Assembly: GCA_000827325.1 (NCBI GenBank) | Contig: KN832883.1 | Location: 146,867 to 210,866 of the forward strand | Length of the DNA: 64,000 nucleotides | Direction of reading: 5' to 3' | Origin: Oidiodendron maius Zn | Lineage: Eukaryota > Ascomycota > Leotiomycetes > Myxotrichaceae | Notes under the pieces: model-generated | What the model saw: only the letters and a program-made list of their open reading frames with translations | Told to the model about the DNA's origin: nothing | Database searches by the model: none | Program-made: the position numbers and the translations under genes | In this document: positions 1-64,000 of the stretch, in pieces | Position numbering within the stretch: the stretch's first letter is position 1 | Layout of the letters: every line of letters begins with the position of its first letter

Positions 1-56
1 TAGGAACCATGTATATTAAATACATAGCGTTCAAAATGAGGGTTTTGCTGTAAAAT

Positions 57-1853
57 CTATATGACTTTAAGGCTCTTTATGACTTTTGGCCCTATACTAG
101 CCACAAAAACCACACTAGCTAACATAGATCCCATAATACTGAGAGTTGAAAGTTGAGTCTCTTCGACTATTCTGCCAATCTGTTCGCGTGCTTTGGATTG
201 CAGGCACTCTTTACCCTTTCCAGAAACATTGAAATCACTCCATTCAACTGTTGCTGTGCGAGTCTGATACTCAACAACAGTGCCACACCAGTTGTTTGTA
301 ACCAGTCCATCCGCATTTTTGTACCAACTGTCACAGCTTGGATCGGCGAAGGTGCTCTTTCCTAGCCGCTCTTGGATTTCATTGTTGTAAGAGTTGATGC
401 GTGAGAGTAGGGGAAGGAGGGTGAGATCACCACCATTGGCCCGTGATTTTAATATTGGAGAGATTAGGGTGTTGATGTATCGAGATTGGGCTTCAATCAT
501 TAGGATAATGGAGTTGTGACCTAGGTTTGTGTTGGGCCCGTAGAGCATTCCGAAATTCGGAAGTCCCTCAACTGTCATGCCCAGGTACGCACGAGCTCCA
601 CCTTTCCAGATTTGTTCTATGGGTCGTCCACCAAGTCCAAAAACCTTGATTGGAAACATGAATTCGAGCGTACGAAACCCTGTTGCAAGGATAATCAGGT
701 CAAAATCCTCTTCCTTTCCAGCGCTTTTGATTCCCGTAGGGGATACCTCATCAATGGGGCTCGTTTCAAGCTTAACATTAGCTCGATTCATTGCAGGAAA
801 GTAATCATCAGAGATGATAATCCTCTTGCAGCCAGGCGGGTAATCCGGCGTTAGCCTCCTCCTCAAGTCCTTATCATCTGGGATTTGCCAGTTCATCATA
901 TCAAGGGACATCGTCTTGACCATTTCGTTCATCTGGGAGCCTATATCAACTGTAGCTTCATGGAGGCTCTCCCGAATGTCCATCAGCGAGGCACGGTACC
1001 TCTTCCGGACTGCTGGTACGTATCGGTAGACCTTTCGCATAGCCTCGCTGATCGGTTTATCATTTCGTGGAATGACCCAGTTTGGTGTTCGCTGAAAGAC
1101 CGTTACACTTTGGGCGATGTCAGATATCTCCGGAAGAATCTGAGCTGCTGTTGCTCCATTGCCAATCATGGCAACCTTTTTTCCGCTTAGTTGATAACTC
1201 CAATCCCACCTAGCCGAATGCATGATCTTGCCTTGGAAGGAGTCGAGGCCGCTGATGGTTGGATAATGCGGCACGTTCAGTTGGCCAACTGCGGACACCA
1301 GAAAATCGCTTGTAATTGTGTATGATGCGGCACACTCGGCAGCTTTCCCACCAAGAACACTAAGAGAGGTCTCCCACTTTTTGGTAGACTCATTCCATCT
1401 TGCTTCTTCCACTTCGGTATTGAAGCGGATGTATCGATAGAGACCCCACTTCTGAGCTACCTGGATGAGGTAGGAGAGTATTTCCTCCTGTCCAGGGTAT
1501 TCTCGGGTCCAGTCAGGGTTTTGCTCGAAGGAAAAAGAGTACAAATGGCTCCATACTATGAAGAGTTAGACCTCTGGTTCTCTGGTACCAAAAGAATTGC
1601 AGTGTCTTACTGTCGCAGCAACATCCTGGATATTTATTGTCATTCCAGGTACCTCCAATTTGGGTACCCTTCTCAACAATGATGAAGTCCCGACTGTCAT
1701 TGCGGCGGATCATGTCAATCGCGGTGCACAGTCCTAGTTTTAGGTTCAGTTAAACTGGCACTCGTACATCATGGAGGACATGGAAAACATACCCGACACC
1801 CCAGCACCAATGATTAGGACTGCCGCGTTGTTTTGGCTCGAAAATGTGGTCAT
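57..1853 (-). CDS. Baeyer-Villiger-type flavin monooxygenase (BVMO 1)
   Basis: Exons read on the minus strand are 1853-1793, 1733-1611 and 1555-57, which sum to 560 codons plus stop. The introns are 59 and 55 bp with GT/AG ends. Residues 12-21 hold the FAD-binding GxGxxG (VLIIGAGVSG) right at the N-terminus. The BVMO fingerprint FxGxxxHxxxW appears as FQGKIMHSARW, followed by the NADPH-binding motif MIGNGATAAQ and the late ATGF motif. The last 30 residues contain a hydrophobic stretch that could anchor the protein in a membrane. The family uses NADPH and O2 to insert oxygen into ketones or to hydroxylate; the substrate cannot be inferred. The gene faces away from the GMC oxidoreductase at 2567, so the two may be co-regulated. 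The spliced frame is intact and the model is good. Confidence 0.9.
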
Positions 1854-2566
1854 GATGGCTTGTGTCGTGCAACTGAAGAAAGGGATGAAACAATACAATT
1901 GCTGAAGATGGCGAGGAGAGGTCTCGTGCGAATGCTCCTTAGGCTACCTCGAGATACGGACAATCGTCTCTTATTTCTACCCTCCATCATCATCCCGCAC
2001 AAAGGGGAGTCTAAGGACTCACCACCCGAACGGCATGGGTATCAGAAAGGGCGCGTGTCGCACACTAAACGTCACTCACTCGTGGATGTTCGTCGCGAAT
2101 CGCACATGAGCCGCAAACGAACCGCACGTTGGGCGGGACCACCAGCCGCATATTCCAGAGATCGAGCAAAGATTGTCACGCTCTCAAACGCGGGACGGCT
2201 CGCATGAATGTTGAAGTAATTTAAGAATTAGGTAATGCTGCCCGGTATCGAATCAAATTACCATCTTACCACCAGGATAGCTACCAGAAGGTTGCCCCGC
2301 AATGGCCCGCCAAGTGCGGGGTGCCGAGTGCGAGTCGCACACAAATATCCATTCATGCATTACCTTCCGTCCGTTGATGGCCATTATCAATTGACCAGCT
2401 GCAAGATATTACGTCCAGAAATGTGCGGTTGACAAAAGAGGATTTGAAAGGCATGTATAAGACTAGCAATCCTGCCCGTGTCACGAATCGTCAGCCCCAT
2501 AATAGATGACGCTCTATTTTCTTCTTATATAATACAATCAAAGCGCTGCCAGTGTCGCCTGAAACC
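1854..2566. promoter_or_regulatory. Shared divergent promoter of BVMO 1 and GMC oxidoreductase
   Basis: This 713 bp gap separates two divergent start codons. A TATATAA box lies at 2526-2532, about 35 bp upstream of the GMC start codon. No gene-like reading frame and no clear operator palindrome were recognised. Shared control of the two oxidoreductases is an inference from geometry only. Confidence 0.5.
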
Positions 2567-4665
2567 ATGGTTATCTCTGAAAAGGTGACTGATCATGTGA
2601 GGGAAGTTGATGTTCTTATTGCTGGAGGTATGTGAGCTCTCGACCGCTCAGCTGTCCAACAGAATTGGAGCTGACCGCTGCTGCGTAAGAATAGGTGGCA
2701 CCGCCGGTTGTATTCTCGCTGGTCGACTCGCTCAAGCCGATCCTTCGATGTCTATTCTGGTTGTTGAGGGCGGCAGGAATAATTTTAACGACCCTACGGT
2801 CACTAACCCCGCCGTATTTTTAAGCCATCTCGCACCCGACTCTAAAAGTGCAATCTTCTATCAGGGAAAGAGAAGTGATAAATTAGGTGGTAGGGCGCCG
2901 ATTGTGCCTGCTGGTGGCATCCTTGGCGGCGGGTCTTCGATCAATTTCATGATGTAAGGTTTCTTTTCGCAGTAATATAAATATATACTCATAGCAACAG
3001 GTACACTAGGGCGCAAGGTGTCGATTTTGATAGCTTCAAGACTGATGGCTGGTCACAAAAAGACCTCTTACCCCTACTGAAGAAGGTAGGTACATTTCCC
3101 CACTTCGTTCCCAGCCCACTAACAAGAGCTCAGCTTGAAACATTCCATGGACAAGATCCTTCGATTGACAAATCTCTTCACGGTTATGACGGACCCATCC
3201 ATGTCTCTGATGGAGGGTACAGAGCCACTCGAGCAGAAGACGAGTTCCTCCAGGTTGCTGCATCTCAGAACTACCCCGAAATTGTCGATCTACAGGATTT
3301 GCAGCAGAACAATGGCTTCTCCCGGTGGCAACGATACGTCTCCCCCGACGGAAGTAAGTTCAAGGCATGTGTGCATTTTCTGGTTGAACGACCAGCTAAT
3401 TATATTCAGAGCGTCAGGACACTGCTCACAGATACCTCCATCCGCTCCTACAAGATGGTAAACATCCTAACCTTCATGTTCTCACTCAGACAAAAGTTGA
3501 GCGTGTTCTTTTCGACGACCACAATCGTGCAGTAGGGGTCGTTGTGTTGCCCAATAAAGACCACCAGCCGATGACTGCCCTTTCTGATCAGTCCCGAAAT
3601 TCCATCACTGCCAAGAAGTGTGTTGTCGTTGCTGCAGGAGCCTTGGGGACTCCTCAAATTTTGGAAAGATCTGGCATTGGCAATAGTGAATATCTTACTA
3701 GACTCCAAATTCCTGTCGTTGCGCATGTTCCAGGAGTGGGAGAAAACTATCAAGACCACCATCTCTGTCTTTTGCCTTACAAAACAAACCTAGCCCCCGA
3801 AGAAACCAATGACGCATTGCTGAGTGGTAGGCTAGATTTCAGGAAGGCCATTGAAGAGAAGAATCCCATCCTCGGCTGGAACTCGATCGACATCTCTTCC
3901 AAACTGCGTCCCACTGAGGCCGAAGTTATATCTCTTGGCCCCGAGTTCCAAGCGGCGTGGGAGAAAGATTTTAAGGATGAACCTAGTCGCCCCTTGATGT
4001 TAATGGGCGTCGTTTCTAGCTTCCTCGGCGACCCAAGCCTCGTTGCCGGCGGTCAATATTGCACCATGGGCTGTTATACCGCGTACCCATATTCGCGTGG
4101 CTCCATCCACATTACAGGCAAATCCGTTGATGACGCACCTGATTTTGACACGGGCTTTCTGAATGACAAGAACGATCTCGATCTCAAAGCTCAGATCTGG
4201 GCGTACAAGCGCCAACGCGAGCTGTTTCGCCGTTTGAGCACCTACCGCGGCGAACTCGAGCTTGGTCATCCAAAGTTCCCACCCAATAGTCCGGCAGCTC
4301 TCGTTTCCTTTGAGGGTGGCCGTAATCCCGAGCCTAGCAGCACAGAAGAGCGAATAAAGCTGCTTGATATTGAGTACTCCGCCGCGGACGACAAAGCTAT
4401 TGAGCAATATATCCGCGAGAATGTAAACACCACGTGGCATTCGCTGGGTACATGTGCCATGCGACCCTTTCAGGATAGAGGCGTCGTGGATAAAGACCTG
4501 AACGTCTATGGTGTGCAGGGCTTGAAGCTATGTGATCTTTCTATTATACCAGAAAACGTTGGCGCAAACACGAACAACACAGCCCTGCTTGTGGGCGAGA
4601 AGGCCACAGAAATCATGTTGAGAGAGTTGACGAGCAAGGTGGAAAACGAGGTATACGATGTATGA
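2567..4665 (+). CDS. GMC-family FAD oxidoreductase (alcohol oxidase/dehydrogenase type)
   Basis: Exons are 2567-2627, 2695-2953, 3001-3085, 3134-3353 and 3410-4665, giving 626 residues. The N-terminus holds the FAD motif LIAGGGTAGCILAGRL, then GMC signature 1 (GGGSSINFMMYTRA) and signature 2 (GALGTPQILERSGIG). Near the C-terminus WHSLGTCAM carries the catalytic His, and NTNNTALLVGEKA carries the paired Asn. There is no signal peptide, which suggests a cytosolic or peroxisomal enzyme related to alcohol oxidases and choline dehydrogenases rather than secreted aryl-alcohol oxidases. The family oxidises alcohols to aldehydes. Its substrate is unknown. The start was chosen because it splices directly into the FAD motif and follows a TATA box. 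It is divergent to BVMO 1. Confidence 0.9.
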
Positions 4666-5287
4666 AGAGTATTTCCAAAATTAATACGTTAAGTATAAGA
4701 GCACAATAATAGCAATACGCCTAGAAATTTTACTGCCTATTGAAATAACACACATCTCTGATCTTCAAGTTTCAACTCACAATAGTCGTACAATGAGCCA
4801 CCAGCCCCTACCTTTAGGCTGTCTATCAGCTAAAGCAAAAACCATGCAACTCATCTGATTCCGAATCAATCCGTATTCCAAGTCCAGAACAAACTCCCAT
4901 CCCAAGACGGAAGATCGAACTACGGTAGTTTAGCCTGGGCTCAGAGACGACTCGTTGGACTGGACCCACATTGATCTAGAAATGGAAGAATTGTCTCTGA
5001 TTTCTTCTCTTTCGGGCCTTCTTCCCACCTTGGAAGTCCCACTGGTGCCAATGCGCCGAAAATTTGTCTTTCTTCCGCGTTCCTTGTGTAGGGAAGCGGT
5101 TCTCTCTCTCAGCAACTCATAACTTGACATCACGGAGCCCATATTTCATCACTAGGTGTGGCGGTGCAGCAAACCCTTACCCTGCATAGCGCTGGACTAT
5201 GCAAGTTACGATTGATTTGTCCGTTGAATTATAGACTCATTTCTCCGATGTTACAAGTTTCGGATTTAAGGCAACCTTTGTGGGCAT
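4666..5287. other. Intergenic gap between GMC oxidoreductase and bZIP gene
   Basis: The two flanking genes converge here. I see no supported reading frame, repeat or RNA; it should contain both transcript ends. Confidence 0.4.
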
Positions 5288-6960
5288 TTAACTCGGCAGC
5301 CGAAAGAAACTATCAACGGCCTGAGCCCAAGCTGGGGTAGTTTCGATTGCAAAATCAAGCTGTGACAGGTTCCAAGGATCTTGAGACCGCATAATAAGAT
5401 TCGGAAAAGACGACGAGGTGCCACATATGTCCTCTAACGCAACGGCTTCTTCAGATTCATCAGTAGAGCTAAAAGTCGAGCTAGCCGGCGGATCTAGCGT
5501 CGATACCATGCAGCTTTGGGGAAAGGTGAGGGTTAGAGGCATGGCCGGGGCAGGAATGATATCATTACTGAGGTCAGGGAATGCAGCGAAGAATCGGTGA
5601 TCCATTCGCCAATGTCCGATGTCCTGAAGGTAGTTCATAAAGGCCCCGGAAAATCGAGCTTGACCTGCTAGGTCAACGTTATATGCATCTGCTAAACTGT
5701 AGGGCCAGTGAAAGCTGAAACAATGTGCAAAATAATGCCAAAATGAGTCGCTGAGTATCCTCTTTTCAGACAGGACTAGTCGCTCGCGAAGGCCAGGCCT
5801 ATAATGCGGGAGAAGATATCAGTATTTATTCTGAATCCAAATAATATGCGACGGGCTTCGGGAGTCTTGAGCTTACCAGGCGAAGTAACCCATAACAATC
5901 TCATGCTGAAATCGGCACTGCGCCGGCCTAGCACTCGTTAGCGTTGTGCAGGAGGATGGCCAAGATATAAATTACCGAGGCCTGTACCAAGGCGGCAATT
6001 CCTTGAACGACTTTGCTTTCGCACAGCACTATTGATACGATCAGACATGAGCCATGTATGTTGCCCGAATTTCCCACTACTCACAAGAAGCATGCGGTGG
6101 ACTGTATACAGCATGACCAGCCGGGTGATGTTGCTACATCTGCAAAAAATGAGGTCATCGATGCGATGCAGCGTCTCCCACAGAGGACAGACATATCCAC
6201 GACCTTCAATCGTTTCCCACCCCTGGAGAATCGCTCTTATAATAGAGTCTTGGTTGACTAGCTCGTCTCGGCAAACTTGGTTGCTGGTCAACTGACTCGC
6301 TTTGCTCAGCTCCATATTGCAGAGCTGTGTCGTACTTATACCACCGTTCGCAGCAATGGATTGAACGGGTAGGGTGGAAACGGTGGGCGAGTCTGCCACC
6401 ATGAGCTCAGCAGCAGTTATCCTTGGTAAAGGCTGACCAACATTTGATGGCAATACCTGTTCGGGAGTAGCCAACCCCATCTCATTGGTGGAATTAAGAG
6501 CAGTCGCTCCATTAATGCTAGAATTGCTGTCTGAAGGGTCACAATTGAGACGGTCGGGAGAGATGGCGCTGATTGAGGCATCTGGAGGCGATGAGGTCCA
6601 CGCTCCGGTGCCCACAAAGTCTTGCAAGTTCCACGACTTGGAAATAAGGTCAGGAATGTGCTCGGGCCTCTGAGATGAGGTATCGTGGCTGCGGTTCTCG
6701 CTGCTCGTCTGAGCGTCACCCCTCTCATCAAGCAGGGCTTTAATTGAGGCTTCCAGCTCTGCAATCCGCGACTCGGTCTTGTCTCTGCGTTGTCGGTGTG
6801 ATTGTCTGTCAAGGGCGCGCTTCCTCGCTCGCTGTGCTGCTGTCAGCGTACGCCCTGACGCCCACGGCTTTGAAGGCACAGCCTCTGCCTCTGACCACTG
6901 CCCATCGCCCTGCGACCTGGCATACTCTGTTCGGCGGCTTCTCGTGTTATCCGTTTCCAT
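5288..6960 (-). CDS. bZIP transcription factor with DUF3425 domain
   Basis: Minus-strand exons 6960-6085, 6028-5988, 5927-5877 and 5798-5288 sum to 492 codons plus stop. The basic region and zipper start are recognisable as RARKRALDRQSHRQRRDKTE followed by SRIAELEASIKALL around residues 40-75. This is the unusual fungal bZIP type that is joined to a C-terminal DUF3425 domain. In that domain I read LPPWPAQCRFQHEIVMGY, then WPGLRERLV, and later FHWPYSLADAY. Exons 2 and 3 are only 41 and 51 nt, which is why long reading frames miss the DUF3425 part. The family members are nuclear regulators, several linked to stress or secondary metabolism. The reading frame is open further upstream, but residues before this Met look unlike protein. 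It may regulate the neighbouring oxidoreductase pair (inference). Confidence 0.85.
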
Positions 6961-8248
6961 ACTATGAGATGGCGGCACGATATTGTTGGACGAAAGTCTG
7001 GGGTCGTTTGTCCTATACCATCGCCAGTTCGAAAGTGTAACCAGATTAGCCTTCGCTGGAAACGAAGGTGAGGAGTTTATGGATGGGGCTGGAAACACGT
7101 TGAGGTATGTAGCGCCAAATCCAAATCCCGAGCTTCCCCGCCAGAACGGGGAAATGGGGAGCAATAGGCAACGGCACAAGCGGGGTAAGAGCGTTTGGCC
7201 GGTAATTGGCGTAAATAATGTGACCATTTCGTCTGTACACACCCCTCCATCTTACTGGAAGGCTTGACATTCTAGGTGTCTGTACAGCGGATCTGGCCAG
7301 TGAGAATATCATGTTCTAGACCCTTTCTATAGCTAAGCCTGGGCATTCCACCACAGAGCCCACACTCTGTATTTACTGAAGATGAAGAGGCCAAAGAAAG
7401 GGCCTCGCTGTGACTACATATATGTACATTGTATGTTGATGGTGGAAAGCGTAGAATGGCCAGGGCAGCGGGAAGGAAATGAAGGAATCCGATATTGATG
7501 GACGCCGATAATATACGATATTATATTTAACGTATCTAATTGCTAAATATAATAAAGTCTAAAATGTTAATGTGCATTTAACTGCAGGATGAGTAGTACT
7601 CGCAGCAGGAAAGCCCTTGGGTTCTGGGGAAATAGTGGTAGTACTTAATGGGGTTCAGGATAATGCGAACCCCCTCCCTTACACTTCCAACACACTAGGA
7701 ATCCGTAAATGCGCAGGCCCCAAGGTAAGACTGCATCCGTTCAAGTAGCACACACAAGGCGATTCTCTCCTTCTACGGCAAGTTTACTGGAAACGAGAGA
7801 ATAATAACTAAACCCCTTGTGGATAGTATATCCCGAAATGAGGTACAGATTTAGGGGTCAGATTGGAGAAAAAACAATATGCCATAAGTTACTAAGTTGT
7901 TTCCTCCTAAGAGAACATGAAGGTGTGGAGATAGTCTGGTAGGCTGAATGACCAGCTCGCAGGCATGCTGGTAACTTTATTCCCCAGGAGATATTACAAC
8001 AACGGATGCTGCTTGGGCTGGTTAAGGCAAAGCGTTAAGCACATAAATCTTTTCATTCCTACATGTCTTGGTCGCCACTATTTACTCCATAAAGCCTTCT
8101 ATTCCTCTCAATCAAGCCGCCTGTTTAGCTGTGGAAGACCTTCAGTTAGCTCCGATAGCAGAAGCCCTTATACTAGCTATCCCAGCGTCTACAATGAGCT
8201 TATATCAGTCATGCCGGCAGCTGAAAGTCCAATTCTGCATCGCTTGAT
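6961..8248. other. Intergenic gap between bZIP gene and laccase 1
   Basis: About 1.3 kb. It includes an AT-rich patch near 7500-7570. The flanking genes both run on the minus strand, so its left part should hold the bZIP promoter. No gene, repeat or structured RNA was recognised. Confidence 0.35.
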
Positions 8249-10096
8249 TTAAATACCAGCGTCACCCTGCACAATATCATCCTCAGATACGTACGTATCC
8301 CAAGCTTCGCACGTCGAGTTTAGAACACTGCTGTCCATGAGACTAACAAACTCAGTCTCTCGCTCCAGGATCTGCACAGCCAGACCCTCAGACGTGTGCC
8401 AGGCGATATGACAGTGCATTAGCCAAGCCTATAGAAAGACAATTAGGTTAGCCAGGCCTTTGAATGGAAAGGGAAAAGAGGGTGGAAGAGCTCACGCCTG
8501 GGTTATCAGTATAAAATGCAATAACAACATATCCCGCACCAGGCAACATTACCACATCTCGTCGAGGGGCATTTGTTAGCGTCAAGTTGGAGGTCGTAGA
8601 GTCGTATGTGCCCGTGCCCTGGCCCAGAATCCAGAAGTCGTGACCATGCAGGTGCATTGGGTGCGGCTGAGTGTTGGTTGTCTGAATTACCCAGTAGACC
8701 CAGACGTCGGCGTCCGGCAACTGATACACTTCCTGCGCGCTTCCCCAAGTGTCGTTGCCTTCATAAGCTTGCAACACCGTTGGGTAGTCCCACTGATTAA
8801 CAAAGGAGGCGGTACCCATCTCCCAGAGTACGCCATTACCAGTATTGTCAATGACAACAGAGAAGTCATCCTCTTCGTCCGGCGAGTCCGACGCGGCGAT
8901 AGCTAGGTAGGGAACGAGCAGGCTCATGTCTTCATCATCGCAAGAGTCAGTTGAAGCGTCGGACCAGGCTGTGGAGGTTGGATCGTCAGTTGAAGTACTG
9001 TCGTACCGAATAATACCCTTGATATCGTCCGGGTTATCATTGTCGCTACATGCAGTCTGTGCAATAGCACGCATCCAGTAGTTGTCAGCGGTGGCATTCG
9101 CAGTGATGATGATGTCGTATCGCTGACCCATACTAATTGCAACAATATCCGTGGCATAGGGAACTATTGGCACGAAGTCGGTGGCAATTACCTCCATAGT
9201 GTGGTTATCAACGGTGAACTTGAAGTGTGTGTCTGCCGCTGTATTGATAAGGCGGAGGCGATATCGGGTTCCGGAAACAAAGTCGGTCTCAAAGCGCGAG
9301 CCCACGACAGTACCTGAGCTATTGTACGTGTTGGTACCATTGATCAATCCGTTATCGAGAGTCGGCGGTCCGCTAACAAGCGCCTTAAGTACTTCCTGAT
9401 CAGCGGTCTCATGAGACCAGTCGCTCAGCGTTAGAGTGCCCAAGTCCTCGTCGTAGTTGGCCGTAGCAGGACCGTTGATCTGGATGCCGCCGAAGACGCC
9501 GTCCCATGCCTGCACGTAAAAGTGAGAGTGGTACCACGAGGAGCCGTACTGTGTTGCTTTCCAGGTATAGGTATAAGAGGAGCCAGGGGCGATGGGACAC
9601 TGGGTTACGGAAGGCACGCCGTCCATCTGGTTGGTGTAGTTTTGGCGGATACCGTGGAAGTGGATACCAGTTCCGTTGTTCGCCATGGAGTTGGTCACAT
9701 GGACCACTGCGAGGAGTCAGCAATCTGCTTGAAGTTGGATATGGAGGCACACGGGAGGAAGGGGCAATCGGTCACTCCAGAAAACTTACCAACTGTGTCA
9801 CCCCAATCGGCAATGATCGTGGGGCCAGGGACCGTGCCATTGATAGACAGAACAACCCGCTCAATACCATCTGGGGCAGCCGTCGTGTTAACGATATCGA
9901 ACCAATATTCTCGGACAACACCGGTGTCAGGGCTCTCAGTGTAGTAATTGGTGGATATATCGTAGTCTCCCCAGCAGGTGCGATCGCTTTCAGAGTTCGT
10001 GCATCTCTTGGAGAGGGACGGGCCAGCAGGATTTGGAACTGCTAAGGCGATTGGGGCCAAAGCCAAAGACACTAAAAAATGCCAGAAATTCATCAT
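8249..10096 (-). CDS. Secreted laccase (three-domain multicopper oxidase), laccase 1
   Basis: Exons 10096-9790, 9706-8496 and 8428-8249 on the minus strand give 565 residues. A signal peptide (MMNFWHFLVSLALAPIALA) is followed by a short propeptide with a kexin-type KR site before CTNSES. All four copper clusters are present: HFHGIRQ, WYHSHFYVQ, HPMHLHGHDFW and HCHIAWHTSEGL. The Leu after the last His of the fourth cluster matches high-potential ascomycete laccases. The chain ends in DAGI, a variant of the DSG-type C-terminal plug of ascomycete laccases. It should oxidise phenols outside the cell while reducing O2 to water, for example in lignin, melanin or phenolic detoxification. A second, diverged laccase lies at 22769-25334. 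Some neighbouring genes are also secreted. Confidence 0.93.
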
Positions 10097-11327
10097 GACA
10101 AGAAAGAATGTTCACGTAGAAGGGAGAAATAAAATGGTAGTGACGGAATGAGTAGACTGGATAGTCAGCGAATGATGATGAGAATAGATCTTGGTTTAAA
10201 GAGGCAGGAAAGGCGACTTAAATGGCTCTGCCAACGTCGGCGGGATTGGAATTCAATTGCCATATTCAAGCGGTAGTACGAAATGTACGAGGCCTCGTCA
10301 CCTCTCTGTTACTCTCCTCCTGTGGCGGCTTTGTGATGAGTGTAGATTGAAGATAGCATGAACAATCGTTTCATGGGGAAACGTCACTCGACTGAGGCGT
10401 AGAGACCCTCCTAGGAGTGCTGCAGGTCCGAGCGTGGGGAAGACTGGGAATACTTCGGCAAAGCAGATGCGCCCTAATACGCAAATGGAATAAGATGAGG
10501 CGTTCGGGCTAGTTACCGTAATGTACTGTGAGGAAAGAACTTCTGTTTGTTTATTGAAGAGGGTTGAGGCCATTGCCAAATCATTGTATCGCTCCTTCGA
10601 CTGTCCCATTGTCGATTGACATAGTCCGGCACAGCTGGCGTCCCAGTGGTCAGGCCTAAACTAGTACGATCAAGATCTACTGACTAAATATAGCAACGAA
10701 ATGATAATGTTTTACCACTCAATCACCTTCGTATCTACTAAATTTAGAACCTAAGTCAGGGATCGGCAGAGTAATCATTTTGGGAATGGGAGGTGTACAA
10801 ATGCCGGTTCCAGCTATGAGGTCCTGCAGGAGCCGAGTGGCTTGCATTACTGTGATTACGAAACGTGGAAGAAGGCCGCGCCCGTCCACCTGATATTTTC
10901 GAAACGTGGGAGAAGGCCGCGCACGTCCACCTGATATTTTCGTCTGTTCATGTCCTAGGAAAATATCCTGGCGGAATTCCACATGGTCAAGCCGCAAATC
11001 TCCATAGGAGACAGAAACCGAGGAATCAAGAGACTATTGGCATTGTGCGTCCCATGTGCCGGTTGTGGCTGGCAGGAGCCGCCCCACATCTTGCTGGTAC
11101 GGCCACGAAAGCTTCTGCGGAGCAGTACGAGTAGAAGACGACGCGCGGATACTGACCCTGACGAATGCTGAGCTACGTCACCCATAACGGGCTCAATGCA
11201 AACGTTAGAGCCAGTAATAGAAACACTCTTCGATATATCTTTGCAGCTTCCCCCGCTGTGTCGCATCAACACCAATACTATTCATCAGCCATAACCCGCA
11301 CAGAGTTCAGATTCAACATAGTTTGCC
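10097..11327. other. Divergent gap between laccase 1 and small secreted protein
   Basis: The flanking genes point away from each other, so both promoters lie here. The only structure seen is the 41 bp tandem duplication at 10859-10940. Short open frames on both strands have no recognisable protein character. Confidence 0.4.
10859..10940. repeat. 41-bp tandem duplication
   Basis: Unit 1 is 10859-10899 and unit 2 is 10900-10940, starting CGAAACGTGG and ending CACCTGATATTTT. The copies differ at two positions, so the duplication is recent. It lies between two divergent promoters. Confidence 0.9.
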
Positions 11328-12029
11328 ATGCTTCTTACGATCGTAGCCTCTCTGCTGCTGGCTCTTGGTGCCACAGCTATCCCCCAGGACAAGCGTGCCA
11401 CCGTGAGCGAAGTGAATATCTATGCCTACGGGACAGGTATCTCTGGCCTACCCGTCCTCACTGATTCGAACGGTACTGATACGTTATATCTCTCCTCCTC
11501 TCCTCCCGAAGGACCAATTGCCGAGTATAACTGCTGACTCGCCCAGGAATCGCTTATGTCTCCACCAACGCCCAATCCAACCTCTCCGAGGTCACCTGTA
11601 AGCTGCCCTTCTTGACTCATCTTTAATATATCGCACTCTGAGCCACCGAATAATCGAGCAAGTGGGGCTGACTCGCAACTTCCAGGGACCATCGCTAGTG
11701 GCGGCAGTGTGCCGTGGAATGTGACGACCAACTCCACTAACACATCAACCACCACCACTTCGATGTTCTACATTGTCACGACCGCCAATGCGTTCTCTCC
11801 CGTGGGCTTCGTATCATCCAATGAAACCGCCCCCACTGGCGCCGAGACCGTCGGATTTACAACCTACGGTTCTGACATCATGTTCATCTCCGGCTCGACC
11901 CTGGAGTCACAGTTCTGGGCAATGGAAACTGGTGCTTCTGGTGAATGGGAACTCATGTGGAATGTGAATGGCACGCAGCAGGGCGACAGTGTGCCCGTTA
12001 CACTGAAGACTACCGCGCCGACTGTCTAA
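11328..12029 (+). CDS. Small secreted glycoprotein
   Basis: Exons 11328-11472, 11547-11597 and 11686-12029 sum to 179 codons plus stop. The N-terminus MLLTIVASLLLALGATAIP is a clear signal peptide, followed by a KR dipeptide (QDKR) that could be cut by kexin. The mature part is rich in Thr and Ser, with several N-glycosylation sequons (NVT, NST, NTS, NET). It has no cysteine in the mature part, so it is unlike disulfide-rich effectors. I do not recognise a named domain, but beta-rich secreted proteins of this kind are common in filamentous ascomycetes. The splice model recovers a smooth sequence across both junctions, which supports a real gene. Function unknown; a cell-surface or secreted role is inferred from the signal peptide. 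Confidence 0.75.
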
Positions 12030-13323
12030 GAGGAGTATATAAGGGGTGGTGTGATGTCGGGGTTGAGGAAGATATTGTAGACAGGTATATCGCCAGGAAT
12101 ATAGAATGGCCAGGTTACTCTTGCCAAAGATTTTAAATTTGCTTTTCCCTAGCAGGTTTGAGCAGTCTTGTACATTCAAGTCTGAAATTTTTAACACTTT
12201 AAAGCCGTACTAATGGCAAAGGTGCAGCAGTGCCGCCACCGTCATAATATTCGTCTAATCATGTAACATTCGAATCATTGTCGGCATTAGCTGCTAATCA
12301 CGCCGGCAACCACGCTAGATACTCATAGCCCGGTGTCAATTCACACGTCTGGTTGACTCGAGGAGTAGATGTGACCTCGAAGTATGACGACACGCTGATG
12401 CTGCCTGGTAGTGGTGATGCAATGTCTTGTTGGTAGGCTCTTGAGGAATGCCTTCTTGGATAAGAAATGCTGCCATGAAGTAGAGATATCTGGGTTGGAG
12501 CATGCAACGACACTTCTTTTGGAAGGGAGATGGAAGGGTCCGTAAGCATGTGCAGATCATGCCGACATAGACCACGATAATACTCCGGTATCATAGAGGA
12601 ACAAAGTCCTCTAATTAGTCACCACATTCTTCAGTATAGATTATTTGTACATGTTACGTCTTGCGATTCTACGAACTTTACAAGCGACAAGAGACGGACC
12701 GTGCTTATTATGGTGACACTAGGCACTGTATGACGAGCCACAGTAGCTCTGGAGAGGACGAATGAGGATAACAATATCGAAAAAACGATTGATGGTGGCG
12801 CTCGCCTAAGCTAACAGAGACCACGACCAGCACCACCAAGACGCACCAGGGGCTCCTATTACAGTACACTCGCACCCTTTTCTGTAGTAATCACTTACCC
12901 TTTTCGGTATGCACGTGCGGGTAAAAGCCATAGTACATTACCCCTTTTAGGATTCTAGGGTGCGAACACAACTCGGGACTAGTGCTTACTTAATAGCGTG
13001 CTCTGAAGACAAGAGCCAATCACTGTATAGGGGACTACTAAGCAAAGGGTCTAGCGTGCTGGAGGAGGGGATAGGGCGATTCAGGCACGGGGACAAAGTG
13101 GTAGGGGGTAAGTTACAGTATCTCCCAGGGGCAACTAAAAAAATACGACAATACGCGACATCACAACATATTTTTCTCTCCGAATGCCACCATAGGACCT
13201 TCACTTTCTCGTCGCGTTCGTTCACACCATCCTCACCCCCAGGAATATTCGTACATCAATGCCACTCGAGCAGTCCCAACAGTCGCTACTCCTCTCGAAA
13301 CAATCATACCCATCACGCCCACC
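12030..13323. other. Intergenic gap with no recognised gene
   Basis: About 1.3 kb between two plus-strand genes. Small open frames on the minus strand (12298-12594) have no family resemblance. An imperfect GC-rich inverted stretch occurs around 12860-12965. Otherwise nothing was seen. Confidence 0.35.
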
Positions 13324-14010
13324 ATGTCCTCCATCGTAACCGCCGTACCCTCAGGTGTGGTCCAAGACTGGTGCATCCAAAGCCCGTGGTTTGGCAACCA
13401 GCTCCAACAATGCGCCAATGCCACACGCGGAACCCAAGAATCCGACTACCAGACCATCTGCTGCGACGGCAGCATCATCGACACCGGCAGAGATCTGTAT
13501 ACGGGCGGGGGATCGATCAATATCGACGACCTGGTGTGTTGCCGAATCCAAGGCCCTCAAGCCGGCGGCTTCGGGCCACCGCTCATGGGACCGCAGACGA
13601 TGTGCGCGAGCGGTACACCGGTCCCATTGACCAGCCTGGCGGCGACGAATACGCTGAATGTGCAGGATTACTTGGTGACATACACAAGTGCATCGTTCGG
13701 CGGGCCGACACCAGAGGACTACATTCCGACCGAGACACCGTACTGTCTCTGGGCGAATACAAAGAGCGGCGTGGCAATGGCGACGGTCACGATCCCAGCA
13801 GCACGGATCACTACATTGAGCAGCAGCTCATACAATATTGCGACACCCAATCAGACTCCGGTCTCCTCCGAAACACCGAGCCCGTCCGAAACCACAAGTT
13901 CGGCTACACAGAGTACTTCCACGAGTTCGGCTGGCTCATTGCCTTCTCGCGTCACCTTCAGAAATGGCCACTTTCTAGCGATACTTTGCATGTTGGCTTT
14001 GAATATATAG
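13324..14010 (+). CDS. Cysteine-rich protein with Ser/Thr stalk, probably cell-surface
   Basis: A single open frame of 228 residues. The first 150 residues hold eight cysteines, two of them as adjacent pairs (TICCDG, LVCCRI), which suggests a disulfide-stabilised fold. Residues from about 165 to 210 are a Ser/Thr/Pro-rich stalk. The C-terminus is hydrophobic (FLAILCMLALNI), as in GPI-anchored wall proteins. An N-terminal signal peptide is missing, because the chain opens MSSIVTAVPSGVVQDWC. The true start may therefore be on an upstream exon I could not define, or the protein may use another route. A longer overlapping frame (12960-14066) is Arg/Pro-rich and looks like a shadow. No named family was recognised. 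Confidence 0.65.
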   Translation: MSSIVTAVPSGVVQDWCIQSPWFGNQLQQCANATRGTQESDYQTICCDGSIIDTGRDLYTGGGSINIDDLVCCRIQGPQAGGFGPPLMGPQTMCASGTPVPLTSLAATNTLNVQDYLVTYTSASFGGPTPEDYIPTETPYCLWANTKSGVAMATVTIPAARITTLSSSSYNIATPNQTPVSSETPSPSETTSSATQSTSTSSAGSLPSRVTFRNGHFLAILCMLALNI

Positions 14011-14169
14011 GGATATTGGTCGTTCAACTACTGCAAAGCACCCCAGACAAGACAATCAAATTTTGAGTACGATACTACCATAGAAGCCGAGTTGACTGAT
14101 AGCTGGTATTTGGGAAGACCCCCTTTTCCATGGCCCTTTCTCCTGCACTGTCCTAGCGTAGCCATCCGA
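14011..14169. other. Short gap before SDR remnant
   Basis: Nothing recognised here beyond a plausible splice donor (GTAAGT) of the remnant to its right, read on the minus strand. Confidence 0.3.
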
Positions 14170-14405
14170 ATTCCTAACTTACGTTTCGGCCGGAATCTTG
14201 GAATCTAGCGCTTCGACATGCATGGAGGCGACATCATCCACGTGAATGCTAGCACCCCATAAGGGATTTTCGACTTGTAGCCTAACACTAATGCTATGGC
14301 TGCTCCGTTTGTGCCGATGGTTATGTCCTTTGCGTCCGTGAGCAGTTTATTCTGGCCAATAACAAACGAAGGGTGCATATTAGTCACATCGAAACCAGGC
14401 TTCTA
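14170..14405 (-). pseudogene. C-terminal fragment of an extended SDR (aldehyde-reductase-like)
   Basis: Read on the minus strand, PGFDVTNMHPSFVIG is followed by DAKDITIGTNGAAIALVLG. After a frame change comes HVDDVASMHVEALDSKIPAE and a GTAAGT donor. This order matches the second half of fungal NAD-dependent epimerase/dehydratase (dihydroflavonol-4-reductase-like) proteins, where HVDDVA..HV is a hallmark. The Rossmann N-terminus is absent and the frame is broken, so this is a decayed fragment. A fragment of the first half of the same kind of protein lies on the same strand at 27205-27860. Confidence 0.6.
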
Positions 14406-14910
14406 GTCTCAGATAGCGCAAGCTACTATTCAACAACAGAGAAGGGCGAGATCAATCAGCAACCTGTTTTGGCATACAGGCAATCCATCTCTTTTCTAAG
14501 GAGATTCGAAACGGATTGAATGTTCGAAATATGGATACCGTCGTTTTGTGCTGCAGCATTCTATCAGTACTGGCTTTTCATACTGAAGATAGCAGGATCA
14601 GTTCATCGATGATCATCTTTTCAGAGCCAGAGGAAGTGTACTGGTTATTCGTGATGGCTAGCTTGGGGACTATATCAAGACAAGTAACGTTACAATAAAA
14701 GAATACACAAAGCATGACATCTCATTCCTCCCAAGTTGTAGCCTTAGAAGAAAACTCGTTCCCAAGCAACTCTAAATCATCAGAATTACATCTGCGCTTT
14801 GCGGAGCTTTGTGGGATTGATACGGATAGCACAGCTGGGAACAACCCGTATCTAACGGCGGTTCAGCTAATAGTACAGCTAGAGGCAGTCGAACCAGGTG
14901 TTACGGGAAG

Positions 14911-15201
14911 ATGGCTGTATATGCTCCGGACAACACTAAGAAGTGTAACAGGAAGGCCTTTCCGCTCGCCGGAGACAGCCTGAACTTCCAGGAGATGAAC
15001 AAGATCTTTCATGAAGAGGTTGGCCATAATCTTCCAATGGCCCCGGGTTTCCTTGTCAGCTTGTTCTTCTATTTCAGCAATGATTTTGGAAAGATGGTGA
15101 GATGGTTTAAGGAGGGTGGGTACCATTTGGACCTTGATCACAACGAGGAATTTCCTGGGCCAATTGATTTCAGAACGTGGTTAAGAATAGCAAGCAAGTA
15201 G
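14911..15201 (+). pseudogene. C-terminal fragment of an NmrA-like oxidoreductase
   Basis: The frame reads AFPLAGDSLNFQEMNKIFHE, then DFGKMVRWFKEGGYHLDL and FRTWLRIASK before the stop. This pattern (a LAGD/TF start of the late helix region, a G-M-F/R-W-F motif, then an F-x-x-WL end) is the C-terminal third of NmrA-family NAD(P)-binding proteins. Nothing resembling the Rossmann N-terminus was found upstream. The frame at 14714-14983 that precedes it shows no resemblance. I call it a truncated relic. It is followed at once by AT-rich DNA. Confidence 0.55.
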
Positions 15202-16088
15202 AATATAAAGAACTAAATGAGTTTTATTGGTATTTAATAAGCCATCTGAAGGCAATCTTAAGCTATTATTTAATGGATTGTAATTTCTTATTTTTTTTAA
15301 TAATATAGTTAATTAATATATTTTAAAATTATATAAAGTATAAGCCTAGTTATATTATGGGATTTTCTTACTTATAAATTAATCTAGCTTATGAGCCCTT
15401 ATTGCTATAAGCCCCCTCTTAGGAGAGGGCATTGTCTTGCACAGGCTATATGGGGGGGCTTATATGCTAGTTAATACAGTAACCGTCAGCTCGCTTACGG
15501 GGACTCTACAGGCGGACTGCGCTAGATGTGTAATAGCCCTGCCACTAAATCCCACTCCCAATTTACATAATTACACATCTCAGATATACGCGCACGAACT
15601 GTTTCCATTGTAAATTTGCTCTACTGCTTCTGTAGTGTTTCGGCCAAAGTGGCGACTGTGCCGTCATTTCTGACACCCCTGGTGAGGGCGAGGTAAGTGT
15701 TATCAATGGGGACGCTAGCATGTCGGGGCTTCAACAGCCGTGGCGCAATGTGGGAGGGATTATCCGCTGCTATCAGTCCTGCAATTTCCTCGCAATGTCC
15801 ACGCTCACTAGCAGTTTATTCTTCGGTATCTTAAATAAATCTTTCGCTCATTAGAGAATCCCTTGAAATTGCATTTGGACGCCCAATTCTTTAGGCTGTT
15901 GGTGACTACTCCCATAGCATCCTTCGACAAGAATAACAAGTGCTGTCGAATGTGGAGCGGAAAGAAGCACTCAGCAAGTCCAATCCCGTCCACTGTCATA
16001 TGGGCGCATTATTTTGTATAAGCCGTGCAAATAGTCGACATTGCCCTGAAGACATCCAAATATTAAAGCGCCTCCAGACTCAATCAAG
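15202..16088. other. AT-rich gap with a short perfect inverted repeat
   Basis: 15240-15400 is strongly AT-rich and looks RIP-affected. AGATGTGTAAT at 15524-15534 and its exact reverse complement at 15570-15580 form an 11 bp inverted repeat around a 35 bp loop, possibly the end of a lost DNA transposon. No gene was supported. Confidence 0.4.
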
Positions 16089-17645
16089 ATGAAGCTCGTA
16101 ATGCATCTCATCCCAAGTATTGTCCATCTCACTCTCCTTACTTGGATGCCAACGGCTCTGGCGAAAGGAAACCATCAGAAATTTCATAGAAAGGAAGGTT
16201 TTGTTCATCCAGGGTAACGAAATGAATCTATCCTAGAGCACGGAATTTTATCCATGCTAACTTTATAAAAGCATACTAAGCCTCCAAGAAGATTTAGATC
16301 GGATGAAGTATGGTGTTGGAAATCAAACTGACCCGTGGTATTCTGCTTCTCTGAACATGTCTGGTGATCCGCTTGCCTCGTCTTCGTATAAATTGCGGGG
16401 ACCATTCACAACTGTAACTCGCAATAATACAGGTGGCTCACCAGGAACAACAGAGCTCAGTCATGATGCTGTCGCTTCACTACTCAATGCGCTAATGTAA
16501 GCTTCTTCTAATTGCTCAAAGCGCTTTACCTATATCTGCTAAGAAGTCGCCTTGTTTCCTGCAGGTATTATATTACTGGGGAAGTTGTACATGCTGAAAA
16601 GTCTATCGAGATCTTTAACGACTGGGCAAACACACTTAAACTTATTAACGGCACTGATGCGCAACTGGTGGCTGCCTTGGCTGGCACACAGTTTGTCAAT
16701 GCGGCTGAAATTATCAGGTATACTTACTCAGGGTGGGCACAACCTGATATTAGTACATTTGAGGACATGATTTTGAACATATTCTACCCGCCAGCTTCGC
16801 GGACTACCCCAACTGCAGTCGATCCACATCCCTTGTAGGTAATCCTATTTCTCCCTAAACTCAATATTTTGTGCCTCTCCTGTTAGTTAAACTAAGAAAT
16901 ACTTTACTTACTCTTTCATCAATTCTAGCCAAGCTAACTGGGGGACATCGGGAGAAACGGCCATTGTAGCATTTGGTGTCTTCTTGAATAACAGGACCAT
17001 GTATATTCTAATTCCGAACTTGCTTGGAAATACATACTGACCGCTCGTCTAGGTACAAAGAAGGCCTCAAATTATACAAGACCTATGAATGCGCCAATAT
17101 CAACACAATTAATTTATTTGGGCAAAATTGCGAATCGGGCCGTGATCAAACACACGTTCAGTTAGGCCTAGGCAATATGGCAGAGCTGTGTCAGACAGCG
17201 CATAATCAAGGGGATTATAGTTATTGGGACCTTCTTAGTAAAAGACTCATGACAGGATACGAATACACGGCCGAATATAACCTAGGGAACGAGGTTGAAT
17301 ATGATGCCAACTTCTATCGGTAAGCATCATCTAAAATTCCCTTAATAGACTTTCACAAGGTGATGGCATAAGTCTAACCTGGTCCGCATTAGATGTGGCG
17401 CGAATCTTCTTGGCGGCCCGTGGGCCAATATATCTGCTATTGATCGTGGCGAGTTCCGGCCAATCCACCAAATTGCCTACTCCTATTACGTGCAAGTACA
17501 AGGCCTAGAAATGCCCTGGGCCGAGAAGGTACTTAAGCAGTTACACATCGAGGCAAATGATAATTACAACAATATGGCAGACTCAGCTTGCTATGGCACA
17601 TTGCGGTTCAGCCGTGTGGCAGGGGATGCTTGGGCTAGAAAGTAG
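16089..17645 (+). CDS. Secreted alginate-lyase-fold polysaccharide lyase
   Basis: Six exons (16089-16213, 16281-16496, 16565-16834, 16929-17000, 17053-17319, 17393-17645) sum to 400 codons plus stop. A signal peptide ending in TALA opens the chain. The mature part starts GFVHPGL, as in many lyases of this fold. Conserved segments then follow: QANWGTSGE, CESGRDQTHVQLGLGNMAEL, and RLMTGYEYTAEYNLGN. These match the alginate_lyase superfamily (PF05426; chondroitin AC/alginate lyase fold, families such as PL5 and PL38), where the Asn, Arg-Asp-x-x-His and Tyr residues are conserved. The expected activity is beta-elimination on a uronic-acid polymer; in a terrestrial fungus the substrate is more likely glucuronan-like than algal alginate. 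The gene stands alone among relics yet its frame is intact. Confidence 0.82.
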
Positions 17646-19389
17646 ACGGCCACGGTGTGCGGGAACCGCGGATAGTGTCATGTCTTTTGCCACAAGAACG
17701 TGCAATGCGATGGAGGTGTTCATATTTAAATTCTGCTAGCCTGCTCCAATCTAGAACTTTTGCTCTACATTAGGTCTGCGACCCAAATCACGCAATCTTA
17801 CGAGAAAGCTTCACATTTTCGTAATCGATATCACGAAATCACATGTAGTTCGTCTTCAATTTGCCTATCAATTAAGGTTTAAAGCTGTTCAGATACAGTA
17901 TATTCGCAAAATTTAAAGTTTGAAACAAGTTGACAGGGTGGAATCCGCGCAGATATAGCTCATGGTAGTATAACTGGTATAATCGTTTGGTGGTTCCATC
18001 TGTACTAAGTACGAGGAATTCATGATGAACACCATACCACACATCTTATACCGACATGCCTCTTCTCCCGATTAATTTTCGTTAGCACTTGGTTCAAACC
18101 CTTCTAATTCCCTGTTAATTCTTTAGCTTAGTAAAAATTTACCAGTACAATAGCTAGCACCCGAAGACCTCCTGTTTCGTTGTCCGAATCTCCTGGCTCG
18201 GATGGCGGTAATGAGCTTCAACCAGATACAGCAGATATTAGAGGCTAGTTATCTGTACGTTTTCTTCTTGACCCAGTTGTTTCTATATGGTAATTATTTT
18301 AAGAACCATGCAGTCCAATTATTAATTTAACTACTTTGAGCTAGATCAAAAATACTTCGACCCGTCGATTCTATCGTTGTTTTGCAGCACCAGCAGCTCA
18401 AGACTAGTTTTTCAGCACCCCGTCCGTTCCTTGCCATAAATGCTCATCATGCAATGTCGCGATATCGCCTGACATTAATGATAGCGGTAATGATTGATGG
18501 GAAAGGTCCAATCGTGACACTTTAATTTAAACGTGTCTAGTTCGATAGAGTGGCGATTTTCGTGATCGAGCTACGAATTTAAAATTGAGTGGGTGTTGGG
18601 TGCATTTACAGGCTTCAAATAGCGAGCCTGGGTGGGTATACTTGTATTCCCTAGAGAGCACACGCAACAACGACCCACATTAATACATCAGCTTAGACTG
18701 CTCTGTGAAAGATATATGTATCAGTCTGACTCTAAACTTGCAAGGTGGGTCCTGTGCGGTGCAGCTAACATGGCCCGAGAAGTTATGGGTTACCAAAACC
18801 AGAGTGGTAGCAAAGGCTGGCGCAGATCTATATCCTTCCTTGTATCTGATACGGAGGTCATTCCGGTACCTCTTCCGGCGCTATATCTCGTACATTGAAC
18901 GGGTTTAGCGGTGCAGAATTGATCTGCCGCTTGCAGCATGGATTTAGATTAGCACACAGGGACTGCTGTGTCTTCCCTTGCTGTGCCGCTATGTGCACTT
19001 TCTGCAGCAAGAGTATGCGGGTCGGTGGCGGCGTTACGGACAGGGTGGCTCTACTGTCTGCGCAGCTTCTTGATACTATGGAGGCCACGGGAAAAAGGTA
19101 TCGGATGCGCAGGGGTCTCTATATCCATAGAGCACGCCTTGGTACTTGTATCTAGGATAAAAAAGTGCACACCCTATCGATTTTATAGTTCTAGTAGGTT
19201 TCATATCACCAGGGATTTAGCCAACCATTTAAATGCCACAGTCATGCTGCTTTACTTACTCTACCTCAGAGTTAAAGTACAATCGCAAGTCACTTAACAT
19301 GTCTCAATTATCACTTCATTTTTTAACCTCTAAAATAGAGAATTATGTCCCTACTCTAAAGACTCCTTAACATAATCGTGATACGCGAC
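17646..19389. other. Gap of 1.7 kb without a recognised gene
   Basis: Several short overlapping frames on both strands (18632-19297) show no family resemblance and no splice structure. No repeat or structured RNA was identified. Confidence 0.35.
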
Positions 19390-19645
19390 TTAAGGTGCAA
19401 AGCCTCTACCTATATGCTGGCTGGTCTAAAGATGATATAGCTTTACAATTGAACCTTACTCCCTCTCAACTTCAGTATACAATACGCTATCGAGTTATGC
19501 CTTAAAAGACTAGATTTGGATGACAGCTATTACTTGGTCCATCTAAGCGCAAGCAGCTAATTAAGTGGGTGTATGCCTCAGCTAAGAATTGATACACTCC
19601 TTAGAAAGATATCCCTGGAATTCTAGGCTAGAATTACTTAGTACT
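19390..19645 (+). mobile_element. Remnant of a Tc1/mariner-type DNA transposon (transposase N-terminal HTH)
   Basis: Reading one frame through several stops gives LYLYAGWSKDDIALQLNLTP, then IRYRVMP, LLLGPSKRKQLIKWVYASAK, and YTP.KDIPGILG. This is the helix-turn-helix DNA-binding half of a fungal Tc1/mariner transposase. At least four in-frame stops, all TAG/TAA/TGA at former CAG, CGA or TGG-type codons, fit decay by RIP. No DDE catalytic part follows. Instead the reading passes directly into a RecQ helicase tail at about 19650, so the right part of the transposon has been lost or replaced. Confidence 0.65.
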
Positions 19646-19647
19646 GT

Positions 19648-19903
19648 ACAGCCAGGAGAGCGGCCGAGCTGGCCGAGATGGGATGCCCAGTGAAACGATT
19701 ATTATGATGCCTGTTGGGAAGCAAGAGGCAGTACAGAAAGCCCACGAGCAGGCGCAGCGACGGCCCACCCAGTTCCAGATTGAGATGTCCGCCACGGACA
19801 AGAAGCGGATTGAGAGGTAGAAGATCGAGCGATTTATTAGCGGGGCGAAGTGTGGACGGATTTATTTGGATCAAGAGGATCGCTCGCTCCCTTGTTTATC
19901 ATA
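19648..19903 (+). pseudogene. C-terminal fragment of a RecQ-family helicase
   Basis: The frame opens with QESGRAGRDGMPSETIIM, which is RecQ helicase motif VI (QE.GRAGRDG) with its arginine fingers. It continues VQKAHEQAQRRPTQFQIEMS and, after one in-frame stop, ERFISGAKCGRIYLDQED. This resembles the dispersed or telomere-linked RecQ helicases that are common in fungal repeat regions. ATPase motifs I-V are absent, so only about 80 codons survive. Its base composition is GC-rich and hardly RIP-affected, unlike the transposon piece directly upstream. Confidence 0.6.
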
Positions 19904-20147
19904 AAAACAAATAAGAAATTGATGCTGTAAAGTATTCAGCTGCTACTCCATATGAAATCTATGCTGTAAGTTTTAGCTCGTGGCACCAAGTGGCTATGAA
20001 GAGACGAGTTATATGCAAATAATCACAGTTAACAATTGTATTGGTATCTTAAAATCGGACAATAAGACATTCCATATGAATACTAGGCTATGCTTCTCTT
20101 CAAGACTTTATTTGATTCAGACTTTCTCCAGTTATTGTCCCAATTGG
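19904..20147. other. Short gap before tandem repeat
   Basis: Nothing recognised. Confidence 0.3.
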
Positions 20148-20521
20148 GAATCTCACTGGCTGCCAACTTACGTCCGCAACAGTGAACCACCGCGGATTTA
20201 TTCTAGGCAGGAATCTCTCCTTATTTCATCCTCTTCAAGGAAGAAAGACGGAAGACCAAGCATTTAATAGACTATTCTTGCCAGGAGGGGTCGTGAGTCG
20301 GGATAGCAATTCTTCTAACCGCACCGTAGTTGAGAATCTCACCGGCTGTTATTTTACGCCCGTAGCAGTGAACCTTTGAAAATTTTATCTCAGCTAGGAA
20401 TCTCTCTCTGTTTTATCCTCTTTAGGGAGAAAGACGGGATGGCCAAGCATTTAAGAGACTGCTCATGCTAGGGCGGATCGTGAGTCGGGGCAGTACGGCA
20501 ATTCTTCTAACCGCAACAGGA
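20148..20521. repeat. Diverged tandem repeat, two units of about 186 bp
   Basis: Unit 1 (20148-20333) and unit 2 (20334-20521) share an ordered series of blocks. Both open GAATCTCAC.GGCTG, then have a GTGAAC block, GGAATCTCTC, TCCTCTT, AGAAAGACGG, CCAAGCATTTAA.AGACT, and CGTGAGTCGGG, and close with CAATTCTTCTAACCGCA. Divergence is heavy, so the duplication is old. I could not assign it to an element family. Confidence 0.75.
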
Positions 20522-20558
20522 AAGAAAAAACCAATTCTCACTTCACTTTATAATAAGC

Positions 20559-22241
20559 TTAGTAGGCACCCCTCAAATGACCCTCTATCCTCACAACCTT
20601 TCCACATTTCCAAGCATCATACCCGTCGCCCATAACCATCCTCTCGAGCTTCCCTTCTATCTCCTCCCTTCCATCCAGCACTCCAACTCCCGGGAAGCCA
20701 ATAGTGCAGGCCCAATTCAAATGAACATAAAAGTTCTTTAGACCATGAAGAGAAGCCACTGGTTGTATAAAGTTTTGGTATATCTCCCAAATGCGATCCT
20801 TATACCCATTATCAAACTCTTCATCCGGATATGCTTCGTAGTATTTTTCTCTGAGTCGGAGCTCCAGGCCGAGAATTGCGAGATTGGCTTCCTCTAACAA
20901 CACCTGCACTGTACTGAGCCAGATCTTCCATCCCGGTTGGTCAGGCTGGAACAGGTCAAGGTTTAACGTGGAAAAATCGAGTTTTATTGAGGTGAAGAAT
21001 CCCAAAGCATACTTTGGAAACCGATGCAAAGTCGGTACAATTGAGAGATTCTGGTGTGCTCGTGCCGCAGTAGAGCTTGGGTGCTCCTTACCGAGCATAT
21101 TCAATGCAAACTGATTGCTGCTGTAGAAAACCTCAATAGCAGCCTCTCTAAACTGACGGTTCACAAGAAATAAGGCAAGAGGGAAACCTAGAGTCTCGCA
21201 TGAGTCACAGCTGAAGCTGAATGCGGAGTGGCTTTTGCGACAAAAGCATTTCAAATTCCAAGAGGCATCCAGGAGCCTGCTATGTGGTGAAAAGGAACTA
21301 AGCGCACTCCCATTGGCAGGACAATATCCCCCAAATCGCATACGGCTGTGGGTGCAAACGGTCTCGCCGGAATATACTAGCCTTGTTTGCTGAAGAATAT
21401 TGAGCTGAATTTCCTTAGGCAGATCTAGAAACCCGAAAGGTTGAACGTTTTGGGCAATAGATCGGCCAGGTAAGACTTAAGACAGTAGTTTTCGCCATAT
21501 TCTGCAGTTCTTCATCATACTCTCTGGCTAGACGTAAAGCGCAGTTTTCCAGAACGGGTAAGGCTAGTAGTGGCGCAACGATCATATCTGCCGTTTGATG
21601 CTCTACACAGTCGCACGTGATATACAACGATAGCTTGCCTGGCTGAATGCTCTCCGAGAATCGGGCACAAATCTTCATCCACTGGGAAATAACAAGTTGG
21701 TCCGAAGATGAAGTATGGTTCAACGGTGCATCATGATTCGAAGGTCTAGAGCATGGGCTAAACCATTGCCGCACCTTCGTTCTAGAGCATCATGATCTAT
21801 GTCCCCACAACAAGAATTGATACAAGATGCGAGGTTGAGTCGGATAATAAGTGACCTGAATTTTGAAAGGACAGAGTTGCTGAAACGTTCTAGGACCCGC
21901 AGTCCCTTGTATGCACGTCGTGTGATGATAAATTGATTTTCGCTATAGAAGATTTGAGAAATATCGTCATTGATAGATCGGCAAACAGCAAAAAGGCTCA
22001 ATGGCAAAGGGGGAAAATCGATTTCTGACAGGTGATCATCGGCCCCTCTGTGTCTCAAGTCCAGCCGTTTGCGAATGCCCCAGTAGTTCATCGATATCGT
22101 CATTCCTGATACTAGACCAGCTTCTTGATAGATCCGCCGACGAAGGTTGAAGGGGAGGTTGAGAAAATGACTTCTTGCGGCAGGCGTTGTCTTTTTCCGT
22201 GAGACCACGGGGAAGAAGAGGGTTATCCGTTGTTGGTCCAT
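20559..22241 (-). pseudogene. Two-module F-box-like (2EXR-type) protein gene, frame broken twice
   Basis: Minus strand from 22241. Module 1 begins HFLNLPFNLRRRIYQEAGLV and continues LPLSLFAVCRSINDDISQIF. Module 2 begins FGFLDLPKEIQLNILQQTRL and continues FPLALFLVNRQFREAAIEVF. Each is the F-box-like opening (LP.E.R..IY) plus the (L)VCR.....a..vFYs.N segment seen in large fungal families. The reading frame moves by one base near 21735 and moves back near 21475. The second shift coincides with a direct repeat, TAAGACT followed by TAAGACA, which looks like a 7 bp duplication. Module 1 and module 2 frames are the same modulo three. No GT-AG introns of normal size explain the shifts, so a recently broken host gene is likely, though an assembly error is possible. 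Such proteins are presumed protein-turnover adaptors. Confidence 0.6.
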
Positions 22242-22768
22242 GATGTAGGCGCGACCTTGGTGCCGAGATTATGAGCAAACTTCGAATTTTTCTTTCTGTT
22301 GTTTGCCTGGTGATTAATGGTGGAAGCACCAACGTCTAGCAAGGAGGGTTAAAAGCTAGGATGAGGTGAAGGCGGACCAAATTTCGGTAGGTCGTCTAGT
22401 GCCTCTGGAAAAGAGAGGTGAGATGCTTATCGCAGGTAACAGATCTGTAAGCTGCTATACCCAGTAATAAGTGTATAGTCGTAAGGCTGGCCAATTGCAA
22501 ATAGTATCGTACGTGAATAAGTTCACTGCCAAATGACCGGCGCGGTTGTGTTTACTCTGCTCTTACGCCACACTCGTGACCGATGTAAGTCGCACACGTG
22601 ACTAAGCCTGAGAATCGTAGCTAAGTAGAATATAGCGAGCCCGGGTGTGAAAAGAATCAATATAATTAATTACCTACCAACTAGCAGGAATATTTTTTAA
22701 AAATATTGTAGGTTCTAATGACATGGTGTTTGCCATGAAGATTCTTCTCGCCTTAAACCTCTAGCTAT
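22242..22768. other. Gap between F-box-like gene and laccase 2
   Basis: About 0.5 kb, lying upstream of the F-box-like gene and downstream of laccase 2. No gene or repeat was recognised. Confidence 0.3.
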
Positions 22769-25334
22769 CTACACCCCCGAGTCGTCCTGCAAATAAATTT
22801 CCGTCGGCGTATACGCATCCCACTTCACACAGGTATCTTCAAAAGCTTCTTTATCCGCGAGGGCCATCGTGATTTGGCTCGGAGACTCCACAAATTGCAA
22901 CCCCAATCCCTCAGATGCATGCCAGGCGATGTGGCAATGCATGATCCAAGCCCCGGGGTTATCTTTTTTAAACGCTATGGCTAGATAGCCGTTGGCAGGC
23001 AAGGAGGCCACGTCTCGACGCGGCGGATTTACAAGGTTCAATTCACTGGTTGCGAGATCGAATGCCCCTTCTGCTTGGCCAATCACCCAGAAGTCGTGAC
23101 CGTGGAGGTGGATTGGGTGTGAGAGCCTAATAATAGGAAGCTATTAAAATGTTTGCCTAAGGTATTGGAGACTGGCTTACCCAATGCCGCTTTCGTCTTT
23201 GATGACATAGACAGTCCATTCATCAGATGGATTGGTTTGCTAGATGACCGTCAGTATCGCGAGTAGGAATGACGAAAATTGGAATCCTACCTCGACAGAT
23301 ACCACATTGTATTCGGTAGGGAACGTTGACTGGTTGTTTACGACACGAAGAGTTGTTGGATCGGACCAATTCATGTAAAGACTGCTACTGTTGATAGTCC
23401 ACATGAAATAACTTTCGAAGACAAAACTTAAAGTCTCTTGTGTGACTTCGGAGAAATTTCCAACATTCATCGCCAAGTGCGGGACGAGATTGCTCAGTGG
23501 TTCATCGGCGCAATTGGATGTAATGGTGATGTCTGAAGTAGTGACCGGATCTACCGTGCTGCTCGCATCATATCTTATAATTCCTGTCATATCATCGGCA
23601 TTCTGGTTGGCAGCACATGCAGCCTGCCAACCGGATCGAAGCCAATAGTCACCAGGTTCAGCGTTTGCTTCGACAATGAGATCATAGCGCTGTCCTTCAC
23701 CAATCACAATACTATTAGTCTCATAAGGTACGATAGGTACCAAGTCATTGGCGATGACTGTGAGATTGTGTCCATCAATAGAAAATTGGAAATGCCCCTC
23801 AATGGCTACGTTAATCAATCGAATTCTGTACCTTTTCCCAGGTACAAAAACAGTTTCGAATTTCTTACCACCTCCAACACAGTTCGGATCGACAGATGCT
23901 GAGCAATTGTAGGTATTAGTGCCGTTGACTAATCCACCGTCCAGAGATGGAGGGCCAGCGGCTCGTGCGCTGTCCCATAATGAGAATGCCGATGTATGAG
24001 ACCAGTCAGAAAGGAACAACAAGCCGAGGTCCTCGTCGTAGTTAGCTGTTGCTGGTCCGTTAAGAATCAAAGGGCCAAAGAGGCCATCTGCGTACTGAAG
24101 ACTAAAGTGAGAGTGATACCAAGTAGAGCCATATTGAGTTGCTCGGAATCTATAAGTCATGGTTCCGCCAGGCGCGATTGGGCATTGAGTAACACCAGGA
24201 ACCCCGTCATACTCGGAGGAACCTAACTGTCGCAGGCCATGCCAATGGATCGAAGTTCCATTATGCTGTAGATTGTTCACGACATGGATTATAAGATTGT
24301 CACCCCAATCAGCGATTATGGCCGGGCCCGGAATAGTGCCGTTAAATGTCAGAGTATACCTTTCGTAGCCATCAGGAGCAAGTGTCGTGTTTTCAATTGA
24401 CAGCCAGTATTCTACCTGCCGTTAGTGGTGCCTTTGATTGATGGAGATGTTCTACCTCTTGTAACTCCTGTGTCTGGCACGGTAGAGTACCAGTCAGTGT
24501 CGATCGAGTAATTTCCCCAGCATTGTCTCGAAGTGGGGGTATTTTCACAGTAGTTGCTGCACTGGGCTCCACAAGATGTTGTTGAAGTAGTTGTTGAAGA
24601 GATTGTAGTTGTGGTGCTGGTAGAAGATGAGTTGTCGAACGTTGCTGTTGCAGAGGATATCGTGGTCCAAATGGTTGAAGAATGATTTGAACTTGACTGA
24701 GAAGTTCTGGTGATAGTCAAAAGAGTGGATGAGGAGACATAGGCAGGGGGCTTGGAGGATGTCAGAGGAGGCGAAATATTTCCGGCACTCGACAAAGATA
24801 GTTTGCTCGACACAATTGTGGGGTTCTAGTATTACTAGTAAGCTTAATTGGGCGGGAAGAGGAAACATTTGCCCACCAAGGTATTTGGTCCAGATACCGT
24901 GGAGTAAATAAAAGTACTATATGTGCTTCATTTGTATTTCAGTATTAGGTGTCGAAAATTCAGAGGCAGAAGATACGGATAGAAAACCTTTGGAAGAACT
25001 CTTACCTGGATTTCGAAACGGTGCTATGACCAGAACCAAGTTCTGAGGTGGAAAGAGTAGGAATGGAAAGAGTAGGAATTCCGGAGTTAAAATTAGATGA
25101 CTGTCTAACAGACGCCGGAAAGGTACCAGAAATGTCTGGGGGGATATTAGATGAAGGGGATTGTGGTGTTGGAACTGAAGTTGAGTGGATTAAACTTGAA
25201 GCCGATGTTGTAGGACACGTAACAAAGATTGACGTTCTAGTGATAGTGACTATTTTGTCCTGAAGGATAGCATCAACACTGGAAAAGAAAGCAAAAGCTG
25301 CCCAGGCCGGCAAAACAGACTTAAAGATCAACAT
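22769..25334 (-). CDS. Laccase 2 with long Ser/Thr-rich N-terminal extension
   Basis: Minus-strand exons are 25334-25006, 24825-24456, 24411-23291, 23239-23181 and 23126-22769. Exon 1 does not join exon 2 in frame directly. A 19 nt microexon at 24916-24898, with its own GT/AG borders, restores the frame and gives 751 residues. That microexon is tentative. The signal peptide is MLIFKSVLPAWAAFAFFSSVDA. About 170 residues of Ser/Thr/Pro-rich sequence follow, with a repeated TITRTS motif and a CGAQCSNYC cluster. The laccase core then starts at CWGNYSID. The copper clusters are HWHGLRQ, WYHSHFS, HPIHLHGHDFW and HCHIAWHASEGL. The chain ends in the classical DSGV. A heavily O-glycosylated stalk of this size is unusual for a laccase (normally 560-620 residues) and could tether the enzyme to the wall or spread it from the surface. 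Confidence 0.85.
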
Positions 25335-26324
25335 CGCAAGAGGAAATGTTACGTGGAAAAGTTAACGAGCGTAAATATAAAAAATTAAGAGCATGAGAGA
25401 GAGATGTTGCTGGAGAGAAATCACCGGGTAGAGGACAACAAGCTGCATATGTAAAGAAAGAATGGGACATCTCAGGAGCGGCCATGAGAGTCGTACCTTT
25501 TCGGTGAAAACTGCTGACTTCAAGTGGGTGACGTTTGCTTTGACCTATTGCAGCATGCACAGACTCTTTTCACACAGTCTGGATCCGGGCTTGAAAGTAT
25601 CCTACCGCGACCAGTTCGTATAGGTCTGAGCACAAATCAATATCTCTCATTGGCTGCAAGTAGTCTATCGTAGAGCTCGGACCACGAATTTGTCTTAGCA
25701 TCGAGCCGGGGAGAGCAATAAATAGCGAGCTATCGAGCTAGGAATAGGCCTTCTATTATCATCCATCTGGCTGAATCCGCACAAGTCCTTCATCTGTTTC
25801 CGAAAGAGCACACCCCCGATCGGAGGATCTAAATTTGGGCAAGGTTTATCTGATACGAGAAATCTTCTGTTCCGACTTATACTCCCCATGTTCTTAATGG
25901 AGCATACTAGAGCAGATGGTCCGATAAACGGAGCTTGTGATAGTGGAGACTGTAGGCTCGAAAGGGAAAAAAAGGAAGGAACACTGCTCAGAGTGCCTCC
26001 ACGTTCGTCTGTTGATGATGTCTCTTCTTGAATTTTTATTATTAAATGTTTTTTTTATTTTTATTTTTTTAAAAAAGTGTGATACTCACTGGGGATCAAT
26101 TAAACCCTGTCTACTTTGAGTTGGTTTTGTCATTAGTCCACTCTACTAACACCGGGTTATAGCCTCGTCTTCGTGCATGGGCCTCCTATTGGGGTGTGTA
26201 CGAGTAGTGTGCGTAATGTCTTAAGCCCATCGCCATGCATGCGTTCACTGGCTTCACAAATATTCATGTTTAGCGTTTCGTTGCCCCAAGACGCGAGGGA
26301 CCAAGGGTACATGGCAAGTATGCC
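25335..26324. other. Intergenic gap upstream of laccase 2
   Basis: About 1 kb that should hold the laccase 2 promoter at its left end. 26040-26085 is a T-rich tract. No gene or repeat was recognised. Confidence 0.35.
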
Positions 26325-26657
26325 AAAGCGACCTAGGCTCTCCCATGTGAATGTACGACGCTCGGTCAATTGGGCGAACTTTCGTTTGCCGATAACTCCC
26401 GCTCAAATCATAGTGTAATGTCTCCGCCACGAGTCTGCTCGCATGCACCGAATCGCCGTTACCCACAAGGTGGCCACATTTGCACAGGTACCATCGTCTG
26501 CTGGCTGCAACGATCCAATTACGTGTGTGAACCCAGCCACTTGGAAAGCGGCCGCGAGATGGAGGCCCTCCTCTGCAAAATTCTCCGCCGCCACCTTTCT
26601 TAACTCGTCTGAGCCGCACAGTGCTGCGTACACTGTCGCACTAATCCCGGGTAACAC
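26325..26657 (-). pseudogene. Fragment of a CHAT-domain (caspase-like) protein
   Basis: Minus strand: NFAEEGLHLAAAFQVAGFTH, VIGSLQPADDGTCANVAT, then in another frame RPIDRASYIHMGEP. Fungal CHAT proteins have the order ACxT...DE.IHL.sAFQLAGF.HVIGTLW...D, ending P..WA.YIHMG, so this is the last third of the domain. The catalytic Cys segment is changed (AALCGSDELRKVAAENF) and the frame is broken at least once. CHAT-TPR proteins act in fungal immunity-like and cell-death pathways. The fragment is a relic of a host gene. Confidence 0.6.
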
Positions 26658-27204
26658 TCAACAGAATTTATACCGAACCCCATAGTAGTCGAAGAGGTCT
26701 GTTACAGGGTTCAAATAACTGTTTTTTACTTGAGGTAACAGATTTCTCATTATGCCATATATTCTAGCTGGATTGGGCCGTCAAATGGTTACCAAATGCA
26801 ACCTGATTACGATTAGGGCCATGCAACTTGATGAGGTTCCCCACATATGTCCAGGCATATCATTTACGAATCAAAAAGGCTTATTTATCCTTTCGGTACA
26901 AGTCTCCCCGTTCTACTTTACAGGCCCAACTGCAGCCTGAATTCTATCAATTCACGGAACTGGTCCAGAGATACCATATCGACTGAATCAGTAACACGGA
27001 CCTAAATCACGAGCAAATTCCGCTCCATGAACTCTCTACATCTCATGACCCTATCCAAATTCTTCTCAACTCTGAGAAATCCAAGTTTGTCACCATAAAG
27101 TGTCTTTTGGCAAGCACAGCATGCGCGACGGAAACTAGGTTCTCATATTGAACACTCCACTTAGAGTCTCCTCAAACTGTTTGCGATAGTGGGAACACTT
27201 GCCT
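26658..27204. other. Gap between CHAT and SDR relics
   Basis: Nothing gene-like was recognised. Fragments of the SDR relic may reach into the right part of this stretch, but I could not align them. Confidence 0.3.
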
Positions 27205-27860
27205 TCAGCCATTGAAAGATTGCACACTCAGCTTCCACCTTGCTAGCAGCATCCACAGTGGCGCCATCTACGTTTGGTTTCCAAGCTCGCTCTGCAGCTT
27301 CATTATTGAAGGTGTTCGCGATAATTGTAAATCTTTGATAGGTTTAGGCAGCGTTGCGGCAAATGATGATGACGTATATACAAATAGCTTCATACTAGGT
27401 TCCATCACTGACGCCATTAGTGCGTTGAGAGCGTCATTGACAGTTCTCATACCGCAATATTAGGGTCCGTAGAGCCGCTCATATCGCTCGCAACATGGAC
27501 GAAACCGGAAGCACATATCAATCGATGAGTTAGTAGGGTACTTGCCAATAATAGTGCGGAAATTGATGAAGCACCCTTGACGGCCTCATCAAAAACGCTT
27601 TCGGCTGCCATGTCTGGCACCTCAATCAGCTCGAAGTTATCCGAGCCATACTTCGAATTAAAATATTCCCGTACCAACTCATTTTTCTGCACGCTTCGTA
27701 TCATCCCACGCACTCTGTAGCCTGCGGCAAGAGCCTGGTCCGCGACATGGGAGCCAATGAAGCCATTGGCTCCTGACACGACGACGAAGCTGCCGAAAGA
27801 GACTGCGGGTTCTCTAATTCCTGGAATAGTCATTATAACGTACCAATGCATTGAAATATA
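27205..27860 (-). pseudogene. N-terminal half of an extended SDR (aldehyde-reductase-like)
   Basis: Minus strand: VVVSGANGFIGSHVADQAL is an intact Rossmann GxxGxxG with family-typical context. It continues YRVRGMIRSVQKNE, FELIEVPDM, ASGFVHVASDMSGSTDP, RTVNDALNALMASVMEPS, and FVYTSSSFAATLPKP (the catalytic Ser region). In a further frame come DGATVDAASKVEAE (the catalytic YxxxK has become a variant V-D-A-A-S-K) and FQWLKASVPTIANS. At least two frame changes and an odd 20-residue insertion show decay. The relic stops where the PSFV...HVDDVA half should follow, and a fragment of that half sits at 14170-14405 on the same strand. Confidence 0.7.
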
Positions 27861-29526
27861 TATATACACTGACTTTACATCACTTTGTCATAGCTGTGGT
27901 AAAAGGTATGAGGAGGAACTGAGGTTAATATGTGGCGAAATGTCAGATATCGTTAGTCAGACAATTATAGAAGCCCGGTTTTGTTCTCGGATCACCCGTA
28001 CCTGGTATCTTGTCTCCTTGGCATATGCAACTGGCTTATGCTAAGCCCTCTGGTTCAAGCGATTCTGCAACCTTTTCCTCTGGGTAGGGCTCGTAATACC
28101 GGTCCAATCGTCGCTTGAATTCCTTAGATCTGGAATATGGTGGGTTTTGGAGAAGGCTAGCCCCCGGAAAGCACGGTCACTGCTGGTTGCAAGTTGTTCA
28201 TTGCTAGCGAAAGCGTTTCAATTGCAACAGCGTGGAGCAGGACAAAGTGCTAGCTTACGACGATCCGCTAATATGCCGGTTTAGTCCATTATCTCTTTGT
28301 AGTAAATAACAGCCCCCACTCGTGGATAGTCAGGTGTTTTGTTGCATATCGCAGTGTTATCTCCGACGCGCAATAAAGCCCGAAGCTGGACTAGGTTAAT
28401 ATAAGGGGGAAACTAGCAGGCCCCGGTATTTCTATGGGAAATATAAAGAATCACCTATTTCCAAAGTTCGGTGAAATTGCCAGCTTGCCGTATTTCTACG
28501 TCTTCACAAATAATGATGGAAGTTAAATCGTCATGTAAATCTGCGGAAGCCCAACTTTAGGCTCCATGTATATAACTCTGAGGAGGCCCGGCTTGCCTTG
28601 TATTATATTATACAGGGCCCAAATAATGGCCAATGGCAGAGTCCCTCTGTTTTGTTGAGTCAAAGTTGATTAACAAACAACCCTCATAGGGTCGTGTTCT
28701 TATATAATTGCAGCTGCCGTCCATGGCACTGGCTTCAATATTTGGAACCGCCAATCGTTAAGAAACTATGCTATTTTTTAGGCAGTCTTCATGCTAAAAA
28801 GCTTTACGAGGAAAGATAGCAAGGATGTAGGTCAGCCTAGGATTTAATGGTCCTTGAAATTTTAGGCGCCCAGATCTGGTGATGCTGATTTGTGTTAATG
28901 TCAGGCGTCGACCCGTTCCGCCGAGACCGGATTCTGTTGTAGTTGCGCTTCTCAGCCAGCCACCAATTACCTACTCATAGTCTATATTTGGCCAGCTTTG
29001 CTTCAACTGGAGCATCAGGGCTGTCACGCTCGTAGCGCCACCTCCGTAAAGGCGGGCTCTCCGATTGGCGCAGAAGTGAGAAATTTTACGCTGAGCCAAG
29101 GCAGACATTCTTAGCAACATGTGACTTGGGATTGTTCTCTGAATCGAGTAATTTGACGAATAACCTTAGGTTTTGATCAAATTGCGCTTTCCAAATTGTT
29201 CCGAAATTCACGCATTGCACAAAGTTGGCGTTTCTAGTGCTTCAGCCCCATTCCAATATTTTAGTACCAAAGCCGCGGCACAACTTAGTAATGTCTCCTA
29301 GTGGACAGCCTTGTCTCATGATTTCCTATGGCTGTGCAAATAAGTAAGGCTTAATACTGCCTGATTATTCAGAGCATTTTAGAGGCAGGATGGAATGTAT
29401 TAGGAATAAGGGTCTGATCAAGGTATAAGAAACAGCGCTTTTCTACTCTGTTTTCTATATCTGCATCTATTCAACAGTTTTCTACCTTCTCCCCCAAAGA
29501 AACTTCATTGACCTACGAGTTTCGCA
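27861..29526. other. Gap of 1.7 kb without a recognised gene
   Basis: No supported frame or repeat. A TATAAG box at 29424-29429 and pyrimidine-rich DNA before 29527 look like the promoter of the next gene. Confidence 0.4.
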
Positions 29527-30318
29527 ATGAAAACTCTCACTCTATCTGTTCTGGCTTCTTGCCTCTTTTTAGTGCATGCCCTCCCAACATCTATTACCGC
29601 ACCTTCCACTGGTCTCCCCGGCTACGCTTGCAGCGTCCCCTCAGGGTCCACCTACACCCAAGTCGAGTATGTCGAAAATCTCTGTGGCTCCGGCCTCCAG
29701 CCCTATTACCTCGTTGTCAACCCAGAAGACAGTCTCTGGGCTTGTCTACAGGTAGACGGTTTCGTGTACGACAAAGTCCAAGCATCAACGGCTTGTTCGC
29801 TCACTGGAAGTGCCATCCAATACCATTTGCGGAAACCAGTCGATTTACTATGGAGCTGTGGACCCGGAACTTACAACGGGTTTGTTTACGATGATGTCTA
29901 TGACGGTGGTTTCTGCTCTCTTGATAATCAAGGTCTCGAAGGCAGAGATCCATTCTATCGTATCCGCGAACCGGTCGACGGATTAGCATCTTGCGCGCAG
30001 ATCACAGGGTTCGTCCACACGCAAGTGTGGAATGCCCCAGCTTGTGCGTTGGGAGGATCGTATACAATGTATACATTGAAGAAACCGGTTGATGGGCTGT
30101 GGGCTTGCGGACCGGGAACGTATAATGGGTATTCGTATGATGATGTGGTAATGAGTAATAACTGTGTGTTTGGTGAAGAGGCACCGTATTATCATTTAAG
30201 GGAGCCAGTTCCAGGAGTTTGGGTTTGCAATCCTCCTAGCGGGTTCCCTTATTCGCAAGAGAGAACCGTCGATACTTGTGAGGTTGGAGCAGAGGGGACC
30301 CAGTATTTATTGTCGTAG
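29527..30318 (+). CDS. Secreted six-repeat cysteine-pair protein
   Basis: A single exon of 263 residues. The signal peptide is MKTLTLSVLASCLFLVHALP. The mature protein is built from six tandem units of 38-45 residues, each with two cysteines: 35/53, 73/90, 111/130, 156/173, 194/213 and 234/251. The unit pattern is C, then an aromatic Y-x-x-V stretch, C, then Y-x-L-R-x-P-V-D-G-L-W immediately before the Cys of the next unit. The linkers EPVDGLA, KPVDGLW and EPVPGVW make the periodicity obvious. This implies a rod or disc of small disulfide-closed modules. I do not recognise a named family. A surface-binding or effector-like role is possible but is inference from secretion and cysteine content only. 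TATA at 29424 and a clean single frame support the start. Confidence 0.85.
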   Translation: MKTLTLSVLASCLFLVHALPTSITAPSTGLPGYACSVPSGSTYTQVEYVENLCGSGLQPYYLVVNPEDSLWACLQVDGFVYDKVQASTACSLTGSAIQYHLRKPVDLLWSCGPGTYNGFVYDDVYDGGFCSLDNQGLEGRDPFYRIREPVDGLASCAQITGFVHTQVWNAPACALGGSYTMYTLKKPVDGLWACGPGTYNGYSYDDVVMSNNCVFGEEAPYYHLREPVPGVWVCNPPSGFPYSQERTVDTCEVGAEGTQYLLS

Positions 30319-30931
30319 GCGGATGGAGTGTAGAAAGTGTGATGACTCAGTAGTTGCGGAAGAAGCGCGTGTAGCACTGGTACTAGATAGAATAGAAGAT
30401 ATAGTTTTATAACCAAAAAGCAATATTGCGTGTTAGTCAGGTTGTCTTTGACCTTTGTTCCATTGATCACGGTTCTAAGCCGGATATTAAATCATTGAAA
30501 AGCACTTTGGCCTTTGAAATAAAGTGCTCGTCTAGTCGGCGAAAGCTGGCCATGATCAGATTGAAATCGTTTCCATATGACACGGACATGTGTACAGTTT
30601 AAGGATCACTAATGGACCTTATGTCCTGCACAAAATTATACAGACCTCTATAAACCAGTACAATTAAAACTCTTTCTACCTAGATCTTATGGTCCAAATT
30701 GCACAATTAAAGGGTTGTAGTCTCAAAGCCGTTCTACCTTACATTTCAACACCAACAAAATTTGCAGTCATCATCATTTAACTAGTGCTTTACACTCTGT
30801 CAATAAATAAGCACGACTGTTACTTAAGGGAAACCTTATCTGATCATGATCGTGTACGACACATCTTTATCAGTAGAGTAGTAGCGAACTTAATGTCTAA
30901 CAGTTATGTAAAGTAGCTCTTTAAAGGATAT
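30319..30931. other. Convergent gap after the repeat protein
   Basis: About 0.6 kb between two converging genes. Nothing recognised apart from expected transcript ends. Confidence 0.35.
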
Positions 30932-33217
30932 TTAACTGTAGGACTCTTGTTGCTGGAGAATATCATTTTGAAAGCTCTGCACAATAGAATTCCAATCCAC
31001 CAAATTCATCTCTACACCCAAGTCAGGCACCGCACCTAGAAACGGATCATCCCACACAGAATTATTCTGTGATGCCTGGATGGGAACATTAGTAATATTA
31101 TCTCCCAAATCCCGAGTATATGCAGCACAAAGCTCATCAACTTGAGTTCGTGGAGTAGCTTCCCTATGCAAATTCTGCGCCTGTTTGAAAATTTTTGGTA
31201 GCGGCTGCCATAGCATGCTCTTCTTAATTTTGACGCCCGGAAGATGTATGATTCCATTTTCATTCTTAGAATCCCCAAATACTGCCTCCAGAGCTCCACG
31301 CTCGATCTATCGCAGTCCCTTCATTCCCGTTGTAAAGTTCAACGAAGAGGAAGACAATCGCGTGCCATAACATATACTTGCAAAAGAACCAACCAAATTT
31401 GGCCGATCTCTCTGGTAATTGCCGCGCCATATCGACTACTTCCGTATTACATTCTAATAGTCGCTCATTGACCTCTTCTCCACCTAGAGGGGCACGAATG
31501 CTCCGAGAATGGTTGTAGACGGTCCTCCACAACTTTGCAATCATCAGCCGCGTTCCAAGATCTACAAGGTGGTGAAGATGCAAAGATGTGTCCAGATATT
31601 TAAAATTTGTGCTCTCATATCTGATGTTTATATCTCGAACTAATTTTTCCATCTTTTCGAAGCACATAGGGGTGGTTCTATCTCGCCATAATTTCAGTTT
31701 TAGACCAACCTCTGCTACTTCAATTTTGATAAGGCTTATTGTCATCTCCGAGAAGCCAGTCCTTAGAATTAATATTTCTGTGCCAGCTACATCAATGTCC
31801 GAATCATTGACATGAAGGGGCGGCTTTGTGTCCGTAGTCGTAGGGATATTACAATCTAGACCACAATCCTCGGAGATGCGACTATCGAGCAGACAGAGTG
31901 CCCACCAAACGCGGCGACGTACTTCTATATCGACAGTACTAAGTGATAAGAGCATGCTATCGCGACGCATGCCCATAGCCTGAGCAATGCGTACGGCCAT
32001 GCCAGTCAGCATCCATGTAAGTCGAGTATCCTTACTAGGAGCAAAAGTCTACATATATTTAGTAAGTAAGGCATCCAGGAAGAATGCTTTGACAAAGAGC
32101 TATAAAGGACTCACAAGCAGCAAGATAATTGCCTGTAAAACCTCAATCTCCTGTGATGTCAAGAGGCCAGTTTTTGCGAGAGCTTGCTCCAGAGCATATC
32201 GATATCTTCTAACCAGCAACCCCCTCTCCTCGTGGTGTATGTTTAAACACTCCTCAGATGACAGCGATGTAACACTTGCAAAATAAATTGCGAAAAGTAG
32301 CGCTTCAGTTGAGGCGCCTATTCCGTTTGAATCCTTAGTGTGGCTCATGATTAAAACTTCCACAGCCGGCTTATAAATTATTTTTACTAGTATGTCTACA
32401 TTGTGAACGTAGGACTGCCATAGCAGGTTTGCGATTTCGGTTGACGGATAATAGTGTCGGAGGTCTCGCTCTAAATTCGAGCCATTGAACAGTGAGCTAC
32501 CATTGAAGCCATCGTCAGGGTCTGCTGTCTCCAGCAACTCCGAACTCAGCGACGTATAAGACAGATCGCCTTCCTCTCCTGTTTGTTGTGCGGACAGCAC
32601 TCTCTCAAAGGTTGCCACCTGTTTCTCCAATTCAAAGAAGATTGTTAGTCGCTCGAAAATCTGACCCGGCGGAAGATAACGACTGGAGGTTCTACCTGGT
32701 TTGATTTGAGACGGTTGATATACCGCGATTTCCCTTGAGACACAAAGAGTCTTCCTTCGTCGGATTGCCGGATGTCTTGTCGGGATTGGAAGAAGCGATC
32801 ACGCATCTCCCGAGGAACTAGTAGATCATCACAGTCATCATCTTCATCACCACCGTAATTGTCATTGTCATTGCTACAGCTGATGGGCGTTAGAGGATCC
32901 CTTTTACGACAATGCCTGTATTGAACGCTACTACTCGTCCCTGCTGCTACCAGCTCTTCTGCGTGACCTGCGACGGCGGGCGCCAGCGGTCGCCTAGTTA
33001 CGACCTGCTGTAGTTTCTGGCTCCTTTGTGTGCGCCGAGACGCATACACGCATGGGACATGGGATTTCTTGCAAGAAATACAGCCAACGATGGCTCGGTC
33101 GCACTTGATTTTGCGTGAGCGACACGTGAGACAGGAGTACTGGTGAGGGGCTGGCGTAATGCCTGCTGCTGACGATACTGGAGGGAGAGCGTGATGATGA
33201 CGGTAATTTTTCTTCAT
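30932..33217 (-). CDS. Zn2Cys6 transcription factor (possible late frameshift)
   Basis: Minus-strand exons are 33217-32696, 32618-32115 and 32048 to 30932. The zinc cluster CLTCRSRKIKCDRAIVG then CISCKKSHVPC has the classic C-x2-C-x6-C-x6-C-x2-C-x6-C spacing at residues 29-56. The fungal_trans middle domain is marked by YPSTEIANLLWQSYVHNVDI and DTRLTWMLTGMAVRIAQAMG. Family members are nuclear activators of catabolic or secondary pathways. In the last exon the frame DRAWSSGGS ends soon at a stop, while skipping one base near 31296 gives DRAWALEAVFGDSKNENG, which continues through MLWQPLPKIF to the stop at 30932. So the gene carries a one-base insertion, or the assembly has an error. It diverges from the nitroreductase at 34383 and is the natural candidate regulator for it. 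Confidence 0.85.
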
Positions 33218-34382
33218 GCCGGAGAATATTGATGTTCAGGTTCTGCTGATATTCCAAGCGGTTTATCCTTTGCACGAAAAGTCTTACCTGAACCCAACTT
33301 CTAACTTAAGGGGTGAGAATCAAGTGGGTCTCGGACTTTCGGACATTTCAGCCAATGAGACGACATATTGAAAGAATGGTGAAGCTTCGTTGACTTTGAC
33401 AAATTCAAGTTTGACAAGCACGCTAATTTTATCATACATCAACTGCCAGCTTACAAACTATTTACATAATGGTATGAAACTGATCTCAATACATCAGATA
33501 ATTTAAAATTAAGCGTTTGGCGTTGACAGGCTTTCGGACATTTCAACCAATGGCAGGTATCTAGCTGGAGAAACACCTTCTGAATCCCTCCCAACCGCCG
33601 CTATAAAAGACGTGGCACGTGTAGGATCTACGCGCCAGAGCTAGATGTTTTCTGGAATGGGTATTGCTGTCGTAATCTTTGTGCCCAGAGCTGGCTGAAC
33701 TAGTATCCCGCGCACCTGTGCGGTGGTGTGTTGGAACGTTTGGAATTTTGAACTTACTTAGCCATTGTCTTTTGCATTCTGCTGCGCCAGAATAAACCTA
33801 AGCAGTATTAGGTAGCGCTGTCGGGAATACAATGGGCCCAATTCTGCCTCGGCCAAGAGATGAATGCCTCACTCTGCGGCATTAGTCAATCCGTGCTAAG
33901 CTTCTCCGAAATCCCGACAAGTGAAATGTGCGCGCGATCTTATCTCCGTAGATGTGCTGCTCTCGATGACGGGCCTGAGAAAGGGACCACATCTTCCCCG
34001 ACAAATGATCCCCATCCATGATTAATCGCTATCATAGAATTGCTCAGCACTATAGAGATGATTACAGGATATAGAACGCTTGTGCAAGGTCTCTACGACT
34101 GCGGTAATTACTTCGGCTCCTGGGTTTGCCGCTCGCGGTCAGAGTGATATGGCTTGATCCGTATGCTGCCACCATACTTTTGTCCCCTGGTACAGTAGAT
34201 GATTATTAGTATCTTGTAAGCTAACATAAATGTCTTCTTACCGCTCCTCTGCTGTGACGGGCAGTTAGCAGTAGATGCGTAATATTACGACTCTTTATTT
34301 CCACCTTCACTATATTCCAATACTTAAGTCTTCTCAGCAGCCATTACAGCTGTAGCAAAATATCTCTCACTCTACCCACGCT
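33218..34382. promoter_or_regulatory. Divergent promoter of Zn2Cys6 regulator and nitroreductase, with repeated element
   Basis: A 22 bp element occurs twice in the same direction, at 33336-33357 and 33531-33552, with one mismatch. Its core is TTTCGGACATTTCA followed by CCAATG, so each copy joins a CGGA half-site to a CCAAT box. Zn2Cys6 proteins bind CGG-type half-sites, so these are candidate operator copies. Their position nearer to the regulator suggests autoregulation (inference). Confidence 0.55.
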
Positions 34383-35075
34383 ATGTCCTCCCAGTACCTA
34401 GTCGCCGTCAAGGCTCGCCGTACTTACTACCGCCTTAAGAAAGAGTCTCCAATCGATGACGGACAGATTCAAGATATTATCAGTCAGGCTATCCTCCACG
34501 CCCCTTCCTCGTTCAACAGTCAAAGTTCCCGCAGCATTGTACTGCTAAAAGATCAGCATGACAAGCTGTGGGACATTGCCAAGTCTGCCCTTAAGGCTGT
34601 GGTTCCCGCCGACCAATACTCCGCCACGGAAAAGAAGCTAAATGCATTTAAGGGCGCCTACGGAACTGTGAGTCAGGTCATTTTATTTTGTTAAACTCCT
34701 CCATGTTTACCACTTTTTCTTCCCTCAGTTAGGTTAGAATGTGTTTAACATGAGCAGGTCCTCTTCTTCGTTGCCCGCTCCACTGTTAAGGACATGCAAG
34801 ACAAATTTGCCTATTACGCCGACAAATTCCCTGTCTGGGCTGCCCAATCCGATGGCATGGCCCAACACATCACCTGGACCGCCTTGGAAGCAGAGGGTCT
34901 TGGTGCCAACCTGCAACACTACAACCCTCTGATCGACGCTAGTGTCAAAAAGACTTGGGACATTCCTGAGGACTGGGAGCTTAGCGCGCAGCTTGTCTTC
35001 GGTACCCCGGCTGAATCACCGGGTGAGAAGCAGTTTATTGAGTTGAGCAAGCGACTCAAGGTATACGGCGCATGA
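34383..35075 (+). CDS. Nitroreductase, Frm2/Hbn1-like (FMN-dependent)
   Basis: Two exons, 34383-34667 and 34758-35075, give 200 residues, close to yeast Frm2 (about 193). The N-terminus has ARRTYYRLKKESPI, then HAPSSFNSQSSR (the FMN-binding R..F / N-S-Q region), GAYGTVLFFVAR, and WTALEAEGLGANLQHYNPLI followed by QLVFGTPAE near the end. These are the conserved landmarks of the Frm2-type nitroreductases of fungi and bacteria. Yeast Frm2 and Hbn1 act on nitroaromatics such as 4-nitroquinoline N-oxide and influence oxidative stress and lipid signalling. Here the downstream gene is a 4-hydroxylaminobenzoate lyase homologue, so the likely role is reduction of a nitroaromatic acid to its hydroxylamine. 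No targeting signal is visible. Confidence 0.9.
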
Positions 35076-36384
35076 GTAAAGCATGACTTACGGACTGCAC
35101 GTATTGGCGGAAGTACTTGTATCGATTGCATGTCTTCGGTATTATTTTTGTGCTCTTAGACGTTGTTCGTTAGCGTGAGCGGTACATGCGCATGAATAGA
35201 TCACGCATATCCAATTTACAGAATGCGTTCCTCTTTACTTTGCTTTCTGTTGCTTCAGAGCCCCAAGCGAGGGTCGTTGAAGAAGGGAGACTACATTCAG
35301 TACACAACTGTCCTTGGTGTCTTAAGGGTCCATGTAAAGAATCTAGAACCGTACGATTAAGGACTCTAACATGTATAACAAGCTCTCACTCATGTATATT
35401 AAATTCTGCTTTACCTCTGTAGTTAAGAGCGAATTCAATAAGCTTGGATACTCACTTACCACTTAAAGATATGATGACGAGTACCTACTACACACTGGCC
35501 AGGTAGGTAGGACATATACGGCATTGAATTATCCAGTAGTCGATCGTTTTGGCTAATGGAAACACAAAAAGATCAGAAAGCCTAGATCGCACATCTAGTA
35601 GATTATACATTCGTTTTCTACAGGCGGAGTAAATTCAAGTTTAGGAGTTAGTCTTATGGCATATCCAGTCCACCTACGAGCATCTCTGCTAAGGTATACT
35701 TGCTTTCCACAATGGAAGATGGGGGTTACACTAAGCACGTGCAAGCTTTAATAGAAAGCTCGAGGAATGCGTCAGGCTGCCATATAAAAGAAAACGCTTG
35801 GTGTTTCTTTACCATACCACTCGTAATTCTCGTAAACACTCTCATACGCCATAGCGTGGCTGGGCGGAAAGTACGTCTGACCAGCTGCTAAAATATTTAC
35901 TCGAGAAATTCTCGTCGCTGCAAGTCGTATCTTCTGCCGTTATTAGGCGATTAGGTGTGTTGGGCTGCTGACAATTTCGTGAGGTGGCCATTAGGTCAGC
36001 CCACATGCAGAGACATGCTCTCCTGCCATCCGCCTCTGACTTCCTTTCGTATAATCTGTAGAGATTTTATTGTGGAGCTAGGAAACTAGCAAGAAAGCAT
36101 GAAAATCGGTTGACACGGAGTTACGGAGATATTTTCGTCTCCCCGTGCCGTAACCGAGTGCGAAGTGCGAGGAAATTGGGGACACAGGAATTACCCACAT
36201 GGACAGCTTGAATCCCGACTTTCGATAGGCGTAAAAACTAATGAGCTCATACTTTTCTCTCGATATACCTTTTCTATATATACAAAGTAGGAGCCACGCG
36301 ACGGAAGTTCGGTTTTTATGCGGACCAACTAACGCATCCAATATTCCTCTGTTCTCTATCTACTAGAGCTAGTTCTCGAAGAAG
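35076..36384. other. Gap between nitroreductase and lyase homologue
   Basis: About 1.3 kb. It should contain the nitroreductase 3' end and the lyase promoter. No gene was recognised, and I did not find a copy of the 33.3/33.5 kb element here. Confidence 0.35.
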
Positions 36385-37127
36385 ATGGACAATCCTGGCA
36401 TTCTCGCAAATACAGAAGTGGATCTTGAGAAGAATCCCACGGCCAAGAAGCTAGTCACAACGTGCCGAGAATTCTTCAGCGAGGTTGACAATTTGTGAGA
36501 TGCCACACCCGGCCTCCCAAGCACAAACACTTACTGAAACAGGACGCCTGGCATGGCGCTGGAAGCGAGATTGAACAGAGCATATGGACCCGGAAACAGG
36601 CTCTATGAGGATATGTGCAGGTACGTCCGTGAAGGTATCAAGGAGGGGTGGGCTGCAAACGTAGAGCTGGATGGGCCAAAGTATCGTCGAAGCAGGATCT
36701 GCCTTCCATCGCCAGAAAATCGCTTCTTCAGTATCACGACTGTCTATATGGACAGCGAGGTGGAGTATTCCGGGTATGATTCCTCTCGTTTAGTCTGATT
36801 CAATGAGCTGGGTCATACGTTGCGCTCTCGCATACTTTAAGATCCACGATGCTTGCCGTGATCAAGTATTTACTGACCTGTTGTTCTAACTTCAGTCAAT
36901 ACCACGTTCATCCATACGGAGAAATTAACTGCGTTGTCCAGATTGATGAATCTGCCGAGCTGAAAGGAATGCAAGGTTGGCAGGGCGCTGGATGGACTTC
37001 TCCTGGGCCCGGAACCCACCATCATCCGCAGGTCCGGAAGGGAGCGCTTGTTGCGTTGTTTTTCTTACCTGCTGGGAGGATTTCATACAACATGAAGCCA
37101 GGACAACCCCAGCCTCTTTCCATATAA
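36385..37127 (+). CDS. 4-hydroxylaminobenzoate lyase-like protein (DUF4863 family)
   Basis: Exons 36385-36494, 36543-36773 and 36896-37127 sum to 190 codons plus stop. The C-terminal half reads QYHVHPYGEINCVVQID, then AGWTSPGPGTHHHPQV and VALFFLPAGRISYNMKPG. From memory this matches PnbB-type 4-hydroxylaminobenzoate lyases (PF14975, formerly DUF4863), about 160-190 residues long. The HPYGE and THHHP histidines are the expected polar core. In Pseudomonas, PnbB converts 4-hydroxylaminobenzoate to protocatechuate and ammonia after the nitroreductase PnbA. The same two steps seem encoded here within 3 kb and on one strand. The protein should be cytosolic. The family assignment comes from motif memory, not a search. 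Confidence 0.75.
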
Positions 37128-38221
37128 CTGCTTAAAAGCAGCTTCATCGCGGCCATAGATGGAGCCTGAGCTGATTTAATTAGTTAATTTATTAGACTTT
37201 GCTTTAGTGAGTTAAAGAGTTACAACGCTGCCTGCCCTTCAAACCCTCCAGCGATAATTAGCTCATCTTCTACTTATCTCTCAACCTCCTTCCCGTGAAG
37301 AGTCTCATACTCAAGCCAGGCCTAGGTGTCTTTACTAGATATTAGGAAAGTGCTACCTAAGGTACCTTCTATTTACATAACCTTACTGTCCAACGTCCAT
37401 TATAGGCGAAAGGCTCCTAGTTAAAACTTATACTTACCTTATACTATGGTGGGGATAAAAGTGACAACTCGATTTAGAAGCAGAGGCATAGAGGAGTAGT
37501 TGAATTCGTGCAGATTAGGCTTAGCACATTCGCTTACCTGTAGTCAAAGTCAGTAGGATAGAGCATATAAGGGTCAGTGGAATCATGTAATTAAGTCGCG
37601 CATTTTTAGATTCGGTTTAGCTTAAGTCGATTTTAATCTAGTTTAATTATGATTTATTACAGTCGCTGTGTGGTCTCCTCCCCGTCCGTACGGGTATGTC
37701 CTAGCGAGCCACGATGCCACTCTCTAACATCGCACACAAGACTATGCTATTCCACCTACGCCCTATGGCGTTTTATCCCCTGGGCGACAATTTGGGATGC
37801 CGGTTAACGAACTTAGTGGCTACATAAGGCAGCTAATAATAAATCTCATGCCGTACCCTTTCCCGACTCTCATATCAGTCACTTGGGTTACCTTCAATGC
37901 CTTTGGAGTATAGAGGAGGCGGCCTCATGTTGGTCAAGACCCACCAACCTGATGATTAGGGCGAAAAAATGGAAATAGGATATACAGAGTGAGAAGGCGA
38001 CTAGGCAATAGGGAGCATAGGTTTAAGCAGCTGATTTAATACTTCATGTCACTAATGCATATAGTGGGGGGATAAGATCCCACATGCTAGCGTACTCTTC
38101 GAGATGGATATTAATCTCTCCTCTTTCCCTTGCTAACGCTTTATTCCACTCATTCATATCGAGTACCCGATACGCAAGGTTGCCTCTTTTAAAACTATAG
38201 TATATTAGGTTAGGCTGGTTA
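37128..38221. other. RIP-affected AT-rich flank of the Copia element
   Basis: About 1.1 kb, richer in TpA than the gene DNA to the left. It has no supported frame and no recognised element end. It may be an older, unrecognisable repeat. Confidence 0.35.
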
Positions 38222-38226
38222 TATTA

Positions 38227-38489
38227 TGTTGACTAGGACCTAGGGCTTCAGGCACATTTATATATACTATACATCTGCCTACTAGGCTGCCTACCGGTGC
38301 CTATAAGGTGACCAGGTAGGAGCCTATTTGGTGACTCAATTGAGTGTACAGTATTGAGTATAAAAAGCTCTAGTTCTCCTAAATCTCTTCTTACTTTAGT
38401 TGTCTCTACATCACTCAATAGTCAATATAACTGAGTTTCACCTTGATTCCAAACTACAACCTGTACACCTATATAACCTCAGTTCAAGA
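38227..38489 (+). repeat. Left LTR of the Copia element
   Basis: 263 bp, beginning TGTTGACTAGGACC and ending CAGTTCAAGA. It holds a TATA-like AGTATAAAAAGC near its middle. It is clearly less RIP-altered than the right copy. Confidence 0.9.
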
Positions 38490-40697
38490 GGTTATAAGCC
38501 CGGCTGCCTTAGGTTAGTCGGAATCACCCAGATTCAACTCAAATCACTCGAATAGGCAGCGATCATGACCAACCAAAGCTCCAGCTCAATGTTCCTCCCT
38601 AAGCCTATGTAGCTAGAGGGAGAAGATAACTATAAAGACTGGAAGGACAATATAACCCTATTCCTAGGCTCGAAAGGACTAGCCAAGTTCATCAAAAAGG
38701 GGTCGATTATACCTGAATCAGATAAAGTCGACTGCTAGAGAATGATATACATAATATCAATTAAAGGGTTAGTTCACCCTGAACCAGCTATAGGGCTTAA
38801 GGGAGTTACAGATCTAGCCGAAATAATACGCCTACTCGACTAGAGGTACACCTCAACTAGGTGGAACCTTAAGTATAAGCATTTGACTGAATATAATACC
38901 TTGAGGGTTGAATACCACGACTTGATTAGTGTATTTATTAACTAATATAAGGCTCTTAAGTCAAAGCTTGATATGATTGGACTACCCCTACTAGAGGAGG
39001 TTTATACAATCAACTTTATTATACTCCTAGATATACAATACCCTATATAGGCAGACTGGTAAAGGTCTAATATATATAAAATATCACTAATACTGCTAGA
39101 CCTAATAGCTGATATCCTAAACGAATCCCGGAAAGCAGAAAAACCAACAACTGCACTATATAATAGAAAGCCAGCTGCTAATAAGGGATATAAGGGTGGT
39201 AGAAATAAGGAGACAGTCAAATATAGCCACTATAAAAAGGATAGCTATTATAACAATAGCTACTAGATAAAGTACCCTAAACTAAGACCCTCTAAGGGCA
39301 AGAGCTAGAAGAAGAAGGATAATGATAAGGATAATACTCTAGCACTCTTAGTAATAGCTCTTTTGACTAAGTTAGGGCTAGACTAATACTTCTAGTGTTT
39401 TGATAATAGTATAGTATTATATATTATATATATATATACCAACTTTAAGTTGTATACTCTAAACAATAGGTCTTTACTGACTATATTAACAGCTAATAGA
39501 CCTGCTAAGCTACTAGGTAGTAGTATAGTCAGAATAGAGATCAAGGGTATTAATAGTAAGCCTCTAAAGCTAGAGCTAAAGGATATATTATACTTACTCT
39601 CTATACTAATTAATCTCTTCTCTAGATAGCTATTTAAAAAAAGTATTAGAGGAGGCTACTTTAAGAAAGGAGTCCTCTATACTAGTAGTAATAAACCAGT
39701 AGCTCTAATCAAGACTATTAAGTTAGAGTACTTCCTAAAGGTAGTAAAGAAGCCTATATTTATATATATATTATTAAGCTTAGTAAAGCTAAAGCCCTTA
39801 GACCTATAGTATAGATATCTACTATATACCTTAATTGATAAGGTAAAAGAGACAGTATAGATAACAAAGGGTATATCGATTAAAGCTAGCTAATCAGAGC
39901 TAGAGCTAGAGCTAAGCCTATACTGTATATACTAGATAGCTAATTCAATTCAGAATCTATTATATATACCTTAATTAAGGTAACGGAATATATTTAAGCT
40001 AGTATATATCGATATTAAGAAGATATTACTAGTTAGCTTCAATAGCTATATATAGGCTAGCCTATTTATAGATAATACAATATATACTAGATAGGCCTAG
40101 TCCTTTAAGAATAAGGGTAATATATATTATTTAATTATATATTTCAACTAACTAGTTAAGATATAGTAGAATACTACTATAAAGGTATATCGAATTAATA
40201 GAGGTAAGGAGTATAGTAGATATAAGCTAGCCTAGTATCTAAAGAAGTATAGAATACTAGCTAAGGTTACTACTCTCTATATACTAGAATAGAATAGTAT
40301 TATAGAGTATATAAACTATATAATATTCAGTAAGGTAAGAAGTACTATTAAGGACTTTAACCTACTACTAGAATTATAGTCTAAAATACTACTAGATATA
40401 GTATATATTATAAATTATATAGCTACCTTATTACTTAATAAGATAACTCTAGCTAAAGTATTTAAATACTAGATCTAACTAGGATTATAAGATACTAACT
40501 ACTTACTAGATATTAACTACCTATATATCCTAGACTATAAGGTATATATAAATATCTTTAAGGAAAGATAGATTAAGAGTATAAAGCTAGCCCCTTATAC
40601 TAAGGAAGGCTATCTAGTAGAGTTTAAAAGAAATAAGATATACTATATCTATCTCCTAGATAGGGCTTAAAAGATTATATAATCATTATACTATATA

Positions 40698-41131
40698 ATG
40701 TAGTTGTATAGTAAGCGATCCATGACAGTAGGCGATCCAGCTAATTTTACTACAAAAAGCACGATTTTAAAACTGCAATAACTTAGCCATTTCTTAGTAT
40801 ATTGATGTAAAATTAAAAATCCCAGCTATTTACTTATATACGATTAATATTTGAGCTTACCTTAATTATCTATTAAGTAGTTATTGAGTTCTACAGGTTA
40901 AGGTCAAATTTAAGGCCAAAATTTAGCCAAAATCTAATATCTCTAAAGTTTATAGCCTAATTTCTTTTAAATTCCTAAATATTAATCGCATAGAGGTAAT
41001 TAGCTAGGATTTTTAATTTTATATTAAAATATTAAGAAATGGCTAAGTTATTGCAGTTTTAAAATCGTGCTTTTTGCGGTAAAATTGGCTGGATCGCCTA
41101 CTGTCATGGATCGCTTACTATGCAACTACAT
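40698..41131. mobile_element. Foldback MITE nested in the Copia element
   Basis: This 434 bp element is flanked by the TA dinucleotide (40696-40697 and 41132-41133). Its terminal inverted repeats begin ATGTAGTTG.ATAGTAAGCG and match almost perfectly for about 100 bp, then more loosely for about 70 bp more. Only the central 90 or so bases are unpaired. A TA target and long inverted repeats without a coding frame point to a non-autonomous Tc1/mariner-class element. Its arms are far less decayed than the host element, so it arrived after most of the RIP damage. Confidence 0.85.
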
Positions 41132-43325
41132 TATTTAATAAATTAGAGCCTTAAGACCCTGAAAAACCTAAAGACTCTAAAAATATAGATAATTTAATCT
41201 AGCTACTAGAGGAAATCAGATATATCCCTAAAGCTTCTAGCTAAAGGGAAGACAGTAGCTTTAATTAGGAATATAACCCCCTCTTGACTATAGTAGTCAA
41301 TATAGAGGTAGAATAGAAGGATAGTAATAGTGATCCTAATACTAATCTAGAGTCTATATCTAGAAAGAGAGGTTAACTAAAAGGATTAAAGAATAAGCTA
41401 AGAGCTTTAGAACTACTAACTATTCAACTAGGTTCAGAGATATCTAGTTAGATAGGACTACCTAATCAAATTAATCAAGAGGAGTCTAGTTAGAGGAGTA
41501 AGAAGATACCTTAAAATAGCTAGAACTAGCCTTCTCTAGATCTCTTAAATTATCTAAACTAATAGATTACTTAATTATATACCTAGAGTAATCTAGCTAT
41601 ATTTATAATTATATTACTAGCTATATAGGTTAGTAGATATATAGCAGCTATTTTAGACTAAAAGGAGCTAAAAACAGTCCAGGAGGCTAAGGACTTACCT
41701 GACTAGCTAGAGTAACTAGAAGCTATATATATAGAGCTAAGGTCTCTAATTAAAAATCAGACCTAGAGAGCTATATTAGTTAGTAAAGGCTACCTTAAAG
41801 CCTAGAGCAAGAAGGCTCTAGGTATTAAGTAGATATTTAAGATCAAGTATAATACTAATAACTAGATTATCTAGTATAAGGTATACTAGGTAATTAAAGG
41901 ATATAAACAATAATATAGCCTAGATTATAATCAAACCTTTACTAGTATTATATATATAGCTATCTAGAGGATTATCCTAGAGTTAGTAGTAGTAAACAAC
42001 TAGATAGTAGACTAGATAGATATTAAATCAGCCTTTCTATATAGTAATATTAATAAAGAAGTCTATATTAAACTACCTAAAGGCTTAGAGCTGTTCCCTA
42101 ATATATTCGATTTAGAGGATATAGCTTTATTACTCTAAAAGGCCTTATATAGTCTAAAACAGTCACCTTAACTCTAGTAACTTATCCTGAAAGTAGCCTT
42201 TAAAAGGCTAGAGTACCTACCTTTAACTATAGATTAATATATATATTAATATACTAATATAGGCTTAATAATCATTATATATATAGATGATTTCCTGCTA
42301 ATTGGACTATAAGAGGGGCTTAAGAAACTAAAGCAGTAGCTATTAGAGGCCTTTAATATAAAAGACTTAAGCTAGTGCTACTACTTCTTAAAGGTTAGGT
42401 TTATATAGGATAAATAGAGGCACTAGGTAACCCTCTATTAGGATATATATATATATAAGACTCTAGATCAGTTTAGTATACTAGAATATAGAGCTATATT
42501 AACACCCCTTAATCCAGGAGCTAGCGAATCACTAGTCCTCTACTAGAGAATAGCCTTTAAGGATCAAATTAAGCTCTATTAGTCTCTAGTTAGAAGAATC
42601 AATTACCTAGCTACTTAGACAAAGTATAATATTGTATTTATAGCCTCTATATTATTATAGTTTCTGGTTAATCTAGTACTAGCTTATATTAAATTAGCTA
42701 AAAGGGTTCTGTAGTACTTTAAGAGAACTATAATATATAGTATTACCTATAGAGGTATATAGAGACTAGACATCAGGCTATATATAGACTCTAATTATAC
42801 TAGAGACTAATATATATATAGGTTGATTAGTAGATATATAAGCTTTATAGCAGGAAGGCTAGTATTATAGCAATCGAAGCGATAGTCAGTAGTTACTTAG
42901 TCTAGTATAAAGGCTAAGTATATAGCTATATCAGAATCAACTAAAGAAGTAATCTAGATATATTACCTTCTAGAGGGATTAGAATATAAGGGTCAGGACT
43001 TGAACCCTATTACCCTATATAGAGATAACTAGGGTATACTCTTATTAGCTGAAAACCCTACCTTTTATTATAGAAGCAAGTATATAGCTGTCTGCTACTA
43101 CCTAATATACCAGGAAGTCAAAGAAGGTAGGCTACAACTAGCCTATATACCTATAGATTATATATCAGCTAACAGCCTAACTAAGGCCCTGAAATCACTA
43201 GTATATACAAGGTTTATACAACTTCTAATGCTAGTAAAGGAGGTTAAATAAGGAGGGTATTCAAGGTGTTTTCACTTAGTCAGGAAGTATTAGCTGAAGT
43301 ATATATATACACTTAGCTAGGGGAG

Positions 43326-43588
43326 TATTAACTAGGACCTAGGGCTTCAAGTATATTTATATATACTATATATCTGTCTACTAGGCTGCCTACCAATGCT
43401 TATAAGGTGACCAGGTAGGAGCCTATTTAGTGACTTAATTGAGTATATAGTATTAAGTATAAAAAGCTCTAGTTCTCCTAAATCTCTTCTTACTTTAGTT
43501 ATCTCTATATTACTTAATAGTCAATATAACTAAGTTTTACCTTGATTCCAAACTATAACCTGTACACCTATATAACCTCAGTTCAAGA
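43326..43588 (+). repeat. Right LTR of the Copia element
   Basis: 263 bp, the same length as the left LTR. About 22 positions differ from it and all are C-to-T or G-to-A here. Confidence 0.9.
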
Positions 43589-43678
43589 TATTATATAAGC
43601 TAAGGCAGGTTACTTAAGTTACTACTTATAGTTTGTATTTGATTCTATCCTATAGCCTCCAGCATTGAAGGATATTAA

Positions 43679-44113
43679 TTATTGGATGATGTCTATAGCG
43701 CCAAGCAGGAAAGTATATCCTTTATGTCTAAAAACACTTAATATTAGCCTCTTTATATACCTATATGATAATTTTATAAACTTTAACACAGGGTTATAGT
43801 TACTTACTAGCTCTAGAAGTAAGGATAATATCTCCTCTAACTTTCCTTGTCTCTTAATACTGCCTATTATTATATATATAGCTGAAAATTGACGTTCTTC
43901 CTCAACTAGTGCAGCTTTATTCCACTCCTTTCGTAGTTTCTCGCGCTTTAGATACCTAGGATAGTCCTTCAACACTTCGTACCAAATATCTTCCACAATA
44001 ATCCAAAGAGTAGTTGCAGTAAGTAGAAGAATCACAATCCCAATAATGCTAATAACTATCCCGATAATAATCCAACTAGGAATAGAGATAGCTTGGGGTG
44101 ATATAGGAGCCAT
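43679..44113 (-). CDS. Hypothetical small membrane protein, possibly a relic
   Basis: An open frame of 144 residues lies between the Copia element and the next LTR. Residues 13-38 form one strong transmembrane segment (WIIIGIVISIIGIVILLLTA). A charged region follows, YPRYLKREKLRKEWNKAALV, with helical character. The frame is rich in Ile, Leu, Tyr and Lys, as AT-rich DNA gives, so it could be a fortunate survivor inside a RIP-affected island. No family was recognised. The long open frame with a sensible membrane-plus-cytosolic layout argues mildly for a real protein. Confidence 0.35.
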   Translation of the reverse strand: MAPISPQAISIPSWIIIGIVISIIGIVILLLTATTLWIIVEDIWYEVLKDYPRYLKREKLRKEWNKAALVEEERQFSAIYIIIGSIKRQGKLEEILSLLLELVSNYNPVLKFIKLSYRYIKRLILSVFRHKGYTFLLGAIDIIQ

Positions 44114-44261
44114 TTTCTTCTAGGTATATCAGGCGGATATAAATTATAGGTGTGATAGCACGCCACTGAATTATGATATAATAATACGGGAGTGGAAGCA
44201 ATCGAATTGTATTCTAGACTAAGGGGTGTAAAGGAGTGTGCGACTACGTAGTCTTATATAA

Positions 44262-44550
44262 TCTTGAACAGAGGCAATATAGGTGCACAGGTTGTAGTCG
44301 GATATCAAGGTGAAACTCAGTTATATTGACTATAGGCTTTCGGTATAACAGATATGCAGAAAGCAGTAGATAACTTAAGTGATGCAGAAACAACTGAGGG
44401 GATTAGACTACAGAACACAACACTTATATACCTGCTTAGGTGGCAATATACGTAAGCCCTTACGACTATACAGTCGTATGCCATTGCGTATGTTGCCACT
44501 AACCCTGAGACATCGTGATATATGTGCCTGAAGCCCTGACGCAGTCAACA
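44262..44550 (-). mobile_element. Solo LTR of the same Copia family
   Basis: 289 bp on the minus strand, opening TGTTGACTGCGTCAGGGCTT and ending CTGTTCAAGA. It is flanked by a perfect 5 bp duplication (TATAA on the plus strand at 44257-44261 and 44551-44555). It is a fossil left by recombination between LTRs and is moderately preserved. Confidence 0.85.
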
Positions 44551-44555
44551 TATAA

Positions 44556-45399
44556 TAAAGCCAGAAAAAATATTCTATGTGTGCGTAAGTAAGTGAGTGT
44601 AATCGAATGTAATACCCGGAAACGTAAGTGTGGATGCACAGACGTATGTGATATGCGCATAAGTAGTCGTCATAATAGATGACTATATATTTGTAAATCT
44701 GATAAAGCATTAGGGGTCGTTATTTTTTAAGATTATTTTAACATACTATAGCAGAGAGGAGGCAATATTCCGAGTTAGTACTGCATATTAGCAACTAACA
44801 ACATGACAGTAGTAGCTATTACATCGCGATATCATACCCGGCATCGTGTGTCGTATTCGATGTCTCATGTACATGACGTCGAATGTCGTACCCGAATTGT
44901 AAAGGATGTTTACATGACATTAGCGACGAAGAGTATTATGGTGGAAGCATCTTAATCTAATCGCTAGCAGCAGATAGAGCCTACAAGGGAGGCACGTCAG
45001 ACGTATTTACATTGCGCGTAATTTTCTACAGTTATGGCAGAGAAGGCAGGAGAACATAGGTTTTTACGGCATATCTGTACACGTCCGTTAACGGCAGACG
45101 ATTGTATAGGTAAGTCGTCCCTCTTGCAGCTTTCTTACCGATACTAACGGACCGTAGGAATAGAATATATGAGCGCCAGCGAGTACCTCTACCACTAGTG
45201 TTACATTATACCGTGCGCGGAGCATGCTGTTGCTGTAGAGCGTAAGCGAGCTACCTAGGTTATTTATACAGCGTTTGACTAAGTACGCCCCCACTTTATC
45301 GAAAATGACGGGATACGCCCTCACATATTAGGGTAATTACTATATACGCCTTTTGACTTATCTTAGGCCAACTTAGGTGGCACTGTAGAATAATTTGTC
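44556..45399. other. Gap with a local palindrome
   Basis: A near-palindrome centred on CATGTACATG lies at about 44857-44890, with arms ATTCGA.GTC. No gene was supported. The left part is still AT-rich; the right part returns to gene-like composition. Confidence 0.4.
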
Positions 45400-48065
45400 T
45401 CACCCAAACATATTGCCGGTGTTGTTTTGCATCAAATCCATCGGAACGGAATGTAACCAAGCTATGTCCTGAATGTCCACTGTATTGTAGTAACCTCCAT
45501 CTCCAGGCTGCAGTACTTGATCAAGAAAAAAGGCTGCTTGATCTTGAGTAGAGTCAGCTGGAGGGTCATTTGGAGTTATGACCTGCGCCGCATAGCTGGA
45601 CACCGTCTCCTGACGAGACTGTCTGAATTCCCCATCTGATTGTTTAGATACAATGTGCTGATCCAGGAAATGCAAGGCAGCCACGCAACGACATGCAGAT
45701 TTGCTGACCGGCATGTGGTGTTTCAGTACGTCCAAGCACAGCAGCCAAGAAGCCTTAAGGGATGCGTCGGAGATATCATCGTGGAGAGGGCGATAGATGC
45801 GCGCGGCAACGAGTACAGTAGCAGCCGAGTAGACATCTGACCAGGGACAACAGTTAAAACTTTGCTCAAGACTTGAGAAAGAATGGCAACAAGTAACCTA
45901 CAGAAGACTTTGTACCACCACGCGGGCAGAGGCTCAAAAGAACCATCGTTTCTCTGATGACCATGAGTGATGTCGATTATTTGCTGAGCAGCTGCAACAC
46001 ACTTTCGTGCAAAAGGAAGTGCAATAGCATGCCAGAGTGGGATCTTCAACTTAGGCTCACGATTCTTTTGAATGGGGAGCGAACACAATAGAAGCTGCGA
46101 TAGTACCGGCCGAAAGAGCAAGAGTTGTACGTGGAGGTATCTGGATTTATGTTAACTTGAGTGAAACCAGGTGGTGAAGGGCGTACCGTAGCTCCAGGAC
46201 GTTAGCTTGCCTGAGAAAGAGCTCATCGACTTCTCTGCTCATAGGTGTAGAGCGCCAAACGAGGTGCTCGGGAATATTTTGGTGCCATTCTTTCAACAAA
46301 TTATCTATGCGCAGAATTGCATTACAGTCCAGATCGCCCAGGCCTTCATTTGTCAATGCATCCTCTTGAGAAGCACTACTCTCGCTTAGTCCGGATGAAT
46401 AAGATGTGGACAAGACTGCTTCGAGAATGCTGTAGAGCTTCAGTGTTTGCAGATAGAACTCAGATCTAAACGTGACGCCCAGAGGCTGCACGTTATCTAT
46501 CCCGGGCTCAGAAGACAGGAACTCATCGTCGACGGAAGCTGGTAGTGGTACTGAATTTGCCATCGTACGGCTGATCATCAATGGCCGACCCAGAGTCATA
46601 GATAGAATCCTAGTATGTCAGAAGCCTGTTGATGGCTGGGCATTTAGTGCTCACCTGTCCATCAAAATACAACCGTGCCATATCCGACGGGCAAGCTCCC
46701 TCTCACTCTGGCGTTTCATTCTCGTAGTGGTTTCAGCAATATGCAGGCCGAGGCCTTGAGCTACTCGAATGGCGATACCGATTAGTACCCAGCAGCGGTG
46801 CGGCGCGTCCGTACTCTGAAGGTACAGGCCCATGATCAAAAGCGCTTGGATTAGTTGAAGAGAGCCTGAGCCTAAAATCTCGAAGTGAAGCAACTGCATA
46901 GCGCGTTTGAAATACATATCAGCTGTCGACTCGCGCATCTCCAGGGGTATATCGTGGGAGAACTGCGAAACAATAGCAAAGATGACGTTGAGTGTACAGT
47001 ATGTCATTACTTGATCAGCTGGGACTCGTTTTACACCCCACAAGGACTGGTATGCGGTATTAAACGATGATTTTGACAGAAACGGGTACAATAAAACACA
47101 TTGCACCCAGAAATACTCGATCATAGTATCGGCTAGGTGACGAGGAGGAAGAACACAGTGCTGCGCGATCGAATATGGAATATATCGCTCTTCAGAGTGC
47201 GCTGGGTATGTATCGAGCAAATTATTATAATATTCCCCTTGACCTGCAACCGTTGATGGGTATTCAAGTGTTCGTGTGTTTTTCTCAACCGCGTCTTGGA
47301 GCTGTCTCATGAAGTTCGCCGTGCTAGAGCTCCCATAAACACCCGATGCTGGTCCGTTTCTCGTGGGACTAAGATTACCCATGCCGTCAAGTTCATCTCT
47401 GCCTTCAACATTCACTATAGGAACGTGAATCTCGCCGACATCTCTAGGACTGCTGCTGTTGTTTTCGGGAACCAGCATGGGAAAGCTGTGTAACAGGGGT
47501 GGTTGCCTAGGTAAGCTGGTCTCAACTGGATCATGTCGGGACGAAGCTGATCGCGATTCTAGATTCTGAGGATGACTGGTTAGTATGGGGAAGTATTCAC
47601 AACTAAAAACGAAAGTCGCTACAGTGAAGACAAAACCGGGGTACCCTACAGCTTCCAGATCTCGAATCCTTCTCTCTAGGCGCTCTACATATCTGAATAG
47701 GAGGTTCTTAGCACGACAGAATAGCAAGGTGTACAAGGGCAAAAGACGTACTCTCTCGAGAATGCCGCTGTGGAACGTTCGGACTGATAGAGGCAATTCG
47801 CACTAGGTCCGTGTTTTGAAATGCAAGCAGTACAAGCTAGAGGAAGTCTCAGCGTTCCGTAAGCGCTGGAGCGACACAACATACCAGGCCTCTGCCCATC
47901 ACACCTGACCTTACGGACTTGACATTCTTCACATGCCAGGGTCAATCTTGCCCGCTTTCTAGGCCTCCTACCTCTGGCCGGATAAGGGCTGTCGCCATCA
48001 GCTCTTCTCCGATGGTCAGCAGCGGGGCTGCCCACAGGGATATCGCGGGCCGCGCTTGAGGGCAT
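45400..48065 (-). CDS. Zn2Cys6 transcription factor 2
   Basis: Seven minus-strand exons (48065-47885, 47836-47752, 47692-47650, 47565-46655, 46609-46187, 46140-45902, 45836-45400) sum to 772 codons plus stop. The zinc cluster is split by the first intron. It reads CEECQVRKVRCDGQRPA then CTACISKHGPSANC. A short coiled coil, YVERLERRIRDLEA, follows as expected for dimer formation. The fungal-specific middle domain starts near LADTMIEYFWVQCVLLYPFL and continues GIAIRVAQGLGLH. A late RYLHVQLLLFRPVLS segment is also typical. It is a nuclear regulator. It diverges from the enoyl-reductase-like gene at 48519 across 453 bp and may control it. Confidence 0.9.
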
Positions 48066-48518
48066 GATGTCTCGTTCCGATGTCTCTCTCCGTTATACTG
48101 GGGTCAAGACGATCACGGCGATTCCGTGCATGCAACCATGAATGCTAATACCGCAGAGAGAGGAATGCGTCGGGGATGAGTTCGGGGAATTCGGATGTAA
48201 ATATTCACCCTAGTGGGTCTCACGTTATGTGGAATGATATATCTCCGTAATTCCGTGCTGAGGTAACTCGTCGGCAAAACTGTCGCCACTGGACGGCTCT
48301 CATGTTACCCCATCCGGGCAGTTGATTGTGCAGTTTGTCGACTGTATCTGCCGATTAGCCGGCGAGAAGCTAGCTATAGAAATGTTACCGTCCCGTTCTA
48401 AACCCGCAGTTCGCACTCGGTTGTACATCTCTTAGTGTGGCCTAACTTTGTACTCTTTTGAAAGCCCCCCTTACATCTTGCCTCTTCAATTGTCAGTCAC
48501 AGTAGAGAATTTTTGCCT
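48066..48518. promoter_or_regulatory. Divergent promoter of Zn2Cys6 regulator 2 and enoyl-reductase-like gene
   Basis: This 453 bp gap separates two divergent start codons. No conserved operator was recognised by eye. Joint regulation is inferred from arrangement only. Confidence 0.45.
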
Positions 48519-49607
48519 ATGCCTTCAATGAAGGAGGCTCGTGTGCATGCTGATACATCTGTGACCCTTCATGATGTACCAGTTCCTGCGATCGACCATC
48601 CTTCTCATATTCTTATCAAAGTCATGGCAACGAGCTGCAACCCCAAGGACTGGAAGATGGCCACTGGTAGCCTTATGACAATCTCAGAATGTCCTAACAG
48701 CGGGGATGATATTGCTGGTATCATTGAAGCGGTTGGATGCGATGTTCACGACTTCAAAGTCGGAGACCGTGTTGCCGCCCTGCATGAACTCGGTGCCCCA
48801 TATGGGTCTTACGCAGAGTATTCTATTGCCTACAGTTGGACTACCTTTCCCTTAGACAAGGACACGAGCTTTGAACAAGGGGCTACCGTTCCGATGGCAG
48901 CTATGATGGCTTCAATGGGCCTCTTTGCGATGTTGAGAATAACACCCGACCCTTGGACACCAAGCTTAAACGACGCTCTACTGGTCTATGGGGCAGCCAG
49001 CTCAGTTGGGTCCGCTGTAATTAGACAAGCACAGATCGCGGATATACACCCACTGATTTGCGTGGCAGGCCATGGAATTGAATTTGTGGAAACATTGATT
49101 GATAGGAGCAAAGGAGACATGATCATAGATTACAGGAGCGGTCAAGAAAATGTTGCCAGTCAAATTGAGGAGGCACTGGGTGGAAGAAAGCTACAGTTTG
49201 TCTTCGATGCCATTAGCGAGAAGGGCAGCCATTACAATTTTGCCAAACTGCTAGATCCAGCTATGGCGAAGGTGACTTTTGTGCTTGGTGGATATCGACA
49301 TGATATACCGGACGGTGTTCAGCAGTCCACTACCATGGCTGGGAGCTTATGGAAGGGCCTCAAGCCAATTGGTGAGAGAGACAGGCTGGGGATGGGATCT
49401 GGAGGCAAGGATTTCGGATTCGTGTACTCTAGATTGATTGGCCGATGGCTGCAGCAGAAGAGGTTGAGCATACACCCTTTTGAGATTATGGATGGAGGCT
49501 TGATGGGACTGGAGACAGCACTAAAGAATCTGAAGAGCGGAAAGCGGAGCGCGACGAAGTTTGTTATTCGAATTACTGATACCCCGGGTATAAAAGGCAA
49601 TAAATAA
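48519..49607 (+). CDS. Medium-chain dehydrogenase, trans-enoyl-reductase-like
   Basis: An intronless frame of 362 residues from the first ATG (an in-frame TTG lies two codons upstream). The GroES-like part has SHILIKVMATSCNPKDWKMA and SGDDIAGIIEAVG, then VGDRVAALHE. The nucleotide-binding part has LLVYGAASSVGSAVIRQAQI. Zinc ligands of classical alcohol dehydrogenases are absent, as in the quinone oxidoreductase / LovC-type trans-enoyl reductases of fungal polyketide clusters. The end FEIMDGGLMGLETALKNLKS with GKRSATKFVIRI is typical of that group. It should use NADPH to reduce an activated double bond. No polyketide synthase lies nearby, so it is either a cluster orphan or a general enone reductase. 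Confidence 0.88.
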   Translation: MPSMKEARVHADTSVTLHDVPVPAIDHPSHILIKVMATSCNPKDWKMATGSLMTISECPNSGDDIAGIIEAVGCDVHDFKVGDRVAALHELGAPYGSYAEYSIAYSWTTFPLDKDTSFEQGATVPMAAMMASMGLFAMLRITPDPWTPSLNDALLVYGAASSVGSAVIRQAQIADIHPLICVAGHGIEFVETLIDRSKGDMIIDYRSGQENVASQIEEALGGRKLQFVFDAISEKGSHYNFAKLLDPAMAKVTFVLGGYRHDIPDGVQQSTTMAGSLWKGLKPIGERDRLGMGSGGKDFGFVYSRLIGRWLQQKRLSIHPFEIMDGGLMGLETALKNLKSGKRSATKFVIRITDTPGIKGNK

Positions 49608-50444
49608 TGCTAGAGAATTTAGTGAAGGGAACTGCTTGCATGCATAGGACCTAAGGAGAGAATAAATGGCTTCTGAGATTAAGGGAATCGAGTCTATTCA
49701 ATCATACGTTCATGTACTGGCGATTTTTCGGACCTATACAAGCCGATTTTGCAAACAACTGTACCGCTTTATTGTCGCTAAATCTATATAATGGAACGAA
49801 GAATATGCTCCAGTCTTAACGACTTGGACAATACAGCTAATAGTTTCATTCACGGAGTTACTGACTTGCACGAGTACCGGCCCACCGAATAATCCATCCC
49901 ATGGTCTATTAAACCGTGACCAGGTTCTGTACATGCTTTTGCCCGAAGTGGCGATGAAGATGGCGCCCTAAGCCGCACATGTTTATGGTCGCTGAAGAAC
50001 GAACCGCAAGGACCTGCTATGTGGGGGTTGGGTCTGGTGGCTTCTGAATCGTGCTTCCGAAAAGAATGCATCCCTCGGCTGCACATTTCGCACTTCGGAC
50101 TTGGCAGCTTCCCCCGACCCGCGCCTCGAACTAATAGACAAACCTTTCACCAATTATTTTGACCCTTTTTAACAGGCTATTTAAGCTCTTACGAATCGAT
50201 ACGTTCATGTAGAGTAGTCGCGTGGTGTATAATTATTAAGCAGTACGATTGGTAATTGTATCACGGCAAATCATACGGCTGTTACTTACCACCGCTGATT
50301 TAAATTATTTTTAATCCATTTTACTCCCGTACTTCGTCCTCCTTAGTCCCGCCTGTTTTTTTCTACCCTATCTCTATCTCTATTTCACAACTTGTCGACT
50401 TCACAGTCCGGTTTTGCGTATACAGTAACTTGACATTTCTCAGT
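49608..50444. other. Intergenic gap upstream of HD-domain gene
   Basis: About 0.8 kb. The right end is pyrimidine-rich (CTATCTCTATCTCTATTTC near 50370), as in many fungal promoters. Nothing else was recognised. Confidence 0.4.
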
Positions 50445-51173
50445 ATGTGCAAAGTTGCAGAAGCAGGCCACGGGGCAACCTCATATGAGGAACAAATTGA
50501 ATATCCTCTCAGCTCGCACACCCCCGACACGAACCTCAGCAAAATAGTCTACGACTTTGCCTCCCAGCATCTCCCCACTGCTATCATGAATCATTCCCTC
50601 CGCGTCTTCCTCTACGCCTCGCACCTATCAACGGCATCCCAACTCCCGTCAGCGTCACCGACACGAAGGCCCGAAAGCAGCGAAAGATTAAAGGATCTTC
50701 TATTTATTTCAGCCATGTTCCATGATATGGGAACCTGCTCTCTCTTCAATGGCCCTTCGCGATTCGAGATATGCGGTGCTGACGCAGCCGTGTCTTTTCT
50801 GCAGGCGCATGCACCCGAGATTCCGGCTACGGAAGTGCGTGATGTTTGGGCCGCTATTGCGTGTCACACATCTCCTGGTATCGGGGAGGAGATCTGCCTA
50901 CTATCCAAGTTCATCCGATTAGCAGTGATGTTGGACTTTGATCTCTCAGGCTTAAGAGTGGAACTTGGGGTCTTGGCGTTGGCTGCAAATCTTGATGGAA
51001 GACTTCCGAGGCTGGATATCGAGTCAGTATTGAGAGATGCGGTCATAAAACAGATCTTGGAGAAAAAAGAGGGAGAAGAGAGAAGGAAAAAGGCACCCGA
51101 GAATAGTTGGCCAGGAAGCTTACTGAAGGGTGAGCTAGAAAAGCAGGAAGGATATGAACAGCGTGAGAAGTAG
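50445..51173 (+). CDS. HD-domain protein, cyanamide-hydratase (Ddi2)-like
   Basis: A single exon of 242 residues, starting at the first ATG (MCKVAEAGHG). The HD-domain metal-binding order is visible: NHSLRVFLYA (first His), SAMFHDMGTC (the HD doublet), then AIACHTSPGI (later His) and VMLDFDLSG (Asp). This order and spacing fit the fungal HD proteins called cyanamide hydratase or urea-hydro-lyase, of which yeast Ddi2/Ddi3 are members. Those turn cyanamide into urea with zinc. The C-terminal 35 residues are unusually rich in Lys and Glu (KKEGEERRKKAPE) and are not part of the domain. True substrate is unknown, as this family has many paralogues. It is probably cytosolic. Confidence 0.85.
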   Translation: MCKVAEAGHGATSYEEQIEYPLSSHTPDTNLSKIVYDFASQHLPTAIMNHSLRVFLYASHLSTASQLPSASPTRRPESSERLKDLLFISAMFHDMGTCSLFNGPSRFEICGADAAVSFLQAHAPEIPATEVRDVWAAIACHTSPGIGEEICLLSKFIRLAVMLDFDLSGLRVELGVLALAANLDGRLPRLDIESVLRDAVIKQILEKKEGEERRKKAPENSWPGSLLKGELEKQEGYEQREK

Positions 51174-51571
51174 CGTCACAGTGATAATACGCCTATGTAT
51201 CGAATGAAAAGAGCTGCGAACTCAGCAACCCCATATCCATTAACTTGAAGTCGTGCGCCCACTTCCCTTCTTTCATCAACTTACGAGAGAATGTACAAGG
51301 TTACTGTCGTTCCGTCACATCCAGATGACCCCACTTTCCCCGATCGCGGCACAAGTTGGGTTTTTGCTGCAGCAGAAAACCGGTTACGCCGAGAATTTAT
51401 TTCTAGCCTAATGCACTCCATCCGGAGTCATGAATAATCTAAAGCTAGCCTAAGGGGTACAAGCTGGAGTGGCACTGTTGCTCCCGATCCAGCTAGTGAG
51501 AGAATAACTATTCGGTCTGGCCTTTTATAATCATCAAGGAGCAGGTAAGCGGGGCATTTCGGGGTTGGTTC

Positions 51572-51619
51572 GGGGCATTTGCGAGATTCAAAATCTCGCA
51601 ATTCCAGCCGGCTAATTGG
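51572..51619 (+). repeat. Hairpin-bearing repeat, copy 1
   Basis: It opens GGGGCAT, then has the perfect hairpin TTGCGAGATT / AATCTCGCAA (10 bp arms, 3 bp loop, 51580-51602), and closes with GCTAATTGG. Copy 2 is at 52743. Confidence 0.7.
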
Positions 51620-52742
51620 ACAGCTGCGAGAAACACCACTCACCGATACTGGTCTAGAACCTGTACGACTGGAATATATTTCTAATCTCGGTCCCCAACA
51701 GCAACGCCAAGTTTCGAGCGGATGGGTGAGCAAGGCGATGAAGGGTTTTAGAGACGCGCATCTCATTATCGTGGCATTATACGTCATAGTGCCCGCCAGA
51801 CAAGCCAAAGAGAAGGCTGAAAATCCTGGAATGAAAGTTACTCTATCAGTAAAACCAGCTGGTACCAAATTTGGGCCAGTGGAGGACAATATTCAAGACG
51901 AAAGCTCGGGGGATGATGTTTTCGGGAAGAGTGACGGGCACATTGGGAAGGGAACAATAAATAGTAGTCCAGAGTTCCTGCTCATGGAATTTTTGAAAGG
52001 ACTTAGGGACCAGACAAAATGAGGCCTGTACCATTTAGCTTCCAGTGGTAATTCTTTTCTCGCAAATTCTTGGCTTTTTCAATTTCTTTATGTGCTACGT
52101 GGCTGTATGGAGAGTCGGCCGCCAACTTCATCGCCACGAGACCTTTGTTGATAGGATTGCTCCTCTCCACATCTTCACTAGATAATTCCCTCCCCTCAAT
52201 ATGAGGACCTAGTTGCCAGTTAGGTCTGGTTCACTCTTTAGCGCATTCATCTAGATGTCCGGGTCGTAGTTCTGTTGCAAACAGTAGTTCGGGGTCTTCC
52301 TATCGTTAAGGCTCTCTTGTTCTGTACTGTAAAGTCTTCCCAACTGGCGCCAAGATTTGCAGATTTAGGGGATGGAAGTTGCCCGGCAAAAACCATGAGC
52401 GGGCAACTCTTCCCAACTCACAGTACAAAGCCGAGACTGAATCAACATCCTGGACCATCGGAAAGTGCTGTCAGCAATATTGGATTATGCCCCGCAAATA
52501 TGTGGAATCAAAGCTCCTTTCCCTAGGCTAGCGTATTTAGCTATACTTTCTTTTAACACTCTCTACTACCATGTCTTCGGATCCTAAATGCTGTCATTCT
52601 CTGATGATCCCGGCACCTGACTCCTGTTTAGGCGTAGGGAAGGCTTACTACTACTCGGATACGGGCTTGGCGAGTGGCTTTTTGCCTTTGCTTACTGGTC
52701 TCGCCTTTCCAATTGTCAGCTAATTTCATTCCTATGGCAGGT

Positions 52743-52792
52743 GGGGCGTAATTGCGAGGTCATGAATCTCGCAATTCTCTGTTGCTGATTGG
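52743..52792 (+). repeat. Hairpin-bearing repeat, copy 2
   Basis: It opens GGGGCGTA, has TTGCGAGGTC.TGAATCTCGCAA, and closes GCTGATTGG. Same orientation and layout as copy 1, about 1.17 kb away, with more mismatches in the hairpin. Confidence 0.7.
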
Positions 52793-53559
52793 TTAAAGTG
52801 TAGAGTACCCCACTGCTCCGGAACTTGCGGCATCCCTTTCTTTTCAGCCAAAAGTACCCGGGAACCTGTGCAAATAGGAATATTCCAGTCTAATAATTCA
52901 GTCTTCTCCACGAGAGAAATCTATTGCGGGGGGATCATAGCAGGAAAGTTGCAAGCTCTTGGTAGCACTCTTTAGCAGAATCGCATCTTGATCGCATACT
53001 TCGAGTTCAACAGCATCATACCTGACGCTTTCAAGGTCCATGGCTGGACTTCCAAGGTATGTGATCCTGCGGTGTCTGGTAAGGGAAGAATGTCTTGGCA
53101 CTCGCGCCCCCAATTCAGATGGTTGCGAGTATTGAGTTGTCTAAACACCGCTTCCTAAGGCCATGGAACTGCCTCTGCAGACCTTCAATCACAACCTGGT
53201 CTATTATTATAGCGCGAAGGCTCTTCTGTTGGTTGGTTTCTAAGATAGCTTCTCCCAGCTACTTCCTTGCATAATACCACGTCACTTTACATCCTACAGG
53301 CATCTGGAGAACGAAATGTGGAAGGTGGGTCCTCGTTTCCGATGCTTTGTTCCACAAGTCGCTGACAAATTGGCTACCGCAGCGAGGTGGCTATGTTAAC
53401 ATGATCAAGTAGTCTCGTACGATTCTGACAGAAGCATGAACTGCCAATGACTGTAGCAGGTATAAAGCAAGATATAATAATGTCTAATACCCTCCCCACG
53501 TAAATATCAACTTATTCCCAGAACACCACGCCTTCCACCACTGCCACTAGCACCTCACA

Positions 53560-55306
53560 ATGGCTCATGAGCGAAACCGATTCTGTATCATCGCCGGTGC
53601 CGGTGTATCGGGCTTAGTACAAGCCACAGAACTAATTCGAAATGGCGTCCTCCAGCCCGAAGAGCTCGAGATCCTAGATCGCAACAGCAATTATGGCGGA
53701 GTTTGGAACGATGCTATCTACCCTGGTGTTGGATGTGATGTCTTCAGCATCCTCTATCAGGTTAGCTGGTTCCGCAAGTCAGGTAAGCCGCCATTCCGTT
53801 TGCAGTGTCCGCTGAATATCTCTGATCGTTACTCTCTACAGACTGGAGCAGTTTCTTTCCGGCAGGCAATGAACTTGCGGCATACTTCCGTCAGTTTGCC
53901 GATAAATATGAACTTCGGTCCTGCACGACATTCAACACCAATATCATCGAAGCTGTCTGGTCATATGAGAAGATGGTCTGGACTGTTATCACTGAAGATA
54001 CAATTACACAGCAGCGCACGAAATGGACAACGAAAATTCTCGTCTATGCACCAGGAACCTATAACCGCAGCACCACCCCGGATATCAGTGGCATTTCTTC
54101 CTTTGAAGGCGAGATGTGGCATACGTACAACTGGCCAACAGATGCGGATCTGACTGGAAAAACTGTGGCGTATATTGGCTCGGGGCCATCAGCAGTGCAA
54201 ATTCTACCATCGATCCAGCCTTCTGTCAAGTCCCTAAAGGTTTATATCCGAAGCATGACATACTGTCTTCCCATGTCTAATGCCACAAATCCCCCCTTCA
54301 TCCAGGTCCTCAAAAAATGGGTTCCTGGTTTGCTCGCTATATATGCGTTTGTGCTCTCATATATATTTGGCCTATGGTCCTACTATCTCTTCAGACCCGG
54401 ATCATGGGTCGCCCGATCGGCCGAGTGGTACTGTACAAGATACTTCGAAAAGGAGGTGAGGGACCCTGTCCTGCGAAAGAAACTACACCCCAAAGGACAC
54501 ATCGGAGACAAACGGCCCCTTGTGTCACGAGGCTTTTATAAAGTATTACAGCAACCTAATGTGGAGGTGATAACGGATCCGATTACATCAATCAACGAAA
54601 GCGGCATCATTTGTACACCTCTGAGCCTTGCGCAAAAAGGTAAGTTAGGGTTGTCAAATTAAAGGGATGTTTCAACTAACAATTCAATAGAAGATATCTC
54701 GCTGCATACTCCCAGTAAAAACACCCACAACCGCGTCGATGTTATTATCTGGGGCACGGGATTCAAGATGCAAGGGTGGGGCACCGCGTTCAAAATTGTA
54801 GGCCTAGATGGTAAGACTCTTGGCGAACATTGGGGTGGAGCTCCTCGAACTCTCTATGGTATGTTACATGTCATCATCTATCCCTCCCATAATTAAACTG
54901 ATAATTCTACTCAGGTCTTGCCACAAGCGGGTTCCCCAACCTCATGTTCGTCAGCGGTCCAAATAGCGTGGCACCCTGGGCCTCTATAATAAGTGGCATC
55001 GAAATTCAGGCCTTGTATAATATCCGGGTCATCCAGGAGATCAAGGCGCGTTGTGCAGATGGAAGTAGATTTTCAATAATGCCCCGAACGGATATTGAAA
55101 TAAAATACACAGAATCGCTGCAGGCAGAACTGGAGCAGCTTGCAACCAGCTTATCATTTGGTCCCCGGAACTACTATGTAAGTGAGCAGGGGAGGAATAC
55201 ATTCTTCTTTCCGTTCACGCAATTATACTATCGCTGGCTTGTGAGAAAGGTCAAATGGGAAAACTATGATATTGTCGAGCAGAACAGTATAGCCCAACAA
55301 ATCTAA
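53560..55306 (+). CDS. Baeyer-Villiger-type flavin monooxygenase (BVMO 2)
   Basis: Exons 53560-53782, 53842-54639, 54691-54858 and 54915-55306 sum to 526 codons plus stop. FAD is bound by FCIIAGAGVSGL. The BVMO fingerprint FxGxxxHxxxW is FEGEMWHTYNW, followed by YIGSGPSAVQ for NADPH. A hydrophobic stretch, LLAIYAFVLSYIFGLWSYYL, in mid-protein suggests membrane contact, which several fungal BVMO-like proteins share. The DWSSFF and KWVP motifs are also family-typical. It belongs to a different subgroup from BVMO 1: the N-terminal contexts differ (NYGGVWNDAIYPGVGCD here, GTWNDNKYPGCCCD there). No synthase gene is near, so a role in detoxification or in another metabolite pathway remains open. 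Confidence 0.9.
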
Positions 55307-56252
55307 CTTCTGGTGGATTATGTTTTTGTACTGGAACACGAGATGTTAGCGTTAGGACGTTTCAGGACGCTGATAGACTTTCCTAATCTGTTGGAGAACA
55401 CTAGTTAGTGGTGTTCCTCTACTCTCTGTAGACTAATCCTTTTAAAGTACTCTTAGAGCTTAAGGAGGCAATCCACCAGAATAATAGCCTTCTAGCCTCT
55501 CTTATTTTCTTTTTCTAACGATGTGGGCATACTTAGAGGTTCAGCATTTAGTCGTAAATATACAATGAGATCCCTGTACAGTATAAGTTATATAAGACCA
55601 AGAAATATTATCTGGTATCTTAGTAGTGCGTAATCATTTATCGATAATCGTTCGGCTGTAAAGTGGGTGGTAAGGTATAGCCGAACGATTATATGTCGGG
55701 ATTCATAGCGAATCATTCTCTTAGATTTGATTTTTTTACCTCCGCTCTCTCTGCTACCCTTCTCTCGCTTTACTATAACGAGTTCTCCTGACCCCAACTC
55801 TATACAATTAGTAGGGTCAGCCAAACTTGGTTTCTTCAGGAGAGATAAGAGTGTTTTCTAGTGAGGCCATTATGCCCAATACCTCGAATTCTATACCTCT
55901 CTCTACCCGGCATTCTTGTATTGATGTGCCTGTGTAGTTACACACTCATCCCATTACTAGTATACCGCTATAAGACGCGGCTGCAGACGGAGACAGTTCC
56001 TCTTCGACGCATGTCCCGGCGGAAGCCCAAATTGCCCACCAACAAATCTCTTGATCCTCAGTCTCTGGTAACGTACCAATTCCTCGTCAGATGGGATCCC
56101 CTTCCATTAAAGGTCCAACGAAAGATAAACCTTTTGCAGGCGACGGTCTTAGGCCTGTAGTATGGTAAGCAATATCTCATTAAAAAGAGGCTTGGTACAG
56201 ATTATCTAAGTGTTCGACACTCTAACTAACTACTAAGAAAAGAAAAGCATTA
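55307..56252. other. Gap with a perfect 14-bp inverted repeat
   Basis: ATAATCGTTCGGCT (about 55643-55656) and AGCCGAACGATTAT (about 55678-55691) form a perfect inverted repeat around a 21 bp loop. The surrounding frames (55588-55824 minus, 55861-56160 plus) show no recognised family. It could be part of an unlisted element. Confidence 0.45.
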
Positions 56253-56257
56253 AGTCT

Positions 56258-56597
56258 TGTTGACTGATATCAGGGCCTCAAGCATATGAGAGGTGATACA
56301 GCACTGATACACGCACAGAGCCTATGCATTGAGTGCTCAGTCCTCTTGCATTAAGCTTGCGTATAGAGCTTACGAGTCCTACAAGACTGGAAGCATATAT
56401 ATAAGGACTATATTGCATTCCTAAGGAGGTTCCTTAAGTTGTCTCTGCATCATTTAAGTCATTCACTGCTTTTAGCATATCAGCTATGCCGAAAGCCTTT
56501 CCGCATACTGCTATGCCGAAAACCTATAGTCAATATAACTGAGTTTCACCTTGATTCCTGACTACAACCTGCGCACTACTGAACCTCTGCTTCAAGA
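56258..56597 (+). mobile_element. Solo LTR related to the Copia family
   Basis: 340 bp, opening TGTTGACTGATATCAGGGCC and ending CTGCTTCAAGA. It is flanked by a perfect 5 bp duplication, AGTCT (56253-56257 and 56598-56602). It shares the near-terminal block AATATAACTGAGTTTCACCT with the other copies. It is well preserved and shows little RIP, so it is probably younger or lay outside RIP. Confidence 0.85.
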
Positions 56598-56602
56598 AGT
56601 CT

Positions 56603-56929
56603 TATAGTTTCAAGTACTGCAAAGAGTAATCATGTTACCTCCTTGACTATCTTCTTAATCTTCATACAAAAACTATCCTTTAAGGTAAGCCACACTAGAC
56701 AACTAAGGAGGTGTACACTTAGCTAGACTATAAGAATCTATACGAAGCGTGTTCTCTGCTTTTGGCATATTGCTAATACAAACAGTAGTATATTTGTAAA
56801 AATAAATGCAATACGTTAATAGATTAGCAAGTTGCTATAATGTTTAAGTTACGTTTTCTAAGTTAGGTTCAGCAGAAGGACCCTTAGTCTTAGAAAGATA
56901 TCTAGCTCATCGAATACTAGTCTCGAAAT
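56603..56929. other. Short gap after solo LTR
   Basis: Nothing recognised; it should hold the 3' end of the fucosidase transcript. Confidence 0.3.
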
Positions 56930-59077
56930 TTACCAAGCACTAGTATAATCTAATTTAAACGTCCACACATACTGATCTGAAGCCACAAGTTCGTCCGATA
57001 GTGATAACGATATTGTTTCGTTGCTATTCCACGTAACCGGAATTACCGTACCATTCAAACTTCCCCCAAGGATCGTCACTGTATCACCTGGGAGGTACGG
57101 AACTAGGTCGGGAACGAAGAGAGTGAGAGGAGGCGTTGTGAGATAATGAATATAAAAAGCCTCTTGAGTAGTGGTATAGCGAAAGTTGTTCGAGCCTGGA
57201 GTCACGGACCAGTACCGCGTCTTGAATATGCTTTCTGAGTGAGCCTTGATCCAGCGGCCTGCGTCTAGGAGGCCGGTTTGCATAATAGCTGGAATAGTTC
57301 CGTCGTTCTTGGGGCCAATATCGAGAAGAAAATTGCCATTCTTACTGACAATGTCTACGAGAGATTGAACAATATCCTCTCCCGTCATATAGGTGTCGTC
57401 TGGGGTCTGATAGTTGTAGCCGAAAGAGAAGGGATCCATACCACGGTTAGACTCCCACTTGCGGACGACAGTTCCTGAATTGGTTGTATACCTGATAGGG
57501 TTTCAGAATCATACTTGCAGCGGGAAGAAAATGTGCGTACTCTGGGGTGTCAAAATCGCCTGCTATGCCACAACGGGAATTGAAGGTCACTTGACGTCCT
57601 TGATCGCGAGCCCAGTTGAGCCATGCAGAAGCAAAAATCGTCGCGTTGTTTGCGCTGCCGGCGATGTCACACCACATAATTTCTGTTTCGTAGTCATATG
57701 CTAACACTTTTTGTTGGGGAAGCTGAATGTCTTGGATAAAATCATTAGCGGGGACAAATCCAGTGTAATTCTCTACAGCTCCCGTGTATGGATTTGTCGG
57801 TGGTCCTGATCGCATAAAAATTAGCATAGAACTTGATAGAATACCGGCAAATAATTGACGTTACCTCCGGGAAAACCACCGCCAGCGCTATAGGCATACG
57901 TTGTATACAGTGGACTATTTGCGTTAAACCTGCTGAGAAGTAATAATTTAAAGAACTTACTTATACCATTCAGGAAGTGAGAAGTATGTCCCTCGTCGGA
58001 TTTGAGGTTGAAATGTTTTTGCAGCTGCTAGAAGCTCCCCAATAAAGTCTCTCTTCGGCCCGTAATGAACTGACGATCTCATACTAATGGTACTTGGGAA
58101 ATTGAAGAGTGCAAACCCGTCGTGGTGCTCTATAAAAATATCAGTATACAGCATATCATTAAGTTACCGGAGCAGGGCTAATACGTACTTGTCACGGGAA
58201 CCATATACTGTGCGCCAGCAGCGTCAATCAAATCGACCCAATCTTTGGCGTTGAAATTGATAGCGGTAAAATTGGAGATAAAATCGTCATAGGTGAAGCT
58301 TGTGCCGTAAGTTATATTGTGGTATTGATATGTCTTTGTCTTGTAAGTTGGGTCATTCATTCTCTTCCAATACCTATGGGAATTAGATAGCTCTCAAAGA
58401 GTAGCCAGTAAACTCACCACTCTGCATAATCTTCGTTTGGGGCAATACTGCCATATGCCGGAGCTGAATATAGCCCCCAATGAATGAAAATACCAAACTT
58501 CACTTCGTTGAACCAATCCGGGTTCCAGTGCCATGAAAGGCTGGTCGAGTCTGCCGTATAGTCTCCAAAACCACAACTTCCAGAAATGATTGACGACGTG
58601 CTGAGCGCAAGGCCGTAGTTAGTACCCCAAACGGCGGTAACGTTGGCAGTGCACGTAGTACCAGCAGCCACGCCTACCTTGTTCTGAACACCGATTTGGA
58701 CAACTGCGGCTTGCCCTGGATAAAGACGAGTGAGAGTACCGGCTTTGACTAGATTGAAGTTGCTCGATGTTGCCGTAATGTTGAGAGTGTCCGCGAGGGT
58801 AAGTGAATTTGTCGGATGCGTGTTTGTAACAATCATCTCAATAATCTGCACATAATCACTCCCTTCGAACCACTTAGAGGTCAAGATAGCACCTGAAATT
58901 TCAATTGTTGGTGCGAAGCCCCCTAACCAATTGTAAGTGATAATAGAAGCAGAGTACTTATGTCAGTGTCTTACTTGCCGATCGAGTTATCACTCCATTT
59001 CTAGTCCTCATAGAGCAAACTACTGTGACTACAGTTCCAAGCACTGCTAGAAAGGAAGGAAACATTGAAGACACCAT
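56930..59077 (-). CDS. Secreted GH29 alpha-L-fucosidase
   Basis: Seven minus-strand exons (59077-58975, 58922-58418, 58373-58189, 58129-57961, 57929-57865, 57805-57541, 57491-56930) sum to 617 codons plus stop. The N-terminus [20 protein letters not shown] is a signal peptide or anchor. An N-terminal beta-domain of about 150 residues precedes the barrel. Barrel landmarks are [38 protein letters not shown] (the Asp is the GH29 nucleophile), [16 protein letters not shown], and [19 protein letters not shown]-terminal beta-domain ends the chain. It should release alpha-linked fucose from plant or animal glycans outside the cell. Its intact frame beside LTR relics shows that decay in this region is confined to repeats. 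Confidence 0.93.
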
Positions 59078-59940
59078 CTTGGCGAAGGGCAGCTGTCATC
59101 AAAGGATGTTGGATACTATCCCACAGAGACGGATGAAATTCAAATAGGGATGATACCCTTATTACATATACTTTCTCAAATATAGCGATGTGGAGTAACC
59201 TTTAAACGCCCCCAATTGAACATAATAAAAACGGCGAGCATCAAAGAGGGGAAATAAATGAGATTCCCGGAGAAAGTACTAAATTGGAGGACTGACGTAA
59301 GACATGCTGTAAGTGAGGGTAGGTCAGTCTTTGAATCCCGTCGGTAAATAAGAAAAAAGAAAGGTCCGATTTAGCGAAGGCAAACTGACTAAACTTGCCG
59401 TTTCTGTGGAGTTCATTATAGTCGTGTCCATTGCGTAGCCATCTGAGGAAGAAAAGGTGGCACTAAATCTGGACCAACATGGTCAAGTGGCCGGAAAATT
59501 GCGCCAACTACCGGACGAAGCATTTAACGACGCTCTTCCAAGAGCCTGTCATTAGCCCTTGTCCTCTTCCTAATACCCGAACTACAAAGGCGGGTTGGGA
59601 GCGGAGCGACTTCGTGTGGAAAACGCCAAGGCTCTCCATTAGAAAAGGCAAGATTCTACCCCTCACCCCCTCATTATGCAGGTCAAGGAATGCTCCGACT
59701 CAGTCCCGCTAGGCGCCAGGGCCGAACTCTTTGTTCACCTCCACCAATCCGGCTCACGGGATAAATTTTAAAGGCTTTTTTTAATCATTTATGAGTAATT
59801 ACCCGCAAATGGATTGAAGAGCAGTAATGCGCCTAAGAACTGACCTGGATTTGGTGCCCTGAAAATGTACTTCCAGGGAAATAATATACTGCAGCAAAGC
59901 AAATCGACATTTTGGAGGAAGACTCAATAGGTTTGCTGGT
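59078..59940. other. Gap upstream of the fucosidase
   Basis: About 0.9 kb that should contain the fucosidase promoter. A short frame at 59479-59712 has no recognised family. Confidence 0.35.
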
Positions 59941-60157
59941 AAATAGCTGGCGTAAAAGGGTGTGTAGGTCGTAGTCGGGTATTAAGGTGAAACTCAGTAT
60001 ATTAACCTGAGTAATGCAGAGACAAATAAGATAAGAACGATGTGTATACAGGAGAACTAGAGCTCTCAGACTCAATACACCGCACCCAATTGAGCGACTG
60101 AATAGGCTCCAACTGCAGCACGTGCCTGCAGCCCTGATTATTCTGTCTCATTGGTCA
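59941..60157 (-). mobile_element. LTR fragment of the Copia family
   Basis: On the minus strand the segment CAGGGCTGCAGGCACG is followed by CTCTAGTTCTCCT and CTGAGTTTCACCTTAAT, in the same order as in the full LTR. Borders are approximate, both termini are eroded, and no target duplication was found. It is the oldest-looking of the four copies. Confidence 0.65.
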
Positions 60158-61658
60158 TCTGACCTCGGCTTCACTCTAGCATACAAATGCGCACTGCCCT
60201 GTGATTGTTCCAAGTTCGCGCCAATCTTTTCCGCGAGGTGTTTTTCCGTAGCAAAGCCGAGGAGCAACCGCCGTGTGTATTAGGATCCTCATCATGAGAT
60301 GAGACGCACTTTGGAGCAGCTCAATGTGTCAAAGGTTGCAAAGGGCGTTCCTGGGAGAATAACTCGAGGAAAAATATAGGTCACCGAGGGGCAATTCGTC
60401 GCTTCATTGCAACCAAAAGCATGCAAAGAGGCCTACTCGATACTCGACTTCCCCCCGCTCCGCCCGCTCGAATGACGACCGAGCACCCGATGGAAGCAGC
60501 ATTCTCCGCATACCCTTTTCGATCGTCCAAGCTGTCAGAACGCGAGTCGTCGGATATTTGGGTATATATCGACGGAGGGAATCTCCATCTTTCTGAATTC
60601 AGAGAGCTGACGATGGAGGTCTGAGATGGAGGTCTGAGATGGAGGCATGGCTTCTATGAGAGTTGTTGCTTCGACAGCTTGGCACCCGTACCAGATATTG
60701 AGATATATGAAATCCCTAATCTCCTTTCACCAAATCCCAGTTCTGTCATTGTGGCTAGCGTCACTGCCAATTGCCATCGACACTCTGGTCTCACCTTTCC
60801 TGGAGTGCCAGGAGTTGACTCAGGCCATCATTGAAGTTCACTGTCGTGTGGTGTCTAGATACGCGCGCGGAGGAGGATGCTTCACTTTGAAACCCATCCA
60901 ATCCGCGTCATCTCCAGGTTGGAAGTATGTGAGCTACACTTTGGACTAAGGACTGGGATCTTTGACACCTCGCCATGTTATAAATATCAGAGACTTTACT
61001 TGACCAAGTCATCTCCCGATCGTCAATCACCAACCCTTCACGTGTCAGGATTATCATCATGAAGGCGGGCTGAATTGCCGGTACCAAATTTGACCACGTG
61101 CCTGCATGGATGCTTCTCATACTCCCCTTCTTTCCCTTGCCAATTGCCACCTCCTCCACCGCTTCATGACTAATATGCTTGTTAATCTCTTATTATTTTT
61201 CAAGCACGAAAATCTCCCCGCTAAATTAACCGTAATTCCCAGTGAAGACAAGGGTGAGAGACTAGGGGCGGTAGCCCCTAGGAAAGCTCCGATTCATAAC
61301 TATCCTCTCTGCATTCTATACCGCGATTACCATAGCGGTGCCAACTTCAGATGTCGCAGCAATCATGACGGCTTAAAAGCTAGTGGCAGAGACCCAGACT
61401 CTATTGTAGAGACCCCCCTAGGATGGCATCTGACTGCCAGAGAACCGGTTGCCAAAGATCCGAAGGCTATTTGGGCTGTCGCGAAATTGTTAATTGTGTG
61501 TGTGATCTTGGTGAAATAAACTGTGGCCTCCCAGGTCGGCAGTTTAATAACAAGATGAGCTTGCTGATGCAATCCGTACAAGAATGCTTGTCATACGGTC
61601 TGTAACTAAGGCATGGGATTTGAATATACCTACAATTGATAGGTTTCGGTTGGACCGA
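60158..61658. other. Gap of 1.5 kb with a small tandem repeat
   Basis: A 13 bp motif (GATGGAGGTCTGA and variants) is repeated about three times at 60613-60645. Short frames here show no recognised family. Nothing else was seen. Confidence 0.35.
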
Positions 61659-62490
61659 TTAGTCCTCTGAGGGAGGAGCGCTTAATACCCGTCGCCCAAT
61701 CCTAACCAAGTCTTTATTCACCAGAGGCTCTTTCTCAAATCCGTTCGCAACTTGGTCAAGCATCGCGGCGGAGCACTCGGTGATGGTCACGCTGGGCATT
61801 GATAAGGCCAATTTCATCACGAAGGCTACGACAGATCTCGTGGTGAATGTTGCGGCTGTGATCCATCCGGGCTTAGCAACGCACACCTCCAGGTCTCCTT
61901 TGCTCTCCGCGGCAACCGCAAGTAGTTGATTCTCTGCCTCCCCCTAAAATTTAGGGATTATCCATCAGTACATAGCCTCAGGGTTAGATTATTTAGTACA
62001 CTCACCCGCATCAAAAGGTATTCCGGGAGGAAAGCCGGCGTCTTGGTCGGGTCGCGCTCGGCTGCACTACCGCTCATATATATGAACCTGAACGGGACGT
62101 TGGCCCCGGCCTCGTGCATTGTTCTCAGACCCGTAACCGGGCAGTCCTGACATACTCGTTTTACCTCTTTGAAGTCCATGCCCTTGGATTTGGTGGGAGT
62201 GATAGCGACTGTCCTGCGCGGGTTTTAGCTTAAAATGCCTGAGGCTGGAGTCAAATTTACCAGATGCATGCATCAGCTCCAGCGAGGTCGTTCTTGACAC
62301 TGTCTGGGTAGTCTCCATAATCTTTGATAATGACATTTCGCAGCTTTGACACATCCGTCCCGTCTTCAAGCACCGGCGACACAGGCGTCCTTGACAATGC
62401 TATTACTGTTGTGATGTCTGGTCGCTTCAAGCTCAGCCGGATGACCTCCTTTCCAACAAACCCCGTGGCTCCTGCCACGATAAGCTTCAT
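61659..62490 (-). CDS. NAD(P)-binding NmrA/SDR-type oxidoreductase
   Basis: Minus-strand exons 62490-62261, 62213-62006 and 61943-61659 sum to 240 codons plus stop. The Rossmann motif is MKLIVAGATGFVGKEVIRLS. Then come IIKDYGDYPDSVKNDLAGAD, ACIWTVAITPTKSKGMDF, FIYMSGSAAERDPTKTP, and GEAENQLLAVAAES before KPGWITAA. The Y-x-x-x-R/K catalytic pair is not clear, because PEYLLMRGEAEN replaces YxxxK. This atypical SDR layout is common in fungi, in the NAD(P)H_bind / NmrA-like group. The start is the first ATG; an in-frame GTG lies four codons upstream. Substrate unknown. The model is well supported by clean phase across both introns. Confidence 0.85.
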
Positions 62491-64000
62491 GGTTAAACTC
62501 ACAGAGGGTTTCTCCGTTTGCTATTGATAAAGAAGTTGGAGTCGAGGTTCTGAGGCACCCCATCTTAAATGACTGGATGAAAACTTACCCTTAGGAGCTA
62601 GCGCACGGAGCGGCGGAGAAACCAACTTCCTACTCCGATCCTCCCACAGCTCGTCCTCCTTACACCTACAGTACTCCTTCTCCCCGAACCGCTCCAACTA
62701 TTATTGCTCCGGTTCCTACTCCGCTTAAATCTTTCCTACGTCACCTAGAAATTCAAAGAACCCCTATCTCAATCATCGCAAGGATTTAGGGGTGGCACTT
62801 ACAAGTACAAGATACACCCCCGAAGAACCCCCTATCCCGCCTCCAAGCCTCTCGGACTCACCAGACTAGCCTTAAAAAAAAGTTAAAATGCCATCGGAGT
62901 GACTGAAGATGCAGGGCCTATTCATAAATACTCACTATTCGCACCGTGATACCCCGAGAATTCTAATCGAAGAGTTCCATAATGAAGTTGGTCCGAATTA
63001 GGGCCTAATATTTGTTTGGCTATTAGCTATGCTTGGGTGAGCGCTCGCTCCCCGGCACATGGATCATTTATGTTCACTCGCACACCCGTTTTCCGCGCTG
63101 CCTGTCTATCAACAAGGAAAATACGGGCTCGGGCATTTTCCTACGCAACCAGGCTGGGAGGCCTTTACCATGCAACCGCTCTTCGGATTTCTTGATCGAC
63201 TCACGTATGCAAAGGGCCGGGCACCAGCACTTGCTGGACTCCTAACGGCCTCGCGGACTAAGGAGGTCAATGGTAAGTTTACTGTAGAGCTCTCAGCTCC
63301 GATTGGGATTGAAGGTATGATAACCCTTCTTGCCAATGCAAATGGCAAGGTTCCTGTGTATCAGGATGTAGATGGCTTGTTTGTGGATGTTGCCGTCAGG
63401 TTCAGAGGGGGACGACATTGAAGGTCGTTGTAAGGTATTGAGGCATGAGTGTAAAGTCTCTCGCGTTGTCTAATAATTCCACTTAGCTTTCATGGCAACT
63501 TTATAGTACGCGTTGAGGATATTGCGCGTGTCATTCGTTGCAAGACTCTCGTTCAGCGAGATCATAAGAAGCTCTGGAATGGCGCCGTTTTCTCCACTCT
63601 CCGCACTCGTGAATTTGCAGGCAGCAGCAGTCGGAATCGAGCCTTTCAAGTACCTGAATGGAAGCTTCGCGCTCAAAATGATTTTCACCCAAGTATCTTT
63701 TGTTTGTGCCCCGAATGCCCCACGCCCCAAATGTACCGAGACTGGCTGCGAGACCACCGAGCACATTGGCACTTCCAGCGAGAAGAATAGCAAGCACATT
63801 CAACTAAGCTCTCCAGCGTTAGACATACCACTGTTTGAATAAGGCGTAGAGCGGTTGGGATGGCTTTAATTCCATACTGTTAAAGGGGGGGAGACCACCC
63901 CTGTATAAAAAACAGAAAGCGGGAAAAGCGGGAAAAGCGCCCCCATGAACTGTACCTGGCTTCTTTGATATCGCACACGTATCTCCCGCTCATGGGTATC
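62491..64000. other. Right end of the window, no gene supported
   Basis: 62580-62880 is pyrimidine-rich and proline-codon-like but not open for long. Frames at 63059-63421 (plus) and 63470-63803 (minus) are open but unrecognised and may be relics. I do not assign a gene. Confidence 0.35.

Follow-up and report, generated by a model that had tools for sequence, protein, structure and literature searches.

A candidate nitro-aromatic acid module in the fungus Oidiodendron maius, with a PnbB-family gene beside a Frm2-type nitroreductase

Described systems and the layout of the locus

Bacteria convert 4-nitrobenzoate to 4-hydroxylaminobenzoate and then to protocatechuate, as outlined in passages of PMC9590159. 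A pnbA-pnbB module for 4-nitrobenzoate has been described in Ralstonia pickettii YH105 (PMC9302171) and also in Pseudomonas putida TW3 (according to a reference entry in PMC10466732). In the onb/nba pathway for 2-nitrobenzoate, excerpts of PMC5817917 describe a nitroreductase that makes the aryl hydroxylamine, followed by a 2-hydroxylaminobenzoate mutase which, unlike the lyase, keeps the nitrogen.

In fungi, genes named 'p-hydroxylaminobenzoate lyase' are reported from three wilt fungi (VDAG_07609, VDBG_05667 and FOXG_15608). Their occurrence is patchy, three other Fusarium species being listed as lacking them (both from portions of PMC3145793), and the word nitroreductase does not occur in that paper's main text. 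An earlier note on the present DNA had stated that no fungal cluster of this kind was described. This needs amending in that fungal lyase genes had already been named. The tag beside the published V. dahliae lyase, VDAG_07608, belongs to a polygalacturonase/pectinase-related gene (a section of PMC8224799), so the pairing of a nitroreductase with PnbB is not obviously general in fungi. Among the open-access papers listed, judged mostly by title and opening of the abstract, none concerned the function of these fungal lyase genes, and 'DUF4863' had no hit in the same literature. The gene analysed here resembles them in named function and in its fungal host.

The window is a 64-kb stretch of the Oidiodendron maius Zn genome. 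A trio comprising a regulator, a nitroreductase and a PnbB-like gene was confirmed as real, with gene models rebuilt from the DNA. The regulator lies on the minus strand (approximately 33217-30932), and its open frames match Zn_clus (E 6.7e-08) and Fungal_trans (E 3e-12), both above the Pfam cut-offs. Its four-exon model (33217-32666, 32618-32115, 32048-31394 and 31281-30932), obtained with our own splicing script, is tentative, and introns 1 and 3 are uncertain. As the earlier note had proposed, this Zn2Cys6 gene is divergent from the nitroreductase, which is on the plus strand (exons 34383-34667 and 34758-35075; 200 amino acids, one GT-AG intron of 90 nt). The PnbB-like gene follows on the same strand (exons 36385-36494, 36543-36773 and 36896-37127; 190 amino acids, GT-AG introns of 48 and 122 nt). 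Its start is 1309 bp from the nitroreductase stop, and the 1.3 kb given earlier was therefore accurate. Like the bacterial pnbA-pnbB module, the locus has a PF16155 lyase-family gene, a nitroreductase and a regulator. Unlike it, the nitroreductase belongs to the Frm2/CinD subgroup, the regulator is of the Zn2Cys6 type, the genes have introns and the spacing is 1.3 kb. Other neighbours in the window include fungal-type regulators and multicopper oxidases.

The gap between the regulator and the nitroreductase carries two copies of a 22-nt repeat that differ at one base (33336-33357 and 33531-33552, plus strand) and may be a regulator site. Allowing up to three mismatches, these are the only two matches in the 45.9-Mb genome; the reversed control gave none. 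Approximately 230-280 bp upstream of the PnbB start is an imperfect, CGG/CCG-rich palindrome (36106-36157), a possible Zn2Cys6 site. Its self-complement score is 20.0, a value reached once when the 70-nt stretch was put through 200 mononucleotide shuffles; the statistic is suggestive only, since the stretch was picked after inspection. A comparison of the nitroreductase and PnbB promoters gave no common operator: the longest word that they share exactly is a 12-mer, beside which there are a few 10-mers.

The PnbB-family protein and its origin

The 190-residue protein matches PF16155 (PnbB, 4-hydroxylaminobenzoate lyase) with an E value of 2.2e-70 and 235.9 bits (cut-off 26.9), residues 26-178 covering positions 2-153 of the 153 in the profile. 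The earlier note had given PF14975 as the PnbB accession and had proposed to abandon the assignment if the protein fell outside it. That accession was wrong: PF14975 is DUF4512, and the proposal is void as worded. The PF14975 profile has no match in this genome, which says little beyond the name because 14 control genomes also gave none. NCBIfam gave no meaningful match and a sequence search of the PDB gave no match at E up to 1.

A single-sequence scan of a genome-contig collection with the fungal protein returned 35 pattern matches and no relative, and a scan of a viral contig collection 13 pattern matches and no relative. When the genome-contig scan was redone with an alignment it worked, identifying 245 relatives, of which the best 80 were used. 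Identity to the bacterial relatives reaches 61%. The likeness to bacterial PnbB is one to the PF16155 profile and to these relatives.

H117, H119 and E123 are conserved in all 90 alignment rows and H156 in 89 of the 90. The pattern, His-x-His-x3-Glu with a later His, was read from this alignment and is of the general cupin type. An AlphaFold2 model of a PF16155 relative from Rhodococcus koreensis (mean pLDDT 90.9) has cupins as its best Foldseek matches, with the DMSP lyase DddQ on top, at TM-scores that are low (0.21-0.55 among the 50 matches listed). A cupin fold carrying conserved His/His/Glu/His residues is thus predicted for the family, and PnbB would be metal-dependent.

The genome contains at least two PnbB loci. 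The second copy, on another contig (C21), is 67% identical to that in the window. Both have introns, and one intron of the C21 copy is at the same place as in the window gene (read by eye). The PnbB tree has 90 rows; frames longer than 195 residues were trimmed beforehand to their last 195, one relative (L022), whose frame seems to be broken, was kept out of the tree as well as the residue counts, and another (L025) yielded no PnbB row. The two fungal copies group together (support 100/100) within a clade of 49 rows (91/93), in which the remaining 47 all come from Pseudomonadota. Inside this clade they join a Roseomonas/Rhizobium/Bradyrhizobium group (97/80). This places them in the group linked to PnbA-type nitroreductases (among the best 80 of 245 relatives) and apart from four long-branch rows of other settings. 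The relatives found outside this genome are bacterial, in collections that contain no fungi. The position inside a proteobacterial clade suggests transfer from bacteria; the donor was most likely a proteobacterium, and the introns would have been acquired in the fungus.

The nitroreductase and the bacterial neighbourhoods

The window nitroreductase matches PF00881 (E 1.1e-23, 84.7 bits, cut-off 23.5); NCBIfam gave nothing above cut-off. Its PDB relatives are 8cqv, 1ywq, 2wqf, 4bn6, 2ifa and 4urp (Frm2), with E values from 5.3e-59 to 9.5e-33, and the matches to Frm2 (4urp, 9.5e-33), CinD (2wqf, 4.6e-50) and 2ifa (3.9e-44) are near full-length. The Frm2 and PnbA subgroups are separate, with 2ifa as an Frm2 representative, in the parts of PMC6017928 concerned. 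Compared with three bacterial PnbA-type proteins, the best blastp E value was 0.005 over 71 amino acids (Cupriavidus). On these comparisons the enzyme is a member of the Frm2/CinD subgroup, along with yeast Frm2 and bacterial CinD, and not of the PnbA subgroup. A PnbA-type query had no match in the fungal genome in a search run without a positive control.

At least 11 places in the genome match the window nitroreductase, and at least 9 of these include a piece that matches with E 2e-15 or better. A paralogue on contig C1 is 75.5% identical to it. The nitroreductase appears to be a duplicated fungal gene recruited beside PnbB, replacing the bacterial PnbA-subgroup enzyme. The module thus looks as if it was put together inside the fungus rather than taken over as a ready-made operon.

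Among the best 80 of the 245 bacterial relatives, a PnbA-type nitroreductase (80 bits or more) is found within 300 bp and on the same strand at 58 loci and within 2 kb at a further 7. At the remaining 15 no PnbA-type gene reaches 80 bits; at least three of these loci (L038, L078 and L087) end at a contig edge near the gene, and another (L070) has an adjoining, weaker nitroreductase-like frame (28 bits). In addition, 10 plasmid regions were viewed, and in 3 of them DUF4863 has an annotated nitroreductase as its neighbour. The fungal nitroreductase was the best query for no frame across the 80 loci, so the fungal pairing with PnbB differs from that in bacteria. The 58 loci bear out the bacterial precedent claimed in the earlier note, as the PDB matches do its Frm2-type call. 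The parallel it drew with PnbA and PnbB is upheld for the PnbB family and the bacterial pairing; it needs qualifying for the nitroreductase, which is outside the PnbA subgroup.

Some PF16155 relatives have other settings. Several adjoin 3-hydroxyanthranilate dioxygenase genes, a setting that PMC5817917 (in excerpt) describes for the 2-nitrobenzoate mutase OnbB, and one is located in a benzoyl-CoA operon (an extract of PMC6449761). Those from onb/nba-like settings are approximately 30-38% identical to the window PnbB and, unlike it, fall outside its clade in the tree. Family membership therefore leaves the reaction unfixed.

Proposed pathway and competing explanations

Our preferred reading, to which we give an even chance, is that these genes form a small fungal module that breaks down or detoxifies a nitro-aromatic acid. 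Reduction of the nitro group to a hydroxylamine would fall to the Frm2-type flavoprotein. From the aryl hydroxylamine the PnbB-type cupin would form a catechol (for example, protocatechuate) and ammonia by rearrangement and deamination, a lyase step suggested by family membership and by the enzyme known from bacteria. Expression of the genes would be turned on by the divergent Zn2Cys6 protein, and the ring would be opened by intradiol dioxygenases whose genes lie outside the window (a genome-wide search gave 12 matches at 10 places, none of them within the 64 kb). This two-step route may be a plausible pathway rebuilt by the fungus from a bacterial-type lyase and a native nitroreductase. Several observations count against a module. 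The second PnbB copy has no nitroreductase on C21, where none of the genome's 22 matching pieces is located. The window is free of intradiol dioxygenase matches, and a Pfam scan covering 24 of its frames together with 2 spliced proteins recognised no transporter. The negative search for a shared operator, the low TM-scores, the other settings of PF16155 relatives and the neighbour of the V. dahliae lyase gene also weigh against it.

An explanation that we consider unlikely makes the genes neighbours without a shared pathway, the nitroreductase serving general stress or detoxification like yeast Frm2 and the PnbB-like protein working with enzymes encoded elsewhere. With a family of at least 9 loci in the genome, the nitroreductase could indeed be a general stress enzyme; moreover, the two genes are 1.3 kb apart with no clear shared motif, and the second PnbB copy has a flavin monooxygenase as partner. 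However, the regulator is divergent, the pairing is that predicted by 58 of the 80 bacterial loci, and such closeness has a chance expectation of about 0.0024 in a crude uniform model (10 nitroreductase and 2 PnbB loci placed randomly) that was calculated once the pair had been recognised. We rejected contamination by bacteria and mis-assembly of the contig. The relatives outside the genome are bacterial (in collections that lack fungi), but both enzyme genes carry introns, which makes contamination very unlikely, the C21 copy has an intron at the same place and the neighbours are fungal in type.

The substrate might also be other than 4-nitrobenzoate, the PnbB-like protein acting on another aryl hydroxylamine or as an aminophenol-forming mutase in the metabolism of aminobenzoates or natural nitro compounds. 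The relatives near 3-hydroxyanthranilate dioxygenase genes, presumably mutases as in the OnbB setting, and the one in the benzoyl-CoA operon are in keeping with this, and the C21 monooxygenase could N-hydroxylate an amine. Against it, the fungal copies fall in the PnbA-linked group and not with the four long-branch rows, and we regard this explanation as rather improbable.

If the pairing works as in our preferred reading, a eukaryote would have a compact means of stripping nitro-aromatic acids of their nitrogen. A bacterial operon function would have been rebuilt from one transferred gene and one duplicated native gene of another enzyme subgroup, and little-studied fungal lyase genes, such as those of the wilt fungi, would become directly testable.

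On C21 the PnbB copy is accompanied by another Zn2Cys6 regulator, the flavin monooxygenase and an MFS transporter. It is conceivable, though doubtful, that one acquired lyase is fed in two ways, by reduction of nitro-aromatic acids in the window and by N-oxidation of amino-aromatic acids through the flavin monooxygenase on C21. If true, nitrogen removal from aromatic rings would be modular, a bacterial pathway having been re-assembled around a single transferred gene with the fungus's own enzymes. An array of 11-bp CCG repeats is located between the flavin monooxygenase and PnbB genes of C21.

The gene trio and its protein families

The window is a portion of contig C14 (genome of 45.9 Mb, 58 contigs) and is fungal, judging by its genes with introns, its Zn2Cys6 regulators and its multicopper oxidases. 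The gene models include all three genes proposed in the earlier note: a nitroreductase (34383-35075; one intron, 200 amino acids), a PnbB-like gene (36385-37127; two introns, 190 amino acids) and, in the opposite orientation to these two, a regulator (about 33217 to 30932). The observation is sound. The nitroaromatic pathway read into it is plausible and partly supported, its function being predicted from sequence.

The 190-amino-acid protein matches nearly the entire Pfam profile PF16155 (PnbB, 4-hydroxylaminobenzoate lyase; E 2.2e-70), which bears out its PnbB-like assignment. The accession previously suggested for this family, PF14975, is wrong and corresponds to DUF4512. The nitroreductase matches PF00881. 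Significant PDB hits for it comprise Frm2, CinD and four sequences like these, among them 2ifa (E 3.9e-44), in agreement with the Frm2 type claimed for it. Three bacterial PnbA-type proteins match it marginally (best E 0.005 across 71 amino acids). PMC6017928 places PnbA and Frm2 in distinct subgroups of the nitroreductase superfamily, with 2ifa representing Frm2.

Predicted fold and a second PnbB copy

Structure prediction used a bacterial relative, from Rhodococcus koreensis (L029; PF16155, E 4.3e-67; 32-row alignment). In the model, three helices accompany a beta fold; the mean pLDDT is 90.9, and the end at residues 160-166 is weak. Its top Foldseek matches are cupins, the first being the DMSP lyase DddQ (E 2.5e-05), with low TM-scores (0.21-0.55 among the 50 matches listed); PF16155 is described as cupin-like in PMC6449761. 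The motif His-x-His-x3-Glu ... His is kept: H117, H119 and E123 occur in 90 of 90 rows and H156 in 89, the sole exception being locus L089. We infer a metal-assisted chemistry, with putative metal dependence, in which the N-hydroxyl group would be shifted onto the neighbouring ring carbon and hydrolysis would next give a catechol and ammonia.

A second PnbB copy, 67% identical to the first, lies on contig C21 (L012, G000:C21:217200-227100; about 4477-5083, -). It has a Zn2Cys6 regulator on one side and, on the other, a flavin monooxygenase that diverges from it (frame ending at 7467, +), beyond which is an MFS transporter (starting at 8575, +). The monooxygenase scores above the Pfam cut-offs for FMO-like and N-hydroxylase profiles; against NCBIfam nothing exceeded the model cut-off. 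An enzyme of this kind could turn an amine into an aryl hydroxylamine; on a less probable reading that builds on this, the putative lyase would be fed from two sides, by nitro reduction in the window and by amine N-oxidation on C21. The interval that separates PnbB from the monooxygenase contains roughly five 11-bp repeats with CCG cores (5274-5339), possibly a regulator array.

Bacterial neighbourhoods and origin

The bacterial pathway is well known (PMC9302171, PMC9590159). Among bacterial-genome PnbB loci (best 80 of 245; PnbA-type nitroreductase called at 80 bits or more), 58 of 80 carry a PnbA-type nitroreductase no more than 300 bp away on the same strand, which confirms the bacterial precedent invoked earlier. 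In seven more, such a gene lies up to 2 kb away in different arrangements; the other 15 show none at this threshold. The fungal nitroreductase was the best query for no frame in these 80 loci.

PnbB relatives occur in 26 plasmid records, and 10 of these regions were viewed. An annotated nitroreductase adjoins the relative in three (49-56% identity) and is absent within view in a fourth (50%). Four of the remaining six have an NAD(P)H-dependent oxidoreductase, annotated or fused, adjoining or one gene off (two with 3-hydroxyanthranilate dioxygenase close by); in one the relative is part of a benzoyl-CoA operon, and in one the relative, whose own frame seems broken, comes after an FAD-dependent oxidoreductase gene. 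On a Rhizobium bangladeshense plasmid (L025, 6998-8101), the annotated DUF4863 protein continues into a stretch resembling a flavodoxin-like reductase, through either gene fusion or an error in the frame.

The midpoint-rooted tree covered 90 rows (two fungal, both from this genome, 80 genome loci and eight plasmid loci), its bacterial part being restricted to the nearest relatives. The two copies from this fungus cluster together (support 100/100) on long branches. They join a Roseomonas/Rhizobium/Bradyrhizobium group (97/80) within a larger clade (91/93), in which the remaining 47 rows are Pseudomonadota. By eye, they have an intron position in common. This placement fits transfer of PnbB from a proteobacterium, though the long branches, the midpoint root and the sampling, with fungi represented by this genome alone, tell against certainty. 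The genome has at least nine nitroreductase loci, including that of the window, whose nearest paralogue, on contig C1 (L013, 4284-5245), is 75.5% identical and carries an N-terminal extension of 61 residues, absent from the window copy. On the simplest history, the fungus would have gained PnbB alone, and duplication of a native nitroreductase would have placed a copy next to it. By eye, the extension resembles a mitochondrial targeting sequence. On contig C53, a paralogue with a stop codon inside the matching stretch adjoins nitrilase-like frames (L014, 4543-4824 and 3484-4398).

One table in PMC3145793 names fungal lyase genes. The open-access literature, judged mostly from titles and abstract starts, yielded no account of a nitroreductase paired with PnbB in a fungus. 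In PMC8224799, the tag adjacent to the Verticillium dahliae lyase gene is a polygalacturonase/pectinase-related gene, which, assuming that consecutive tags are neighbours, argues against a universal fungal pair.

Regulation and surroundings

The gap between the regulator and the nitroreductase holds two copies of a 22-nt element, its sole occurrences in the genome when up to three mismatches are allowed. A CGG/CCG palindrome precedes PnbB and was equalled in score by 1 of 200 shuffles of a stretch picked after inspection. The longest word common to the nitroreductase and PnbB promoters is a 12-mer, so joint control is no more than putative.

Directly downstream of PnbB, an AT-rich block (38001-45000; GC 26-41% per kb, one frame of at least 130 amino acids) is possibly composed of degraded repeats. 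A 268-amino-acid frame (29512-30318, +) looks, by eye, signal-like at its start, with Cys/Trp motifs that recur along it, and gave nothing above the Pfam cut-off. Two laccase-type multicopper oxidase genes lie at 8448-10111 and 23240-24421 (-). An HD-domain protein (50304-51173, +) shows a weak likeness to cyanamide hydratases, scoring 44 bits where that family's cut-off is 109.85; by eye, an HD-type frame also lies directly upstream of PnbB in a Bradyrhizobium locus (L062).
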